Positions 1-49,429 of a stretch of 49,429 nt of DNA are shown piece by piece (position 1 is the first letter of the stretch; each line of letters begins with the position of its first letter). The DNA lies in the IMG/VR virus record IMGVR_UViG_3300025082_000011, positions 1-49,429 of that record; one strand, given 5' to 3'. Both the position numbers and the translations under genes were made by a program. The notes under the pieces were generated by a model, which saw only the letters and a program-made list of their open reading frames with translations, searched no databases and was not told where the DNA came from. The DNA is from a virus.

Positions 1-1
1 C

Positions 2-295
2 GTAGACGATGTCCAGTGGGCTACTCTAACTGATTTTATCGGCTCTTGGTACTTGGACAAACATCTCATCCAAGATGCAGAGGCGCGCTGGACACGAGAG
101 ATAATCCAAACGAAAGCCGAATACGAGAAGCTGCTCAATAGGGTTGCAGGTATATGCTCAGACAACGAGCGAGTAGACTGGGACGCAGCAGATGCCAGCG
201 CGGAGTTTAGGGCCATACGCAACGAAATTGCTTGGGGCTTGTACGAGATAGACAAGGGGGACGGCGACAAGCCGTCCCCCACCAAAGGAGAATAA
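2..295 (+). CDS. Hypothetical protein, 5' end outside window
   Basis: The reading frame is open from the first complete codon at base 2, so the gene starts before the window. A TTG at 53 is an internal candidate start, but coding continues upstream of it (VDDVQWATLTDFIGSWYL). The visible 97 residues are acidic, mostly helical in appearance, and rich in Trp and charged residues. No known domain is recognised. Its last codons form a strong hairpin (256-280), and its TAA overlaps a possible ATG of the next gene (TAATG). It belongs to the plus-strand block of small genes ending in the integrase. The start may be the ATG at 49378 if the contig is circular, but a direct join is out of frame. Confidence 0.6.
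   Translation, partial: VDDVQWATLTDFIGSWYLDKHLIQDAEARWTREIIQTKAEYEKLLNRVAGICSDNERVDWDAADASAEFRAIRNEIAWGLYEIDKGDGDKPSPTKGE
256..280 (+). promoter_or_regulatory. Perfect 10-bp stem hairpin just upstream of an RBS
   Basis: The arms GGGGGACGGC and GCCGTCCCCC pair perfectly around a 5-nt loop (GACAA). The hairpin lies inside the last codons of the upstream gene and 4 nt before AAAGGAG, the ribosome-binding site of the next gene. There is no U-tract, so it is not a standard terminator. A similar hairpin precedes another AAAGGAG at 833-855. It may protect or process the mRNA, or tune translation; that role is inferred. Confidence 0.6.
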
Positions 296-297
296 TG

Positions 298-486
298 ATG
301 GATGAAAAGATAATGCGTGTGCTAATAGATATGACAAATGCCTTTGAGTATTGTGCCGAGGAGTATAATTGGCTCTCCTTCGCTGTGGACGAAGACCAAG
401 ACAAGATGAATAAAGCAATGGCAGAGGCACACGAGGTGATTCGGTTCTATCACCATGTAGGAGCAGAAGAAGAGGAGGGAGAATAA
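298..486 (+). CDS. Small acidic hypothetical protein (62 aa)
   Basis: This is an acidic, mostly helical protein ending in an Asp/Glu-rich tail (GAEEEEGE). Two adjacent ATGs exist at 295 and 298. The second sits 7 nt after AGGAG and is preferred; the first overlaps the upstream stop as TAATG and gives one extra Met. There is no recognised domain. It lies in the plus-strand block between another small unknown gene and the 75-aa ORF, all closely spaced, which implies co-transcription. Confidence 0.6.
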   Translation: MDEKIMRVLIDMTNAFEYCAEEYNWLSFAVDEDQDKMNKAMAEAHEVIRFYHHVGAEEEEGE

Positions 487-489
487 CTG

Positions 490-717
490 ATGAGCATGTT
501 CAGTCGGGTACTGGCTGCTCTGTTGTGTGCTGAGGCAGATTTACAGGGGATACTGCCTGACTATGACCCTGACGGCACACACCCTGCCCATAAGACTCTC
601 CGTGACCTGAAGAAAGCCATACACATTATGGAAGACGCAGGTTTTGAAAGCGACTACGAAGAGCAAGCATATTGGCAGGACGAGAACAAGTTAGTAGAGG
701 GGACCAATACAGGATGA
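490..717 (+). CDS. Hypothetical protein (75 aa)
   Basis: The ATG at 490 follows a GAGGAGGGAG purine tract by about 7 nt, a good ribosome-binding site. The product begins with a short hydrophobic stretch (VLAALLCAEADLQGIL) that is too polar for a clear membrane span, followed by an acidic C-terminal half. No family is recognised. Its TGA stop overlaps the ATG of a 35-residue membrane peptide (ATGA), suggesting translational coupling. Confidence 0.6.
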   Translation: MSMFSRVLAALLCAEADLQGILPDYDPDGTHPAHKTLRDLKKAIHIMEDAGFESDYEEQAYWQDENKLVEGTNTG

Positions 718-821
718 GGAACGCAACATCGGTAGACAGACTCACGTGGATATTCCTAGGTTTTGCAGCACTATACCTAGGTGGCCACCTGATACACGCA
801 ATCGTCAACGGCAACTTCTAA
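714..821 (+). CDS. 35-residue single-span membrane micro-protein
   Basis: The ATG at 714 overlaps the upstream TGA (ATGA). Reading gives a 10-residue polar head (MRNATSVDRL), then a hydrophobic segment (TWIFLGFAALYLGGHLIHAI) and a short tail (VNGNF) before TAA. That is one clear transmembrane helix containing two His. Size, coupling and context fit a small phage inner-membrane effector, for example a superinfection-exclusion or holin-like peptide, but the sequence alone does not decide which. The gene is followed by a hairpin and the next RBS. Confidence 0.55.
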   Translation: MRNATSVDRLTWIFLGFAALYLGGHLIHAIVNGNF

Positions 822-832
822 CCATACAAACA

Positions 833-855
833 AGGGGCGGGTACTCCCCGCCCCT
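833..855 (+). promoter_or_regulatory. 9-bp GC-rich hairpin just upstream of an RBS
   Basis: AGGGGCGGG and CCCGCCCCT pair around TACTC. AAAGGAG, the ribosome-binding site for the gene at 870, starts at the end of the hairpin. There is no T-tract. It has the same layout as the element at 256-280 (strong hairpin, then AAAGGAG), so the plus-strand leader segments appear to share a device. Weak termination or mRNA stabilisation are both possible. Confidence 0.55.
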
Positions 856-869
856 AAAGGAGATAACAC

Positions 870-1205
870 ATGAACAACGAACAGGACGCGGGACACCTGA
901 CGGAAAAAGAAAAAGCTCTACGTCACTTGCTGATAAGAGTATCTAAACTCGCAAATGCCCATCTGCCCATGATGACGCAGGCAGGCGTGCTTATAGTAGA
1001 GGCCTGCATAACTGGTATGTCTGAGTTAGAGCAGAATACGAGCGAACACTATGAGGCATTGTTTGCGGAGTGGGAAAAGGAAGACAAAAAGGCTCAACCG
1101 AAAGCAGGCACTATCGAACTACACACGAATGGTGCATTGATACCTTATGTGGATGGTGTTACACAGGTTGGGCTTGCGTATTGGCCAGAGAAAGAAGGAG
1201 AGTAA
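870..1205 (+). CDS. Hypothetical protein (111 aa)
   Basis: The ATG at 870 lies 8 nt after AAAGGAG. The N-terminal 60 residues are probably helical (EKEKALRHLLIRVSKLANAH). The middle is charged, and the C-terminus (ELHTNGALIPYVDGVTQVGL) looks like short strands. No family is recognised. The TAA is followed after 1 nt by the integrase ATG, and the gene's last codons (GAAGGAGAG) supply the integrase ribosome-binding site, so the two are co-translated. Confidence 0.6.
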   Translation: MNNEQDAGHLTEKEKALRHLLIRVSKLANAHLPMMTQAGVLIVEACITGMSELEQNTSEHYEALFAEWEKEDKKAQPKAGTIELHTNGALIPYVDGVTQVGLAYWPEKEGE

Positions 1206-1206
1206 C

Positions 1207-2109
1207 ATGACACAAATAGTACAAGCGTTGACCGAGCCTGATGTCGAAAAGATAGTATCACTGGCGACATCGGGCTTCGGTAACACGAACACAAAAAAGA
1301 CCTACCGCAGTTGTCTCAAGGACTTCATAGGATGGAGCGGTTCACGCCCCTTTGTCCCTGAAACCATCGAGGACTACCGTCAGTACCTGATTGAACGAGG
1401 GCTGACCGCATCGACAGTGAACACACGCATCACAGCGGTACGCAAGCTGGCAGAGCAGGCGTTGGAACATAAACTGTTGGACAGGCGCATAGCAGAGGAT
1501 GTTATCGCAGTCACGGGCATCAGAAACAGTGGTGTCCGCAGTGGAAACTGGTTGACCCGGGAGGAGGCAAACCGTTTGTTGACCATGCCTGACACAACCA
1601 AACTGCGTGGGCTGCGTGACCGAGCCCTGCTATCTATCCTGCTTGGCGCAGGGTTACGGCGCAGGGAGGCCAAGGAACTAACGGTGGACAAACTGGCACT
1701 ACGGGATGAACGCTGGGTGATACTGGACATCAACGGGAAGGGCAACAAGGTTCGGACCGTGCCCGTACCCGACTGGTGCTACCGGAATGTACGCCAGTGG
1801 CTACGTGCTGCTGACATCGAGACGGGTAACATCTTTGTGCCTGTTATGCAAGAGAAACTGACAGGCACTAGCATCTCGGAGCAGACTGTATACAACATCG
1901 TCTCACGCTATGGGAACATGATAGGCAAACTGATAGGGCCACATGACCTGCGACGCACGTTTGCGAAACTGGCATACACGGGCGGGGCAAGGCTTGACCA
2001 AATCCAATTCAGTCTAGGTCACGCCTCGATACGTACCACAGAACAGTATCTTGGTATGGAGCAGGACATCGTGGATGCCCCGTGTGACTATGTAGGTCTG
2101 CGCGGATAA
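1207..2109 (+). CDS. int: Tyrosine recombinase / phage integrase
   Basis: This 300-residue site-specific recombinase would catalyse attP x attB exchange through a covalent 3'-phosphotyrosine. Residues 10-100 form a SAM-like core-binding domain. Residues 115-295 form the catalytic domain, with Arg151 (GAGLRRREAKEL), Lys178 (GKGNK), His246-x2-Arg249 (PHDLRR), His272 (LGHAS) and nucleophile Tyr281 (TEQYLG); the set is complete. The ATG at 1207 follows GAAGGAG; an upstream in-frame ATG at 1147 lies within the previous gene and is less likely. No excisionase is recognised nearby. It is the last gene of the plus-strand block and is followed by a terminator. Its presence implies lysogeny, or resolution of genome multimers. 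Confidence 0.93.
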   Translation: MTQIVQALTEPDVEKIVSLATSGFGNTNTKKTYRSCLKDFIGWSGSRPFVPETIEDYRQYLIERGLTASTVNTRITAVRKLAEQALEHKLLDRRIAEDVIAVTGIRNSGVRSGNWLTREEANRLLTMPDTTKLRGLRDRALLSILLGAGLRRREAKELTVDKLALRDERWVILDINGKGNKVRTVPVPDWCYRNVRQWLRAADIETGNIFVPVMQEKLTGTSISEQTVYNIVSRYGNMIGKLIGPHDLRRTFAKLAYTGGARLDQIQFSLGHASIRTTEQYLGMEQDIVDAPCDYVGLRG

Positions 2110-2115
2110 ACTAAG

Positions 2116-2142
2116 AGAGCCACCCTTTGCGGTGGCTCTTTT
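2116..2142 (+). terminator. Rho-independent terminator after the integrase
   Basis: AGAGCCACC and GGTGGCTCT form a 9-bp stem with loop CTTTGC, followed on the plus strand by TTTGTTTT. It ends the plus-strand block. The minus-strand early block also ends here (last stop at 2146). In that direction the T-tract is weaker (CTTAGTTT), so it may act in both directions. Confidence 0.85.
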
Positions 2143-2145
2143 GTT

Positions 2146-2502
2146 TTAACTGTTGAATTGAGAGAAGACTTCAGCCTCAATAGCGTCGGCCACGACCCCC
2201 ACGTCAACCTGTAACCCGAGGTCCTTCAGAACCCGCTCCGAATAACGCACCGCATACATCTTCTTTTGGTGTGCGTCGGCCATCGCAATGTCCTTAAGCC
2301 CGACCTGCTCGGCTGCCTGCACACCTGCAGCTGCAGCTTTCTGCAACACGTACATAATCTCCGACCCAACCATTGCCTCCGCTCGAGCCCGCTGTACACC
2401 CAACCACTTGTAAACTGCGGCAGCTACCGCAGATGCGAGGGCAGTGAGCAGAACCGTCAGCACCTCTTGTACCACTGGTCCGAAAGCCTCTATGATATCC
2501 AT
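2146..2502 (-). CDS. LL-H-type phage holin
   Basis: This 118-residue protein has one N-terminal membrane helix (about residues 12-34: VLTVLLTALASAVAAAVYKW). After it come an Ala-rich helix (AAAAGVQAAEQVGLKD) and a C-terminal segment ending in DAIEAEVF. That order matches the LL-H holin family (Phage_holin_6_1), which forms lesions releasing or activating lysins. The start follows GGGAG. It is the last gene of the minus-strand early block, near two other membrane-anchored proteins with cell-wall domains (2935-4000), forming a lysis-like group. A separate lysin with small membrane proteins lies at 12067-14394. Confidence 0.7.
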   Translation of the reverse strand: MDIIEAFGPVVQEVLTVLLTALASAVAAAVYKWLGVQRARAEAMVGSEIMYVLQKAAAAGVQAAEQVGLKDIAMADAHQKKMYAVRYSERVLKDLGLQVDVGVVADAIEAEVFSQFNS

Positions 2503-2515
2503 ACCTTATTCTCCC

Positions 2516-2728
2516 TCATTTCTCTACAACGTACAACCCGAGCATCTCTTTTGTTACCCGTGCTTTGGCGCGGTCGATAGCTTCTTTTGCTGTCTTGCCT
2601 TGAGCAACCCACCATCCGCCCTCAACTTCCGCCGTAAACTCTCCGTTCCTTTGGTACACCCTTACCCTTAGGCTTGATGTAGGCGCACATTCTGTTATCG
2701 CACCAGTATTTCTTTTGTCCGTTGCCAT
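2516..2728 (-). CDS. HicB-like small protein (start uncertain)
   Basis: The C-terminal 47 residues (YQRNGEFTAEVEGG, then VAQGKTAKEAIDRAKARV) match the partial RNase-H-like fold of HicB antitoxins, in which a ligand strand is followed by G-x-T-x-x-EA. No HicA toxin gene is adjacent. The long version from 2728 overlaps the neighbouring zinc-ribbon gene by 107 nt. A GTG at 2659, after an AGGGTAAGG tract, would reduce the overlap to 38 nt and keep most of the domain. It may be a stand-alone HicB-like regulator. Reality of the gene is likely; the start is not settled. Confidence 0.5.
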   Translation of the reverse strand: MATDKRNTGAITECAPTSSLRVRVYQRNGEFTAEVEGGWWVAQGKTAKEAIDRAKARVTKEMLGLYVVEK

Positions 2729-2948
2729 CGGTTGCCTCTACAACTCTTGCTCCACACTCAGGACACGGCTCTTTTATATTCCGGTACGTGCTTGCCAGTA
2801 ACGCTGCCACAGCATCTGCGTTAGCAGGCTGTTTACCTTTATTCTTCTTGTGGGTTATAGTTATGTTCGGACCCCGTGTCTTTGCACCCCGACTGGCAAG
2901 CGTGTTACCCCTCTTGAACAATCCAGCGTGACGCTTACGGGAGGACAC
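2622..2948 (-). CDS. Basic zinc-ribbon protein (108 aa)
   Basis: The N-terminal 45 residues are very basic (SSRKRHAGLFKRG and HKKNKGKQ), suggesting nucleic-acid binding. Cys62, Cys65, Cys83 and Cys88 (CPEC ... CDNRMC) form a four-Cys ribbon like those at the C-termini of topoisomerase I. The gene overlaps its upstream neighbour by 14 nt and its downstream neighbour strongly. It is one of several small zinc-ribbon proteins in this genome. Function is unknown; RNA or DNA binding is inferred. Confidence 0.6.
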   Translation of the reverse strand: MSSRKRHAGLFKRGNTLASRGAKTRGPNITITHKKNKGKQPANADAVAALLASTYRNIKEPCPECGARVVEATDGNGQKKYWCDNRMCAYIKPKGKGVPKERRVYGGS

Positions 2949-3351
2949 AACCTATCCCCACAACCTCGCCCTCTTGTAACGTACTGTTCACGTACTGGAA
3001 ATTATGCTTTTGATTCATAGCCACTATGGCACTAGTATCTGGGTCTGTGTCCCACATAGGATAATCGAGGGCTCTACATACTTTCTTAGTGATGACCCAG
3101 TAATTCTCTCCCTCCCTAACTACATGGTTTGCGCCAACCGCCCTAGCAGTGGGCTCAACAGTTGGCACTTCTGTAGGAACCGCCGTCTGTGTTGGTATCG
3201 GTGCCCCTGTTGGTATCGGTGTCTCTGTTACAAACATAACTACTGGCTCCTCTGGGCTGGCCGTGCGCACCGTATGTGCGACCACAGCACCACCCACCGC
3301 CCCTACTATCGAGAGCATCACCACAAGCCAGACCACACGCTCTGTAGACAT
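2935..3351 (-). CDS. Membrane-anchored LysM-like protein
   Basis: Residues 6-25 form a membrane anchor or uncleaved signal (VVWLVVMLSIVGAVGGAVVA). Residues 45-68 are a Pro/Thr linker (PTGAPIPTQTAVPTEVPT). Residues 75-138 resemble one LysM module (VVREGENYWVITKKV, then AIVAMNQ and LQEGEVVGIG). LysM domains bind peptidoglycan, so the protein would tether the wall to the membrane face. Its ATG overlaps the stop of the upstream RlpA/3D-like frame (TAATG), implying coupled translation. The layout of anchor, PT-linker and wall domain is the same as in the predicted frameshift product next to it. PT-rich linkers of this kind are common in Chloroflexota secreted proteins. Confidence 0.7.
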   Translation of the reverse strand: MSTERVVWLVVMLSIVGAVGGAVVAHTVRTASPEEPVVMFVTETPIPTGAPIPTQTAVPTEVPTVEPTARAVGANHVVREGENYWVITKKVCRALDYPMWDTDPDTSAIVAMNQKHNFQYVNSTLQEGEVVGIGCVLP

Positions 3352-3770
3352 TATTTTACCTCCGCACTAGCTAGATAGTGCCCTGATGGCGACCACTTGT
3401 CCACCACCACATGACCGTTGTGTACATATACGGGTGTTTCCCTTAACAAATCCACGAAGTAGGAGCCGTCCGGGAGCTGTGTTATAGCACCCCCCCTGTC
3501 AACACACTTGAAGGTCTTACCGAGCTCTTTTATGTACCAATCAGACCCCAGTGGAAAGTCAGCAGGGCAGGCCAGACCGATGCCCACCCACTCCTGCCAC
3601 TCTCTGCCATACAGACTAGCGTGACACTTACCGTTGTGGACGTTGGCAGGGTGACAGTTAGGCCCTAGCAGGGCAGGGTCGTACCAACTTAAACGGACGG
3701 CCACGACCCTCACCGACGGAGTAGCAGTAGGTATTACTGTCGGCACCACAGTTGGCAGTGCCGTAGGCAC
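3351..3770 (-). CDS. RlpA/3D-like (double-psi barrel) domain, probably made by -1 frameshift
   Basis: The domain spans residues 25-115: LSWYDPALLG, then GLACPADFPLGSDW, FKCVDRGG and YFVDLL. It resembles the double-psi beta-barrel of RlpA/3D wall-active proteins, with the CVDRGG core and conserved Asp residues. A PT-linker (PTALPTVVPTVIPTATP) precedes it. As a stand-alone ORF it has only a GTG start at 3770 with a badly placed GAGG, and no signal peptide. The frame is open upstream to 3828 and overlaps the 69-aa anchor ORF. A -1 slip at 3809-3815 would give a 216-residue protein: anchor (64), junction (13) and this part (139). A wall-hydrolysing or wall-binding role in lysis is inferred. Confidence 0.65.
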   Translation of the reverse strand: MPTALPTVVPTVIPTATPSVRVVAVRLSWYDPALLGPNCHPANVHNGKCHASLYGREWQEWVGIGLACPADFPLGSDWYIKELGKTFKCVDRGGAITQLPDGSYFVDLLRETPVYVHNGHVVVDKWSPSGHYLASAEVK

Positions 3771-3782
3771 AACCTCGGTGAC

Positions 3783-3815
3783 GCGTCCCGCTACTGAGAC
3801 GCTTCTGCTTTTGGG
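3783..3815 (-). promoter_or_regulatory. Predicted programmed -1 ribosomal frameshift signal
   Basis: On the minus strand, CCCAAAA (3815-3809) is read in the zero frame as C CCA AAA, a canonical X XXY YYZ heptamer. After a 6-nt spacer (GCAGAA) comes a 7-bp stem: GCGTCTC (3802-3796) and GGGACGC (3789-3783), with one G-T pair and loop AGTAGC. The zero-frame stop TAG lies in that loop. Slipping back one base continues into the RlpA/3D-like frame. All three classical elements are seen directly; function is inferred. Confidence 0.6.
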
Positions 3816-4000
3816 TACCGATAGTACACACTACCCGGCATAATCACGTACCGTGCCGAGACATCCTCCAAAAGCAACGGCTCCTCTACTACTGTGCCCG
3901 GCTGGTCGGTTAGTAGCGGCAGCTGTTCCTGTAAAAAAAAAACCGCGCCCGCTATAGATACTGCCACTGCTATAGCTATGATTATTCTATTTCTTACCAT
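3791..4000 (-). CDS. Membrane anchor peptide (zero-frame product of frameshift pair)
   Basis: This 69-residue ORF has a membrane helix at residues 5-24 (RIIIAIAVAVSIAGAVFFL) and an acidic periplasm-like tail. It ends KAEASQ just after a slippery heptamer. Termination here would give a small anchored peptide; a -1 shift at Lys64 would append the PT-linker and RlpA/3D-like domain. The ATG at 4000 overlaps the upstream endonuclease gene by 14 nt. It sits in the lysis-like group of the early block. An alternative is an independent spanin- or holin-like peptide. Confidence 0.6.
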   Translation of the reverse strand: MVRNRIIIAIAVAVSIAGAVFFLQEQLPLLTDQPGTVVEEPLLLEDVSARYVIMPGSVYYRYPKAEASQ

Positions 4001-4340
4001 AATGTTTTCTCCTTTTCAAAGCCTTCTCGATTAACGTAAGAGCATCTCCCCTATGGATACCCTCGGCGGTGAACCGCAATACACACCAACTCTTGCCAGA
4101 CTTATCGGGTAAACAGGCCGCATTATATTTCTCAAGGTCCTGAATGAAGCCACGCGGTCGCACGTGCCTCCCCCGACTATAGATACCACCCTCGCATTCC
4201 GCGGCAACCATCTCATCAGGCCATGCGAAATCGAACCGCCATCGCCGGGGCATCGCAAAAGTATATTCCCGCTCTGCTTTCTTCACCTTAGCTACCTTAA
4301 GGTGAAAGGCAAGCTCCTCCTCCAACTCAGACTTACTCAA
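3987..4340 (-). CDS. Phage endonuclease-like protein (PD-(D/E)XK / DUF559-like)
   Basis: The 117-residue product carries a core typical of small phage nucleases: RRWRFDFAWP with Asp37, AECEGG with Glu48/Glu50, and then GRH (57-59) and DLEKYN (69-73), ending with WCVLRF. These positions match the D...ExK-type fold used by VSR/DUF559-like enzymes. It probably acts on branched or recombining DNA. It overlaps both neighbours by 8-14 nt, so it is part of the tightly packed early block. Confidence 0.7.
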   Translation of the reverse strand: MSKSELEEELAFHLKVAKVKKAEREYTFAMPRRWRFDFAWPDEMVAAECEGGIYSRGRHVRPRGFIQDLEKYNAACLPDKSGKSWCVLRFTAEGIHRGDALTLIEKALKRRKHYGKK

Positions 4341-4512
4341 GGTCGTCCTCGTACACTACCTTCGCCCACTCTCCACATTCCGTGCATATAGCGTGGCTAT
4401 CCTCTGGTCTCTTTTCTGCTACGGTGGACCCGCAACACTCACTCTCCCCAACCTGTTGCCACGGAAAGCGGTTGCTCACCTCCCATATGAAATCACTTAT
4501 CGTGTCGCTCAT
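4333..4512 (-). CDS. Small Cys-rich protein with MSDTI start (59 aa)
   Basis: The ATG at 4512 follows AGGGAG by about 7 nt and overlaps the upstream stop (ATGA). A longer ORF from 4554 is less likely. Two Cys pairs (ECCGS and CTEC) could bind zinc. The first five residues, MSDTI, are shared with the next two upstream genes. Function is unknown. Confidence 0.55.
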   Translation of the reverse strand: MSDTISDFIWEVSNRFPWQQVGESECCGSTVAEKRPEDSHAICTECGEWAKVVYEDDLE

Positions 4513-4835
4513 AACAAGCTCCCTTGCATTAGATTTACTCTGGTCGGACTCCATTCTGTCAACAGCAAAGCTATCTGGTTACCGTATCCACGGTTCATTG
4601 AGAAACCCTTGTCCCTCACTGTACTCATACGAGCATGGTATTCCTTCCACGTCTCCTTATCTGTCACGCATACATGCTTGGCCCCCTTCTTCTCTGCATC
4701 ATCCAATGTACTGACATCAAAAGCAATGGCAGGTGGTCGCCTTAGAAAATGTCTGGACCCCTCTACCTGCTTATGGAATGTATCGCCCTCGATACACCCC
4801 ACCACCTTATTCTTCACACGTATTGTGTCACTCAT
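4509..4835 (-). CDS. Hypothetical protein with MSDTI start (108 aa)
   Basis: The product (VVGCIEGDTFHKQVEGSRHF, then RRPPAIAFDVSTLDDAEKKG and NRGYGNQIAL) looks like a conserved phage protein of unknown function; no catalytic motif is obvious. The chosen ATG at 4835 overlaps the upstream gene's end by 8 nt (ATGAGTGA). A GTG at 4862 is an alternative that would add a peptide encoded by a 44-bp repeat. The same 44 bp begins the upstream gene. Confidence 0.6.
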   Translation of the reverse strand: MSDTIRVKNKVVGCIEGDTFHKQVEGSRHFLRRPPAIAFDVSTLDDAEKKGAKHVCVTDKETWKEYHARMSTVRDKGFSMNRGYGNQIALLLTEWSPTRVNLMQGSLL

Positions 4836-4864
4836 TCTTCGACCCGACAAAGTGCTGCTCACAA
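4821..4864 (-). repeat. 44-bp direct repeat, copy 1 (gene-junction repeat)
   Basis: Identical over 44 bp to 5224-5267, 403 bp away. It contains the last codons of one gene (EQHFVGSKNE, stop) and the first codons of the next (MSDTI). In this copy both readings are used. Confidence 0.9.
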
Positions 4865-5238
4865 TAAAAGTCTGGCGACGCCTTGTTTTCTGTAATCACC
4901 AACTCGCCATCTTTATACCACTTGCCGTTATACTCCTCGGTGTGCCTGCACCTAGGAAAGTTGGAGCACCCACAAAATAGGCTACGTTGCTTCTCCTGCC
5001 GGTATCGGCCAACACGCACCAACATCACCCCGTCACACACTGGACACTCCATATCAGCTAGGGCTATTTGTTTCTCTCTATGCGTGTCTACTGTATACAT
5101 ATTCTTCACTAGGTCTTCCACTCCACACACCGAACAGGGCCGTCTATAGTTTCCAAGATAATATTGTTCTCGATAGTAATCAGACTTCTCCTTTTTGCTG
5201 GCGAATTGTTTAAACGCCCCTACTATTGTGTCACTCAT
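4828..5238 (-). CDS. Zinc-ribbon protein with two Cys clusters, MSDTI start (136 aa)
   Basis: Cys35/Cys38 (CSVC) begin a first cluster. Cys65/Cys68 (CPVC) with Cys89/Cys91/Cys97 (FCGCSNFPRC) form a ribbon very like the C-terminal zinc fingers of type IA topoisomerases. No topoisomerase catalytic part is present, so it is a free-standing nucleic-acid-binding module. ATG 5238 is chosen by analogy with the two downstream MSDTI genes; a GTG at 5265 adds nine residues from the 44-bp repeat. A role in replication or transcription is inferred from its place between nuclease genes. Confidence 0.6.
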   Translation of the reverse strand: MSDTIVGAFKQFASKKEKSDYYREQYYLGNYRRPCSVCGVEDLVKNMYTVDTHREKQIALADMECPVCDGVMLVRVGRYRQEKQRSLFCGCSNFPRCRHTEEYNGKWYKDGELVITENKASPDFYCEQHFVGSKNE

Positions 5239-5267
5239 TCTTCGACCCGACAAAGTGCTGCTCACAA
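5224..5267 (-). repeat. 44-bp direct repeat, copy 2
   Basis: Identical to 4821-4864. Here it also carries the out-of-context gene-end reading (EQHFVGSKNE, stop) immediately after the stop of the 5275-5661 gene. That reading is a vestige, showing that a gene-end/gene-start junction was duplicated. Confidence 0.9.
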
Positions 5268-5274
5268 CAGTCTC

Positions 5275-5661
5275 CTAAACTATCTCCATGTCTTCCAGAC
5301 GATAGTGCACCACCGGCTCCATGTCCTGCGGGTCTCCCCGGTCCTGCCGTCCGCCCCACGCAACCGTTGCCACCGGGGTGTGTGTAAAGCGCATCTTATA
5401 CACATCCCCCGCAATCTCGATAAGGGCCCAAGCCTCCAAGCCGCAAGCCTCGAAGCTCCGGGCCGCAATCAACTTGGATAGGCTCACCATCCACGTCGGA
5501 TACTTCTTGCCGCGCCGCTTTACTTCCCACACCTGCGGTGGTTGCGGTACGAAATAGTCCAACCGGTACTGTATCGGCAGCGGGTGGAACGTGTCGGCCA
5601 CCATTCGCATCAACCTCTCTTGGTGCCTTACGTCACCGGGGCGCTCATACCTAGGCCGCAT
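5275..5661 (-). CDS. PD-(D/E)XK-type nuclease-like protein
   Basis: Asp35 (YRLDYF) followed by Glu46-x-Lys48 (VWEVKRR) gives the D...ExK signature. Further on, WMVSLSKLIAARSFEACGL looks like the helix that packs against the active site in VRR-NUC or resolvase-like enzymes. At 128 residues it is a minimal nuclease. It overlaps the next upstream gene by 11 nt. A role in processing replication or recombination intermediates is inferred; it could also be a structural homologue. Confidence 0.6.
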   Translation of the reverse strand: MRPRYERPGDVRHQERLMRMVADTFHPLPIQYRLDYFVPQPPQVWEVKRRGKKYPTWMVSLSKLIAARSFEACGLEAWALIEIAGDVYKMRFTHTPVATVAWGGRQDRGDPQDMEPVVHYRLEDMEIV

Positions 5662-5911
5662 TTATTCTGGCCTCAAATTCATCTGGGTGCTCCACGAAGT
5701 ATCTACCTATAGCCCCAATTAGACACAAGGCACTATCGACCCCTATGTTTCTGATGTTCTCTGTAAGCTCCATAACACACTCTCTTATCACCGCCTGTTC
5801 GTCTTCGCTCATCTGTTTTAGCGCAGCCCTGCACGCCCGTAGGTCACGTTTGTTTGCCTCACTCGAGCGGTAGATTTGGTGCCTCCTGCCGCCGTTATAT
5901 CTAAGGCTCAA
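5651..5911 (-). CDS. Hypothetical protein (86 aa)
   Basis: The N-terminus is basic (RYNGGRRHQIYRSSEANKR) and the remainder is predicted helical, with an acidic helix (KQMSEDEQAVIRECVMEL) and a hydrophobic helix (VDSALCLIGAIGRYF). No domain is recognised. It overlaps both neighbours by 11 nt within the early block. Confidence 0.6.
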   Translation of the reverse strand: MSLRYNGGRRHQIYRSSEANKRDLRACRAALKQMSEDEQAVIRECVMELTENIRNIGVDSALCLIGAIGRYFVEHPDEFEARINAA

Positions 5912-6185
5912 ACCGTAACACTCCGTCTATCCTCTCTAGAAACGAAGGGGTGCTCTCACCAACGTAAGCATCGGTCACGTTGAAGTCCAAAAACTCCACT
6001 GCCTCTAAGTATGGCATACCATCACGCTCCTCTAGAATGTTTATACATTTTTCCCGGTCGTAACACGCCTTCGGTACCGACCCTTTGCTCTCCACCAACC
6101 CCAAGAAGGCGTCCTCGAAACCATCCGCCAACATGACGTTGTACCCCCGCTCCCACACAAAAGTATTTATCTGTTTCTTGTCCAT
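5901..6185 (-). CDS. Conserved phage hypothetical protein (94 aa)
   Basis: The stretches YDREKCINILEERDGM and FLDFNVTDAYVGESTP recall a small family often seen in phage and MAG contigs near replication genes, with no assigned function. No catalytic motif is visible. The gene overlaps its upstream neighbour by 19 nt. Confidence 0.65.
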   Translation of the reverse strand: MDKKQINTFVWERGYNVMLADGFEDAFLGLVESKGSVPKACYDREKCINILEERDGMPYLEAVEFLDFNVTDAYVGESTPSFLERIDGVLRFEP

Positions 6186-6748
6186 ACCTCTGCCCTTGGT
6201 CTCCGTATCCGCTCCACTGCATCATGCAGGGTTGCAAGCGCCATGCCCAAGTCCGTAACCTCCAACGCTTGTGCCTTCTGTACCTTGGTGATGGCCTGCT
6301 CTATTAGCGTCAACGCCTTCTCTTCTGGTGTTTCGTCCCCGGTGCGCCCCCTGACGTGTGCAATGAAGCGGTCCAATGGCATCACAAGCCCACCCCAATC
6401 GTCCGCTGTTGTCACCGCCACCTCCAGCCGGGCCGTCGCCTCCTCTATTGACACGCTTGCCATAGCCACCCGGAAGTAGTCCCGGGTAAGAGTAGGGTAC
6501 TGCTCCACTACCTCCTCTGGCCAATACGCAGACACACGCCTATAGTCCCGGATTGTGTTGACCGTCTTGCCGGTGAGTGCCCCTATCTGCCCCCGGATAA
6601 TGGCTATCTGCTTGCGACTACCGGACGCCTCGGCCTCGAGCACATCCGCTATGCGCCCTATGGCCCAGCGCGCCTCATCACCGTCCCCCCGCAGTTGTAA
6701 CAGTTGTTCCTCGAGCTCTTTAGGTATCAGATATATCTCTGTAGCCAC
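6167..6748 (-). CDS. Helix-turn-helix-containing regulator-like protein (193 aa)
   Basis: The mostly helical product has a likely helix-turn-helix around residues 50-75 (IGALTGKTVNTIRDYRRV), followed by YWPEEVVEQYPTLTRDYFRV. This arrangement is loosely like the ParB/KorB HTH region. The C-terminal half is Ala-rich helical. There is no ParB CTPase motif, so a partition role is speculative, although a parS-like site exists at 47655-47670. It sits just downstream of the helicase and could be a transcription or replication regulator. Confidence 0.55.
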   Translation of the reverse strand: MATEIYLIPKELEEQLLQLRGDGDEARWAIGRIADVLEAEASGSRKQIAIIRGQIGALTGKTVNTIRDYRRVSAYWPEEVVEQYPTLTRDYFRVAMASVSIEEATARLEVAVTTADDWGGLVMPLDRFIAHVRGRTGDETPEEKALTLIEQAITKVQKAQALEVTDLGMALATLHDAVERIRRPRAEVWTRNR

Positions 6749-7043
6749 GCCTTTTCCTCTCTATTTTTTTATCTCGCCTATCCATTCGGTCCATCCGCAT
6801 GACCAGTGGCACTATCCTTTCTAGCTCCTTGCCTGTTGGTCGTCGGAGCCCGCCCTGAGTAACCACGACTATATGCCCGTTGTTGCGCCGCCACACCGTA
6901 CCAATAGGAACCCACTCCCCAACACCAGACACAACCTCTCTCCCTGTGAACGCAGCCCCCAATAAAAACGGTGTGTCCCCCGTAAGGTCTGCGATGTAAC
7001 GCCATAGTAGGTCAGTTCTACGATATCTGTGTGTTTGCCTCAA
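6720..7043 (-). CDS. Basic hypothetical protein (107 aa, TTG start)
   Basis: The ORF has only a TTG start (7043) with a weak AAGG upstream. It is in frame with the helicase TAG at 7068-7070 and open between them. The sequence has beta-like segments (GEWVPIGTVWRRNNGHIVVV) and a very basic tail (RMDRMDRRDKKIERKRRG), suggesting nucleic-acid contact. No family is recognised. It overlaps the downstream gene by 29 nt. Confidence 0.5.
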   Translation of the reverse strand: MRQTHRYRRTDLLWRYIADLTGDTPFLLGAAFTGREVVSGVGEWVPIGTVWRRNNGHIVVVTQGGLRRPTGKELERIVPLVMRMDRMDRRDKKIERKRRGYRDISDT

Positions 7044-7067
7044 AGCGGCCCTTGCCGCCCGAGCCGC

Positions 7068-8321
7068 CTAAATTCTTATCGGATGCGCACCCTCTGTAAA
7101 TCCCGCAACCCCATTCTCCGAGTGACAGTAACGCAGGAGTGTTGGCCCGCCCCCTCCTTCCCTGTGTTTCTCCAGCCGCAAGGTCAATCGCTCTGGTGTC
7201 ATCTCATCTTCCTTTGTTAACATAGCTACAACGTCGCAATCATACACTACCTGACCCGACCCCGAAACGTGCCCGAGATGTGGTCTGGTGCCTATACCAG
7301 CCTTGTTTAGACTGTGCACAGCTATACACGCTACGTTCAACTCCTTCGCCATAGCCCGTAGCCGTTGTGATACCAGAGCATGGCGCTCATACTCGTCTGC
7401 CTGCGATGTGGTATCCGCCACTAACCGCAACATATCCACCACAAAGAAGTCCACCGGCTTCTTGAGTAGGTCCGCCCGCATCTGCGCTGTGCTCCAGTTC
7501 GGCCTATCGCTAATGTACAGCGGTAATCCAGCGGCAGCAGCACACTTCTCTATATAGTTTCTCTGTTGTGCCTCCGTTAGCTTGCCTCCCCGTAGTGCCT
7601 TTGTGGATATACCCGACAGCATAGATATCAAGCGCCGGGCACACTGAGTGTCGGACATCTCAAGGCTATAGTAGACGCCGGTGTGCTGTCGCATAGCCAT
7701 ACCCAGCGCCATCTGAAGAGCGAACATGCTTTTCCCTACCCCCGACTCGCCCGCCACCATCATCAACTCTCGTTTGTGGACACCACCAGTGGTTTCCTCG
7801 AGCTCTCTAAGGCCACACGACATCCCGGTGTGCCCATTCGGGCTGGCCCGCATGAGCTCCATCTCTTTGTCAAGCGCTACCAGTGTACGGTCCAGTGTCT
7901 GACTCTCTGCGTCAGTGCGTCCGGTACGGAGCAGCTTATGAGCAGCCACGCCTAGTGCATCTATCGGGTCACCGTCTCCGAATAGTTGTTGGGTGAGCTC
8001 TTGTGTTATTTCCAACCCACGCCTGCGGTTGGACACATCCAACACGCGCCGGGCATAAGCCTCGGCGTTGTACGCTGTGGGCGTAGACACCACACACCCC
8101 GTCATGTAGCCGAAGTCCGCGTCCGGGGCATACGCCTGTACCGTCTGCTGGTCTATCGGCTCACCCTTGCTCCTCATCCGCAGGAACGCCCGCCATAATT
8201 CCTTGTGACGGTGGTAGTGGAAGTCATCCACCTCTAGCCCTACCCTGTCTAGGGTATGTTCATCTATAAGGACCGAGCCGACAACGGCTCGCTCCGCGTC
8301 ACGGTCTTGGGGCCAATCCAT
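7068..8321 (-). CDS. DnaB-like replicative helicase
   Basis: This is a 417-residue hexameric 5'-3' helicase. Residues 5-100 match the DnaB N-terminal helical domain (ERAVVGSVLID). The RecA-like C-terminal domain carries Walker A GESGVGKS at 191-198, the catalytic Glu in SLEMS (221), Walker B DFFVVD at 291-296, and a sensor segment AVHSLNK (334-340). Length is near the usual 430-470. It overlaps the upstream winged-helix gene by 23 nt, a common initiator-helicase pairing. No primase or polymerase is recognised, so the host replisome is probably recruited. Confidence 0.9.
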   Translation of the reverse strand: MDWPQDRDAERAVVGSVLIDEHTLDRVGLEVDDFHYHRHKELWRAFLRMRSKGEPIDQQTVQAYAPDADFGYMTGCVVSTPTAYNAEAYARRVLDVSNRRRGLEITQELTQQLFGDGDPIDALGVAAHKLLRTGRTDAESQTLDRTLVALDKEMELMRASPNGHTGMSCGLRELEETTGGVHKRELMMVAGESGVGKSMFALQMALGMAMRQHTGVYYSLEMSDTQCARRLISMLSGISTKALRGGKLTEAQQRNYIEKCAAAAGLPLYISDRPNWSTAQMRADLLKKPVDFFVVDMLRLVADTTSQADEYERHALVSQRLRAMAKELNVACIAVHSLNKAGIGTRPHLGHVSGSGQVVYDCDVVAMLTKEDEMTPERLTLRLEKHREGGGGPTLLRYCHSENGVAGFTEGAHPIRI

Positions 8322-8961
8322 CTCGTCGCATCTCTCCTATAACTACCATCGCTGTTTTCTCGAGGGACTTCGGCGTCGATACTGTCAGGCTGTCTTTGTT
8401 TAACCTTGTGAACGCCTTCCCGATACACTCCCGGATTATGTCACAGTCGTAGCCTAGCTCCTTTGCAATCCTGCCGAGGGGCACATACACAGTGGTCACC
8501 AGTACGCTTTTGTTGGTATCGTCCGGTGGGCGTGGTAGTGACGTGACTTTGTAGAAGTAATCCTCAGCAGCTTCTACCGCCACGTCTCTTTTAGATTTCT
8601 TTTGTGTACTACTATCCTTGTTAATGTATCTTTGTACGTCAGGCTGACGCGTCACAGAGATGGGTTGGCTTTTTATTCCCATCTCCAAGGATAGTCTCTC
8701 TGCGTTTACCACGTATACCTTCTTGTTCTTGTGTTCGGATATATTTTTGATGTATCCGTCCGCCTCGAGCTTTTTTGTACACCGATATATTGTGGCAATC
8801 GCCACGCCACACTTGGTTGCAAGTGTCCGTTGTGTAGCGTAGCACTTGTTGTTAGCCCCCATTTCGGTGTAACGCCATATCGCACCTAGTACCACAGCAC
8901 AAATGAGGTCGTGTTTTTGCACGACCTCATCTATGATTGGGGTAAAACCCCGTAGCCTCAT
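8299..8961 (-). CDS. Winged-helix replication initiator-like protein
   Basis: Residues 20-85 form a winged helix-turn-helix (ICAVVLGAIWRYTEMG, then RTLATKCGVAIATIYRCTKK and the wing YIKNISEHKNKKVYVV). It resembles the N-terminal domains of phage and plasmid initiators that precede DnaB or a helicase loader. The C-terminal part contains DIIRECIGKAF, loosely like DnaD-type helices. It is the immediate upstream partner of the helicase and would bind the origin and load it. It could also be only a regulator. Confidence 0.65.
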   Translation of the reverse strand: MRLRGFTPIIDEVVQKHDLICAVVLGAIWRYTEMGANNKCYATQRTLATKCGVAIATIYRCTKKLEADGYIKNISEHKNKKVYVVNAERLSLEMGIKSQPISVTRQPDVQRYINKDSSTQKKSKRDVAVEAAEDYFYKVTSLPRPPDDTNKSVLVTTVYVPLGRIAKELGYDCDIIRECIGKAFTRLNKDSLTVSTPKSLEKTAMVVIGEMRRDGLAPRP

Positions 8962-9911
8962 TGTAACAGCAGGCTACCCGCCAGTACCTCGAGCTCGTAC
9001 TGGTCTGTAGGCTCATCAACTGCGGTGTGGGCTGCGTAACTTACACCGTTGACCAATCCAGCCCGGGTTTGTCTGCCCTCTGTGCCCATCAGGATGGCGT
9101 CCTGTACTGGCTCTCCCCACCCGTGTTGCTTGGCTAGACTACGCAACACTGCGCTGATGTCAATCTCCTCGTTGTCGGCCTCTATCAGGCTGTCTACCAT
9201 TGTCGCTGCCATCGGTAGTGCGTTGGCGATAGCGGCCTTGAACTGCACCATAAGCGCCTTTCTGCTGCCCCGGTGTATCACCCTTAGTCCGTTCTTTCCC
9301 CAGATGATACTGTTGGCACAGCTGTGTCTCTGGATAAAAGGTGACAGCGTTAGGGCACTGTTGCCAATTTCTCCGTTTCTAAACGCGAACCCAACGGCAA
9401 AGTTCTGGCGCCCTCCGTTCTCCTGCAGGTCCCGCAGAGCAATACGCCCGTGTACATAGTCCGGTGTTAGATGTGGGCGCACTGACCCGACCGCCTGTGT
9501 CTCATCAAGCACCCGCTGTACCGTCTCCAACACCTCGGTGTTAGACACGTCAGCGTATATCCTGTCGAGGACTGCCCGGCAGTTGTCTCCATAGCCCCGG
9601 ACAAGCCACTGTGACTTGCTCTTTTCGAGGCATTTATTGATGTTCATGGCTAACAACTCTTTGGGAATGGCAAGCAGGTAGTCGGCCGGGAGGCCACGCT
9701 TGCTACCTTTGCCGAACACGGTTGTGCCCAGCTTGCGGAACATCTGCCTCCACGCCCAATCTGTAGGGCGTAGTGGCCGTACTTCTCCGAACTCTGTGGC
9801 CGGTAACCTTACTCTTCCGTCCTCCGTGAGCTCCAGCGCCACAGCCGGGGCCCTCGTGTCGTGCTTTTGCAGGTCATACTCTCTACTCTTGTCCAACAAC
9901 TTGTTCAACAT
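8958..9911 (-). CDS. DUF932-like phage/plasmid protein
   Basis: The 317-residue product contains the typical central run FAVGFAFRNGEIGNSALTLS followed by an Arg/His-Cys-Asn segment (RHSCANSIIWG), characteristic of DUF932/TIGR03299 proteins found in phages and plasmids near replication genes. The biochemical role of the family is unknown. The start follows AAAGGAGAG. A tRNA-like RNA ends 30 nt upstream of its ATG. It overlaps the winged-helix gene by 4 nt. Confidence 0.65.
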   Translation of the reverse strand: MLNKLLDKSREYDLQKHDTRAPAVALELTEDGRVRLPATEFGEVRPLRPTDWAWRQMFRKLGTTVFGKGSKRGLPADYLLAIPKELLAMNINKCLEKSKSQWLVRGYGDNCRAVLDRIYADVSNTEVLETVQRVLDETQAVGSVRPHLTPDYVHGRIALRDLQENGGRQNFAVGFAFRNGEIGNSALTLSPFIQRHSCANSIIWGKNGLRVIHRGSRKALMVQFKAAIANALPMAATMVDSLIEADNEEIDISAVLRSLAKQHGWGEPVQDAILMGTEGRQTRAGLVNGVSYAAHTAVDEPTDQYELEVLAGSLLLQ

Positions 9912-9940
9912 GGTACTCTCCTTTTATAAGATTTACGCAT

Positions 9941-10065
9941 TGGGGTGGGAGGGAGTCGAACCCTCTTGCAGACCTTCAGCACACCGCAGCAGTCTGACCC
10001 GTAAGTAGATTAAGGAGGCGCGGTTAGGTCCCCCACGGTGTTTCGGTGGCACCCGCCACCACCCC
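9941..10065 (-). ncRNA. tRNA-like structured RNA (125 nt, atypical)
   Basis: The 3' end has a perfect T-arm (GAGGG, loop TTCGACT, CCCTC), then CCACCCC and discriminator A. The matching acceptor arm GGGGTGG occurs 125 nt upstream, giving a 7-bp acceptor stem. A normal tRNA is 73-95 nt. Between the arms a CAGAC/GTCTG stem with an 18-nt loop lies next to the T-arm, and a 6-bp hairpin overlaps the 5' acceptor strand. No clear anticodon arm could be drawn and no CCA is encoded. It could be a decayed or expanded tRNA, a tRNA mimic, or an attP-type tRNA 3' fragment. It fills the only gap between two early genes. Confidence 0.45.
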
Positions 10066-10071
10066 ACGATA

Positions 10072-10566
10072 CTATGTAGCTTTAATGGAAAAGATTTTCT
10101 TGTGTCCCTTGTTGTTCAGGCCCCAAGTAGCGGTGTATCCAGCGAACTCACCTTCTGCGGGCTCTATCTTGGCCGCTTCCCATACCTCGGGCCACGCCCT
10201 GATGCCGAACTCCCTGAAGTTGCCGCCCTGTACAAGGAACCCTACAGTGTCCGCCCTTATACTCGCGGTCTCGAATGTACCGCCGTCACTACTGTTGGTG
10301 GACGCCAGTGGTTTTTGTTGGGCTATTGCTGGCTGCGATGCCTGTCGCAGTTTCCAACCGCCCTTCGCTGCTGTGTCCACCACGTTTTTGCGCTCCGCCA
10401 ATAGTGAGGTCACCTGCTGGTACGTTGGCGCCCGGAGGGTTACATTCACCCGGTTCCCACCAGCATCGTACATGTCCCACCATACAACACAGCCCGCCTC
10501 CGTGGTCGTCCGCTCTACTATGTCGGCTCCAATCTCTTCTGCTAGTTTAGATGCTTTAATCGCCAT
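10072..10566 (-). CDS. Hypothetical early protein (164 aa)
   Basis: The product has a possible beta-rich N-terminal part (GCVVWWDMYDAGGNRVNVTL), a low-complexity Gln/Ala/Ser segment in the middle (about residues 70-95), and a C-terminal part with GFLVQGGNFREFGIRAWPEV and GYTATWGLN. No known family is recognised. It is the second gene after the early promoter, overlapping the RHH regulator gene by 11 nt, so it should be expressed first and strongly. A DNA-binding or host-takeover role is only a guess. Confidence 0.6.
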   Translation of the reverse strand: MAIKASKLAEEIGADIVERTTTEAGCVVWWDMYDAGGNRVNVTLRAPTYQQVTSLLAERKNVVDTAAKGGWKLRQASQPAIAQQKPLASTNSSDGGTFETASIRADTVGFLVQGGNFREFGIRAWPEVWEAAKIEPAEGEFAGYTATWGLNNKGHKKIFSIKAT

Positions 10567-10738
10567 ATCTGGTCTCCTTTGTTATCTTGTCCGCCTCGTG
10601 GCGGAACACCTCTTTCCGCAGGGCCACCCTTATAAGGGAACTAACAGCCCTGTCCTGCTCTTTTGCCACTCGCACCACGCGGTCATGAAGGTTTGCCCCC
10701 ACGTTGGTGCCGATGTGGAACTTCTTGTCCTTGTCCAT
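10556..10738 (-). CDS. Ribbon-helix-helix (CopG/Arc-like) regulator
   Basis: The 60-residue protein has a short N-terminal strand (KKFHIGTNV), then helix A (ANLHDRVVRVAKEQ) and helix B (AVSSLIRVALRKEVF), the RHH dimer fold. Such proteins usually repress their own promoter. The ATG lies only 7 nt after the -10 box of a consensus promoter, so the transcript is probably leaderless. It is the first gene of the early block; palindromic repeats upstream (10949-10987) could be its operators. Confidence 0.75.
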   Translation of the reverse strand: MDKDKKFHIGTNVGANLHDRVVRVAKEQDRAVSSLIRVALRKEVFRHEADKITKETRYGD

Positions 10739-10745
10739 ATTGGGG

Positions 10746-10774
10746 ATTATAATTCATGCCGGGCGGTGTGTCAA
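10746..10774 (-). promoter_or_regulatory. Consensus sigma70-type promoter of the early minus-strand block
   Basis: On the minus strand TTGACA (10774-10769) and TATAAT (10751-10746) are separated by exactly 17 nt; both hexamers are perfect. The expected start site is about 10739-10740, at or next to the ATG of the RHH gene. It drives the genes from 10738 down to 2146. Confidence 0.88.
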
Positions 10775-10849
10775 GTACCCAATATTTACCAAGTCCCGTG
10801 CATAACCTTGTTTTTATGCCACATCGTAGGATTGTATCTGCTTAACGTG

Positions 10850-10886
10850 GGGTAGTTTTTACCTACCCCTAGGTAGTTTTTACCTC
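10850..10886. repeat. Paired GTAGTTTTTACCT repeats upstream of the early promoter
   Basis: GTAGTTTTTACCT occurs twice, starting at 10853 and 10873, a spacing of about two helical turns. The first lies within an inverted repeat GGGGTAG ... CTACCCC and the second within AGGTA ... TACCT. They sit 75-110 bp upstream of the promoter and could bind an activator or repressor. Confidence 0.5.
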
Positions 10887-10908
10887 ACCCCCGTTGCTGT
10901 ACTGAAAA

Positions 10909-10938
10909 CGCCTTGCGTATGCTCTACTACGTAAGGCG
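10909..10938 (-). terminator. 11-bp hairpin, possible end of the late block
   Basis: CGCCTTGCGTA and TACGTAAGGCG form an 11-bp near-perfect inverted repeat with an 8-nt loop. On the minus strand it is followed by TTTTC, so it may terminate late transcripts about 230 nt after the last late gene. The strand has one A-C mismatch in that orientation, so strength is uncertain. Confidence 0.45.
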
Positions 10939-10948
10939 CCACAACACA

Positions 10949-10987
10949 TGTAGCAATTCGCTACACGCTTTGTAGCAATTCGCTACA
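10949..10987. promoter_or_regulatory. Two identical palindromic operators, 22 bp apart
   Basis: TGTAGCAATTCGCTACA is present at 10949-10965 and again at 10971-10987, each with 6-bp arms around AATTC. A 22-bp spacing places them on the same face of the helix. The outer flanks also mirror each other (ACAACACA and CGTGTTGT). They lie between the late and early blocks and fit a cooperative dimeric repressor. Confidence 0.65.
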
Positions 10988-11015
10988 CGTGTTGTAGTAA
11001 TATTCGTGGAAATTC

Positions 11016-11114
11016 CCAGCTACCCGGGCTGGCGTAGGGTTATCGGAGGGCAGGAGGCCTACTTTTTGTTTGTCAAAAGCGGATAAAAGAAGAGCGCCGT
11101 GCCAAGAGATTGGC
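11016..11114. other. Two short hairpins in the intergenic gap
   Basis: CCAGC/GCTGG (11016-11032) and GCCAA/TTGGC with loop GAGA (11101-11114) are 5-bp hairpins in the non-coding stretch 10988-11170. On the minus strand T-rich sequence follows the second, so it could contribute to termination after the metallophosphoesterase gene. No ORF with good start signals is seen here. Confidence 0.3.
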
Positions 11115-11170
11115 AGGCAATAGTAAGTAGGATGAGATAAACGAAGTTAAGGTGCGACTACGAAACACAC

Positions 11171-12058
11171 CTAATCTGTAGGAATAGCCTGATAGCGGAC
11201 GTTGCTCCCCTTGGCCCCGACCATCTTGTCGCAGTACAGCCGGAGGAAGAAGCCGCCCATAGCCGGGGCCCCAAAACCTCTACGTGACGACCAGCTGTCG
11301 GGGTCCTGCACATCAGAGACATAACACCCCGACTGCAAGTACACCCGCTCTTGGTCAGTAATAAGTCGTCCTTGATTAGTGATGAGCTCGACCGGCATCG
11401 ACATCTGGAAACGGTGGTGTATGTGCCCCCGAATAATAATGTTTGCCCCCGGCCACATGACTGCCGAGCGGTTGCTCTGGATGGCTCCGCGGGTCACCGG
11501 CGAGTTACCTCCTACGCCATGATGGAACTTGCAATTTATCCCCTGACGTTGTGCTCCGCCTGCATACTTGAGCTTGAATTGTATCCAGCCTGTGTAGGGC
11601 GCTACTATGGGCCTGTGCCCGGTCTTGTTCTGCAGGTGCATGGCCACGATGGTCAATGGGTCAATCTCGTGCCTGCGCCTGTACTCGAACTCGTGGTTCC
11701 CAGTCCCAATGAGGGCTATGTTCTCGGCGTAGGGTTCTAAGAAGTTCGCGGCGTCCTCGCATACCCGGCCCAGATAGTCGTCGCTTCCTGCGTACTCCGG
11801 TCTCAGCTGGTGCTTGGAACCCCGCGGGTCCTGTTTTCCTTGCATTAAATCGAGGAGGTCACCGAATATAAATACAGGCGCATTGCGTTCCTTGGCCTGC
11901 TCCAGATGCTTGCGGAATAAATCCCGGTTGCACCCCATCGCATCGAAGTGCACGTCGCTGATGAGCAGGAACTGCTGCTCCCAGTTGGATGTAAAGGACA
12001 TACGGACCGTGTAACATCCGGGAGACTTCCCGTCCTCAAGTTGTGGTAGGTTTGGCAT
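11171..12058 (-). CDS. Calcineurin-like metallophosphoesterase
   Basis: All metal-site motifs are present in the 295-residue product: DVHFD (Asp35, His37), GDLLD (Asp67), GTGNHE (Asn121, His122), HHGVGG (His179/180) and RGHIHHR (His212, His214). The family hydrolyses phosphomono- or diesters, often with Mn2+ or Fe2+. The ATG at 12058 follows the upstream stop by 8 nt; an ORF start at 12139 would overlap that gene and is rejected. It is the last late gene. Possible roles are nucleic-acid processing (SbcD-like) or nucleotide second-messenger cleavage. Confidence 0.85.
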   Translation of the reverse strand: MPNLPQLEDGKSPGCYTVRMSFTSNWEQQFLLISDVHFDAMGCNRDLFRKHLEQAKERNAPVFIFGDLLDLMQGKQDPRGSKHQLRPEYAGSDDYLGRVCEDAANFLEPYAENIALIGTGNHEFEYRRRHEIDPLTIVAMHLQNKTGHRPIVAPYTGWIQFKLKYAGGAQRQGINCKFHHGVGGNSPVTRGAIQSNRSAVMWPGANIIIRGHIHHRFQMSMPVELITNQGRLITDQERVYLQSGCYVSDVQDPDSWSSRRGFGAPAMGGFFLRLYCDKMVGAKGSNVRYQAIPTD

Positions 12059-12066
12059 AGAGTACG

Positions 12067-12270
12067 TTAGCTGGAGAAGACCTTGAATACCAGAGCGATA
12101 ACCCCTGTGGCTATTAGTATTACTAATTTGACCACCCACGACAGGTGCGCCTCAATACTAGAGACACGGCTCGTCACGAGACTCAGTTCGGAAGTCATCC
12201 GCTCTGAAGAATGATTCAAGACTTGTATATGCCTAACGATGCGCTCAAGCTGTTTTTCCATCCCGCTCAC
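12067..12270 (-). CDS. XhlA-like small membrane protein (67 aa)
   Basis: Residues 1-45 form an amphipathic or coiled-coil helix (KQLERIVRHIQVLNHSSERM). Residues 47-65 form a membrane helix (VKLVILIATGVIALVFKVF). This is the pattern of haemolysin XhlA-type proteins, which act with holins. It overlaps the lysin gene end by 26 nt, supporting a lysis role. Confidence 0.65.
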   Translation of the reverse strand: MSGMEKQLERIVRHIQVLNHSSERMTSELSLVTSRVSSIEAHLSWVVKLVILIATGVIALVFKVFSS

Positions 12271-13762
12271 CTACAATCTGCGCCATCTCGCCCGTCCATG
12301 TCTCGTCATCGAACGAAGATGAGGCATCTGCTACAAACGAATACGCGCTATGGACCCCCTCTAAAGTGTCTAAGAACTTCACGTACTGTTGTGCTTTATC
12401 AATTTTCCCAGCTTTGCTTGGGTTAGAATACTCGGTAATAAATATAGGAACCCCGCCTTGCGGGTATAGTCTCCAACTCTGGCCCCCGCCCACGTTATAT
12501 ATATCAGCCTCGTGCTGCCAATAAGAATGACAACAGAGGAAATCCGCTTCGTTCACGGCGTCCCGCGCCTGATTGAAGAACTGCATGGCGTCGTACCTGA
12601 AGTCGTCTATCGCTGGCCCGGGGCTTAGTCCCGGCCATCCGAAGAGAGCTCCCGGCATACGGCCTAGAAAGTGGTCACGAACCTCTAGCCAGAACCGCGA
12701 GAAGCCCTCGCCGTCACACCAAGGGCCGTTAGGCTGGCATCCTTCTATTTTTAGATTAGGCTCATTGTGTATCTCGTAGTGCATCACGCCTTTATCATAC
12801 CACTTTTGGACATCTTGCCCTACATCGTGCACGAACTGTGCCACGGTGGAGCCCGGCCCCATTTTGGACATCATGCGGACCATGAAGAACATGTCCGGGT
12901 TGATAGCCTTCAATACATCCACACTATCTGCCGACTCATTACTCAGAGACTTGTATGCTTCGATGCGCCCCGCCTTTATCATCTCAACTATGTGCGGTAG
13001 GACAGCTACGCTGTGCCCCCAACAAGAATCTGCACTACCGTGCAATCCACACAGAACACCCCCCGTGACGCCCCCAGACGGCTTGTACGGGACGGGAGCA
13101 GGGTTATGCTCTCTTACTACCTTAACTCCGGGGTAATGCTGTCCAAACCACTCCTCTGCGCCCTTGTGTACACCATGTAGTATAACTATACGGCTATCTA
13201 AGTCGCCCAGCCCGGCGTCGTCGTAGGAGAAGCCAATCGTTGACCTGTCCTCGTACGCCCCTCGGGCTACGTTGGCGAACTCACCTATACTGGAGCTCGA
13301 GTCAAGCAGGTGGTAAACACGGGCGAACTGTGTGCGTGGTGCACCCCTCATTGCCACCACCTCCAGTAATCGTGCCTCGGCCTCACGTCGGCGAGTGAGC
13401 GCATCCAACCTCTTGCCCCCGGCATGGTCCATACGCCTCAGAAGATGCGCAGCCCCTTCAATATCACCTGAATTGAAAAGCTCCACGACGTTTTGAGTAC
13501 CCCGCAGACCGAGGTTGTAAGAAGCTGATAGTAAGGCAGTGCTTTGTTCGGGGGTGGGGTCTCGGGTAAGCTGCCCGGCGAGGCTTGTGGCGTAACTGCG
13601 GAGGTGGCTTCGTAGTCGTCTTGCGGCCACATCCTCTGTGATGGTTTCGCCTTCATGGCTAGGGCTTCCATATCCGATTGACCACTGGTGATAATCCCAG
13701 TATGCTTTCGGGGCGAACCCCTCCCACCTCTTGATAAATTCAATTGCGTGGTCAGTGACCAT
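12245..13762 (-). CDS. Two-domain lysin: GH24 lysozyme fused to a clan GH-A glycosidase-like domain
   Basis: Residues 3-135 are a phage GH24 muramidase: Glu14 (KRWEGF), Asp23 and Ser28 in YHQWSIGYG (Thr is usual), and the helix SASYNLGLRG. Residues 175-500 look like a TIM-barrel glycosidase of clan GH-A: GLHGSADSCWG, MFFMVRMMSK, HYEIHNEPNL with acid/base Glu334, FLCCHSYW, and FITEYSNPSK with nucleophile Glu444. The first domain would cut peptidoglycan glycan chains; the second could cut another wall or capsular polysaccharide. No signal peptide is seen. It is flanked by small membrane proteins, as in holin-endolysin cassettes. The two-hydrolase fusion is unusual. Confidence 0.75.
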   Translation of the reverse strand: MVTDHAIEFIKRWEGFAPKAYWDYHQWSIGYGSPSHEGETITEDVAARRLRSHLRSYATSLAGQLTRDPTPEQSTALLSASYNLGLRGTQNVVELFNSGDIEGAAHLLRRMDHAGGKRLDALTRRREAEARLLEVVAMRGAPRTQFARVYHLLDSSSSIGEFANVARGAYEDRSTIGFSYDDAGLGDLDSRIVILHGVHKGAEEWFGQHYPGVKVVREHNPAPVPYKPSGGVTGGVLCGLHGSADSCWGHSVAVLPHIVEMIKAGRIEAYKSLSNESADSVDVLKAINPDMFFMVRMMSKMGPGSTVAQFVHDVGQDVQKWYDKGVMHYEIHNEPNLKIEGCQPNGPWCDGEGFSRFWLEVRDHFLGRMPGALFGWPGLSPGPAIDDFRYDAMQFFNQARDAVNEADFLCCHSYWQHEADIYNVGGGQSWRLYPQGGVPIFITEYSNPSKAGKIDKAQQYVKFLDTLEGVHSAYSFVADASSSFDDETWTGEMAQIVGERDGKTA

Positions 13763-13771
13763 ATGAGCAGG

Positions 13772-14002
13772 TTAACCAGCAACCACCGACCATGCACTAA
13801 TTAAACTTGCTACTGCGATTGGAACCATGAGCATTTTCAGCCACTTGATTTCCGTTCTCATTGAAGCCATCTCAACCTTGATTGCCACATAGCTCCTAGT
13901 GAGTTCGGTATAGTCATCATTCAGCTGTCTAATATGAGCCCCAATCCTGCCACATTTCAAAACCTCCCCGTGTTCGTCGTCTGGAACGTACTCTATTGCC
14001 AT
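13772..14002 (-). CDS. XhlA-like membrane protein (76 aa)
   Basis: Start ATG 14002 follows AGAGGAAAAAGC. Residues 18-55 are a likely coiled coil (RIGAHIRQLNDDYTELTR) and residues 56-75 a membrane helix (MLMVPIAVASLISAWSVV). It has the same plan as 12067-12270 but is not an obvious duplicate. It lies directly upstream of the lysin and probably helps lysis or anchors the lysin. Confidence 0.6.
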   Translation of the reverse strand: MAIEYVPDDEHGEVLKCGRIGAHIRQLNDDYTELTRSYVAIKVEMASMRTEIKWLKMLMVPIAVASLISAWSVVAG

Positions 14003-14015
14003 GATGCTTTTTCCT

Positions 14016-14264
14016 CTACCTGTTCCAGTATTCCTGTATCTGCTCTCGCAAAACGTCGCATGCTTCTTCCCGAGTTTGCCCCCCATCTGGTGGCCCGAAC
14101 ATTGTTTCCATCGTCCAACAGAGGTGTGCCTTGTTGAGTTCCATTTCCGCAGGCAATGACTGTATCCGATAAAAGTTCCATGCCGCCACACCTACCAAGG
14201 CTAGACCCACAAGGGCAATCACCGCATCCATAAAGGACGCGGCGTTCTCGGCAGACCTGCTCAC
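14016..14264 (-). CDS. Holin-like membrane protein (82 aa, GTG start)
   Basis: GTG at 14264 overlaps the stop of an 11-residue ORF (GTGA). One membrane helix spans residues 13-32 (DAVIALVGLALVGVAAWNFY), followed by an amphipathic tail with a possible second helix (REEACDVLREQIQEYW). Size and context next to the lysin suggest a holin or accessory, without a family match. Confidence 0.55.
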   Translation of the reverse strand: MSRSAENAASFMDAVIALVGLALVGVAAWNFYRIQSLPAEMELNKAHLCWTMETMFGPPDGGQTREEACDVLREQIQEYWNR

Positions 14265-14296
14265 TTCTTCTTCTTACCCTTCTTCTTGTACGCCAC
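14261..14296 (-). CDS. 11-residue lysine-rich micro-ORF
   Basis: The GTG at 14296 is preceded by GGAGGA (about 4 nt) and encodes MAYKKKGKKKK before TGA, which overlaps the next GTG. It could be a real basic micro-peptide or a translational-coupling leader for the holin-like gene. It is too short to judge by composition. Confidence 0.3.
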   Translation of the reverse strand: MAYKKKGKKKK

Positions 14297-14313
14297 TACT
14301 CCTCCGCTGACGT

Positions 14314-14394
14314 TCACCGCCGCAAGCGCCCGGGCAGGATGACGAACAGGCCGAACAGCAGCACGAAACCGGCCACGCCGTGGATGACGGTCAT
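14314..14394 (-). CDS. 26-residue membrane micro-protein
   Basis: ATG at 14394 overlaps the upstream TGA (ATGA). The product is almost entirely one hydrophobic helix (GVAGFVLLFGLFVILPG) with a basic end (RLRR), so N-out/C-in insertion is expected. It lies between the tail-chaperone-like gene and the lysis group and may be a mini-holin or antiholin. Confidence 0.5.
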   Translation of the reverse strand: MTVIHGVAGFVLLFGLFVILPGRLRR

Positions 14395-14741
14395 GCGGGT
14401 GCGTCAGGCCACACTACATCATCCGCGTCATCGTATGTCTGCGGGATGTCTCTGAGTGCCTGCCGGTAGTCCTCCCAGTCGGTCTGGTCTGCCTCGCTGA
14501 GGGCGGTGTCCGTGACTGCTGTCCAGTCGCTATCGCGCAGCAGCTGGTCGCGCTCAGTGCGCGCATCAATCCACGGCTGCGCGGCATCGAGTTCGGCGCG
14601 CTTTGCGTCAATCTCAGCCCGCGTTGGCTCGGTCTGCACGGTGTCGTGCCAGATAATCGTTTCGCTCTCCGACCCTAGCCCATGCACGCTGGCCGACGCG
14701 CCCGGCCGCAGGACGGCAATTACTTCCGCTGTGTTTGTCAT
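14391..14741 (-). CDS. Tail fibre assembly chaperone-like protein (116 aa)
   Basis: The C-terminal half (ERDQLLRDSDWTAVTDTALS, then YRQALRDIP and VVWPDAPA) is the hallmark of phage tail-fibre assembly / tail chaperone proteins, in which SDWT is followed by YRQALRDIP and WP. ATG 14741 follows GGAG and overlaps the fibre gene stop (ATGA), the usual fibre-chaperone order. It would help fold or trimerise the upstream fibre. Confidence 0.75.
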   Translation of the reverse strand: MTNTAEVIAVLRPGASASVHGLGSESETIIWHDTVQTEPTRAEIDAKRAELDAAQPWIDARTERDQLLRDSDWTAVTDTALSEADQTDWEDYRQALRDIPQTYDDADDVVWPDAPA

Positions 14742-16204
14742 GCTAAAATCTCCATTAACACCATTATGCTCGCTGTTGTTGTGTTGTGACAATATATGGT
14801 CGTGCTGCCGTCTTGATTTCGCCATTGCGGCGTATATGTAGTCGCGGCCGTTGTGTTTGGGCTGTCCACGAAAATCGCCAGCGGCGTCTTTTCACCCGCA
14901 CCGGTGTTCAGCACGACGCCGTATGTCGCGCCGGAGATATTACTCGTTGTTGCGCCTTCCGCAATTGCGCGTTTAAAATCGATGCCCGCCTCATTCGCGG
15001 CCGCCTGCAGTCCGGCGCAGTTCATCATTATGAGTATTTTCGAGCTATCCGCCGACGGCGTAATGGCGGTGGCAGCTGGCCCGCCCATATCTACAAACGA
15101 GCTGCTGGTGGTTGTATCACGCGTGCTGTAGACGGCGCTCACGGAGACCTTCCCAATTTTACCACTAGCCGCGGCCACCGCTTCCCAATTCGGCACGTTG
15201 CCGTTCATCATCAGCGTGTCGTTGTCACTTCCCTTCGCCAATCTTGTCAATACATCCGATGCACGATAATACATATCGCCATCAGCATCTGAGCCTAGCG
15301 TCATCGTTGCATCAGCGATTACCGCACCCGTGCTAATTGTTCCAGACGTAACTGTCCCAATCGTGGTGATGTTCGCTTGTGTGTAGTGTTCACTAGCCGC
15401 GAAATTGGCAAGGCTATCGTGGTCTATGTCTCCATCGACCACAGCACCAGTGCTACCGCTCACGGAAGTTACCGCCCCAGTGGCGGTAGCGGTATACCAA
15501 TTCGTCGCATCAACCGCTATGTACCTGCGGGCACTGCCCGCACTAATCTGGCTGCCGTCTACCGCATTAGGAGAACCTCCATCTATGGCGTCTCCCGTCG
15601 CGGGCCAGACCTGAATAGTCTGAGCCGAATCGTCGTTGATGATAAGTATTTGTAGCCCTGCCACGGCGGTAGGCAACTTCACGCCATCCCCGTTTGTGCC
15701 AACTACAGTGACCCGGTTAATACCCTTTGTTAGTGCCGTTGCATTGCTTTGGTCTTGCGTTGAGTTAGCAGTGATACCATCCGTGACACCCAGTAGCCAT
15801 GTGTTCAAGGATGTATCCACATCTGTAAACGCGCCAGCGGGGTCAGTCCCTAATTCGGTCTGCGTTGCCACAATCTCCCGCTTTACCTGATTAGCCCAAT
15901 TTGCCACGGGCACGAAGTAGATTGTTGCCGCGTCTGCATGGGTAGCCGCCGTAGTGGCATTCGCTCCTCTTGTTGCGGTTGTCAGTGTAGCGCCTGACAC
16001 ACCCGTGAAATGAATCAATTCACTATCTATAAGGCAGTAACCGGGGGCGTTGACACCACTAATCGCGGCCGTGGTCGTAATAGTGGTGACAGAAGTATTA
16101 TGAGACCCGGACAGAACAAGTGATTTCTGGTTTACGTGGTCGCCCAACAAACTCGTATCATTTGCGAGTGCTGCTGGATAATTTGCAGATGTAGTTTCAG
16201 CCAT
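14738..16204 (-). CDS. Tail fibre / receptor-binding-like protein (488 aa)
   Basis: The protein is very rich in Thr, Ser, Ala and Gly and low in charge, with repeated short beta-strand motifs (VSGSTGAVVDGDIDHDSLAN, TIGTVTSGTISTGAVI). These are typical of trimeric fibre shafts. The C-terminal third, from about residue 350 (GKIGKVSVSAVYSTRDTTTS), looks like a beta-sandwich head. The N-terminus may attach to the tail. A fibre-chaperone-like gene follows at once. It probably contacts the host surface. Confidence 0.65.
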   Translation of the reverse strand: MAETTSANYPAALANDTSLLGDHVNQKSLVLSGSHNTSVTTITTTAAISGVNAPGYCLIDSELIHFTGVSGATLTTATRGANATTAATHADAATIYFVPVANWANQVKREIVATQTELGTDPAGAFTDVDTSLNTWLLGVTDGITANSTQDQSNATALTKGINRVTVVGTNGDGVKLPTAVAGLQILIINDDSAQTIQVWPATGDAIDGGSPNAVDGSQISAGSARRYIAVDATNWYTATATGAVTSVSGSTGAVVDGDIDHDSLANFAASEHYTQANITTIGTVTSGTISTGAVIADATMTLGSDADGDMYYRASDVLTRLAKGSDNDTLMMNGNVPNWEAVAAASGKIGKVSVSAVYSTRDTTTSSSFVDMGGPAATAITPSADSSKILIMMNCAGLQAAANEAGIDFKRAIAEGATTSNISGATYGVVLNTGAGEKTPLAIFVDSPNTTAATTYTPQWRNQDGSTTIYCHNTTTASIMVLMEILA

Positions 16205-16213
16205 GTTTCTCTC

Positions 16214-18337
16214 CTAAATCAAGTTTGTCCAAGAACCTGCTTCTCGTGCCTGCATCTTCGACGTAGTAGTATTATAAATCATCATTCCATTACTAGCGGT
16301 AAGGGCATCCCGCTCCGTGCTCGTAACACTTGGCATTTGCACATACTCACCAGTCACCTGTGTTTTGTCGGCACCAGCACCTATGCGCAGACCGTTCTGT
16401 TTGTCCCAACTGAGGTAGTCCCCTAGTTCGCCAAGCCCAATGCCAATATCATCCGTGCCAGCGTAGTCTAAGAAACCATCCAGTTTTCCAAAGCGCCCGT
16501 ATGCCGTGTAATCAGTAGCTCCCGGCCCTTCACGCCGTACAACCGAAAGGTATGGGCCTTGTGTCGCCGTACCCTCCAACTGAACCCAGCCGCCGAAGGC
16601 ACTCCAACCCGTACCGCCGAAAGCCATAGTGCTTTTCCCGAACTGACAGAGTTTTCCGTCGCTGAAAGGTGTTTGGGCGAAATCATATATACCGCCGAAG
16701 TTCACCTGCTTGGTCCCCCATAGTGCCATACCCCACCCATATTTACTATCCAAACCACCGAACACAGTAAAGGCGCTCTCCGTAAGCTCCACGCCCGCCT
16801 CGTTCTCGCCCCACATGGCAGGGCGGCTCTCAACACTTGCGAGGCCACGCGTGATTATGCTTTCTCCTGCTTCGTATGCGAACGCCCCGGTACTCTCGAG
16901 GTCTCGCGATACGGTGTACCGGTAGCCACCAGTAATCGCACTACCCGAATTTGTAACTCGCATCCACTCTGTTCTGGAGGCATCTGGGGACATGTACACC
17001 ATCCCGTTCCGCTTGATAGCGTTAGAGGAGACATCTATCGTCAGGGCATCTGCCGCCACCTCTGCTATCAGTACATCCGAGGCGTCATTCACAATGAATG
17101 TGCCAGAGGTGGAGGTTTGTACACTTGTTTCCGTGACGTGCGTTTTTAGTAGCCCCCGCACGGTGGCATTCTGGAACTCGGCATGACCATTGGCACCATT
17201 GAGCGCAAATCCTGACACGCCTTCCGAAAAATTACTGCTCTTGACTATCTTGTTGCCACCATCAATAATAATGTTCGGCGCCTCAGAGCCAACCGTAATC
17301 TTCTCGTTGTCAGCGTCTAGAACAACACCCGTGGCAGTTAGTGTGTCTCCGCTAACTGTCCAGCCACCTATGACACCTGACGTGGCGGTTATCAGGCCAC
17401 GGGCATCTACCTGCGCAAACTCAGCAGTACCGTCAGCATTAATCTTAAAGCCCGCACTACCCGTAGAGAAGTTGGACGATTGCACATACTGGTCTGCCGC
17501 TAGGCTACCAGTTGTTATCTTACCCGCTGCTACGTCGCTGATTTTTGCAGTAGTGATGGTTGCGTCAGCGATTTCTGCGTTAGTTATAGTCGCGTCTTGA
17601 ATGTTCGTCTTGCTAATTTGAAGGTGGGGGTGCAGGTGATTGGGACTCGCGAACGCCTCTAGTGTATTGACCCTAGTCTGTAACAGTTCTATTTTGTCTA
17701 GTAATTCTTTTGCGGTAGCCATGTCTAACCCCAGCTCCAGCGGGTCAACACCCAGAGAGAAGGCAAACGGACCACCGATAATCCTAAAGGTGTCAATGTT
17801 TGCCCTAATCCACTGTTCCAGTAATAGTTCATCCAGTACTGTTGTGTCGCTGACGTCCAGTACCGTGTAACCCATGCGCTCCATGACGTCTCGCTGGTTA
17901 TCGTCTCGCCGGGTAGCCTCAAGGCTTTGATGCCATCTCCAACCCTGTACACGCACAACAAGATGGCGCGTGAAGAATATAAAGTCTGCAACCATACCGC
18001 CGAGAAACACCCTGCCACCCATGAGGGAGCTCTGGAAATCAAAGTCAGCACCCGGAACATAACGCCTGCGTACAAGCGCTTGGTAGAAAACCCGTTCCGG
18101 TAATGTGCCCCGTATATTCTGTGCCGCCCGTTGTTCAAGCGGGTCTCCGCCAACAACCTGCCTGCGGGGACCACGGCGGTGAAGAACCAGCTTGTCGTCA
18201 GTAACGTCAATAGGGGTGACGAACTTATACTGCCGAAGCTGTAGCGGCCTTTCTTCTGGCTGTTTACGCTTCTTGATGTGGCGCAGTATTGTTCTACTGG
18301 GCTTATAGAAGGGAATAAGAGCAGGTCTTTTAGCCAC
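16214..18337 (-). CDS. Tail fibre/tip protein with N-terminal degenerate nuclease-like domain
   Basis: Residues 75-175 follow the VSR/DUF559 nuclease fold: GTLPERVFYQAL, DFDFQSSLMGG, MVADFIFF (Asp118), LVVRVQGWRWH and MGYTVLDV. The position that is Glu in active relatives (IEVDG) is Arg129 and the next acidic position is Gln131, so catalysis is probably lost. Residues 215-235 are a coiled coil. From 240 on come repeats of fibre type (ITNAEIADATITTAKISDVA) and phage-tip-like segments (GVIGGWTVSGDTL), ending with a C-terminal TASNGMMIYNTTTSKM trimer region. It would form a fibre or spike on the tail hub; the nuclease-like fold probably serves as an attachment domain. Confidence 0.65.
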   Translation of the reverse strand: MAKRPALIPFYKPSRTILRHIKKRKQPEERPLQLRQYKFVTPIDVTDDKLVLHRRGPRRQVVGGDPLEQRAAQNIRGTLPERVFYQALVRRRYVPGADFDFQSSLMGGRVFLGGMVADFIFFTRHLVVRVQGWRWHQSLEATRRDDNQRDVMERMGYTVLDVSDTTVLDELLLEQWIRANIDTFRIIGGPFAFSLGVDPLELGLDMATAKELLDKIELLQTRVNTLEAFASPNHLHPHLQISKTNIQDATITNAEIADATITTAKISDVAAGKITTGSLAADQYVQSSNFSTGSAGFKINADGTAEFAQVDARGLITATSGVIGGWTVSGDTLTATGVVLDADNEKITVGSEAPNIIIDGGNKIVKSSNFSEGVSGFALNGANGHAEFQNATVRGLLKTHVTETSVQTSTSGTFIVNDASDVLIAEVAADALTIDVSSNAIKRNGMVYMSPDASRTEWMRVTNSGSAITGGYRYTVSRDLESTGAFAYEAGESIITRGLASVESRPAMWGENEAGVELTESAFTVFGGLDSKYGWGMALWGTKQVNFGGIYDFAQTPFSDGKLCQFGKSTMAFGGTGWSAFGGWVQLEGTATQGPYLSVVRREGPGATDYTAYGRFGKLDGFLDYAGTDDIGIGLGELGDYLSWDKQNGLRIGAGADKTQVTGEYVQMPSVTSTERDALTASNGMMIYNTTTSKMQAREAGSWTNLI

Positions 18338-18338
18338 A

Positions 18339-20174
18339 CTAGCCCACCTCCACCAGACTTACGCGCACCCGGTGCTCTACGTCGTTGTCTTCGTGGCGTG
18401 CCCGGGCCACCTCGGATACGCTGCTCACGTACACAGTCTTGCTCTCGTTAAGAACGGTGGTGAAGGCCACCGGCGCCGTGCTGGCACGCGCTGTCTGAAT
18501 CTCGCCAATAATATCTTCGGCGTCCTTGTTGCTACCCAGCCCGGCATACGTACCATCTGAGGCCGCAATAATGTCAAAGGAATAACCGTAAGCTACGTCC
18601 GGGCGCATAATATACTTGATGTGGTAGCCCTTCAGTGCCGGGCTATGGTCCGTGTCATCCGTGGACATATCGAACTGTAGCTGTATCTTCTTGAACTCCA
18701 CCGAGCTGGAGAACTGTAGCACCTGTGTCGGGCTACTGTTCACCGTGCCAAGAGTGGCGAAACCCCCATCGTCCAAGGAATACTTCACCACAATGGTGGT
18801 CGCCGGGCTACTCGCGGAACAGTTGTCTGTTTCTACCATAATCTCTCTGGCCGACTTGGTGACACGCTCGAAGCCCATCGTGTGATAAGACGTGAACAGG
18901 GAGTGGGTACCGCTGGTCTTGAAGTTGGCGTGGGCTAGTTCGGACAAGGACTGTAACTCTATGTACCCAGTCACATCAGACGCCGCATCCACGTTGTACC
19001 AGAGGAAGTCGTTGTCGGTATCTATCGCCAGCATGGAGATAGTACCTGACCCGTCGGTAATGGGGTCATACAACTTGTGCCAGCCCACGCCATCATAAGC
19101 TAGAATAGATTCTGTGTAAGTTGATTCGTTGGTTCTTGCCGAGCAGTAAAGGAAAGCGCCCCGGGCTGTGAAGTTCTTGAAGTTGCCGTACTGTGTGAAC
19201 GGGAATGTGTCAGTCAGGCGGGGAGGGCTTACATCAAGCAGTGTCGCTCCTGTCCAGCGGTAAACCCGGTGCCGAATGGGAAACCACAAGGCGCCCATCC
19301 AGTTCACCAAGCTGTTGAAGTTGTCACTGTGCACCTCTGTTCCAAAGTTGAGTACCCGCTTGGCCGTGAAACCCTCATCGTTATTGACAATCCACAGACC
19401 ATCGGTTCGCGCTGCGTACAGGGCATTACTAAAGCTGGTCAGTGCCGTCACCCCGCTCCCCGGGGGTCCCACATGCACGACGGCCGTGTCTGTCGCACCA
19501 GCACCCTCAAGGTCCGATAAATCCACCTGACTAGCATAGTGTAAGAAGTTCTTATCACGTTCTGTAAACCACACGTAACCACCGTGAATAGCGGAGTGCT
19601 TGAAATCTGTAGCAGCAGCATCAACACCAGCGTCAGACCAAGTATCTGCACCACCCGAGGCAGATTCCTGTATTCGCGCTGAGGTGGGGGACACAAAGAT
19701 GTTGGTCCCGTTCGTCATTAGGTTATTAATAGCCCCAGAGTAGACACTGGCCCAAGTGCCAGCCGCCCCAGCACCGCCCGGGGTGAACTTCCTTACCCCG
19801 CTACCAGACTCGCTGCCCCACGTGTACCAGCTACCCCCGAAGTTTATACCGCCGTCCTTGATACTCTCGCCGGTCTCGGAACTAACCGGCTGTGTCATAA
19901 GCATGGCGAGGTCAGGCTGCCGGGTATCTATACTACCCGCCGTGCGCTCGTATGCCATTCCGTCGGTGAACCGGTGAAAGCCGAAACCGTGCCTGAAGTC
20001 CACCTGTGAAAGTGTCTGGAATAAACCTAGCTCAGAGAAGGCAATGGATGCCCCCGCCGGGGTAGCGCCGCGGGGCGCAAAATCTACCACATCCCGCCGC
20101 GTCCACGAACTGATGTCGATGCGGTAAGGAATGTCATTGAGAACTACATCACAATCTATTCCAACTATTGCCAT
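18339..20174 (-). CDS. Tail tubular/hub beta-propeller-like protein (611 aa)
   Basis: Repeated short modules (GGSWYTWGSES, GGYVWFTERDK, NALYAARTDGLWIVN, GALWFPIRHRVYRW, GAFLYCSARTNES) have the spacing of propeller blades. This resembles gp12-like nozzle proteins of podoviruses. It lies between the adaptor gene and the fibre gene, ends 2 nt before the next ATG, and overlaps the adaptor stop. A structural role in the short tail is inferred. Confidence 0.6.
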   Translation of the reverse strand: MAIVGIDCDVVLNDIPYRIDISSWTRRDVVDFAPRGATPAGASIAFSELGLFQTLSQVDFRHGFGFHRFTDGMAYERTAGSIDTRQPDLAMLMTQPVSSETGESIKDGGINFGGSWYTWGSESGSGVRKFTPGGAGAAGTWASVYSGAINNLMTNGTNIFVSPTSARIQESASGGADTWSDAGVDAAATDFKHSAIHGGYVWFTERDKNFLHYASQVDLSDLEGAGATDTAVVHVGPPGSGVTALTSFSNALYAARTDGLWIVNNDEGFTAKRVLNFGTEVHSDNFNSLVNWMGALWFPIRHRVYRWTGATLLDVSPPRLTDTFPFTQYGNFKNFTARGAFLYCSARTNESTYTESILAYDGVGWHKLYDPITDGSGTISMLAIDTDNDFLWYNVDAASDVTGYIELQSLSELAHANFKTSGTHSLFTSYHTMGFERVTKSAREIMVETDNCSASSPATTIVVKYSLDDGGFATLGTVNSSPTQVLQFSSSVEFKKIQLQFDMSTDDTDHSPALKGYHIKYIMRPDVAYGYSFDIIAASDGTYAGLGSNKDAEDIIGEIQTARASTAPVAFTTVLNESKTVYVSSVSEVARARHEDNDVEHRVRVSLVEVG

Positions 20175-21265
20175 TAGAAGGGATATTCTGCGGGTGTATC
20201 AACCACAGTCTCCTGCTCAATCCACATCGTGGACTTGGGTAATCTAAATTTATTCTGAAGTTTATAGACCTCAGCCATACTCTCGTACATCTGCTGTAAG
20301 TAACGGTGGCGTGCTGTGTCAGTGCGGCTGTCACCGATACGGCTGGCGTGAAGATATGCCAACGCCTTGCGTATAATGTACTCTCTGGGTATCACGGTGG
20401 TACCGCTATCTGTCGTCAGGCGGGCTGGTTTAGCCACATATACCACCCGTAAAGAGTGGCCTGCATGTGCGGAGTAGCGGCTGGTCAGGTAGGTAGTGGC
20501 GGGCCAGAAGGTCTGGTCGAAACGAGCGGCCACAACCCGGTGCCAGTCTGCTACTTCCTCGGTAATATCCTTTATGACGTACTTGGATGTACTATCGGTG
20601 TTAGTGGTCCACGTAGGTACAGTCAATGCGGTGGCGCTGTTACCAGAGATAGTGCGGTTCTGTCCTTTACCTGTACCATCATATATAGCTACCTGCATGT
20701 TTGCAAACGCATCGGTCGTCCAGCTTTTAGTGCTATCTGTCAAGGTAGTGGTACTCTCGTGGCTCGATACAGTACCTTTATCTTTCTCGTTTACCGACTC
20801 GAGCCACATCGACAGCACATAATAGGGTGTGCCGGGAAGCGAATATTCAAGCGTGTCTGCCGTGAGCGCTGTGGTCTCGTCAGTAGTTACTTCAAAGAAC
20901 TCAGGGAACCCATCCTCAATAGCGGAGTTTATAGCGTCGTGTATCTGGTCGGCGGTAAAGCCGCTGTGGATTTCATACGTAGTACCGCTACCGGAGGCAC
21001 TACCTAAAGCTGGCAACCATGTTATGGTGCTACTTGAGTTGGCGAAATCGTTGATTAGACGCACAGAACCGGCAGACGTCAGATACAGATAAGAACCGTT
21101 CCACACATCATCCGCCTGCTTTAAGCGGGTGGTATCGACTAACGTGGTCGTACTTCCGGTGGCAGTCGATGTACCGCTTGTGCCCACGCGCTGGAAGAAC
21201 TCCATCCCCAGACGACGACAGAGCTCGTGCCTTAAGTCACTGCGGGTTACGGTAGGCTCTGCCAT
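20174..21265 (-). CDS. Head-tail adaptor-like protein with duplicated beta inserts
   Basis: The helical parts (DLRHELCRRLGMEFFQR, FTADQIHDAINSAIEDG and REYIIRKALAYLHASRIGD) resemble connector/adaptor proteins just after the portal ring. Two related Thr/Ser-rich inserts lie at about residues 30-100 and 165-232, with the common pattern TTL-D-T...W...G...I...YxI. These look like duplicated beta-domains exposed on the virion. Position after capsid and before tail hub supports the call. Start and stop overlap neighbours (TAATG). Confidence 0.6.
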   Translation of the reverse strand: MAEPTVTRSDLRHELCRRLGMEFFQRVGTSGTSTATGSTTTLVDTTRLKQADDVWNGSYLYLTSAGSVRLINDFANSSSTITWLPALGSASGSGTTYEIHSGFTADQIHDAINSAIEDGFPEFFEVTTDETTALTADTLEYSLPGTPYYVLSMWLESVNEKDKGTVSSHESTTTLTDSTKSWTTDAFANMQVAIYDGTGKGQNRTISGNSATALTVPTWTTNTDSTSKYVIKDITEEVADWHRVVAARFDQTFWPATTYLTSRYSAHAGHSLRVVYVAKPARLTTDSGTTVIPREYIIRKALAYLHASRIGDSRTDTARHRYLQQMYESMAEVYKLQNKFRLPKSTMWIEQETVVDTPAEYPF

Positions 21266-21966
21266 TATGCCGCCAGCCTCTCGGTGGGACTATTGTATTC
21301 AGCGTCTATCTCGCGCATCCGACGCTCTACCTCGTTGTATGGTTTTATGTTATCGGCATCCAGCACCTTAGCGCGAGCATCGTACTCTGCCCTCTGCCTA
21401 TCCCGGTTGTTCAACTGGTCTCTCACTTGTATTGGTACTTCCACCTCTTCATCGGGCGGGAATACATAGGTAGCGGGCCCCAGCCTAACCACCTCTGGCT
21501 CAAGCCTAGTGCCAGTGGGCGTCTGTACTAGCTCACCCGGACGCTTGACCTTCACCTGCGGAGTGCTTGCCAGCGCCAATTTGAATTGCAGGTTATCGGC
21601 AACTGCCTTGGCGTTAGCGTTCTGCATTGCGGTTTGGACGTCATTTACGGCGGTCACCTGTGCCTTCTCCCGTACATCTGGGGGTACGGCGTCCAGCTTT
21701 CCCCGCCACTCATCGACTAGCTTGGCACGGTCGTTTTCCCAGCGCCTTACCGCTTCGTCGCTTTCCGCATGGTGCTGCTTGAGTTTAGTGACACTATCGG
21801 CAATGGCCTGCTGACCCTTGTCGTACTTATTCATGCGGTCAAGCAGGGAGTTCTGCCCCTGTAAAATCTGCTGCAACACCAAGGCAACGTCAAGAGCCTC
21901 GGTATCCTTCATTGTTAGGAACTCGTCGCTCTCGAGCGCCTGCACCGCTCTGTGGTTCACCTTCAT
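21265..21966 (-). CDS. Hypothetical coiled-coil virion-region protein (233 aa)
   Basis: Residues 20-125 are strongly helical or coiled coil (QQILQGQNSLLDRMNKYDKG, then AESDEAVRRWENDRAKLVDE). A Pro-rich middle (TGTRLEPEVVRLGPATYVFP) and a charged C-terminal helix follow. No family is recognised. It is the first gene after the terminator that follows the decoration gene, and it starts ahead of the adaptor. A role in head-tail joining or capsid maturation is possible. Confidence 0.55.
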   Translation of the reverse strand: MKVNHRAVQALESDEFLTMKDTEALDVALVLQQILQGQNSLLDRMNKYDKGQQAIADSVTKLKQHHAESDEAVRRWENDRAKLVDEWRGKLDAVPPDVREKAQVTAVNDVQTAMQNANAKAVADNLQFKLALASTPQVKVKRPGELVQTPTGTRLEPEVVRLGPATYVFPPDEEVEVPIQVRDQLNNRDRQRAEYDARAKVLDADNIKPYNEVERRMREIDAEYNSPTERLAA

Positions 21967-21985
21967 TTATGCACTCCCTCCAAAC

Positions 21986-22023
21986 AAAAAACGGGTGACG
22001 GGCTGAGGGCCACGTCACCCGTT
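21986..22023 (-). terminator. Rho-independent terminator after the capsid genes
   Basis: On the minus strand AACGGGTGACG and CGTCACCCGTT pair over 11 bp around a 12-nt loop, followed by TTTTTTG. It lies between the capsid/decoration genes and the tail genes. It would lower tail-gene expression relative to capsid, as seen in many phages. Confidence 0.88.
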
Positions 22024-22036
22024 ATCTGCATTAGTT

Positions 22037-22050
22037 TGGGCTTCGGCCCA
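22037..22050 (-). other. Tetraloop hairpin upstream of the terminator
   Basis: TGGGC and GCCCA pair around TTCG on the plus strand (CGAA on the transcribed minus strand). It lies just after the decoration gene stop and before the terminator and may stabilise the 3' end of the abundant capsid mRNA. Confidence 0.5.
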
Positions 22051-22052
22051 CT

Positions 22053-22460
22053 CTAGTTACCTACGACATGAACGGTCACTGTCAGGTTAGCGGGTGAACC
22101 ACCAGCCCCTGAACCTCCGGACCCGTCATGAATCTCTAGCGTTATAGCGTCAGCCTCATCGAAGAGGTTGTCGCCATACGTGTTGAGACTACTGCGCGTG
22201 ATACTGACCGCAGTTCCGTTTGCTGAGTATGTCGATTCAAGCGTATTGGCTGCCCACATATCGTTGCCTTCTGGGTCAACCAGCATCACCTCATTTGCGC
22301 CCGAGGTGGCGCCGCCTTCCTGCACGCTCATAGTTACACGTTCAATGTAACAATCAAACGGCATTACGATTGTGCCAACGGTAGTACCGTCGGCAACGGT
22401 GAGTCCACCGTCCACGTGTGCGACTAGAGTCGCCCATCGCCCACTTTTGTTATAGCTCAT
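22053..22460 (-). CDS. Capsid decoration / head fibre-like protein (135 aa)
   Basis: The small beta-rich, Gly/Thr/Ser-rich protein (VDGGLTVADGTTVGTIVMP, then YIERVTMSVQEGG and LTVTVHVVGN) lies directly downstream of the major capsid gene with a 12-nt gap and before a strong terminator. Decoration proteins commonly sit there. No specific family is claimed. High expression is expected from its place. Confidence 0.6.
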   Translation of the reverse strand: MSYNKSGRWATLVAHVDGGLTVADGTTVGTIVMPFDCYIERVTMSVQEGGATSGANEVMLVDPEGNDMWAANTLESTYSANGTAVSITRSSLNTYGDNLFDEADAITLEIHDGSGGSGAGGSPANLTVTVHVVGN

Positions 22461-22472
22461 GTCCTATTCCTC

Positions 22473-23474
22473 CTAACTGAACTCGTTCGCATGTTCTAGC
22501 TCAACCGCGAAGGCAGAGTTAAGAACACTGGTGGCAAACGCCATCTTCCAAGCGACGGTTGCCCGCTGATTTAGTGGGTCCTCAGAGCCACCAGAGCCAA
22601 GAGGTTTCACGATGATGTCGACAGGCTTGATGCCTTGGTCGCCAGTCAAAGGTTGCCCTTCGGGCCCAGCGGCGTCAACGTCACGCGGGTCTATATTGCC
22701 AATACCAACCTGACCATAAGCCTCACGTCCGATGAAGAAGGCGCCGTATACGTCTGCTGAAGCTGCGCCACCATCCTCGTACTCTTTTGCATTGGAGGAG
22801 ATGTATATGTCGCAGTTCAAGAAACGTCCCATGAAGCCAGTGCGCATGGGGTTGCCATCGTCACGGGGTGACGCGTGGAAGAAGGTGTTGGTAAACTTTT
22901 CGTCCTGCATGAGTGTTGCGTAAGTATGTGGGTGTATGATTACCACGAACTGCTCACCATCCACAGGTAGTGCATTGGCGGCCATAAGGGTGGACAATGC
23001 CTTTACGAAATCCGCGTAGTCAATGTTATCGGTAGACGCAGCAATTGAGCCACGGCTACTTCTAGCATTGGGGAAAGTCGTAGTGACATTACCAGCCAAG
23101 GCGTCACGCTGAAGCGAGTCTGCCGATAGGCCAGCTTGCTCACCGAGCATACTTGAAAAGGTTGAAAGTATTGGGTCATAGCTTTCATAATCAATCTGGT
23201 CGGTGTGCTGTAGATAAGCACCGTAATAGGATGGGTTTAGTGTGGTAACACTAACAGAAGCAGATTCACTATCTGGTGTAACGCCTTCTGTTAATACCGT
23301 TGTATTAGCTGAAAGAGCCGCGAACTTTCGGAACTCGGCACTTCCGTAGCCATTGATGTTGCCCTTCACTGCCCAGCGCCCGTGTACGAGCCGTGGTACG
23401 GCTCGAATGAGCAGGCGGCGAAGGTACTGCGTTTTTACGCTATTAGATAGCGTACTAGATGTTACAGTAGCCAT
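22473..23474 (-). CDS. Major capsid protein (N4-gp56 family)
   Basis: This 333-residue HK97-fold protein is of the N4 gp56 type. The N-terminus KTQYLRRLLIRAVPRLVHGR is followed by GYGSAEFRKFAALSANTTVL, LTEGVTPDSESASV, the strand region YYGAYLQHTDQIDYESYDPI, and a C-terminal QRATVAWKMAFATSVLN. The scaffold gene lies upstream and the decoration gene downstream, the standard order. It forms the icosahedral shell. Confidence 0.85.
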   Translation of the reverse strand: MATVTSSTLSNSVKTQYLRRLLIRAVPRLVHGRWAVKGNINGYGSAEFRKFAALSANTTVLTEGVTPDSESASVSVTTLNPSYYGAYLQHTDQIDYESYDPILSTFSSMLGEQAGLSADSLQRDALAGNVTTTFPNARSSRGSIAASTDNIDYADFVKALSTLMAANALPVDGEQFVVIIHPHTYATLMQDEKFTNTFFHASPRDDGNPMRTGFMGRFLNCDIYISSNAKEYEDGGAASADVYGAFFIGREAYGQVGIGNIDPRDVDAAGPEGQPLTGDQGIKPVDIIVKPLGSGGSEDPLNQRATVAWKMAFATSVLNSAFAVELEHANEFS

Positions 23475-23484
23475 TTTCTATTCC

Positions 23485-24201
23485 TTATCGTGGTAGTTGG
23501 TCAGGTTTTAGCCCTCCCGTTTCTACCCGTCTAAACATGTCTTCCCACTCCTCTAGTGGGAGGTCGGCCATACGGGTATGCCCCGGGTTACTCCCCTGCG
23601 GTGTCGTAGTGACTACCGACTGTGGAGTTGCCCTTTGCTGCGCTGGCATCACACTGTTGTTTACCTCGTTGATACGACGCTGCATCCAGTGTGTTGCACT
23701 ATTGCGGATATTCTCGATAGAGCTTGAGTCGAGTGCTTCCGCAGGCACACCCATTTGCAGGAAGTGGTCGCGCCACTCTCCTAATGCTGACTGCACATCC
23801 GCTTGGTATTTGACCTGCCGCAGTTGTTGTTGCGCACCTTCGTACTTCTGGCGATAGAAATCGGCTTGGTAATCACGACGTTCTTCCTCGTTCATACCCT
23901 CCATTTTCTGTTCGCGCAGTCGGTTTTCTAGCCCTTCACGCGACTTCGACCATGTGCTACGTTCTTGGTCGAACTTGCGCTGTTGGCCAGACATTGACCT
24001 GCGCATACGCTCCATCTGCGACTGGAGTGTACCAAGTTGATGCTGGAGACCGGCTGTCTCCGGTTCCTGTGCTTGCGTTACCGCAGGAGTAGCTGCGGGT
24101 TCGCTGGCGGCGGGGGCTTGCGCCTCGGCCTGCTCTACGACGGGTGCTGACTCCGCGTCAGGACTCACGTCGTTGCTCGGAATGGGATTTAGATTATCCA
24201 C
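23485..24201 (-). CDS. Capsid scaffolding protein
   Basis: The product is acidic and Pro/Ala/Glu-rich for about 50 residues (VVEQAEAQAPAASEPAATPA), then a long coiled coil (LGTLQSQMERMRRSMSGQQR and on to about 140), and a C-terminal LEEWEDMFRRVETGG helix that probably contacts the capsid protein. This composition and the place directly before the capsid gene are typical of scaffold proteins, which are lost during maturation. Confidence 0.8.
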   Translation of the reverse strand: MDNLNPIPSNDVSPDAESAPVVEQAEAQAPAASEPAATPAVTQAQEPETAGLQHQLGTLQSQMERMRRSMSGQQRKFDQERSTWSKSREGLENRLREQKMEGMNEEERRDYQADFYRQKYEGAQQQLRQVKYQADVQSALGEWRDHFLQMGVPAEALDSSSIENIRNSATHWMQRRINEVNNSVMPAQQRATPQSVVTTTPQGSNPGHTRMADLPLEEWEDMFRRVETGGLKPDQLPR

Positions 24202-24260
24202 GGTATTCCTCCTGCTATTTGGTTTGAAGTAATGTTAGCCGGTTTTTGTACGAAGTGCAA

Positions 24261-24776
24261 CTAAACAATACCCAGTGCTGAACGTAATGCCGTATCTGTG
24301 TATTCTGTTCGTTTCTCCTCGTAGGCACTACCGGTAAGGCCCTTTACCCATTGCTGAAAATCGATAATGTTGGATTCCGGCCTGCGCGGGTATACACCCG
24401 CAAGATAGCTCATGGTCGCATTAGACGGCTTTCCGCTCTTCAGGTCAAGAACGGCCAGTGGGTTTACCTCCACCTTGGGATATGTCGGTTTTGGAGGAGC
24501 AGTAACACGCCCTATTCGTAACGGGTCTGCCCTACGGTAATCGGTCGTACTACGAAAACCCAGCGCAGTACCGAATGGCTTGGGTAACTCGAAACCCCTA
24601 GCCGGAATGTCTGGATACAGGCTGTCCGCCCGGTATGTCGTCGCTCCGGTCTTCTTATCCACCAGAGCATCCACTTCCGGGTCTATGTACTGTTCCGCCC
24701 AGATAGGGTGGTCCTCAGCGTACAAGTCCTTCATACGCCACAATGCCTTTAGCCGTGCGTAGTCGTCTCCGCTCAT
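24261..24776 (-). CDS. Hypothetical virion-region protein (171 aa)
   Basis: The sequence is Pro/Tyr/Arg-rich and has no recognised domain (YRADSLYPDIPARGFELP, PPKPTYPKVEVNPLAVLDL). Its ATG overlaps the stop of the 4,214-residue gene (ATGA), so its translation is coupled to it. The next gene is the scaffold. Its ALWRMKDLYAEDHPIWAEQY start recalls short tail segments of the giant protein, so it may once have been part of it or be packaged with it. Confidence 0.55.
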   Translation of the reverse strand: MSGDDYARLKALWRMKDLYAEDHPIWAEQYIDPEVDALVDKKTGATTYRADSLYPDIPARGFELPKPFGTALGFRSTTDYRRADPLRIGRVTAPPKPTYPKVEVNPLAVLDLKSGKPSNATMSYLAGVYPRRPESNIIDFQQWVKGLTGSAYEEKRTEYTDTALRSALGIV

Positions 24777-27700
24777 GATTCTCTAAATGCCCTCTTTTCG
24801 TCTGCTGTTAGGCCGAAGTAGAAGGACTGCAAATCGAATATATCGTCCCCAAGTATAGCCTGCGCATAACCCCTGAACTCATCGTTGAGCCCCTCTGCGG
24901 TCATAAAGTCACGGGTCTGGTCCATAGTTGGTTCCTCTACGCCCATCATCATCTTGGCATCCATAATCATATCGTAGAAAGCGTGGAACTCCTCGTTGTC
25001 CCCAAAGGCTGTTGGGTCACCATCGGTCTTGTACCAGAAGTCCAGCCACTCCACCTCGTCACCCATTGCGTCCCGTAAAGCCTTCTTGTTGGGGCCAACC
25101 CATGCGATAACATTCCAAATCTCTCGTGCCATTGTCTCTTCAGGAGTATCATTACGGGTCATCTTCTCTTCCACAGAGTAGATGTCACGCCCGTTGATGG
25201 CGTCACGCAAGTCTTTCTCCTCGAACTGCTGCCCGTAAAGATTGAAGACCCACTCTACTATCTCGTCCTCGCCCGGCCTCTCGGGGAACTCGTCTGCGAA
25301 TATCTGCTCGGCCACGTCCCGCTCGTAACCACTACGCTCTGCAACCAAGTCCCAATAACGATTGTAGAAGTTATCTCTCCAGACCCGGTTGAGCGCATCG
25401 TACACACCATCTGTGGTCAAGTCCCAAGTGTCGTATGCCTCGCGGTTTGCCATAGCCAACAACACGCTACCGTCACCAATGGCCGTTTGTAAATCTACAC
25501 CTGTTACCTTGGTCGTCTCTACTCCATCTATGACCACGCCCTCTTCCTCTTCTGTAAGCTCCTCAACCACATGCGCTAAAGCAGGCGCTGCGCTCGCTGG
25601 TATCACGACCTCATACCAGTTCTCCAAGCGCTCCTCGTACTCAGGGAAAGTCTCCTCGGTCTTATCGTAGCGCGGTTTCAAGTCTCGTAAGTACCCCATG
25701 AACACACCAATGATGTACTCTTTTATAGTGGCGTCAGACTTGAAGTAGGGGGACCACTTGAAGCGAGCCTCGGGGTACTTCTCTTTCAGCTCATCGTCAG
25801 CATCGTAATACTCTGTGGCCAGCTCTGCTGCACCTTGTGAGTCCCCTATCGCAAGCTCGAATATCCCGGCCTGCAGGTTAGCCCAGAGCCGGTTCCTCTC
25901 GGCAAGATAGGCTGTCTTCTGTTGCGAGGTTGTTATCCCGCTACTGACTTCCTCCCACCACCGGTCCCTATAAACAGGCTCGTCATTCTCGTCGCGCACC
26001 CATGATATTGAGCCATAAAGGCCACGCAGGACACCTTCGCCAGTCTCGTAGCGCCACGTCTTGTATATCTCTTCGTAATTCGCATCGGATGCAATCTTAC
26101 GGGCCAGCCGGTTAGCCTCGTCCCGCACACGGAATAACTCCCGTTCACCTACACCGAACTTCTTTGCGTATGCGCCTGAAAGATAACCGAACAAGCGGGC
26201 GGTATACTCGCTACGCTCGATGTTGTCCCGGGCCTGCTCGTACAGCTCGCCCTCCTGTGATTGCAGGGCGGTCTCTGCCAAGCGGGCGAGACGTAGTTTT
26301 TCAGACGGGTCAGTCGTATCTGCGATAGTCACCGCAGTTATAGAGAGTAACTCCCGGGCCACAAGGTAACCCTTCCAAGGCACCTGCGGTGTGAGATAGT
26401 CTGACTCATTCCAGTTAATCGTGGCTTCAGTCTTTTGAATAAGATAGCGCTGTGTCCACGGGGGTATAAGGTCGAGCTGACCAAACAAGGACCGCTCTGG
26501 GTACTGGTTCTCGTCAATAATATTAGTCATCTTGCGGATGGGAATATCCACCCAAGGTGCCAAGTACAGCCCCACCTTTCCGCCGTGTGCATAGAGATAG
26601 TTCACTAAGCGGTTGACTAACGGTGCGTCGGGGTCGATAGTGTCTGTCGTATCAAAGCTGGGGCCGCGCTGTGGCACAACATCCGTGAACGAGAGCGAGT
26701 TGAAGGGGTCGTACCACCAGTCAGTGTCGCCCAACTGGAAGTGGCCCCGCAATCTCGGTAGTGGACCGCCCGCGTTTCGTGTAGCTCCAGCCTGAAGCTG
26801 CATCCTCTCAGAGAGCTCTTGGATTTTGTTGTAGTTGCTCAATATGCGTGGGTTAGCACCCAAGGTCTGGACCCACCACGGGATAGAGCGGGATGGGAAC
26901 TTCCAGAATGGGATGACTGTCTTCATCGCCTCGTCTATCACCATGTCACGACTGTAATCAATCATGGCGTCGTTGGTGTGGCCAACGGCACCGCGCAACT
27001 CTAGCTCCCTTAGCTCACGCACGATAGAAGAGTTCTCACCGAACAGCTTTACCAGCTCTTCTGGTATCTCGCCTCGCTCCGTACCAAACATGGCGATATC
27101 ATTCAGGTACGCCTTAAGCATCTTAGCTCTTTCGGCCCACTGAGTGACACCACCCCAATCTTCCATAGTCACAGGACCGGTCTTGCCCAAGAGGTCATTC
27201 TCCCATTTCCTCAGTGCGTCACTGAAAACACTGGTGTCAGCCTGTGCCTGCATCAAAAATTGGGACGCCATGGAGCCCGGAGGGTGACCGTCGATTGCCT
27301 CATGGAAGTTCTGGGTCAGAACCTCTCCGCCATTCGGGTCAAAGCCGCGCCGTGATATGGTGTCTTGGATTTCATCGTAGGGGATGATATCGTCAAGGGT
27401 ATAACGAGTGCCGTGGTCTACGTTGATGGAATCTAGCAGGGCTGCGTGATACCTGAACGGCCCCTCTCCGTTTTTCAACCTGTCCCATCCGGTCCGGCGC
27501 AAGTCCGCCTGTCCTACCTCCCGTAACCTGATACCACTACCTTTGCGGAGCTCCTCCATGGTTCTGAGGCTCCGCTCGAACCCATCTCCCACGGGGCGGC
27601 TCACGCGGATGGGTGTGCCGAACTGTTCGGTTATGCCCCTAGAGAGGCTCCTGACGTTTCTGGGTACTGGTGGAAATGGAATATCTCCCCAAAAGCGCTC

Positions 27701-30700
27701 TATATTCTCCGCTGCCTTATCCCACACATATCTGGGGCGCCTTGCCGTTTTGTCCGCCTGTATAGGTAATAAGTTTAAGCCTTCTGCCACGGCAATACGT
27801 CCAGTTATTCTGTCGCCGCGCCGGATGCCGTAACCATCAGGGGAGCTGTATGGGTTCCACTGCCCCACCTCTTTTGCAAAATCACTTGCTTCAGGGTTCG
27901 CTGCACGCCATTGGCGCACGAAGTCATCCTCGAAAGCCTCGTCTGTCCAGCGTCGCCCAATAGCTTTACCCCAAGCATTCGCGGTTGGGTTCCCGAAACC
28001 AACACTAATGTCTACTGGTATTAGTCGGTCGGGGTCCAACTCGCGCGCAAGCGTAGCACGCCCACGGCCCTCATGCGATGTAATCCTCCAAGTATTACCT
28101 GCGGGGTCCATTGCCACCTCAACAAAAGGTGGCGCAAATCTTGCCTCACCTTTTTCTATCAGTTCCCTAGCCCACGGAAAGAACGCTTCTTTATAAGGAC
28201 TTCTGTCCCGCGGGGGATTGAGTGTAAGAAAGTCCTTTGGCTTCATATAGGCCGTATAAGTATGGATGTCAGGACTTAGAACCCTTTTTGTATATGGGCG
28301 GTTACCTTTTACATGACCCATACTTGTAGCGCCAACGGTATCCCCCATTTCTCTAGACCAACGCATAATGCTTTGGGGGTCTAAATCGGTGTGGGATGCG
28401 AATCTCCTGCCGGTATGACGCACAGGAACATCAGTTGATATTATCTCCCGCCCGAGGTACGACGGCTCGTCCACGTATCCGGGCAACCGCTCCATCAGTT
28501 CTCTGATGGGCGCGTCTACGGCACTGTCGCCCGTAAGCACCATCTTCAAGGGTGGTAAGAATACCTTCTGCTCTGGTACATCTGTCGCTAAACGGGAGGG
28601 CATCCACGCGGACTCCATCGTAGCCAGACCAGAGTTGGCGTGACTGCTCCGCACCAGCGTCTCGTTGGTGAGGGCCCAGCGTGCCAGCGGGTCATCAATG
28701 GTCCTGATATGCGCCTGCCATCCCGCGACATCGCCTACCACGTCGAACTCTGAACGCAGGGCGAAATGGGAAATGTAGTCGTGGGTCGCCCGCAACAAGT
28801 CACCCTCACTCATCTGGTACATTACCGGCGCACCGGCCTCGTCCAGCATCGGCACGATTTTCCCGGTCTCGTCACGTATGACGGCGGGTACCTCGTGAGT
28901 GGTCTTTGCCAGCAATGGGTGTGACCTGCGGCGGCTCAATTCGCTCGCTCCGAAGCTCCGCTCCGTTGGTCTGAACAGCAGGCGGTCGTTACCCATAACG
29001 TCGTCGCGCAGGTGCTGTGCGAAGCGGTAGGGCTCATCCTCACCAAAGAACGCCTGCACCTGTACGTCTAATTTCCTGTACTGCCGCCCTATCTGCTGTG
29101 TCAGGTGTTCATACGCTACCTTAACGATTTCACTTGTGTCATTGAGCGGGGCATCATCCAGTATCTTAGCCGCGGCTGTCTGCAACGCCTCTTGGCTCTC
29201 GTAACCGGCTGCCTTCGCCGCGGGACTATCTGGATAGTTCTTCAAAGAAAAGAAGCCAGACTTCGTCTTCGGGAAAAGCAAAGGCCCCTGCCCCAGCTCG
29301 TCCCGGTAGGCATTGATAACCTTGATGCCCCGGTCATTCACATCGGGCATAAACTGGTACGGGTGACCCTTCCCCACCGTGCCTTTCAGCGGCTTTCCAA
29401 CAACCTTGACCGCGCTCGGGTCTATCACCATGTAGGACACGACACCCTCTGCCTCCATAGTATTAATGTAAGGAATGACATCGTAGCCCTGCTCCAACAG
29501 CTCGGCACCGCGAAGATAGCCTTCTCGGGCCCCCTGTTCATCAAAGCGGCCGACCTCAAACAGAAACATCCTATCGGCATCCAGCCTCTCGTCGAGTATC
29601 CGGCCCTCTGGCAAATACGGCTGCTTGGGCGTGATTTTTACCTTGTTGATAAATACCTCGTCGTCCGCGACGCTTGGCTTGGCAAGACGGGCGCGGGCGG
29701 CCTCTTCTGTCCCGGCGTGGAAGCCGAAGAAGCCCCCTTCGCCTTTTAGGCCGATTGTTTCCAGAGGCTCCATGCCACCGTGGTAGGCAACAATTGGCTC
29801 TCCGCTTAGTATGCGTTTCGCCTGTATAGCGTAGCCCTCGGGGTCCTCCAGTAGCCTGTCAAAGACAACGCGAATGTCGTCACTCAGTTCTAGGTCAAGA
29901 GGCGAACCCGTGACCACCCGGTAGATTTTAAGGAGGTAATCCCTGATGCGGTCGAAGAGGCTCTTTAGTCCCGGGGCAGGTAACGCACCATCCAGCAGGT
30001 AACGCTCGAAGCCGCGGGCAAATATCTCCTCGGCACTGAAGGTGAGGTCGCCACCCACAACCATCTTGATTTCGTCTATCTGGTTACCGCGTGCGTCAAT
30101 AAAGAAGGATGCGAGTTGCTCATCACTGAGTTCACCCGCCGCCTTGAGTTTGTTCAGGCGCTTGGCCTCTTTGTTTATCCATCCCTTTACAACTCGGTAA
30201 TCGGCCGAGTTCTCACGCAATATGTTACGCAGGAAGGGGTGTCCGGCGAACTCGTGCACCAGCGTGGAGAAGTCTGCCGACTCGAACAGGCGGACGAAGG
30301 CTCTCTCGCCCTCAAACTTAACCATGCCCTTTGCCCCCTGCATCAGCGCTGTCGGGTCCTTGAGGCCCTTTCTCATCTCGTCATTGATTGACATGTAGTG
30401 GATTGGCTCAAGAAAGTCCTCGACCTCACCGCCACCCAGATTACGGGCCTCCCAAGTTGGCTGCTCGCCAGTTTTGAGGTTCCATGTCTCCATGCCCCCG
30501 TCCCACTGCTTCCCGAACCTCTTCATAGAGGAGACCATCTCTTCGTCGTAACCCTGCACCATACCGCCTGACACTATCTCAATGTCGTGGGGGTCCAGCG
30601 TTCCCCGCCAAGGCGCCAAGTCGTATGAGTCAGCTGGCGAACGGCCACGCAGGACGTGCTTCCCATTCTTTTTGGGCGAGGCCAGCAGGGCTTTAGCGTT

Positions 30701-33700
30701 TTCCGGGTCAATCCACCTGTAGAGGTCTTGCTCTTGAATCTCAAACATCTCAGCACTGTTGTGCTCCGCGGGGTGGCCTTGAGGTACTACCCTTCCGGTG
30801 ATGTCGTCGACCCGAGCATCGCTCGTGTGTTGGTAGACTTTGAACTCCTTTGTCTCGGGGTTCCACGTAATATGGCCCACCTCATCGGGCGAGATGTATT
30901 TGTCGTAGCGCACGGACTGCTGTTTGCCAGTGGTCCATGCGATAGCGTCGTAGTTGCCCTCGGCGGCGTATCGCACCATCCGCTTCATGCCGACGTCCTT
31001 CCAGTCGTCTGAGAAGGGCGGGGGCGGAACCCCGCGTTTGGCAGCATTTAGGAAACCTTCAGTTTCCGTGATTTGTAACGAGTATGGAGTAGGGGTGCCC
31101 GACAGGGCGGCGCCCTGTCGGGCATCCGACACGGGCGGGCGAATCGTTCTGCGTATTTCATCAGCGCGTTCGCGTGCCAACTTGCGGTAGAGATGATAGA
31201 TTTCGTCTGAGATTACCTTGCCCAAATATTCAGGAGCTACTGGAAGTCCACCTAAAGTAGCGGTTTCTAGCAACCGAATTAAGTCGCCAGTTTCTGTGTC
31301 GAGACGCCAGCCATACCGGCCACCAAAATGGTGACCACCGGGGACCTCTGTTGCCGCATCCATAAAGGACGCCAGTTCTGTTTTAAGACGTTCGTCCCAC
31401 TCTACCGTCTCGCCCCAAGAGCGCCCCCGAAGTGCGTCAGTGGCAGCCGTGCCCTCTTCTATCACCCTACGCAGTCTTTCTCTCGCGTCCGGCCTGAGCT
31501 TGCCCTGTGTCATCAACTCTGAGGTGAGCCCCCCGGGTAGTTTGCGCCTTAGCAAAGCCTCCCCTCCCGGGCCCACCTCTGGGGTGCCGATGATGTCCCT
31601 TAGTCCCCTGCTAAAATTGGACTTGTCCAGCGCCCTCCGCACCCGATGGACATACTCAGTAATACCTACCTCAGCGGTGGACGGAAAGAGTGAATTAGGA
31701 GACACAAGGGTTAGGACCTTAAGGTCCGCATCAAGCTCAACAGCGCCCCCGAAGTCCGGGTGTTTATCGAGGGCACTACGGTAACTGTGGTCAAGTCCCA
31801 GTAGCTGCTCCTCGAGCTCGGCGACACGGGTGGCATCCCGAACACCCGTCTTGTTGGCCGTCTGTATCCAGTCGCTCTGTAGTTCCTCTATGAACAGTAC
31901 GCGCTTTCCGTCCACCACGCGGTCAGTGGCACGCATGTGCATGACGATGTTGGGCACCTCCCGCATCTGGGCGCTTCGGAAGTGCTGACTCATATAGGCC
32001 TTTTCCGTATGCCTGTTCACCGGCAGGGTTATCAGGTACTCGCGGTAGTTCTCACCCATGTCGCCCACCACGCCATCCGGTATCCCTTTGCTCCCAAGTA
32101 TCCAGTCGTTATACCTGTAGAGGGGCTTTCCGCTTATCCCCTCCTTCTTCACCCACTCCATGGCGGCCTCTTCGGCTTCAATCCTAATGTTTCCGGCGCC
32201 CACTCCCGCGATTCTTTCAGGGTCCACGATATCCACACGCCGCACGTCATACTGCATACCATCCACATCCATTGTGTTTTCTCTCATCCACCCGTCTGCG
32301 GTTTGGGAGTATATGGTGTTGTCGGCCTCGTCGAAGATTTCAATCTTGGTTACATGGGCATCCGCTGCGTTCCGCCATCCAGCGGTCTCAACAAAGGGAT
32401 GTCCGACTTCTCCCGCCGTCTTGTTCCACGTTATCTCCCTGCGGAGCTTGGTCATGGGAGAAACGTGCACATCCATTTTATAGTCATCAAAGGTACCCAC
32501 GTCCTGTCCATGCGTTCGCCAATCCATTTCGTCAAAGAGCCTCGTGGGCGTGACGTCCTCGATGATAAGGCGGTTATCAATCAGATGCTTCTCGACTGCG
32601 GCGCGGGGTACCTTACCCTCTCGGTAAAGGAGTTTGCCCTTCTTTATGCTGTGGTGACCGCCGCCAATCTCAAGGGCTCGGGCGGCTGCTGCATCTGCAT
32701 CCGTCCACACGAGGCCCGTGGTCTCTACCGTTATTCCTCCATACTGCTCATCTACAAATTTGAGCGGGTCTACAACCCCGTACCTGTCGTAGACTACCCA
32801 GCCGTTTATGTCGGCTTTCAGTTTACTCTGCTCATCAAGGAAATCGGGTAACCCGGTCCACTTGACCTCGGCCTGAGAGATGCGGTCTACGCCCGCACGC
32901 GGTTTTCTTCTGAGTTCTTTCAGCCATTTACCGGGCACGGCGGACACCAGCTGGGTGTCGTTAAATGCCCGGGCAAGGCGTGAGTAGTACCACTCGTGGG
33001 TCTCACCGACCTGCGCTAGGAAACTCCCGTCACTGGCCACATCGCCGTAGCTACCCGTAATGGTACTCAGGTATCGGCTCCGGTAGTAGTCGTCCAGCGT
33101 ATCGGCCTCGCCGCGCCTCACCGCTGTCGCTCCGTTGAGGTCAATAAGCTCGAGAAGGGTATCCACCTCCTTCTCGTCGAAGGCCATGTCGCCGGACATC
33201 TGTACCAGCTCGGCACGGAGTTTCTCGCGTGAGACAGGGAGTGTATTTAGTACGCTTTTCTGGTCGAAGTCGACAATACTGACAGGCCCTGCCGCCGCCT
33301 GATTGTTCCATTCTCCTTTACCGCGCCTGACCAACTCCTCAGCAACCTCAGTTTGTCGGGCTCTTACGGCTCTACCCGCTGTGGTGCGCAAATCGGTCGT
33401 GCCCATCTTTTGACCTATCTCGACTAACTCCGTCTGTAACTCCGCCTCGCTCATATCTGCGACAGCCCTCGCACGCGGCACGCCCCTCCCTTCGGCCACG
33501 GCCTGCACTTCGGCTGCCTCCCTAGTGGACCCGCCGTCAATCAGTTCCTGTACGCGGCTATTGAAATCGTCTGGACCGCCCACCGGCATCTCCACCCTTT
33601 CGATGGGCACGCGGATAACGTCCTCATCTCTCTGCACGTTGTAAAAAATACCATTGACCTCAACAAGATGGTCCCGCTCGATGGTCGCACCTGCGGCAGC

Positions 33701-36700
33701 AGCAGGGCGGGGGCGGGCTCCGCCTTCAGCCACATAGCCGACATCAGGGCGGGGAGGGGCTCCTGTGCCAGCATCGGCCATAGCCTTATACTTGGCATCT
33801 ATAGCGCGGTCGCCGTAACTCACCCAAATCTCGTCTATCCGGCCTTGAGGTCCAACCCCTTGTCGGCCATAGTTTGTGAGCCACTCATTGAAAAGACTTA
33901 TTTCGTCAGGGTTTAGCTTTTTACCAAGCAGCTCGGTAACTTTCGGAACACCGTCTATGGTCTCTACGACCGTACCGTCTAAGCGCTGGATAAACTCCAT
34001 CATAGTGGGGTTCTGTGTGGGCCACTTATCCTGCTTGGCCATCTCAAGGAGATGGCGCGTTTGCCTCTCGTAGGCATCTACAAGCTGTTCTCTTGCCCAC
34101 GGAATTTTTCTCCCCTCGACCCCTATTACCTTGCTCCCCTTTAAGTTGTCTAGTGCCGCAAAACCCCTAGCCACCGCACCGTTCATGCCGCTAATGGATA
34201 GTGTGTATTTGTCGAGCCGGGCCATGTTGTTAAGGTCATCGGGGTAGGGGACGCCCGCCACTATCCTCTCGTGCGCCCGGTCCCTCAAGTGTTCATATAC
34301 CTCGCGTAGGTTTGCTTGTCCCTGCCGATGGCCAGCTCTTTGCCCCGGGAACCTCTCCTCGTAAGGATGACGTACTGCGTCGTCGATGTTCCTGCCCTCG
34401 CGGGCACCGCGCACCTTGGCCTCGTCAACGACTCCCGTGGGGTCTTTTAGACCGCTTCCACCCTCCAACCATGCCTTGTGGTTTTCCAGCAACTCCTCTT
34501 CCGCTCGTCGCCGCACGTTGGCGATGTCATCTGGGCCGAGGGTAGCGCCTCTCGCGGCTGCCTCCCTACTAGCTTCCTCTAGGTTCCTTAAGAAGGTCTG
34601 GGTGAAGTCGTTTATCATTCCCTCTGAAAAACCGGCCTCACGCAGGATAGTAAGCACATCTTCTGGTATCAGCTCTTCCCAGCGCAGGTTCCCGGCACGG
34701 GCGCTCTTCAATATCTCGTCAAGCTCTTCTGGACTATTGGAGGCGGTGTTCCACATACGTAACGCATCCTTGCGCATAGCCGGGTCCTTGATAGCCTGCC
34801 GGATAAGCTCTTGGCCGTATTTACCGTCCAGCTGGTTAAATACCTTCCAGTAACTATCGTGGTACAAACGCATCCGGTGAGCCATCTCAAAGGCATCATT
34901 GAAATCGCCAAGCCCTTCAGCAACATTTTGTAGGTTTACATTTCTTATAATCGGTATATCTTTTAAGACAGGGAACTCGCGAGTGATGAATGGTAACTTT
35001 ACCATCCCGAGACTGCTTGCCGCATCTGGGTCCAAAACACTTACAGGGGAGAAGCCGAAGAAAGCCCTAACAAAGTCTGTAACGCCTATCTTGCCCTCTT
35101 CTATCACCCGCTGTGTGATAGGACCGACGTGCTGTTTCTCGCGCAGAGCTCGCACGAAACCCTCCATGATTTGAGGTGGGAAATAGTTTCTCTTATTCGA
35201 CACAATGGTTTGCAGGGACTGGAACGTATTGCCACCGGCCAGCATGAAGCGCAGGCGTGTGTCAAGCATATTCCTTACGGTGAACCCCGGGCGGGCAGAA
35301 AGGTTGGCCTCAATCCATATAGCGCGGGCGTTACGCCACAACTTGCCAAAGCCACTTCCTTTTACATGCTCAGTAGGAGCATCAATTAGGTTTCCTGCCT
35401 TGTCAATTATTTGTCTGTTAATAGGCACTTGGTTCTGCTGCTGGTAAAGGTTCTGCATACTTTGGCGCAACTTATCAGTTACCTCTTTATTCTTTTGCGT
35501 AACGCTCAGGCTGTCCCAGTCCACAAAATCACCGGCCGCCTTTTTGTATGCGTCCCCAATCAGTGTGCCGAGGCTGCGTTCCCCGGTCTTAAACGCGAGG
35601 CCGAAGTGCCCTCCCTCTTCGCTCAGTCGTTTTATTCTTGTGATGTCACGCGGGCTCATGTTAGTAATGATGCTAGGGTCACCGTTGGCATACTTCTGCC
35701 ACAGTTCGGGTGAAATCACCTCGCTGGGTATTTCGTCCGCACCTGCTTTCACGGTCTTGCCAGCAGTGCGTGCCATGCGGTTTAAGACATCAATAAAGTT
35801 TCTGGTATGAGTCCTTGCAGCGGAACGCGGTATCTCCGCAATAAGCCCTTTGATAAGCGGGGCACGAGCAGCTACCTTCGCTGTAGTCCCCAGCGTCCAT
35901 TTCACCGGCCAGAACACCGCCTTGAAAACCGCAGGGGGTATGATGTTGAGCGGGTCGAGTATCACCTCTCCCCAGAACTCTATCATCGGGTCTTCGTACA
36001 GCTTCTTGAGGTCGTCGGTCTCTACCCGGGTGAGTGCCCGCCCAGCCTCATTTTCCGCAAACTCCAACGCGGCGAGGAACTCCTTTTCCTTCTCCGGTTG
36101 GGTCACCCATGTATACGCAAACTCACGGGCATCCTCCCATTCCTCGGAGGTCTTACCCTGCCACGTATCTATAGCACCGGTCTCGAAGAACGTCTCAGCA
36201 CGCACTCGGGTTAGTTCCCCGGTCGCACTTAGCCGCTGCAATTCAGCTTTCACTTCTCTGGATTCTTTTCCAATACGCCCGAACCCAGCCACAGCCGCAC
36301 GGGCCAACTCCCCGGTACGCTCTTGTTTGTCCTTGACGTTCTGTACTCCACCCTGCCACGCAGAGGTGATGATATTGAGTGTACTCTGCTGGGACGCGAT
36401 ACCTCGGCCTGCCCCCCTTATAGCCCCCGGGATAAACGAGAACACTTGGACGGGGTTGAAACGCAATCCACCGGTGAGACCACTGATAAAGGTGCTTAGG
36501 GTATTCCCTATTCCACTCCCCCAAGCTCCCCAGTAGTCGACCTGCTCTTTGCCCAGCTTGCTTTCTCCCCTCACCGCGCCCACGTACTGCTTGTTAGCCA
36601 GAGAGGGGCCCGCAAGCCAATCCCAGACAAACTTCTCTCCCTTGCCGCGGCTTCGGTTTAGCTGTAGCTTATTCCCGTCAGGAAGGTATACAGTTTCGTC

Positions 36701-37417
36701 CCTGTCCTCATCGGGGAGCACAAGGCGCTTATCAGTCGCCGGTAATGCCAGTGGGGTTGGAGGTTGTTGTTCTGGGGGCTCTACATTGCGCAGGGCTGAT
36801 ACCGGCCCCACAAGCGCTTCGTAATAGTCCCCGTAACGATAATGGTACTCGGCCGCAGAGCGTTCTGACATCCCGCCGACGAACTCGGCCAGTCGTCTAT
36901 CCTTGAGACCGTTTTGTTTACCAATCTTGTAATACTCGGATATTCTGGGCATCATCAGCTGGAACTGCAACAGGGGTTCCTGCCGCTCTTCCTCGCTGTA
37001 GCCGTAGCCGACACCCTCGTCGTGCAGCTGGAATAGGCCCACAGAATGACCGTCGTCTCCAACGCTCAGGTGGTCGCCCCCAGATTCTGCGCCTATAAGA
37101 GAGAGTGTGATTTCAGGTGGCACATCATAGAACCGGCCATAGTCGCTGGCCAGCTCGTACCACTGCAGAAGACCATCCTTCTTAGGGGGTGCTGCCTGTA
37201 TTTTGTCCCGGACAGGCTCTGCGGGTTTATCCCGCGCCATCTTGATTTCGGCGGCAAACCCATCGGTATCATCCCAGAACTTCCCGGTACGCTTCTCGCG
37301 GAGACCCTGAAGTTCCCCACGGAGCTTGGAAGACGCTAGTCCCGTGTCCTTGGGCGGTAAGACAGGCTTTTGCCTGCGCCTTTGCGCCAGTCCACGGAGT
37401 TGTTCTTTGATTGGCAT
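24773..37417 (-). CDS. Giant multi-domain virion (polyvalent) protein, 4,214 aa
   Basis: Domains seen in order are as follows. Residues 84-200 are a lytic transglycosylase (catalytic Glu111 in GAESGG, then GLFQLHDEG). Residues 310-350 are hydrophobic Gly-rich segments. Around 705 lies ARPGFTVRNMLD, seen in large phage polyvalent proteins. Around 1478-1525 is an LPD-like segment (FNDTQLVSAVPGKWLKEL, then WTGLPDFL), and around 1790-1850 NYREYLITLPV to FIEELQSDW. At 2383-2395 is a zincin motif HEFAGH (His2388). Around 2540-2660 is an ADP-ribosyltransferase-like fold (VAYHGG, FFGFHAG). The C-terminal third is helical with FPSRSIPWWVQTLG. Such proteins are packaged in the capsid and ejected: the transglycosylase opens the wall and the enzymes act in the host. 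It corresponds in place and size to the N4 virion RNA polymerase, but no polymerase motifs were recognised. Confidence 0.8.
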   Translation of the reverse strand: MPIKEQLRGLAQRRRQKPVLPPKDTGLASSKLRGELQGLREKRTGKFWDDTDGFAAEIKMARDKPAEPVRDKIQAAPPKKDGLLQWYELASDYGRFYDVPPEITLSLIGAESGGDHLSVGDDGHSVGLFQLHDEGVGYGYSEEERQEPLLQFQLMMPRISEYYKIGKQNGLKDRRLAEFVGGMSERSAAEYHYRYGDYYEALVGPVSALRNVEPPEQQPPTPLALPATDKRLVLPDEDRDETVYLPDGNKLQLNRSRGKGEKFVWDWLAGPSLANKQYVGAVRGESKLGKEQVDYWGAWGSGIGNTLSTFISGLTGGLRFNPVQVFSFIPGAIRGAGRGIASQQSTLNIITSAWQGGVQNVKDKQERTGELARAAVAGFGRIGKESREVKAELQRLSATGELTRVRAETFFETGAIDTWQGKTSEEWEDAREFAYTWVTQPEKEKEFLAALEFAENEAGRALTRVETDDLKKLYEDPMIEFWGEVILDPLNIIPPAVFKAVFWPVKWTLGTTAKVAARAPLIKGLIAEIPRSAARTHTRNFIDVLNRMARTAGKTVKAGADEIPSEVISPELWQKYANGDPSIITNMSPRDITRIKRLSEEGGHFGLAFKTGERSLGTLIGDAYKKAAGDFVDWDSLSVTQKNKEVTDKLRQSMQNLYQQQNQVPINRQIIDKAGNLIDAPTEHVKGSGFGKLWRNARAIWIEANLSARPGFTVRNMLDTRLRFMLAGGNTFQSLQTIVSNKRNYFPPQIMEGFVRALREKQHVGPITQRVIEEGKIGVTDFVRAFFGFSPVSVLDPDAASSLGMVKLPFITREFPVLKDIPIIRNVNLQNVAEGLGDFNDAFEMAHRMRLYHDSYWKVFNQLDGKYGQELIRQAIKDPAMRKDALRMWNTASNSPEELDEILKSARAGNLRWEELIPEDVLTILREAGFSEGMINDFTQTFLRNLEEASREAAARGATLGPDDIANVRRRAEEELLENHKAWLEGGSGLKDPTGVVDEAKVRGAREGRNIDDAVRHPYEERFPGQRAGHRQGQANLREVYEHLRDRAHERIVAGVPYPDDLNNMARLDKYTLSISGMNGAVARGFAALDNLKGSKVIGVEGRKIPWAREQLVDAYERQTRHLLEMAKQDKWPTQNPTMMEFIQRLDGTVVETIDGVPKVTELLGKKLNPDEISLFNEWLTNYGRQGVGPQGRIDEIWVSYGDRAIDAKYKAMADAGTGAPPRPDVGYVAEGGARPRPAAAAGATIERDHLVEVNGIFYNVQRDEDVIRVPIERVEMPVGGPDDFNSRVQELIDGGSTREAAEVQAVAEGRGVPRARAVADMSEAELQTELVEIGQKMGTTDLRTTAGRAVRARQTEVAEELVRRGKGEWNNQAAAGPVSIVDFDQKSVLNTLPVSREKLRAELVQMSGDMAFDEKEVDTLLELIDLNGATAVRRGEADTLDDYYRSRYLSTITGSYGDVASDGSFLAQVGETHEWYYSRLARAFNDTQLVSAVPGKWLKELRRKPRAGVDRISQAEVKWTGLPDFLDEQSKLKADINGWVVYDRYGVVDPLKFVDEQYGGITVETTGLVWTDADAAAARALEIGGGHHSIKKGKLLYREGKVPRAAVEKHLIDNRLIIEDVTPTRLFDEMDWRTHGQDVGTFDDYKMDVHVSPMTKLRREITWNKTAGEVGHPFVETAGWRNAADAHVTKIEIFDEADNTIYSQTADGWMRENTMDVDGMQYDVRRVDIVDPERIAGVGAGNIRIEAEEAAMEWVKKEGISGKPLYRYNDWILGSKGIPDGVVGDMGENYREYLITLPVNRHTEKAYMSQHFRSAQMREVPNIVMHMRATDRVVDGKRVLFIEELQSDWIQTANKTGVRDATRVAELEEQLLGLDHSYRSALDKHPDFGGAVELDADLKVLTLVSPNSLFPSTAEVGITEYVHRVRRALDKSNFSRGLRDIIGTPEVGPGGEALLRRKLPGGLTSELMTQGKLRPDARERLRRVIEEGTAATDALRGRSWGETVEWDERLKTELASFMDAATEVPGGHHFGGRYGWRLDTETGDLIRLLETATLGGLPVAPEYLGKVISDEIYHLYRKLARERADEIRRTIRPPVSDARQGAALSGTPTPYSLQITETEGFLNAAKRGVPPPPFSDDWKDVGMKRMVRYAAEGNYDAIAWTTGKQQSVRYDKYISPDEVGHITWNPETKEFKVYQHTSDARVDDITGRVVPQGHPAEHNSAEMFEIQEQDLYRWIDPENAKALLASPKKNGKHVLRGRSPADSYDLAPWRGTLDPHDIEIVSGGMVQGYDEEMVSSMKRFGKQWDGGMETWNLKTGEQPTWEARNLGGGEVEDFLEPIHYMSINDEMRKGLKDPTALMQGAKGMVKFEGERAFVRLFESADFSTLVHEFAGHPFLRNILRENSADYRVVKGWINKEAKRLNKLKAAGELSDEQLASFFIDARGNQIDEIKMVVGGDLTFSAEEIFARGFERYLLDGALPAPGLKSLFDRIRDYLLKIYRVVTGSPLDLELSDDIRVVFDRLLEDPEGYAIQAKRILSGEPIVAYHGGMEPLETIGLKGEGGFFGFHAGTEEAARARLAKPSVADDEVFINKVKITPKQPYLPEGRILDERLDADRMFLFEVGRFDEQGAREGYLRGAELLEQGYDVIPYINTMEAEGVVSYMVIDPSAVKVVGKPLKGTVGKGHPYQFMPDVNDRGIKVINAYRDELGQGPLLFPKTKSGFFSLKNYPDSPAAKAAGYESQEALQTAAAKILDDAPLNDTSEIVKVAYEHLTQQIGRQYRKLDVQVQAFFGEDEPYRFAQHLRDDVMGNDRLLFRPTERSFGASELSRRRSHPLLAKTTHEVPAVIRDETGKIVPMLDEAGAPVMYQMSEGDLLRATHDYISHFALRSEFDVVGDVAGWQAHIRTIDDPLARWALTNETLVRSSHANSGLATMESAWMPSRLATDVPEQKVFLPPLKMVLTGDSAVDAPIRELMERLPGYVDEPSYLGREIISTDVPVRHTGRRFASHTDLDPQSIMRWSREMGDTVGATSMGHVKGNRPYTKRVLSPDIHTYTAYMKPKDFLTLNPPRDRSPYKEAFFPWARELIEKGEARFAPPFVEVAMDPAGNTWRITSHEGRGRATLARELDPDRLIPVDISVGFGNPTANAWGKAIGRRWTDEAFEDDFVRQWRAANPEASDFAKEVGQWNPYSSPDGYGIRRGDRITGRIAVAEGLNLLPIQADKTARRPRYVWDKAAENIERFWGDIPFPPVPRNVRSLSRGITEQFGTPIRVSRPVGDGFERSLRTMEELRKGSGIRLREVGQADLRRTGWDRLKNGEGPFRYHAALLDSINVDHGTRYTLDDIIPYDEIQDTISRRGFDPNGGEVLTQNFHEAIDGHPPGSMASQFLMQAQADTSVFSDALRKWENDLLGKTGPVTMEDWGGVTQWAERAKMLKAYLNDIAMFGTERGEIPEELVKLFGENSSIVRELRELELRGAVGHTNDAMIDYSRDMVIDEAMKTVIPFWKFPSRSIPWWVQTLGANPRILSNYNKIQELSERMQLQAGATRNAGGPLPRLRGHFQLGDTDWWYDPFNSLSFTDVVPQRGPSFDTTDTIDPDAPLVNRLVNYLYAHGGKVGLYLAPWVDIPIRKMTNIIDENQYPERSLFGQLDLIPPWTQRYLIQKTEATINWNESDYLTPQVPWKGYLVARELLSITAVTIADTTDPSEKLRLARLAETALQSQEGELYEQARDNIERSEYTARLFGYLSGAYAKKFGVGERELFRVRDEANRLARKIASDANYEEIYKTWRYETGEGVLRGLYGSISWVRDENDEPVYRDRWWEEVSSGITTSQQKTAYLAERNRLWANLQAGIFELAIGDSQGAAELATEYYDADDELKEKYPEARFKWSPYFKSDATIKEYIIGVFMGYLRDLKPRYDKTEETFPEYEERLENWYEVVIPASAAPALAHVVEELTEEEEGVVIDGVETTKVTGVDLQTAIGDGSVLLAMANREAYDTWDLTTDGVYDALNRVWRDNFYNRYWDLVAERSGYERDVAEQIFADEFPERPGEDEIVEWVFNLYGQQFEEKDLRDAINGRDIYSVEEKMTRNDTPEETMAREIWNVIAWVGPNKKALRDAMGDEVEWLDFWYKTDGDPTAFGDNEEFHAFYDMIMDAKMMMGVEEPTMDQTRDFMTAEGLNDEFRGYAQAILGDDIFDLQSFYFGLTADEKRAFRES

Positions 37418-40400
37418 TTATCCCAACGCGACATCTGGCTGCCGGATTACAGTAGGCGCCATTCTGCCCTTATTGCCAACACTGGTTGGGTAATAAACCA
37501 TACGCGCCAGCGAGACGTAAGCCGCCGTTTCAGGCTGGCTACTCGCTGATGAGAGCATAGGCTCGATTGCACCCAGCATAGCCTCGTAGTCCGCGCTGCG
37601 TTGTCTGCTTCCCTCCACCGGCAGGTAACGCATAATCGTATTCAGGAAGTCGTGGAACCATGTGTATCCCGGCCCGGCGTCATAACCCTGTGCCTCACGC
37701 AGGCCATCCATGGCTGTTATCATGTTCTCCGTCCAAGTCTTGTTCATAAACAGGCCGATGTCGAGGTCCTGTGTTACCGGCAGGTTCAGGTTTGCGGCAC
37801 TGTATGCCGTAAACTCCTTCGGTGCATTACGGTAGAGGTTGGACCCTACTGCCATCCCGTCCTGTGATGCTAGGTAAGGCATAACCGCATTGAGCACACC
37901 AAGGTAGTCGGCAAGCGGCCCCTGCTTGGCAGGCACATAACTCTGCCACCAAGAGGGCTGGTTGGTAATACCGTAAGTAACATCCGAGTTCTGGAGGCCC
38001 TCACCGTACATTGCGTACTGGCTAACTGGACCAGCCGCATTACCAGATTCGTTGAACGAGTAGCCGGGATTGTAGGCACCACCATCGCCCGGCAAACCAG
38101 CGGTTGAATCATCGCGTTGTTCGACCGTAACGGTGTCACTCGGTGGACCACCCCTCGCTGCCCCACCGCCGTTGTGATATGACCAGCCTGCTGCTTTCTG
38201 CATCCGCAGGAAGGTGTCGGCGTCCTCCCCGTAGTCAGCCGAGTACCACTTCACGTACTGCTCGGCCATGTCGAACACGTCCTCGCCCCAGCCGTGTCTC
38301 TCCATAGCCCCTTCACGGCCAAGCCCTGCCGCCTCACGCACTATGAAGGCCATGTTCTGTAGTTCGTCCCAGCGCCCTTCAAGCAGGTCTGGGTCATGCG
38401 TCTCAGCGGGGATGATGATGTCAGCGCTTGTCTCGCCAGCCGCAAGGTGGGGGTTCCCGGCTTCAGGGTCATCCTCTCCCGCGATGGCCTCCTCCACGCC
38501 CTCCTCGCCAAGAACATGGTCGAAGATAGCGTTTGCCGCGGCCCCATCATCGTCGAGACCAAATATCTCGCCATCGGGGTTGGTGATGAGCATATTGTCG
38601 TCCTCATCAAGGCTAACGGCGTTCATCGCCAACAGCGCGTCTATCTGCTCTTGGGTCAATGGTTGGTTACTGATATCCTCGCTAACATAAAGGGGCGCTA
38701 CACCGCCCAAATCAACTCCCAGCTCCTCGGCTATTTTTGTTGCATCGGCTTGCACTTCCCCGCTAAGTGGGTCGCCCGGTGCCCGGTCGAACCGCTCAAT
38801 GGCCTCCTCGACAGTGAGGCCCGACCCGGCCAGTTCGGCCGCAGTGAGGCCCGACCCGAGAGTGGCATCAGAAATTGGTTCGCCCTCCGGTGTTACGACA
38901 TCTCTTTCAGGCGGCCGCTCAGGTCCCGTCGCTAACCATGCCTCAAACACTTCCTGCGCGGAGGCACTATCATCCATATGGAGTTCTCGGCGATACTGCT
39001 CAATTTGTTCAGCGGGAACACTCCCGCCGCCACCCACGTCGGCCCATAATTCGTCTTCTCCGCTACCGGCGAGCCAGTCACCGGCTGCTTGAGCCCAAGG
39101 ACCTGAAGCGATTTGCCCGGGGGTTGAGTACCTAAAGAAGTCACCTGTGTCTCGAGCCAAGCCCTCAAAGAAACCCTCCTGACCCGTGTCCGGCGACAAT
39201 CTGGGGTCAAAGCCGCTGGGAGCGGCGCTCGGGCGTTGCCCTCCGCCGCCGGTTGCCTCAAGCCACCGGTCAAAGCCACCCTCGGTGGCACTATACCGTG
39301 TACCATCGACCTCCCTCTCGCTATCAGGAAGCGCCTCCCAAGCGTCAAAAGCCCTCTTTCTACCCGCCTCGTCGTCGGTGTAAATTCGATTGCCGACTCG
39401 TATACCTTCTTCAGGGGGTCTTGGAACACCTGTATCAGCGCCTTCACCGCGCAGCCCTTGGAGTCCGCCTCCCTCGCGCTGTGCGCGATTCTTGGGCGAA
39501 CCGAAACCTCCGCTTGCCTCAAGCCACCGGTCAAAGTCAGCCTCGGTGCGACCATACCCTCCTATGATTGTTTTCCCGGGCCCAACTATGCTCAAATAAG
39601 CGTCAAAAGCCCTCTTTCTACCCGCCTCGTCGTCGGTGTAAATTCGATTGCCGACTCGTATACCTTCTTCCTCAACGAGCGCACCCCGGAACCGCCCCCC
39701 TTCGGGCGGACGTTCCGGTTCGCCCAAGAGGAGTTCCGACATGGACAAGGACTTGTCCATAGCTATACCGGGCAATGGGGTTATTTCTTCCTCGTACGTT
39801 TCTGCGATTACGTCCCCCGCAACGTCTAGAGCACTGCGTTCTTCCTCCCGTTCCAGCCAGTGTTCACGGTATTCTGGCTGGTCATACTCAACGGGCCAAT
39901 CCTCCGGGTTTAGGCTCTGCGACGCGGGCACGCCACCTGCCCCGGGAGTCCTCCGACCACCAACTTGCCCAATTGTTTCTGCGGGGGGCACACGGGCGTA
40001 GTCAAGGTCATGCTGAATTTCGTCTATCTGCGCTTGGGTCAGGTAGCCCAGCCCTCCGTTCAACCACTTGAACGGGTTCGGTTGAACCACTTCTTCCGTG
40101 TCTACTGATACTAGTTCCGTGTAGGTACTTTTTGTAACCGGGTCCCGAACCTGTGTGGTCACAATGTCCTGCTCGGTGAGACGAACCTTTCCCATATGAA
40201 CGGCTTGCAGCCACTCCTGCTTCCTGTCGTCGGCTTGGTCAAATTTTTCCTGTAGGCGCTCCGGCTCATCGGGCGGCATCGCGAAAGGGAAACCTCGCTC
40301 CCGGGTAAAGAACTCCTGTACACCCTGTTGGGTAATATCCCCCGTGTCTTCGGCGGGCACACGCTCGCCGGGTAACAAACCAGAAAGAGCCATAGTGGGT

Positions 40401-42205
40401 GGAGGCTCTGCCCGCGAGATTTCGTCCAGCCACTGCTCGTTCATCGTATCAAAACTCGGGCCGATTGCAGTGGGGGCTACAGGCGCATTAGGGTCCACAA
40501 AGCCCGGGTAGTCTCTTAGAAATCGCTCATACCCCACACTTCCCGGACCACCCCCTCCCTCACCATATGACCCCTCTGGCAACAGGTTAGGGTCCACAAA
40601 GCCCGGGTAGTCTCTTAGAAATCGCTCATACCCCACACTTCCCGGACCACCCCCTCCCTCACCATATGACCCCTCTGGCAACAGGTCTGGTGTAGGCGGA
40701 GCAGACCGCGTGGCGGCTTCGTCCAGCTGCAGGCCCGCTGCGGCCATCGCCTCTGCTATCGCGTCTTCTGTATTGCCTCCGGGTCCTCCTAGAGGGTCGC
40801 CGGGGCCACCTTCGGCTGGCCCCTCGGGTGCAGGAAGGTTCTGGGATTCCAAGTGTTGGCTCACAGCCAACCCTGACGCAACGGCAAACGCGGAGGCGGC
40901 AAGCACCGCTGTTCGTACGGGAGCAGGCATACGTGCCAACTGTGTGGCCGTGAAACCAGCGGCGGCAAGCACCTGCTGTGTCGCCACGGCGCCGCCAGCC
41001 TGAACTGTTTGCGCAAAACTCTGCGCGATGTCTGCCGCCGTGCCGCCACCAGTCCGCGCTGCTTGCGCAACAGTCTGCGCGAGTCTCGCGGCAGGGCCCG
41101 TAGTCGCTGCTCGCGTTGACGCAAGCGCGGCCTCTGCCGCGGCAGTACGGGCTATTCCCACGGTCGCGGGAGCGGCTTCCTCTGCCGCCCGCACCGTATT
41201 TCTTAGGGCCTGCGGGGATACCCCGGAGAGTGGCGCGACTCCGCCGGGCATCTTTACATACTCCAGTATATTCTGAATCGCCTTGGTAAAGGCATCCTCG
41301 CCGACCTCCCCGAGTATTGCCTTAAGAAAGGCCGGGTTATCACCGTGTTTAGCGAGTTGTATGGCGAGTCTCGCGGCATCATCACCCAGCTTCGCCACCG
41401 CCTTCGCCCCCGCTCGCATTCCTCGAGCCGCTGCCGCAATTTCGCCGCCGGGGGGTGGGTCTAAAACAATACCGCCAATAATACCCACGCTCATGGGCAA
41501 CCAGCTGTCATATTTAGCCAGCTCCTCGGGGCGGTTTTGTAGGAAACCTTCCCGAAGCGCGACACCCACCGGGTCAATACGGTCAAGCCCCTCGAGCATC
41601 ACCGGGTCCTCTGCTTCGGCCCAAGCCTGATACGCCCCTGCTTGGCCAGTACCCTTAATGTCCAGAGTGCCCTTGGCCATATCGACGAGTCGCGCCGCTA
41701 AGGTAATAATTTCTGGTTGGAAAATTTGTTCCGCAACAGGTGGGGGCTTGGCAACGTGGGCGGCACTAATTTGTTGCTGTACCGGGGCACGGGCCATCTC
41801 TTCTTGAAACTCCTGCTCATCGCGGTATTCTTCTTGTTGGGGAGGCCTTTGGGGGGCCCGCGCAACAGAAGCAGCAGCCTGAAACTTCTGTATCTCCTGC
41901 CTTCGTCTCCCACCGGGGCTGGACCGTGCAGCTTCACGCTCTCGCTGGGCAGCAGCCGCTGCGGCCGCCTCTTGCTGTTGTTGCCGATGCTGGTCAATTC
42001 TTGACCTCTCTTGCTGGCGCTGCTGTTGTTCCCTAGCCTCTTTCTCAGCTTGGCGGTTCTGCGCTCTTGCGGCCGCTTTTTCCTCCTCACGGCGGCTGCG
42101 TGCCTGTTGTATACGCTCCCTCGCGGACTGGGCGCTCTCACGCCGCCGCCGCGCCTCTTCGGCTCTTTTATCTTTTACCTGTTGTTCACTTTCCCACCAT
42201 GGCAT
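37418..42205 (-). CDS. Large low-complexity virion protein with internal repeats (1,595 aa)
   Basis: ATG 42205 follows AAGGAG by 7 nt; an ORF start at 42244 would overlap the upstream gene by 59 nt and is rejected. The first 130 residues are Arg/Gln/Glu-rich coiled coil (AEEARRRRESAQSARERIQQ). Next come an Ala-rich helical, possibly membrane-active part (residues 230-470) and a long Gly/Pro/Asp/Glu-rich acidic region with repeats. A C-terminal 200-residue part is Tyr/Asn-rich. Repeats: a 33-residue unit (LLPEGSYGEGGGGPGSVGYE...) twice in tandem, and EEGIRVGNRIYTDDEAGRKR twice. Its stop directly abuts the giant gene's ATG. It is probably an ejected internal virion protein. Confidence 0.7.
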   Translation of the reverse strand: MPWWESEQQVKDKRAEEARRRRESAQSARERIQQARSRREEEKAAARAQNRQAEKEAREQQQRQQERSRIDQHRQQQQEAAAAAAAQREREAARSSPGGRRRQEIQKFQAAASVARAPQRPPQQEEYRDEQEFQEEMARAPVQQQISAAHVAKPPPVAEQIFQPEIITLAARLVDMAKGTLDIKGTGQAGAYQAWAEAEDPVMLEGLDRIDPVGVALREGFLQNRPEELAKYDSWLPMSVGIIGGIVLDPPPGGEIAAAARGMRAGAKAVAKLGDDAARLAIQLAKHGDNPAFLKAILGEVGEDAFTKAIQNILEYVKMPGGVAPLSGVSPQALRNTVRAAEEAAPATVGIARTAAAEAALASTRAATTGPAARLAQTVAQAARTGGGTAADIAQSFAQTVQAGGAVATQQVLAAAGFTATQLARMPAPVRTAVLAASAFAVASGLAVSQHLESQNLPAPEGPAEGGPGDPLGGPGGNTEDAIAEAMAAAGLQLDEAATRSAPPTPDLLPEGSYGEGGGGPGSVGYERFLRDYPGFVDPNLLPEGSYGEGGGGPGSVGYERFLRDYPGFVDPNAPVAPTAIGPSFDTMNEQWLDEISRAEPPPTMALSGLLPGERVPAEDTGDITQQGVQEFFTRERGFPFAMPPDEPERLQEKFDQADDRKQEWLQAVHMGKVRLTEQDIVTTQVRDPVTKSTYTELVSVDTEEVVQPNPFKWLNGGLGYLTQAQIDEIQHDLDYARVPPAETIGQVGGRRTPGAGGVPASQSLNPEDWPVEYDQPEYREHWLEREEERSALDVAGDVIAETYEEEITPLPGIAMDKSLSMSELLLGEPERPPEGGRFRGALVEEEGIRVGNRIYTDDEAGRKRAFDAYLSIVGPGKTIIGGYGRTEADFDRWLEASGGFGSPKNRAQREGGGLQGLRGEGADTGVPRPPEEGIRVGNRIYTDDEAGRKRAFDAWEALPDSEREVDGTRYSATEGGFDRWLEATGGGGQRPSAAPSGFDPRLSPDTGQEGFFEGLARDTGDFFRYSTPGQIASGPWAQAAGDWLAGSGEDELWADVGGGGSVPAEQIEQYRRELHMDDSASAQEVFEAWLATGPERPPERDVVTPEGEPISDATLGSGLTAAELAGSGLTVEEAIERFDRAPGDPLSGEVQADATKIAEELGVDLGGVAPLYVSEDISNQPLTQEQIDALLAMNAVSLDEDDNMLITNPDGEIFGLDDDGAAANAIFDHVLGEEGVEEAIAGEDDPEAGNPHLAAGETSADIIIPAETHDPDLLEGRWDELQNMAFIVREAAGLGREGAMERHGWGEDVFDMAEQYVKWYSADYGEDADTFLRMQKAAGWSYHNGGGAARGGPPSDTVTVEQRDDSTAGLPGDGGAYNPGYSFNESGNAAGPVSQYAMYGEGLQNSDVTYGITNQPSWWQSYVPAKQGPLADYLGVLNAVMPYLASQDGMAVGSNLYRNAPKEFTAYSAANLNLPVTQDLDIGLFMNKTWTENMITAMDGLREAQGYDAGPGYTWFHDFLNTIMRYLPVEGSRQRSADYEAMLGAIEPMLSSASSQPETAAYVSLARMVYYPTSVGNKGRMAPTVIRQPDVALG
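39341..39412 (-). repeat. 72-bp direct repeat, copy 1
   Basis: Identical to 39599-39670 (period 258 bp, 86 codons). It encodes EEGIRVGNRIYTDDEAGRKR and following residues. The flanks (FDRWLEA) are similar but diverged, so a whole module of about 86 residues was duplicated and part of it stayed identical. Confidence 0.9.
39599..39670 (-). repeat. 72-bp direct repeat, copy 2
   Basis: Second copy of the element at 39341-39412, in the same frame of the 1,595-residue gene. Confidence 0.9.
40488..40685 (-). repeat. Perfect 99-bp tandem duplication
   Basis: 40488-40586 and 40587-40685 are identical, encoding two copies of a 33-residue Gly-rich unit. Perfect identity indicates a recent duplication or ongoing gene conversion. 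Confidence 0.92.
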
Positions 42206-42404
42206 CGGTAGACTCCTTCTTGCCCATCTCGGCAATATATTCATTTACGGACTGCGGTCCGTATTTCATGTTCAAGTAAGCGAAGTCTCCCGGCTCTAAA
42301 CCACTGAAGAACTCACGCTTCCGCTCAGGACGGTCCAAGGCAGCACGCCAGCGGTTATCCGCGTTCTCGGCAATCGTTTCCCACCGGCGCTGTAACTTAG
42401 TCAA
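42186..42404 (-). CDS. Small hypothetical protein (72 aa)
   Basis: A basic helical protein (LQRRWETIAENADNRWRAAL, LDRPERKREFFSGL) ending in KKESTDAMVGK, with no family match. It overlaps the next gene's ATG by 20 nt and starts 8 nt inside the upstream gene. It is a small packaging-module gene between portal and internal virion proteins. Confidence 0.6.
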   Translation of the reverse strand: MTKLQRRWETIAENADNRWRAALDRPERKREFFSGLEPGDFAYLNMKYGPQSVNEYIAEMGKKESTDAMVGK

Positions 42405-42579
42405 CGGGCGGCCTCGGAACCTTAGCGTACAAGAACCGCTTTTGTTTGGGGGTCAACTTCCTACCCTTGACCTTCCCGTGTTTCAATATCTTCTCTGCTT
42501 TTTTCTTGGTCATAGACCGCTTGCGTTTAGGGTCATATTTATTTGTCACGATAATTGCTCCATTCCTAACCTCTATCAT
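42397..42579 (-). CDS. Small very basic protein (60 aa)
   Basis: The 60 residues are rich in Lys/Arg (NKYDPKRKRSMTKKKAEKIL, KGRKLTPKQKRFLYAK). The segment LTPKQKRFL recurs in small phage proteins of head modules. It probably binds DNA or the portal; no firm function. It overlaps the portal stop by 4 nt. Confidence 0.6.
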   Translation of the reverse strand: MIEVRNGAIIVTNKYDPKRKRSMTKKKAEKILKHGKVKGRKLTPKQKRFLYAKVPRPPVD

Positions 42580-44348
42580 GTCAGTGGAACTCCCTCCCGT
42601 AACCTATCCTGCTCCTGTAAGGGCTCCTGCCCCGGAGGGGCGAGCCCTGCTTCCTGCTGTGTCACTTCACCCGGCTTATTAGTGGGTAAACCACCGAACT
42701 GCTCGGGCTTGGGAAGTTGCGGATTAGGGCCGGGCTTATTGGGGCTACTACCCTCGGCCTGCATCTTGGCCAGCATCTGCTGGGCGGCCTTGTTACCCTG
42801 CGCCGCAAGCCGCTCGAACTCGGCCATCATCTGGAACTCGACCATAGCGGGGTGTTGTTCTGCCTGCTCCCGCAGTACCTTCCTGACCTCTTGGTCCGGT
42901 TGCTGTACATCCAAGTACCGTTCCATCCGGGTCTCGGAGGACAACGTATCCTTCGTCTGGGTAGCCATTGCCACCTTCCTGCTCTCGTCGTTCGGGAACT
43001 TGGGTTTCAGCTGGAAGTCCACCCGGAAACCCTCGGTGTCGTTACCGGTCAACTTGGTGTTGAAGGGCACTCCCTTCAGCCTACCGTATACCTGTACTGC
43101 TAAATCAGGCGCGAACTCGCGTAATAGACACAAGGTCTTACGTGCCCATACTGCCAGAGCACGCTCCTGTTGTTTTTGAGGCTGGGTAAGGCGAATACGG
43201 CCTGCATCCCCCAGTTGGGACATGGCATAACCGGAGGCCATTCCGGGCCCTTCGCCGTACATACTCTGTGGGAAAGAGCCTTCCTGTATCTCCGCATTGA
43301 CCATTTGCATCTGGTCCTTGGCATCAGGCGGTTGTCCCGGCCACTGAGGAAAGGCGAGGTCTTCGCCCTCACCCAGAGAGACCACATCTCCGAAAGCGGC
43401 ATCGACCTTTACCGGCCTGCCGTCACGTACCCGGGCCACCAGCGGCATATTAGCGAACACGTTCAACATCCTTGTCTGCCGGTTGATACGCCACTCCAGC
43501 TCACCGACAAGGTTCTCTATCGGACGCAGGGCTGATTGGCCCCAGTCCTCGGGATTTACCTTACCGACGGGCTTATAGAACATAAATGTGTAGGGAATAT
43601 CGCGATAACCCTCCATTACTCTGGGAGGGATGATAATGCGCCCATCGTAGAGCACAGCGTTGTGTATCTCGTAGGAGACGCCCTCTTCTGTTACGGTGGG
43701 CACTTCCGCCCAGTAATCTAAGAAGGTGCCCTTGCGGGTCTCCTTGTTGGCACCCTTCATGGTGCGGAACTTGGCCAGTTCCCCGTACTCCTGCTCTATA
43801 TCTGAAACCGAGCGCTCCATAGCGTAAAAGACCCATTTCCACCTGCCCTGCTTTCCGCCGGGCTCGGGGAACATGTACTTGGCCGGGATTACGTCCACGA
43901 CCAGCGGTAATTCCTCAAATGTTTCGCCCTGCAGGGTTCTGTCGAAGCTGGGGTCCCAGATACTACGGATAGCCACAGCACCGTCTCTGGTCTGATGGAA
44001 CGTCCAATCGTACCTCAAATCGGTCTCCTGCCGCTCCGAGTTCACGTAAAGCACGCCATCGAGGAATTGCTCGATAAGGGAGGCCCGCTTACGGGTCTCA
44101 TCCTCATCCTCAGACGCTACCACCTGTACGTTAAGGTCGTTGGCCGTCAGGATACCGACCGCCAAATCGACTATATTCATGGGCTTTGCGAGGGTTATAC
44201 GCCTCTCCCCGGCCTTTGCCCGGCTACCTTGATAGTGCTCCAAGTCATACAGCCGCTCGTATTCCTCGAGCCGCTTGTGCCACTTGTCACATTTGGCACG
44301 GGTGGCGGTGAACCGCCGCATGATTTCTTGTTCGCCTATCTCAGCCAT
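42576..44348 (-). CDS. Portal protein
   Basis: ATG 44348 overlaps the HNH gene end by 13 nt (a longer ORF to 44483 is rejected). The 590-residue product begins GEQEIMRRFTATRAKCDKWH and has the portal core: YDWTFHQTRDGAVAIRSIWD, VVDVIPAKYMFPEPGG, PIENLVGELEWRINRQTRML, and a long C-terminal helical, Gln/Pro-rich tail. It forms the dodecameric ring at the packaging vertex with the terminase encoded upstream. Confidence 0.8.
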   Translation of the reverse strand: MAEIGEQEIMRRFTATRAKCDKWHKRLEEYERLYDLEHYQGSRAKAGERRITLAKPMNIVDLAVGILTANDLNVQVVASEDEDETRKRASLIEQFLDGVLYVNSERQETDLRYDWTFHQTRDGAVAIRSIWDPSFDRTLQGETFEELPLVVDVIPAKYMFPEPGGKQGRWKWVFYAMERSVSDIEQEYGELAKFRTMKGANKETRKGTFLDYWAEVPTVTEEGVSYEIHNAVLYDGRIIIPPRVMEGYRDIPYTFMFYKPVGKVNPEDWGQSALRPIENLVGELEWRINRQTRMLNVFANMPLVARVRDGRPVKVDAAFGDVVSLGEGEDLAFPQWPGQPPDAKDQMQMVNAEIQEGSFPQSMYGEGPGMASGYAMSQLGDAGRIRLTQPQKQQERALAVWARKTLCLLREFAPDLAVQVYGRLKGVPFNTKLTGNDTEGFRVDFQLKPKFPNDESRKVAMATQTKDTLSSETRMERYLDVQQPDQEVRKVLREQAEQHPAMVEFQMMAEFERLAAQGNKAAQQMLAKMQAEGSSPNKPGPNPQLPKPEQFGGLPTNKPGEVTQQEAGLAPPGQEPLQEQDRLREGVPLT

Positions 44349-44635
44349 TGCATAAATTGCGACGGCTGTCGCAACTCCAATCCTTCTACAAATGCGACCA
44401 TAGCATCTCTCCCATACCGTTTCATAAAGATAGGTGCAAGTTTCTCGGCCATCGCCTTCGTCTGGCCATAACGCATGTGGCAATTATGGTGAAGAAGCGC
44501 ACAGTTTCGCTCATCGAATATTTGTTGGTTTTTAGGGAGCACATTACGCTTCACCAACCATTCGTGTAAATCGCCAACACCGTGCAGCCACTTGCCGCAC
44601 CAGTCGCACTGTAACCGCTCCTGTATAAGACGCAT
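44336..44635 (-). CDS. HNH endonuclease-like protein
   Basis: In the 99-residue version from ATG 44635 the first zinc pair is Cys10/Cys13 (CDWCGKWL), the catalytic-type segment is DLHEWLVKRN (His23), and the second half is NCALLHHNCHMRYG (Cys45, His48/His49, His52). The order C-x2-C ... H ... C-x2-HHN-C-H is that of HNH nucleases found near terminase genes, which assist packaging cleavage. An in-frame start at 44677 would overlap the upstream gene by 28 nt. Confidence 0.75.
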   Translation of the reverse strand: MRLIQERLQCDWCGKWLHGVGDLHEWLVKRNVLPKNQQIFDERNCALLHHNCHMRYGQTKAMAEKLAPIFMKRYGRDAMVAFVEGLELRQPSQFMQWLR

Positions 44636-44649
44636 TTTAAGGTCACGTC

Positions 44650-44868
44650 TCAATTCTCCACCTTCGCACCGGTCCATACGAACTCGGGAATATGAATGGG
44701 GAGGATAGTGCCATCCCTGCTTTCCACGTACACATTACCGTGTACCCGCGGTAGTGACCCGCATTCACAGAGCATATTTATCCCGAAGGGGATAAATCCC
44801 GCCTGCCCGCAGTCCGGGCACTCCGCATAACCGCACACCTGCTGAGTCAAGCCTCCCTGAACATCCAC
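44650..44868 (-). CDS. Small zinc-ribbon protein (72 aa, GTG start)
   Basis: Cys12, Cys17, Cys20, Cys34 and Cys36 (VCGYAECPDCG ... LCECG) form a rubredoxin-like zinc ribbon. A beta-rich C-terminus follows (NVYVESRDGTILPIHIP). The GTG at 44868 overlaps the terminase end by 22 nt. It may assist the terminase or HNH protein. Confidence 0.6.
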   Translation of the reverse strand: MDVQGGLTQQVCGYAECPDCGQAGFIPFGINMLCECGSLPRVHGNVYVESRDGTILPIHIPEFVWTGAKVEN

Positions 44869-46391
44869 GGTAGGTTCTCCTCTCCCGGTAACCGCGCCGG
44901 TGAATCGTCTGCGAACGCACTTTCAAGCACGAGCGGCTTATCAATCGCATATGCCCCCTGCTTGACTGTAAAATAGGCCGAAGCCGCCAGCGAGACAATC
45001 GCGTCCACCTTATTCGACGTCTTGTCCTTGGCTATCCTCCAGCCCCTGCTCTTCTCAATCGCAACCGCATCCAGTGCCTGCTTCCTGAGCTCAACGCTCG
45101 GGTACATCACCAGATTGTTGTACTCCAGCAACTCGTACAACTGCTGGGATGCCGCAGTCAGGTTCGGCTGTGTCTGCGGGAACTCCACCATCGGCAGGTT
45201 ACGTTTCCGTAACGTGGTAGCCGAGCGGTGGAACTGGAAGGGGTCATACGACACACCCGCTACCCGCATCTTGGTAAAACACTCCAGAATGTACCGCTCT
45301 ATCGTTTCCTCTAGGTCCAGCGGTTCATCCGGCGTGGGCTGCCAAATCTTATGATTGGCCAGCACCACCTTCTCCAACTCGCGGTCATAGTATGTTCCCA
45401 CCACTGCGGAGCTGTCCCGCTTGGTGGAAGCATCCACGTGTAACCAGACCACGCGCTTATTGCTACTAATAATCGGAGCCGCGCTCTGTTCGACACATGC
45501 GTCCCAGCGCTCCGGCTCTATGAATACCTCTTCATCGGTCGTCCAGCGGTTCTGGTGCATCCGCAAGTAAGCGGATGGACGCAACGATTGCCGCTGGGTC
45601 TGGTGATACTCCTTCACACTCCCGACGATACCGGGATGCCTTCTGAGCTTATGGTCCCAGTAGACGAAGAGTTTATTGTTAGCGAAGCACGGCAGACCTT
45701 CGAGCCCATCTATCGGCTTGCCCTTACCATCGGCAAGCTCATCTTTGCCTACTCCACGCTTGTAAAGGTCCCATAACGTATCCGATTGCCCCTGAAACCC
45801 GGCATACGTCGTTATAAACCGCATACTGTTCAGGCGGGTAGGGACAGGCGTCAATTCGTCCCACAACCGTTCCGAGTTACGCGAATTGTATGCCCAGAGC
45901 TCGTCCCAGAGCGTTAGACCGTGGTTCGAGCCCGCGGCAGAGGCGTATTCACTCGCCAAGGCGATGATACGCGTCCCTGTCGCCCCGAACACCACCTCTT
46001 TCTGCGTCACCTTCGCGCTGGGCAGCTTCGGGTTCTTACGTACCGCGTAAGCAATCTTAGAAAAGACACGCGCCTGTGCTTGCTCAAAGTCATTAGCACA
46101 GACATATATCTCGTTCGGCGGCTCCTGTGTCAGTGCGAACCACAGTCCCGCCAGTGCTCCCATAAGGGTCTTCCCCGATTTCTTTGGACAACTGTATACA
46201 ACAGTGTCGTAGGGGAAGCGTCCCTCATCATCCTTCGTGAATATGTGCCTGAGTATACGCTTCTGATGCTCTCTCAGGCGTATCGGACCCGGCATGGTCC
46301 TGCCATTCTCCTGTGACGCGTCACTTACATAGAATCCGGCCAGAGACTCTGACCACGCCACTATATCGTTGATATCAACGACAGAACTCAC
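44847..46391 (-). CDS. terL: Terminase large subunit
   Basis: The 514-residue DNA-packaging motor has an ATPase domain with a Walker-A-like PKKSGKT (69-75) and Walker B TLWDEL (WDE 162-164). An RNase-H-like nuclease domain follows, with Asp320 (LHVDAS), Asp383 (SYDPFQ) and Asp463 (KVDAIVSL). The ATPase hydrolyses ATP to pump DNA into the prohead and the nuclease cuts concatemers. The start overlaps the upstream gene by 4 nt. Confidence 0.92.
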   Translation of the reverse strand: MSSVVDINDIVAWSESLAGFYVSDASQENGRTMPGPIRLREHQKRILRHIFTKDDEGRFPYDTVVYSCPKKSGKTLMGALAGLWFALTQEPPNEIYVCANDFEQAQARVFSKIAYAVRKNPKLPSAKVTQKEVVFGATGTRIIALASEYASAAGSNHGLTLWDELWAYNSRNSERLWDELTPVPTRLNSMRFITTYAGFQGQSDTLWDLYKRGVGKDELADGKGKPIDGLEGLPCFANNKLFVYWDHKLRRHPGIVGSVKEYHQTQRQSLRPSAYLRMHQNRWTTDEEVFIEPERWDACVEQSAAPIISSNKRVVWLHVDASTKRDSSAVVGTYYDRELEKVVLANHKIWQPTPDEPLDLEETIERYILECFTKMRVAGVSYDPFQFHRSATTLRKRNLPMVEFPQTQPNLTAASQQLYELLEYNNLVMYPSVELRKQALDAVAIEKSRGWRIAKDKTSNKVDAIVSLAASAYFTVKQGAYAIDKPLVLESAFADDSPARLPGEENLPWMFREA

Positions 46392-46777
46392 GATTCTGTT
46401 GGATTACCGTCCAATACCACCATACTGATGTCCCCGACGCTATCATCGCGGGCAGAACGGTACTCACGCAGGTACTTGTCCACGTGTATCATGCCGCGTA
46501 CCGCCCGGTAGAACAACCTGCCGGAGTTCTCGGCATCATCCTTACGTTTAGCTAGGGCGTTGGCCCAGTACATCATGTCGGCAGCCGAGACCGCAAGTGC
46601 CGCTGTCAGCAGCGGCTGTAGGCCCCCGGGCTCTTCGAGAATCTCGTAAACCTCTTGGAGGGCCTCTTTATGGTGTTTTAGCAGCGGTTTGCCAGAAGCA
46701 AGCCGCTGATACATCCCCCCGGCCTTACCGCGCTCGTCGATACCGGCGGGAGGCTTGGCCGTGAAGGGGGCGGCCAC
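46388..46777 (-). CDS. Probable terminase small subunit (129 aa)
   Basis: The helical protein (LLKHHKEALQEVYEILEEPG, AADMMYWANALAKRKDDAEN, VRGMIHVDKYLREYRSARD) lies directly upstream of the large terminase with a 4-nt overlap, the usual place of TerS. Length fits, but no clear family motif or helix-turn-helix is seen. It would recognise the packaging site. Confidence 0.5.
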   Translation of the reverse strand: MAAPFTAKPPAGIDERGKAGGMYQRLASGKPLLKHHKEALQEVYEILEEPGGLQPLLTAALAVSAADMMYWANALAKRKDDAENSGRLFYRAVRGMIHVDKYLREYRSARDDSVGDISMVVLDGNPTES

Positions 46778-47106
46778 TAACGCAACTCTACGCCAGTCAG
46801 TGCCGCGATAGCCTTCAGGGCTTCGCTAATTTGCTGGACGTGGACCTTTATATCTCCACCACCAGCGGGTTGCGGCCTACCCTGCGGTCGGCCTTGCGGT
46901 GACGGACGACCCCGCGGTCCGCCCATCGGGCGGCCACCGGGGCTCGGTCGTGCCATCGGCGGAGCCATCCCGCCTCCGGGCCTAGCCATCGGGCGTGCAA
47001 CGCTGGGGCTTCCAGCGCCTCCGGGTCCTGCACCACCAGCGAGACGCATGGCCTGCTGCGGGGGCATCCCCTGACGCATGTACGCTTCTGGGTTTCCTCT
47101 GGGCAT
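46777..47106 (-). CDS. Gly/Pro/Arg-rich protein (109 aa), first late gene
   Basis: ATG 47106 lies 11 nt after GGAGG; the longer ORF to 47184 would run through the tRNA-like element and is rejected. The middle is low-complexity Gly/Pro/Arg (GGRPMGGPRGRPSPQGRPQG), likely disordered and nucleic-acid-binding. The C-terminal 25 residues (IKVHVQQISEALKAIAALTG) form an amphipathic helix for self-assembly or TerS binding. It is the first CDS after the late promoter. Confidence 0.6.
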   Translation of the reverse strand: MPRGNPEAYMRQGMPPQQAMRLAGGAGPGGAGSPSVARPMARPGGGMAPPMARPSPGGRPMGGPRGRPSPQGRPQGRPQPAGGGDIKVHVQQISEALKAIAALTGVELR

Positions 47107-47159
47107 AATGATTTTTCCTCCGTGACATAATAGTAAGCCCTTTTTATACGAAGTACAAG

Positions 47160-47226
47160 TGGAGCAGGTGGGAGTCGAACCCACGTACAGGAGGGTTACC
47201 CCAGCCTGTCGATGCCCGTCTGCCCC
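47160..47226 (-). ncRNA. tRNA-like RNA in the late leader (67 nt, no D-arm)
   Basis: GGGGCAG and CTGCTCC pair over 7 bp (one G-T). The T-arm is perfect (GTGGG, loop TTCGACT, CCCAC) and the discriminator is A. Between them only 35 nt remain, with an ACAGG/CCTGT stem and 13-nt loop but no D-stem. The element GCATCGACAGG recalls the GGATTCGAC sequence near the 5' end of tmRNA, and the 3' half resembles the tmRNA tRNA-like domain. No anticodon is assigned. It lies in the leader of the late transcript. It could be a minimal tRNA mimic, a relic, or an attP remnant. Confidence 0.5.
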
Positions 47227-47238
47227 TAGAAATGCAAA

Positions 47239-47269
47239 TGCCCCGCTAAAAGGAGTTAAAGACGGGGCA
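47239..47269 (-). other. Late-leader hairpin with a 17-nt loop
   Basis: TGCCCCG and CGGGGCA form a 7-bp stem in the late transcript between the promoter and the tRNA-like element. On the minus strand TTTGCATTT follows, so it could attenuate. The loop contains AACTCC, which could pair with ribosome-binding sites of the GGAG type. Confidence 0.45.
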
Positions 47270-47311
47270 CTTACAGAGCACTAAGTGGCGGCTCAGTGCG
47301 GACACAGATGG

Positions 47312-47340
47312 ATTATATGAGGTAGAAACCTATTTGTCAA
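47312..47340 (-). promoter_or_regulatory. Consensus sigma70-type promoter of the late block
   Basis: On the minus strand TTGACA (47340-47335) and TATAAT (47317-47312) are 17 nt apart, both perfect. The start site should be near 47305. A GAAC-N4-GTT box (47337-47349, minus strand) overlaps the -35. It drives terminase to metallophosphoesterase. Confidence 0.88.
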
Positions 47341-47349
47341 ACAAGTGTT

Positions 47350-47463
47350 CTATTTGTCGCTACAAGCCACCTCTGCCCCGCAGTTCTCACAACGACAGTG
47401 ACATACTTCTGGAATTGGGGTTCCGCACCTGTCGCACATGCGTGTTTGGGGAGAGTTTTCCAT
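47350..47463 (-). CDS. 37-residue Cys-rich (zinc-binding) micro-protein
   Basis: The ATG at 47463 opens a 37-codon frame with seven Cys: MCDRCGTPIPEVCHCRCENC, then a single later Cys. The spacing C-x2-C ... C-x-C-x-C-x2-C suits one zinc ribbon. The density of Cys is unlikely by chance. No good ribosome-binding site is seen and it lies just upstream of the late promoter, so expression is uncertain. Confidence 0.4.
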   Translation of the reverse strand: MENSPQTRMCDRCGTPIPEVCHCRCENCGAEVACSDK

Positions 47464-47654
47464 AGTCAGCACATGATACAACAGGGGGCTACAAAGCGAA
47501 AGGTTCAGGCACTTAAAATTTCCGAAAATGGACCGGGCGGGGCTTAAGTGTCTCGCGAAACGGTTATCAGCCTCGCTGACGGTCGCTCCGCGATAACGGG
47601 ACCTCGTAATCAGCTTGAACCCAGTCCGTGTCAGTGACAGGAGTATTATACACC

Positions 47655-47670
47655 TGTTTCGCGTGAAACA
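47655..47670. promoter_or_regulatory. parS-like palindrome
   Basis: TGTTTCGCGTGAAACA differs by one base from the chromosomal ParB/Spo0J site TGTTTCACGTGAAACA. A related half-palindrome (TGTCTCGCGAAACG) lies at 47549-47562. Host ParB could bind here. No ParA or ParB is recognised in the window. Confidence 0.6.
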
Positions 47671-47710
47671 CGCGAATCAATCCGTACACTACTACTACCA
47701 TGGGTGGTTT

Positions 47711-47748
47711 GGTGGTTTGGTTCCCTATAAAAGGAAAACCAAACCACC
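47711..47748. other. 12-bp stem hairpin
   Basis: GGTGGTTTGGTT and AACCAAACCACC pair perfectly around a 14-nt loop (47723-47736) whose ends can pair further (TCC/GGA). The left arm is also part of a tandem GGTGGTTT duplication starting at 47703. It directly precedes the repeat units and may form a cruciform at the origin. Confidence 0.6.
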
Positions 47749-47750
47749 CC

Positions 47751-48033
47751 CTACTACCGAATAAAACAATTATAAGGCGTTAGAAAGCTTCTAACAATTT
47801 GTTAGAAAGCTTCTAACAATTTGTCAGATACTACCGAATAAAACAACTATAAGGCGCCAGAAAGCTTCTGGCAAATTGCCAGAAAGCTTCTGGCAATTTT
47901 GCGCTTGCTGCGCGTTGGCCCCTACTGCCGAATAAAATAACTATAAGGCGTCAGAAAGCTTCTTACAATTTGTCGGAAAGCTTCTTACAATTTGCCAGAA
48001 TGCTCTTGGCGATTTTGCGCTTGCTGCGCTTTC
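47751..48033. repeat. Three imperfect repeat units with covarying inner palindromes
   Basis: Units start at 47751, 47828 and 47921. Each begins CTACYRCCGAATAAAAYAA, continues TATAAGGCG, then has two or three palindromes of the form arm-AAAGCTT-arm separated by CAATTTG. Arms are TTAG/CTAA twice in unit 1, CCAG/CTGG twice in unit 2, and TCAG/CTTA, TCGG/CTTA and CCAG/TTGG in unit 3. Units 2 and 3 end with a GCGCTTGCTGCGC hairpin. Paired changes in both arms show that the palindrome itself is maintained. Confidence 0.8.
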
Positions 48034-48481
48034 TTGCGCACCTCATACAGTAACCCCCACTAGTCACAAGGTACTGTACGCCTTTGGCAACAAAAGGTAC
48101 CGGAATACTACACAGGGGTTTTTCGGTACTTTTGGCGCCATTTGGCGCTTGCTGCGCGGTGGGTGTGGTAGGGCCAAGGTACTGTACCGTTCCCGCAACA
48201 GGAGCGGGCTACAACAAAGCCGCGGGGATTACTAGACCAATAAACTCGGGTGGGGTTTTTCGGTAAATTTCTGGCGGTTTGTTGTCGGGTGCTTTTCTGG
48301 CGCAAATTGAAAAGGGGGTCCCAAATCAAAACACACGCACAGTGCGGCTAATGTACCTACCCCGGGGGTTATCTAACCGTACAGTACACTACACCAAAGC
48401 CGCCACCACACAAAACTCCTACACTCCCACACACCCACCACCGCGCAACAATGCGCCCTGCACTAAACCGATACACCCGCC

Positions 48482-48557
48482 AGAACACTTGTTCTAATTT
48501 GCGATATTAGGCAATCTCGCAAGGCGTAGAACACCTGTTCTATAGAACACTTGTTCT
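48482..48557. promoter_or_regulatory. Three GAAC-N4-GTTC (LexA-box-like) operators
   Basis: AGAACACTTGTTCT at 48482-48495, AGAACACCTGTTCT at 48528-48541, and AGAACACTTGTTCT at 48544-48557. The core GAAC-N4-GTTC equals the Gram-positive-type SOS box. A fourth, partly degenerate copy overlaps the late -35 (47337-47350). They lie about 230-300 bp upstream of the plus-strand promoter. Confidence 0.65.
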
Positions 48558-48574
48558 AACCAATGCCCGTATCC

Positions 48575-48607
48575 GAACCCATGCCGAACCCATGCCGAAC
48601 CGATGCG
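48575..48607. repeat. 11-bp tandem triplicate
   Basis: GAACCCATGCC, GAACCCATGCC and GAACCGATGCG are in direct tandem, one per helical turn. They could be iterons for an initiator or operator sites. They lie between the LexA-like boxes and the plus-strand promoter. Confidence 0.6.
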
Positions 48608-48781
48608 TGAAAAACTAGCAGCGGTTTTACCTGTTAGCGCGTCACATATCCCCGCCCTACAGCACGCGCCAATTCCACAACCCGCAACAGTGACCGAACC
48701 CGCCGAACCACGCGCCAGTTTCGGCCACTGTCACGGGCTGCTACCATCGGCGCGGACTATTCTATTACTCAATATTGGTGC

Positions 48782-48810
48782 TTGACAAGATAGTGCTTGT
48801 GCTGTATACT
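48782..48810 (+). promoter_or_regulatory. Near-consensus promoter of the plus-strand block
   Basis: TTGACA (48782-48787) and TATACT (48805-48810) are 17 nt apart. The start site should be near 48817. AGTGCT (48793-48798) and AGCACT (48822-48827), and GGTGCT/AGCACC further out, form inverted repeats around the -10, suggesting repressor control. Confidence 0.82.
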
Positions 48811-48859
48811 TGACAATAGTTAGCACTTTAGCACCTTAACAACTTAGCGCGAGGGTTCC

Positions 48860-49009
48860 GTGAAGTCTGGAACCTGTAGCATATCCGCCCGTGACATTGT
48901 AAGCAATCCCAAACACGCGCAGCGAGAGAAGATTCGCGGCACGGCGGGGCAAGAAGTGGGCGACGGGTTGTTAGTTTGTCCCACTGCTGGAGGTAGGTCT
49001 AATCAATAA
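48860..49009 (+). CDS. Possible 49-residue leader ORF (GTG start)
   Basis: GTG at 48860 follows GAGGG by 4 nt, about 43 nt after the predicted start site, and opens 49 codons (SISARDIVSNPKHAQREKIR, later GDGLLVCPTAGG). No family is recognised and the spacing is short. If not coding, 48817-49156 is a 340-nt untranslated leader with no other frame seen. Confidence 0.35.
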   Translation: MKSGTCSISARDIVSNPKHAQREKIRGTAGQEVGDGLLVCPTAGGRSNQ

Positions 49010-49156
49010 TCCCTACAGCACTCCAGTCCCTTGAGCGGATAAATATCTTCAGGAATGACCCAAAGTCCCCACCAGTGACGCAAAGCCCCGTAAGACGCTG
49101 ATACATCAGACTCGACTATATCAACGGGCTACACCCAACACCACCGGAGGTAGACA

Positions 49157-49378
49157 ATGATTGACCCGTATGACTATGACAGCCGACAAGAGTACTTACA
49201 AGCAATGTCGGACGAATTCGACATACCAGCCAGCAGCATTGTGCAACTGGGCGAGATAACCGGCGACGGTAACATGGGTTTTGGTGAAGGACTGGTCGCC
49301 GAGTTGTACTTCCACCTTCAGGATTACCAGCTCGCTACGCCTACATCGGTCAGCATCAATCTCAACGACTACATCTAA
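49157..49378 (+). CDS. Hypothetical acidic protein (73 aa)
   Basis: ATG 49157 follows GGAGG by 6 nt, a strong ribosome-binding site. The product is acidic, with SRQEYLQAMSDEFDIPASSI resembling a short helix-turn-helix-like start, and then LVAELYFHLQDYQL. No family is recognised. It is the first well-supported gene of the plus-strand block; its stop overlaps the next ATG (TAATG). Confidence 0.65.
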   Translation: MIDPYDYDSRQEYLQAMSDEFDIPASSIVQLGEITGDGNMGFGEGLVAELYFHLQDYQLATPTSVSINLNDYI

Positions 49379-49429
49379 TGACTGCCGAAACAATAGATAT
49401 AACACCCACAGTTGTCCGAATTACTGACA
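49378..49429 (+). CDS. Start of a gene cut by the window end
   Basis: ATG at 49378 overlaps the upstream TAA and opens MTAETIDITPTVVRITD to the last base. It may be the 5' part of the gene at 2-295. A direct circular join gives ACG then TAG, so bases are missing or the join is not real. Confidence 0.5.
   Translation, partial: MTAETIDITPTVVRITD

Follow-up and report, generated by a model that had tools for sequence, protein, structure and literature searches.

A gene on the minus strand of a viral record of IMG/VR (49,429 bases, analysed as a whole and hereafter called the window) is split between two reading frames and is likely expressed by programmed -1 ribosomal frameshifting, which would give both a membrane anchor and an anchored wall-domain protein. 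The initial annotation had read the site in this way, and this reading is now supported by an independent lineage with the same heptamer, the same spacer length and a hairpin. The window split is known from this one record. The signal, the split, its recurrence, the selection on both halves in the L031 clade and the predicted fold were observed, and from there the occurrence of frameshifting, its efficiency and the wall-hydrolase role are inferences. The window site is judged a genuine and probably working case of programmed -1 frameshifting, in a phage gene for an anchored wall protein.

The heptamer, its phase, the 6-nt spacer, the 7-bp stem and the TAG within the loop were all found to be exact on re-reading the sequence (Table 1). 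The heptamer is in phase because the strand is read TA(C CCA AAA) GCA. No stop interrupts the -1 frame between 3830 and 3354, past the slip site, and the wall domain is open in this frame only. It has no ATG upstream of the domain, and its earliest start-like codon is a poorly placed GTG at 3770, with a purine run (GAGG) just 2 nt away, so that the domain indeed lacks a good start. The joined product was computed as 64 + 152 = 216 aa, the predicted length, and the YVIMPGS segment of its anchor aligns with two single-frame relatives, L006 and L010.

Table 1. Features of the split gene and of its neighbours (window coordinates)
Feature	Coordinates	Strand	Remarks
Zero-frame anchor ORF, 69 aa	3791..4000	(-)	ATG at 4000, AGGAG upstream; hydrophobic segment near the N-terminus
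Slippery heptamer C CCA AAA, in phase	3809..3815	(-)	Same in-phase heptamer at L031:3950-3956
6-nt spacer GCAGAA	3803..3808	(-)	Spacer also 6 nt in the L031 clade
7-bp stem and 6-nt loop	3783..3802	(-)	-11.5 kcal/mol; arms GCGTCTC/GGGACGC at 3802-3796/3789-3783; loop 3795-3790, containing the zero-frame TAG (3793-3791)
-1 frame: PT-rich linker and 3D/double-psi-beta-barrel-type domain	3351..3830	(-)	No good start; domain type from AlphaFold2 model and fold matches
Neighbour: hydrophobic N-terminus, PT linker and LysM-like domain in one frame	2935..3351	(-)	LysM assigned by eye; no Pfam match
Holin (Phage_holin_6_1)	2146..2502	(-)	About 1 kb downstream of the split gene
Upstream gene, phrog_503	3987..4340	(-)	By eye, a Vsr-like nuclease; precedes the gene in L006 too

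The sequence C_CC.A_AA.A belongs to the V_VV.A_AA.R class, the most efficient in E. coli (PMC4066793), and spacers of 5-9 nt are typical of -1 frameshift sites (PMC5009743). Both the window and L031 carry an in-phase X XXY YYZ within the overlap of the zero-frame and -1 ORFs, and in both lineages a hairpin is predicted 6 nt downstream of the heptamer, within the usual range. The 24-nt hairpin of the window was not equalled by any of 200 shuffled sequences, and the excess of folding is weak over a 76-nt stretch (z -1.35). An Rfam search returned nothing. In the long ORFs of the window, in-phase XXXAAAZ occurs at 5 of 12,255 codons and CCCAAAA at none, giving a probability of 0.0045 for at least one XXXAAAZ among the 11 possible sites of the overlap, and of 0.043 for any XXXYYYZ among the same sites. 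As strong a hairpin, looked for in the 22 nt that begin 5 nt past the heptamer, occurs at 0.4% of coding positions. Since these window figures were obtained post hoc, independent sequences constitute the stronger test.

Such a lineage was found in L031, L032, L036 and L037, four contigs from four metagenomes representing three distinct sequences. Their anchor ORF ends in NPK or SPK followed by the stop, and the domain lies in the -1 frame. The heptamer C CCA AAA stands in phase, immediately followed by TAG (TAA in L036 and L037), and 6 nt past it starts a hairpin with 12 bp and a single bulge. This hairpin reaches -18.3 kcal/mol, and none of 200 shuffles was as good (folded for L031 and L032). 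The probability of an XXXAAAZ in the 22-site overlap of L031 is 0.025, computed from the coding regions of L031 itself. In addition, an AGGA motif lies 12 nt upstream of the heptamer in all four contigs, a distance close to the spacing of known bacterial stimulators, as in dnaX. The second half has no usable start, the candidates being TTG at 4028 or an ATA overlapping the stop. Comparison of L031, L032 and L036 gave low pN/pS values in the proposed frames (anchor, frame 0: 0.03-0.15; domain, frame -1: 0.03-0.08), the other frames reaching at least 0.9; therefore, both halves are under purifying selection. Conservation of the heptamer inside the clade is that of three closely related sequences, and the recurrence of heptamer, spacer length and hairpin between this clade and the window is what the alignment of homologues called for by the initial annotation brought to light.

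The majority of the family is organized differently. DNA and protein searches with the window sequence against annotated phages found nothing, a direct protein scan for the domain gave nothing, and one weak plasmid 3D match was obtained. Near-identical junctions with 0-4 additional bases were looked for by pattern, and none was found. No close relative of the window region was found, and very near records may be absent from the collections; the relatives of the capsid gene (L002-L005) stop short of the split gene. About 20 more distant family members were nevertheless collected, most of them with anchor, linker and domain in one frame. L006 and L010, reached via gene neighbours, thus encode the three parts as one ORF of 222 and 219 aa, respectively, sitting behind a similar small nuclease-like gene. 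The alignment scans returned 23 loci and then 38, partly overlapping and nearly all single-frame. The N-terminal segment of L040 is short, and L055, L066 and L071 are truncated by the contig end. As these relatives encode the two halves together, the halves belong to one protein, and the proposed plan of anchor, linker and wall domain is borne out. The 19 single-frame members have no in-phase XXXAAAR heptamer, and their sole XXXAAAZ is a GGGAAAC close to the membrane segment in L059. Two separate clades share the heptamer and the spacer length, and single-frame relatives, which do not require the signal, lack it. As a separate observation, one viral contig of 28.6 kb carries two diverged copies of the domain family, L024 and L055, one at each end.

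The slip signal could merely act as a savior, rescuing a tolerated one-base deletion while the short anchor has no role of its own. This variant of the frameshifting explanation, with which it is compatible, is considered rather unlikely. In its favour, single-frame relatives manage without an anchor-only product, and frameshifting that corrects indels has been described (Atkins 2016, PMC5009743). Against it, the same arrangement occurs in two lineages and a stop was retained through the change from TAG to TAA in L036, both of which are better explained by selection for two products.

More improbable still is that the window gene is truly single-frame, its break being due to a one-base error of sequencing or assembly or to a recent one-base deletion, and that the slip signal there is a matter of chance. 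One lost base would account for the window split, and homologues with both parts in one frame, which the initial annotation took as the mark of an assembly error, do make up most relatives, including the closest one, L024. By that measure an error in the window is suggested, but the argument is outweighed by the split L031 clade: the break falls at the same heptamer and spacer length as the split in four independent contigs. Moreover, the chance of the window heptamer and hairpin is low, and the large ORFs of the window are intact. Translation of the domain as a separate protein by reinitiation after the anchor stop (from GTG 3770, or from TTG 4028 or ATA in the L031 clade) is very improbable: coupled reinitiation is common in phages and the stop and -1 frame overlap closely, but the -1 frame of the window offers nothing better than the ill-spaced GTG, ATA initiates very poorly, this route does not account for the recurrent heptamer and hairpin, and complete single-frame relatives keep the domain joined to an N-terminal hydrophobic segment.

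Two other sites of slippage were discarded. At the T10 run of the anchor, the other two frames reach stops before the domain, and the anchor is still aligned to relatives beyond the run. Transcriptional slippage at A4 was rejected, such a run being too short for it.

In the domain tree, the window pairs with single-frame L024, its closest family member (95/86), and L031/L036 fall within single-frame L038/L039/L040 (99/96 and 95/97). Each split lineage has its nearest sequenced relatives among single-frame genes, so that two origins of the device are probable. The family probably descends from a single-ORF ancestor, and the split and its slip signal were probably gained at least twice, two gains being the simplest history that the sequences suggest; a single ancestral signal followed by several losses may be the alternative history, deep branches being weak.

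According to the frameshifting model, the majority of ribosomes would translate the 69-aa anchor and terminate at TAG. Some would pause at the hairpin, where the tRNAs on CCA and AAA could slip one base back onto CCC and AAA, and translation would continue into the linker and the wall domain. The outcome would be a 216-aa membrane-anchored protein of 3D/double-psi-barrel type encoded near a holin, and the likely purpose would be to make a little wall-active protein together with an excess of bare anchor. The ratio of the two products could, as the initial annotation proposed, tune lysis. A broader proposal, namely that one family of membrane-anchored wall enzymes of phages acquired a programmed C CCA AAA -1 frameshift at least twice, setting the ratio of bare anchor to anchored enzyme as a translational control of envelope degradation, is tentative and falls just short of an even chance.

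The AlphaFold2 model of the domain has a pLDDT of 92.7. Its top Foldseek match in the PDB is chain E of the Diffocin baseplate (E 5e-3, none reaching E <= 1e-3), with weak fold scores for MltA (probability 0.90) and YuiC (0.95), and viral matches are phage '3D' proteins with E about 2e-4. Three Asp are invariant in 23 sequences (D91, D107 and D124, window ORF numbering). None of the 23 members matches 3D or DPBB_1 at E <= 0.01, Pfam does not recognise the domain, and a sequence profile against the PDB gave nothing meaningful. The model suggests a 3D/double-psi-barrel-like domain by fold, family membership not being claimed. The wall domain had been described as RlpA/3D-like; it appears to resemble the double-psi barrels of 3D/MltA/YuiC type more than RlpA proper. 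Like the 3D/MltA/YuiC and RlpA wall enzymes, the phage family combines a predicted double-psi beta-barrel fold with three invariant Asp; unlike them, it is a phage-borne protein with a membrane anchor and a PT linker, no Pfam match and weak fold scores. The domain is a putative wall hydrolase, and the basic residues ahead of the hydrophobic segment suggest that it would face outward.

An in-phase X XXY YYZ with a downstream structure, and a short and a long product from one start, are also features of IS3/IS911, dnaX and phage tail-assembly chaperones. The window gene belongs to another family and would serve another purpose; its longer product would carry, beyond a membrane anchor, an extracytoplasmic wall domain. 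To our knowledge, convincing phage frameshift genes are rare outside tail-chaperone genes and a few others. Frameshifting in a lysis-type gene was initially thought to be new; this no longer stands, because PRFect, citing Shearman 1994, names lysins among phage genes with earlier frameshift reports (PMC10885494), and no first claim is made. As cited there, the precedent resembles the window gene in being a wall-active phage protein with a frameshift between overlapping genes; a common family is not claimed. The literature searched, in which few subscription papers were represented, yielded no account of such a signal for phage proteins of 3D/RlpA type. PRFect also treats as frameshift candidates those genes that are joined in certain genomes and separate in others (PMC10885494), and the window family displays this pattern. 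Since single-frame and frameshifted states coexist in one family, it can be tested directly how a recoding signal is gained and what the short product does. Automatic gene calling can break such wall proteins in two or drop them in error.

The assignment of the gene to a lysis region is correct as regards the holin (Table 1), whereas the endolysin (12245-13762) lies about 8 kb from the split gene. The L010 homologue of this endolysin (G012:C1:9589-11136) has one TAA within the match. Small proteins similar to the phrog_503 gene product are also encoded in L010 and L031. Among cellular proteins, the best relative comes from Anaerolineaceae and has a hydrophobic segment, a PT linker and two domain copies; it is chromosomal (L072 2719-3762), and its second copy lacks the DRGG motif. 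Weak matches came from a second Anaerolineales record, from a record of Chloroflexi and from an archaeal bin. Among 400 Chloroflexota genomes, one contained the domain, no other gave a strong match, and the capsid gene of the window was present in none. These cellular relatives of the domain hint at Chloroflexota hosts.

Elsewhere in the window, two giant ORFs of 4214 and 1608 aa (24773-42244, minus strand) lie between the portal and the major capsid protein, the former without a Pfam match and the latter without a PHROG match. A strong terminator-like hairpin (2112-2143) separates the convergent integrase and holin genes. An exact 44-nt direct repeat (4821-4864 and 5224-5267) spans the starts of two adjoining small genes, so that both begin MSSTLSGRRMSDTI.
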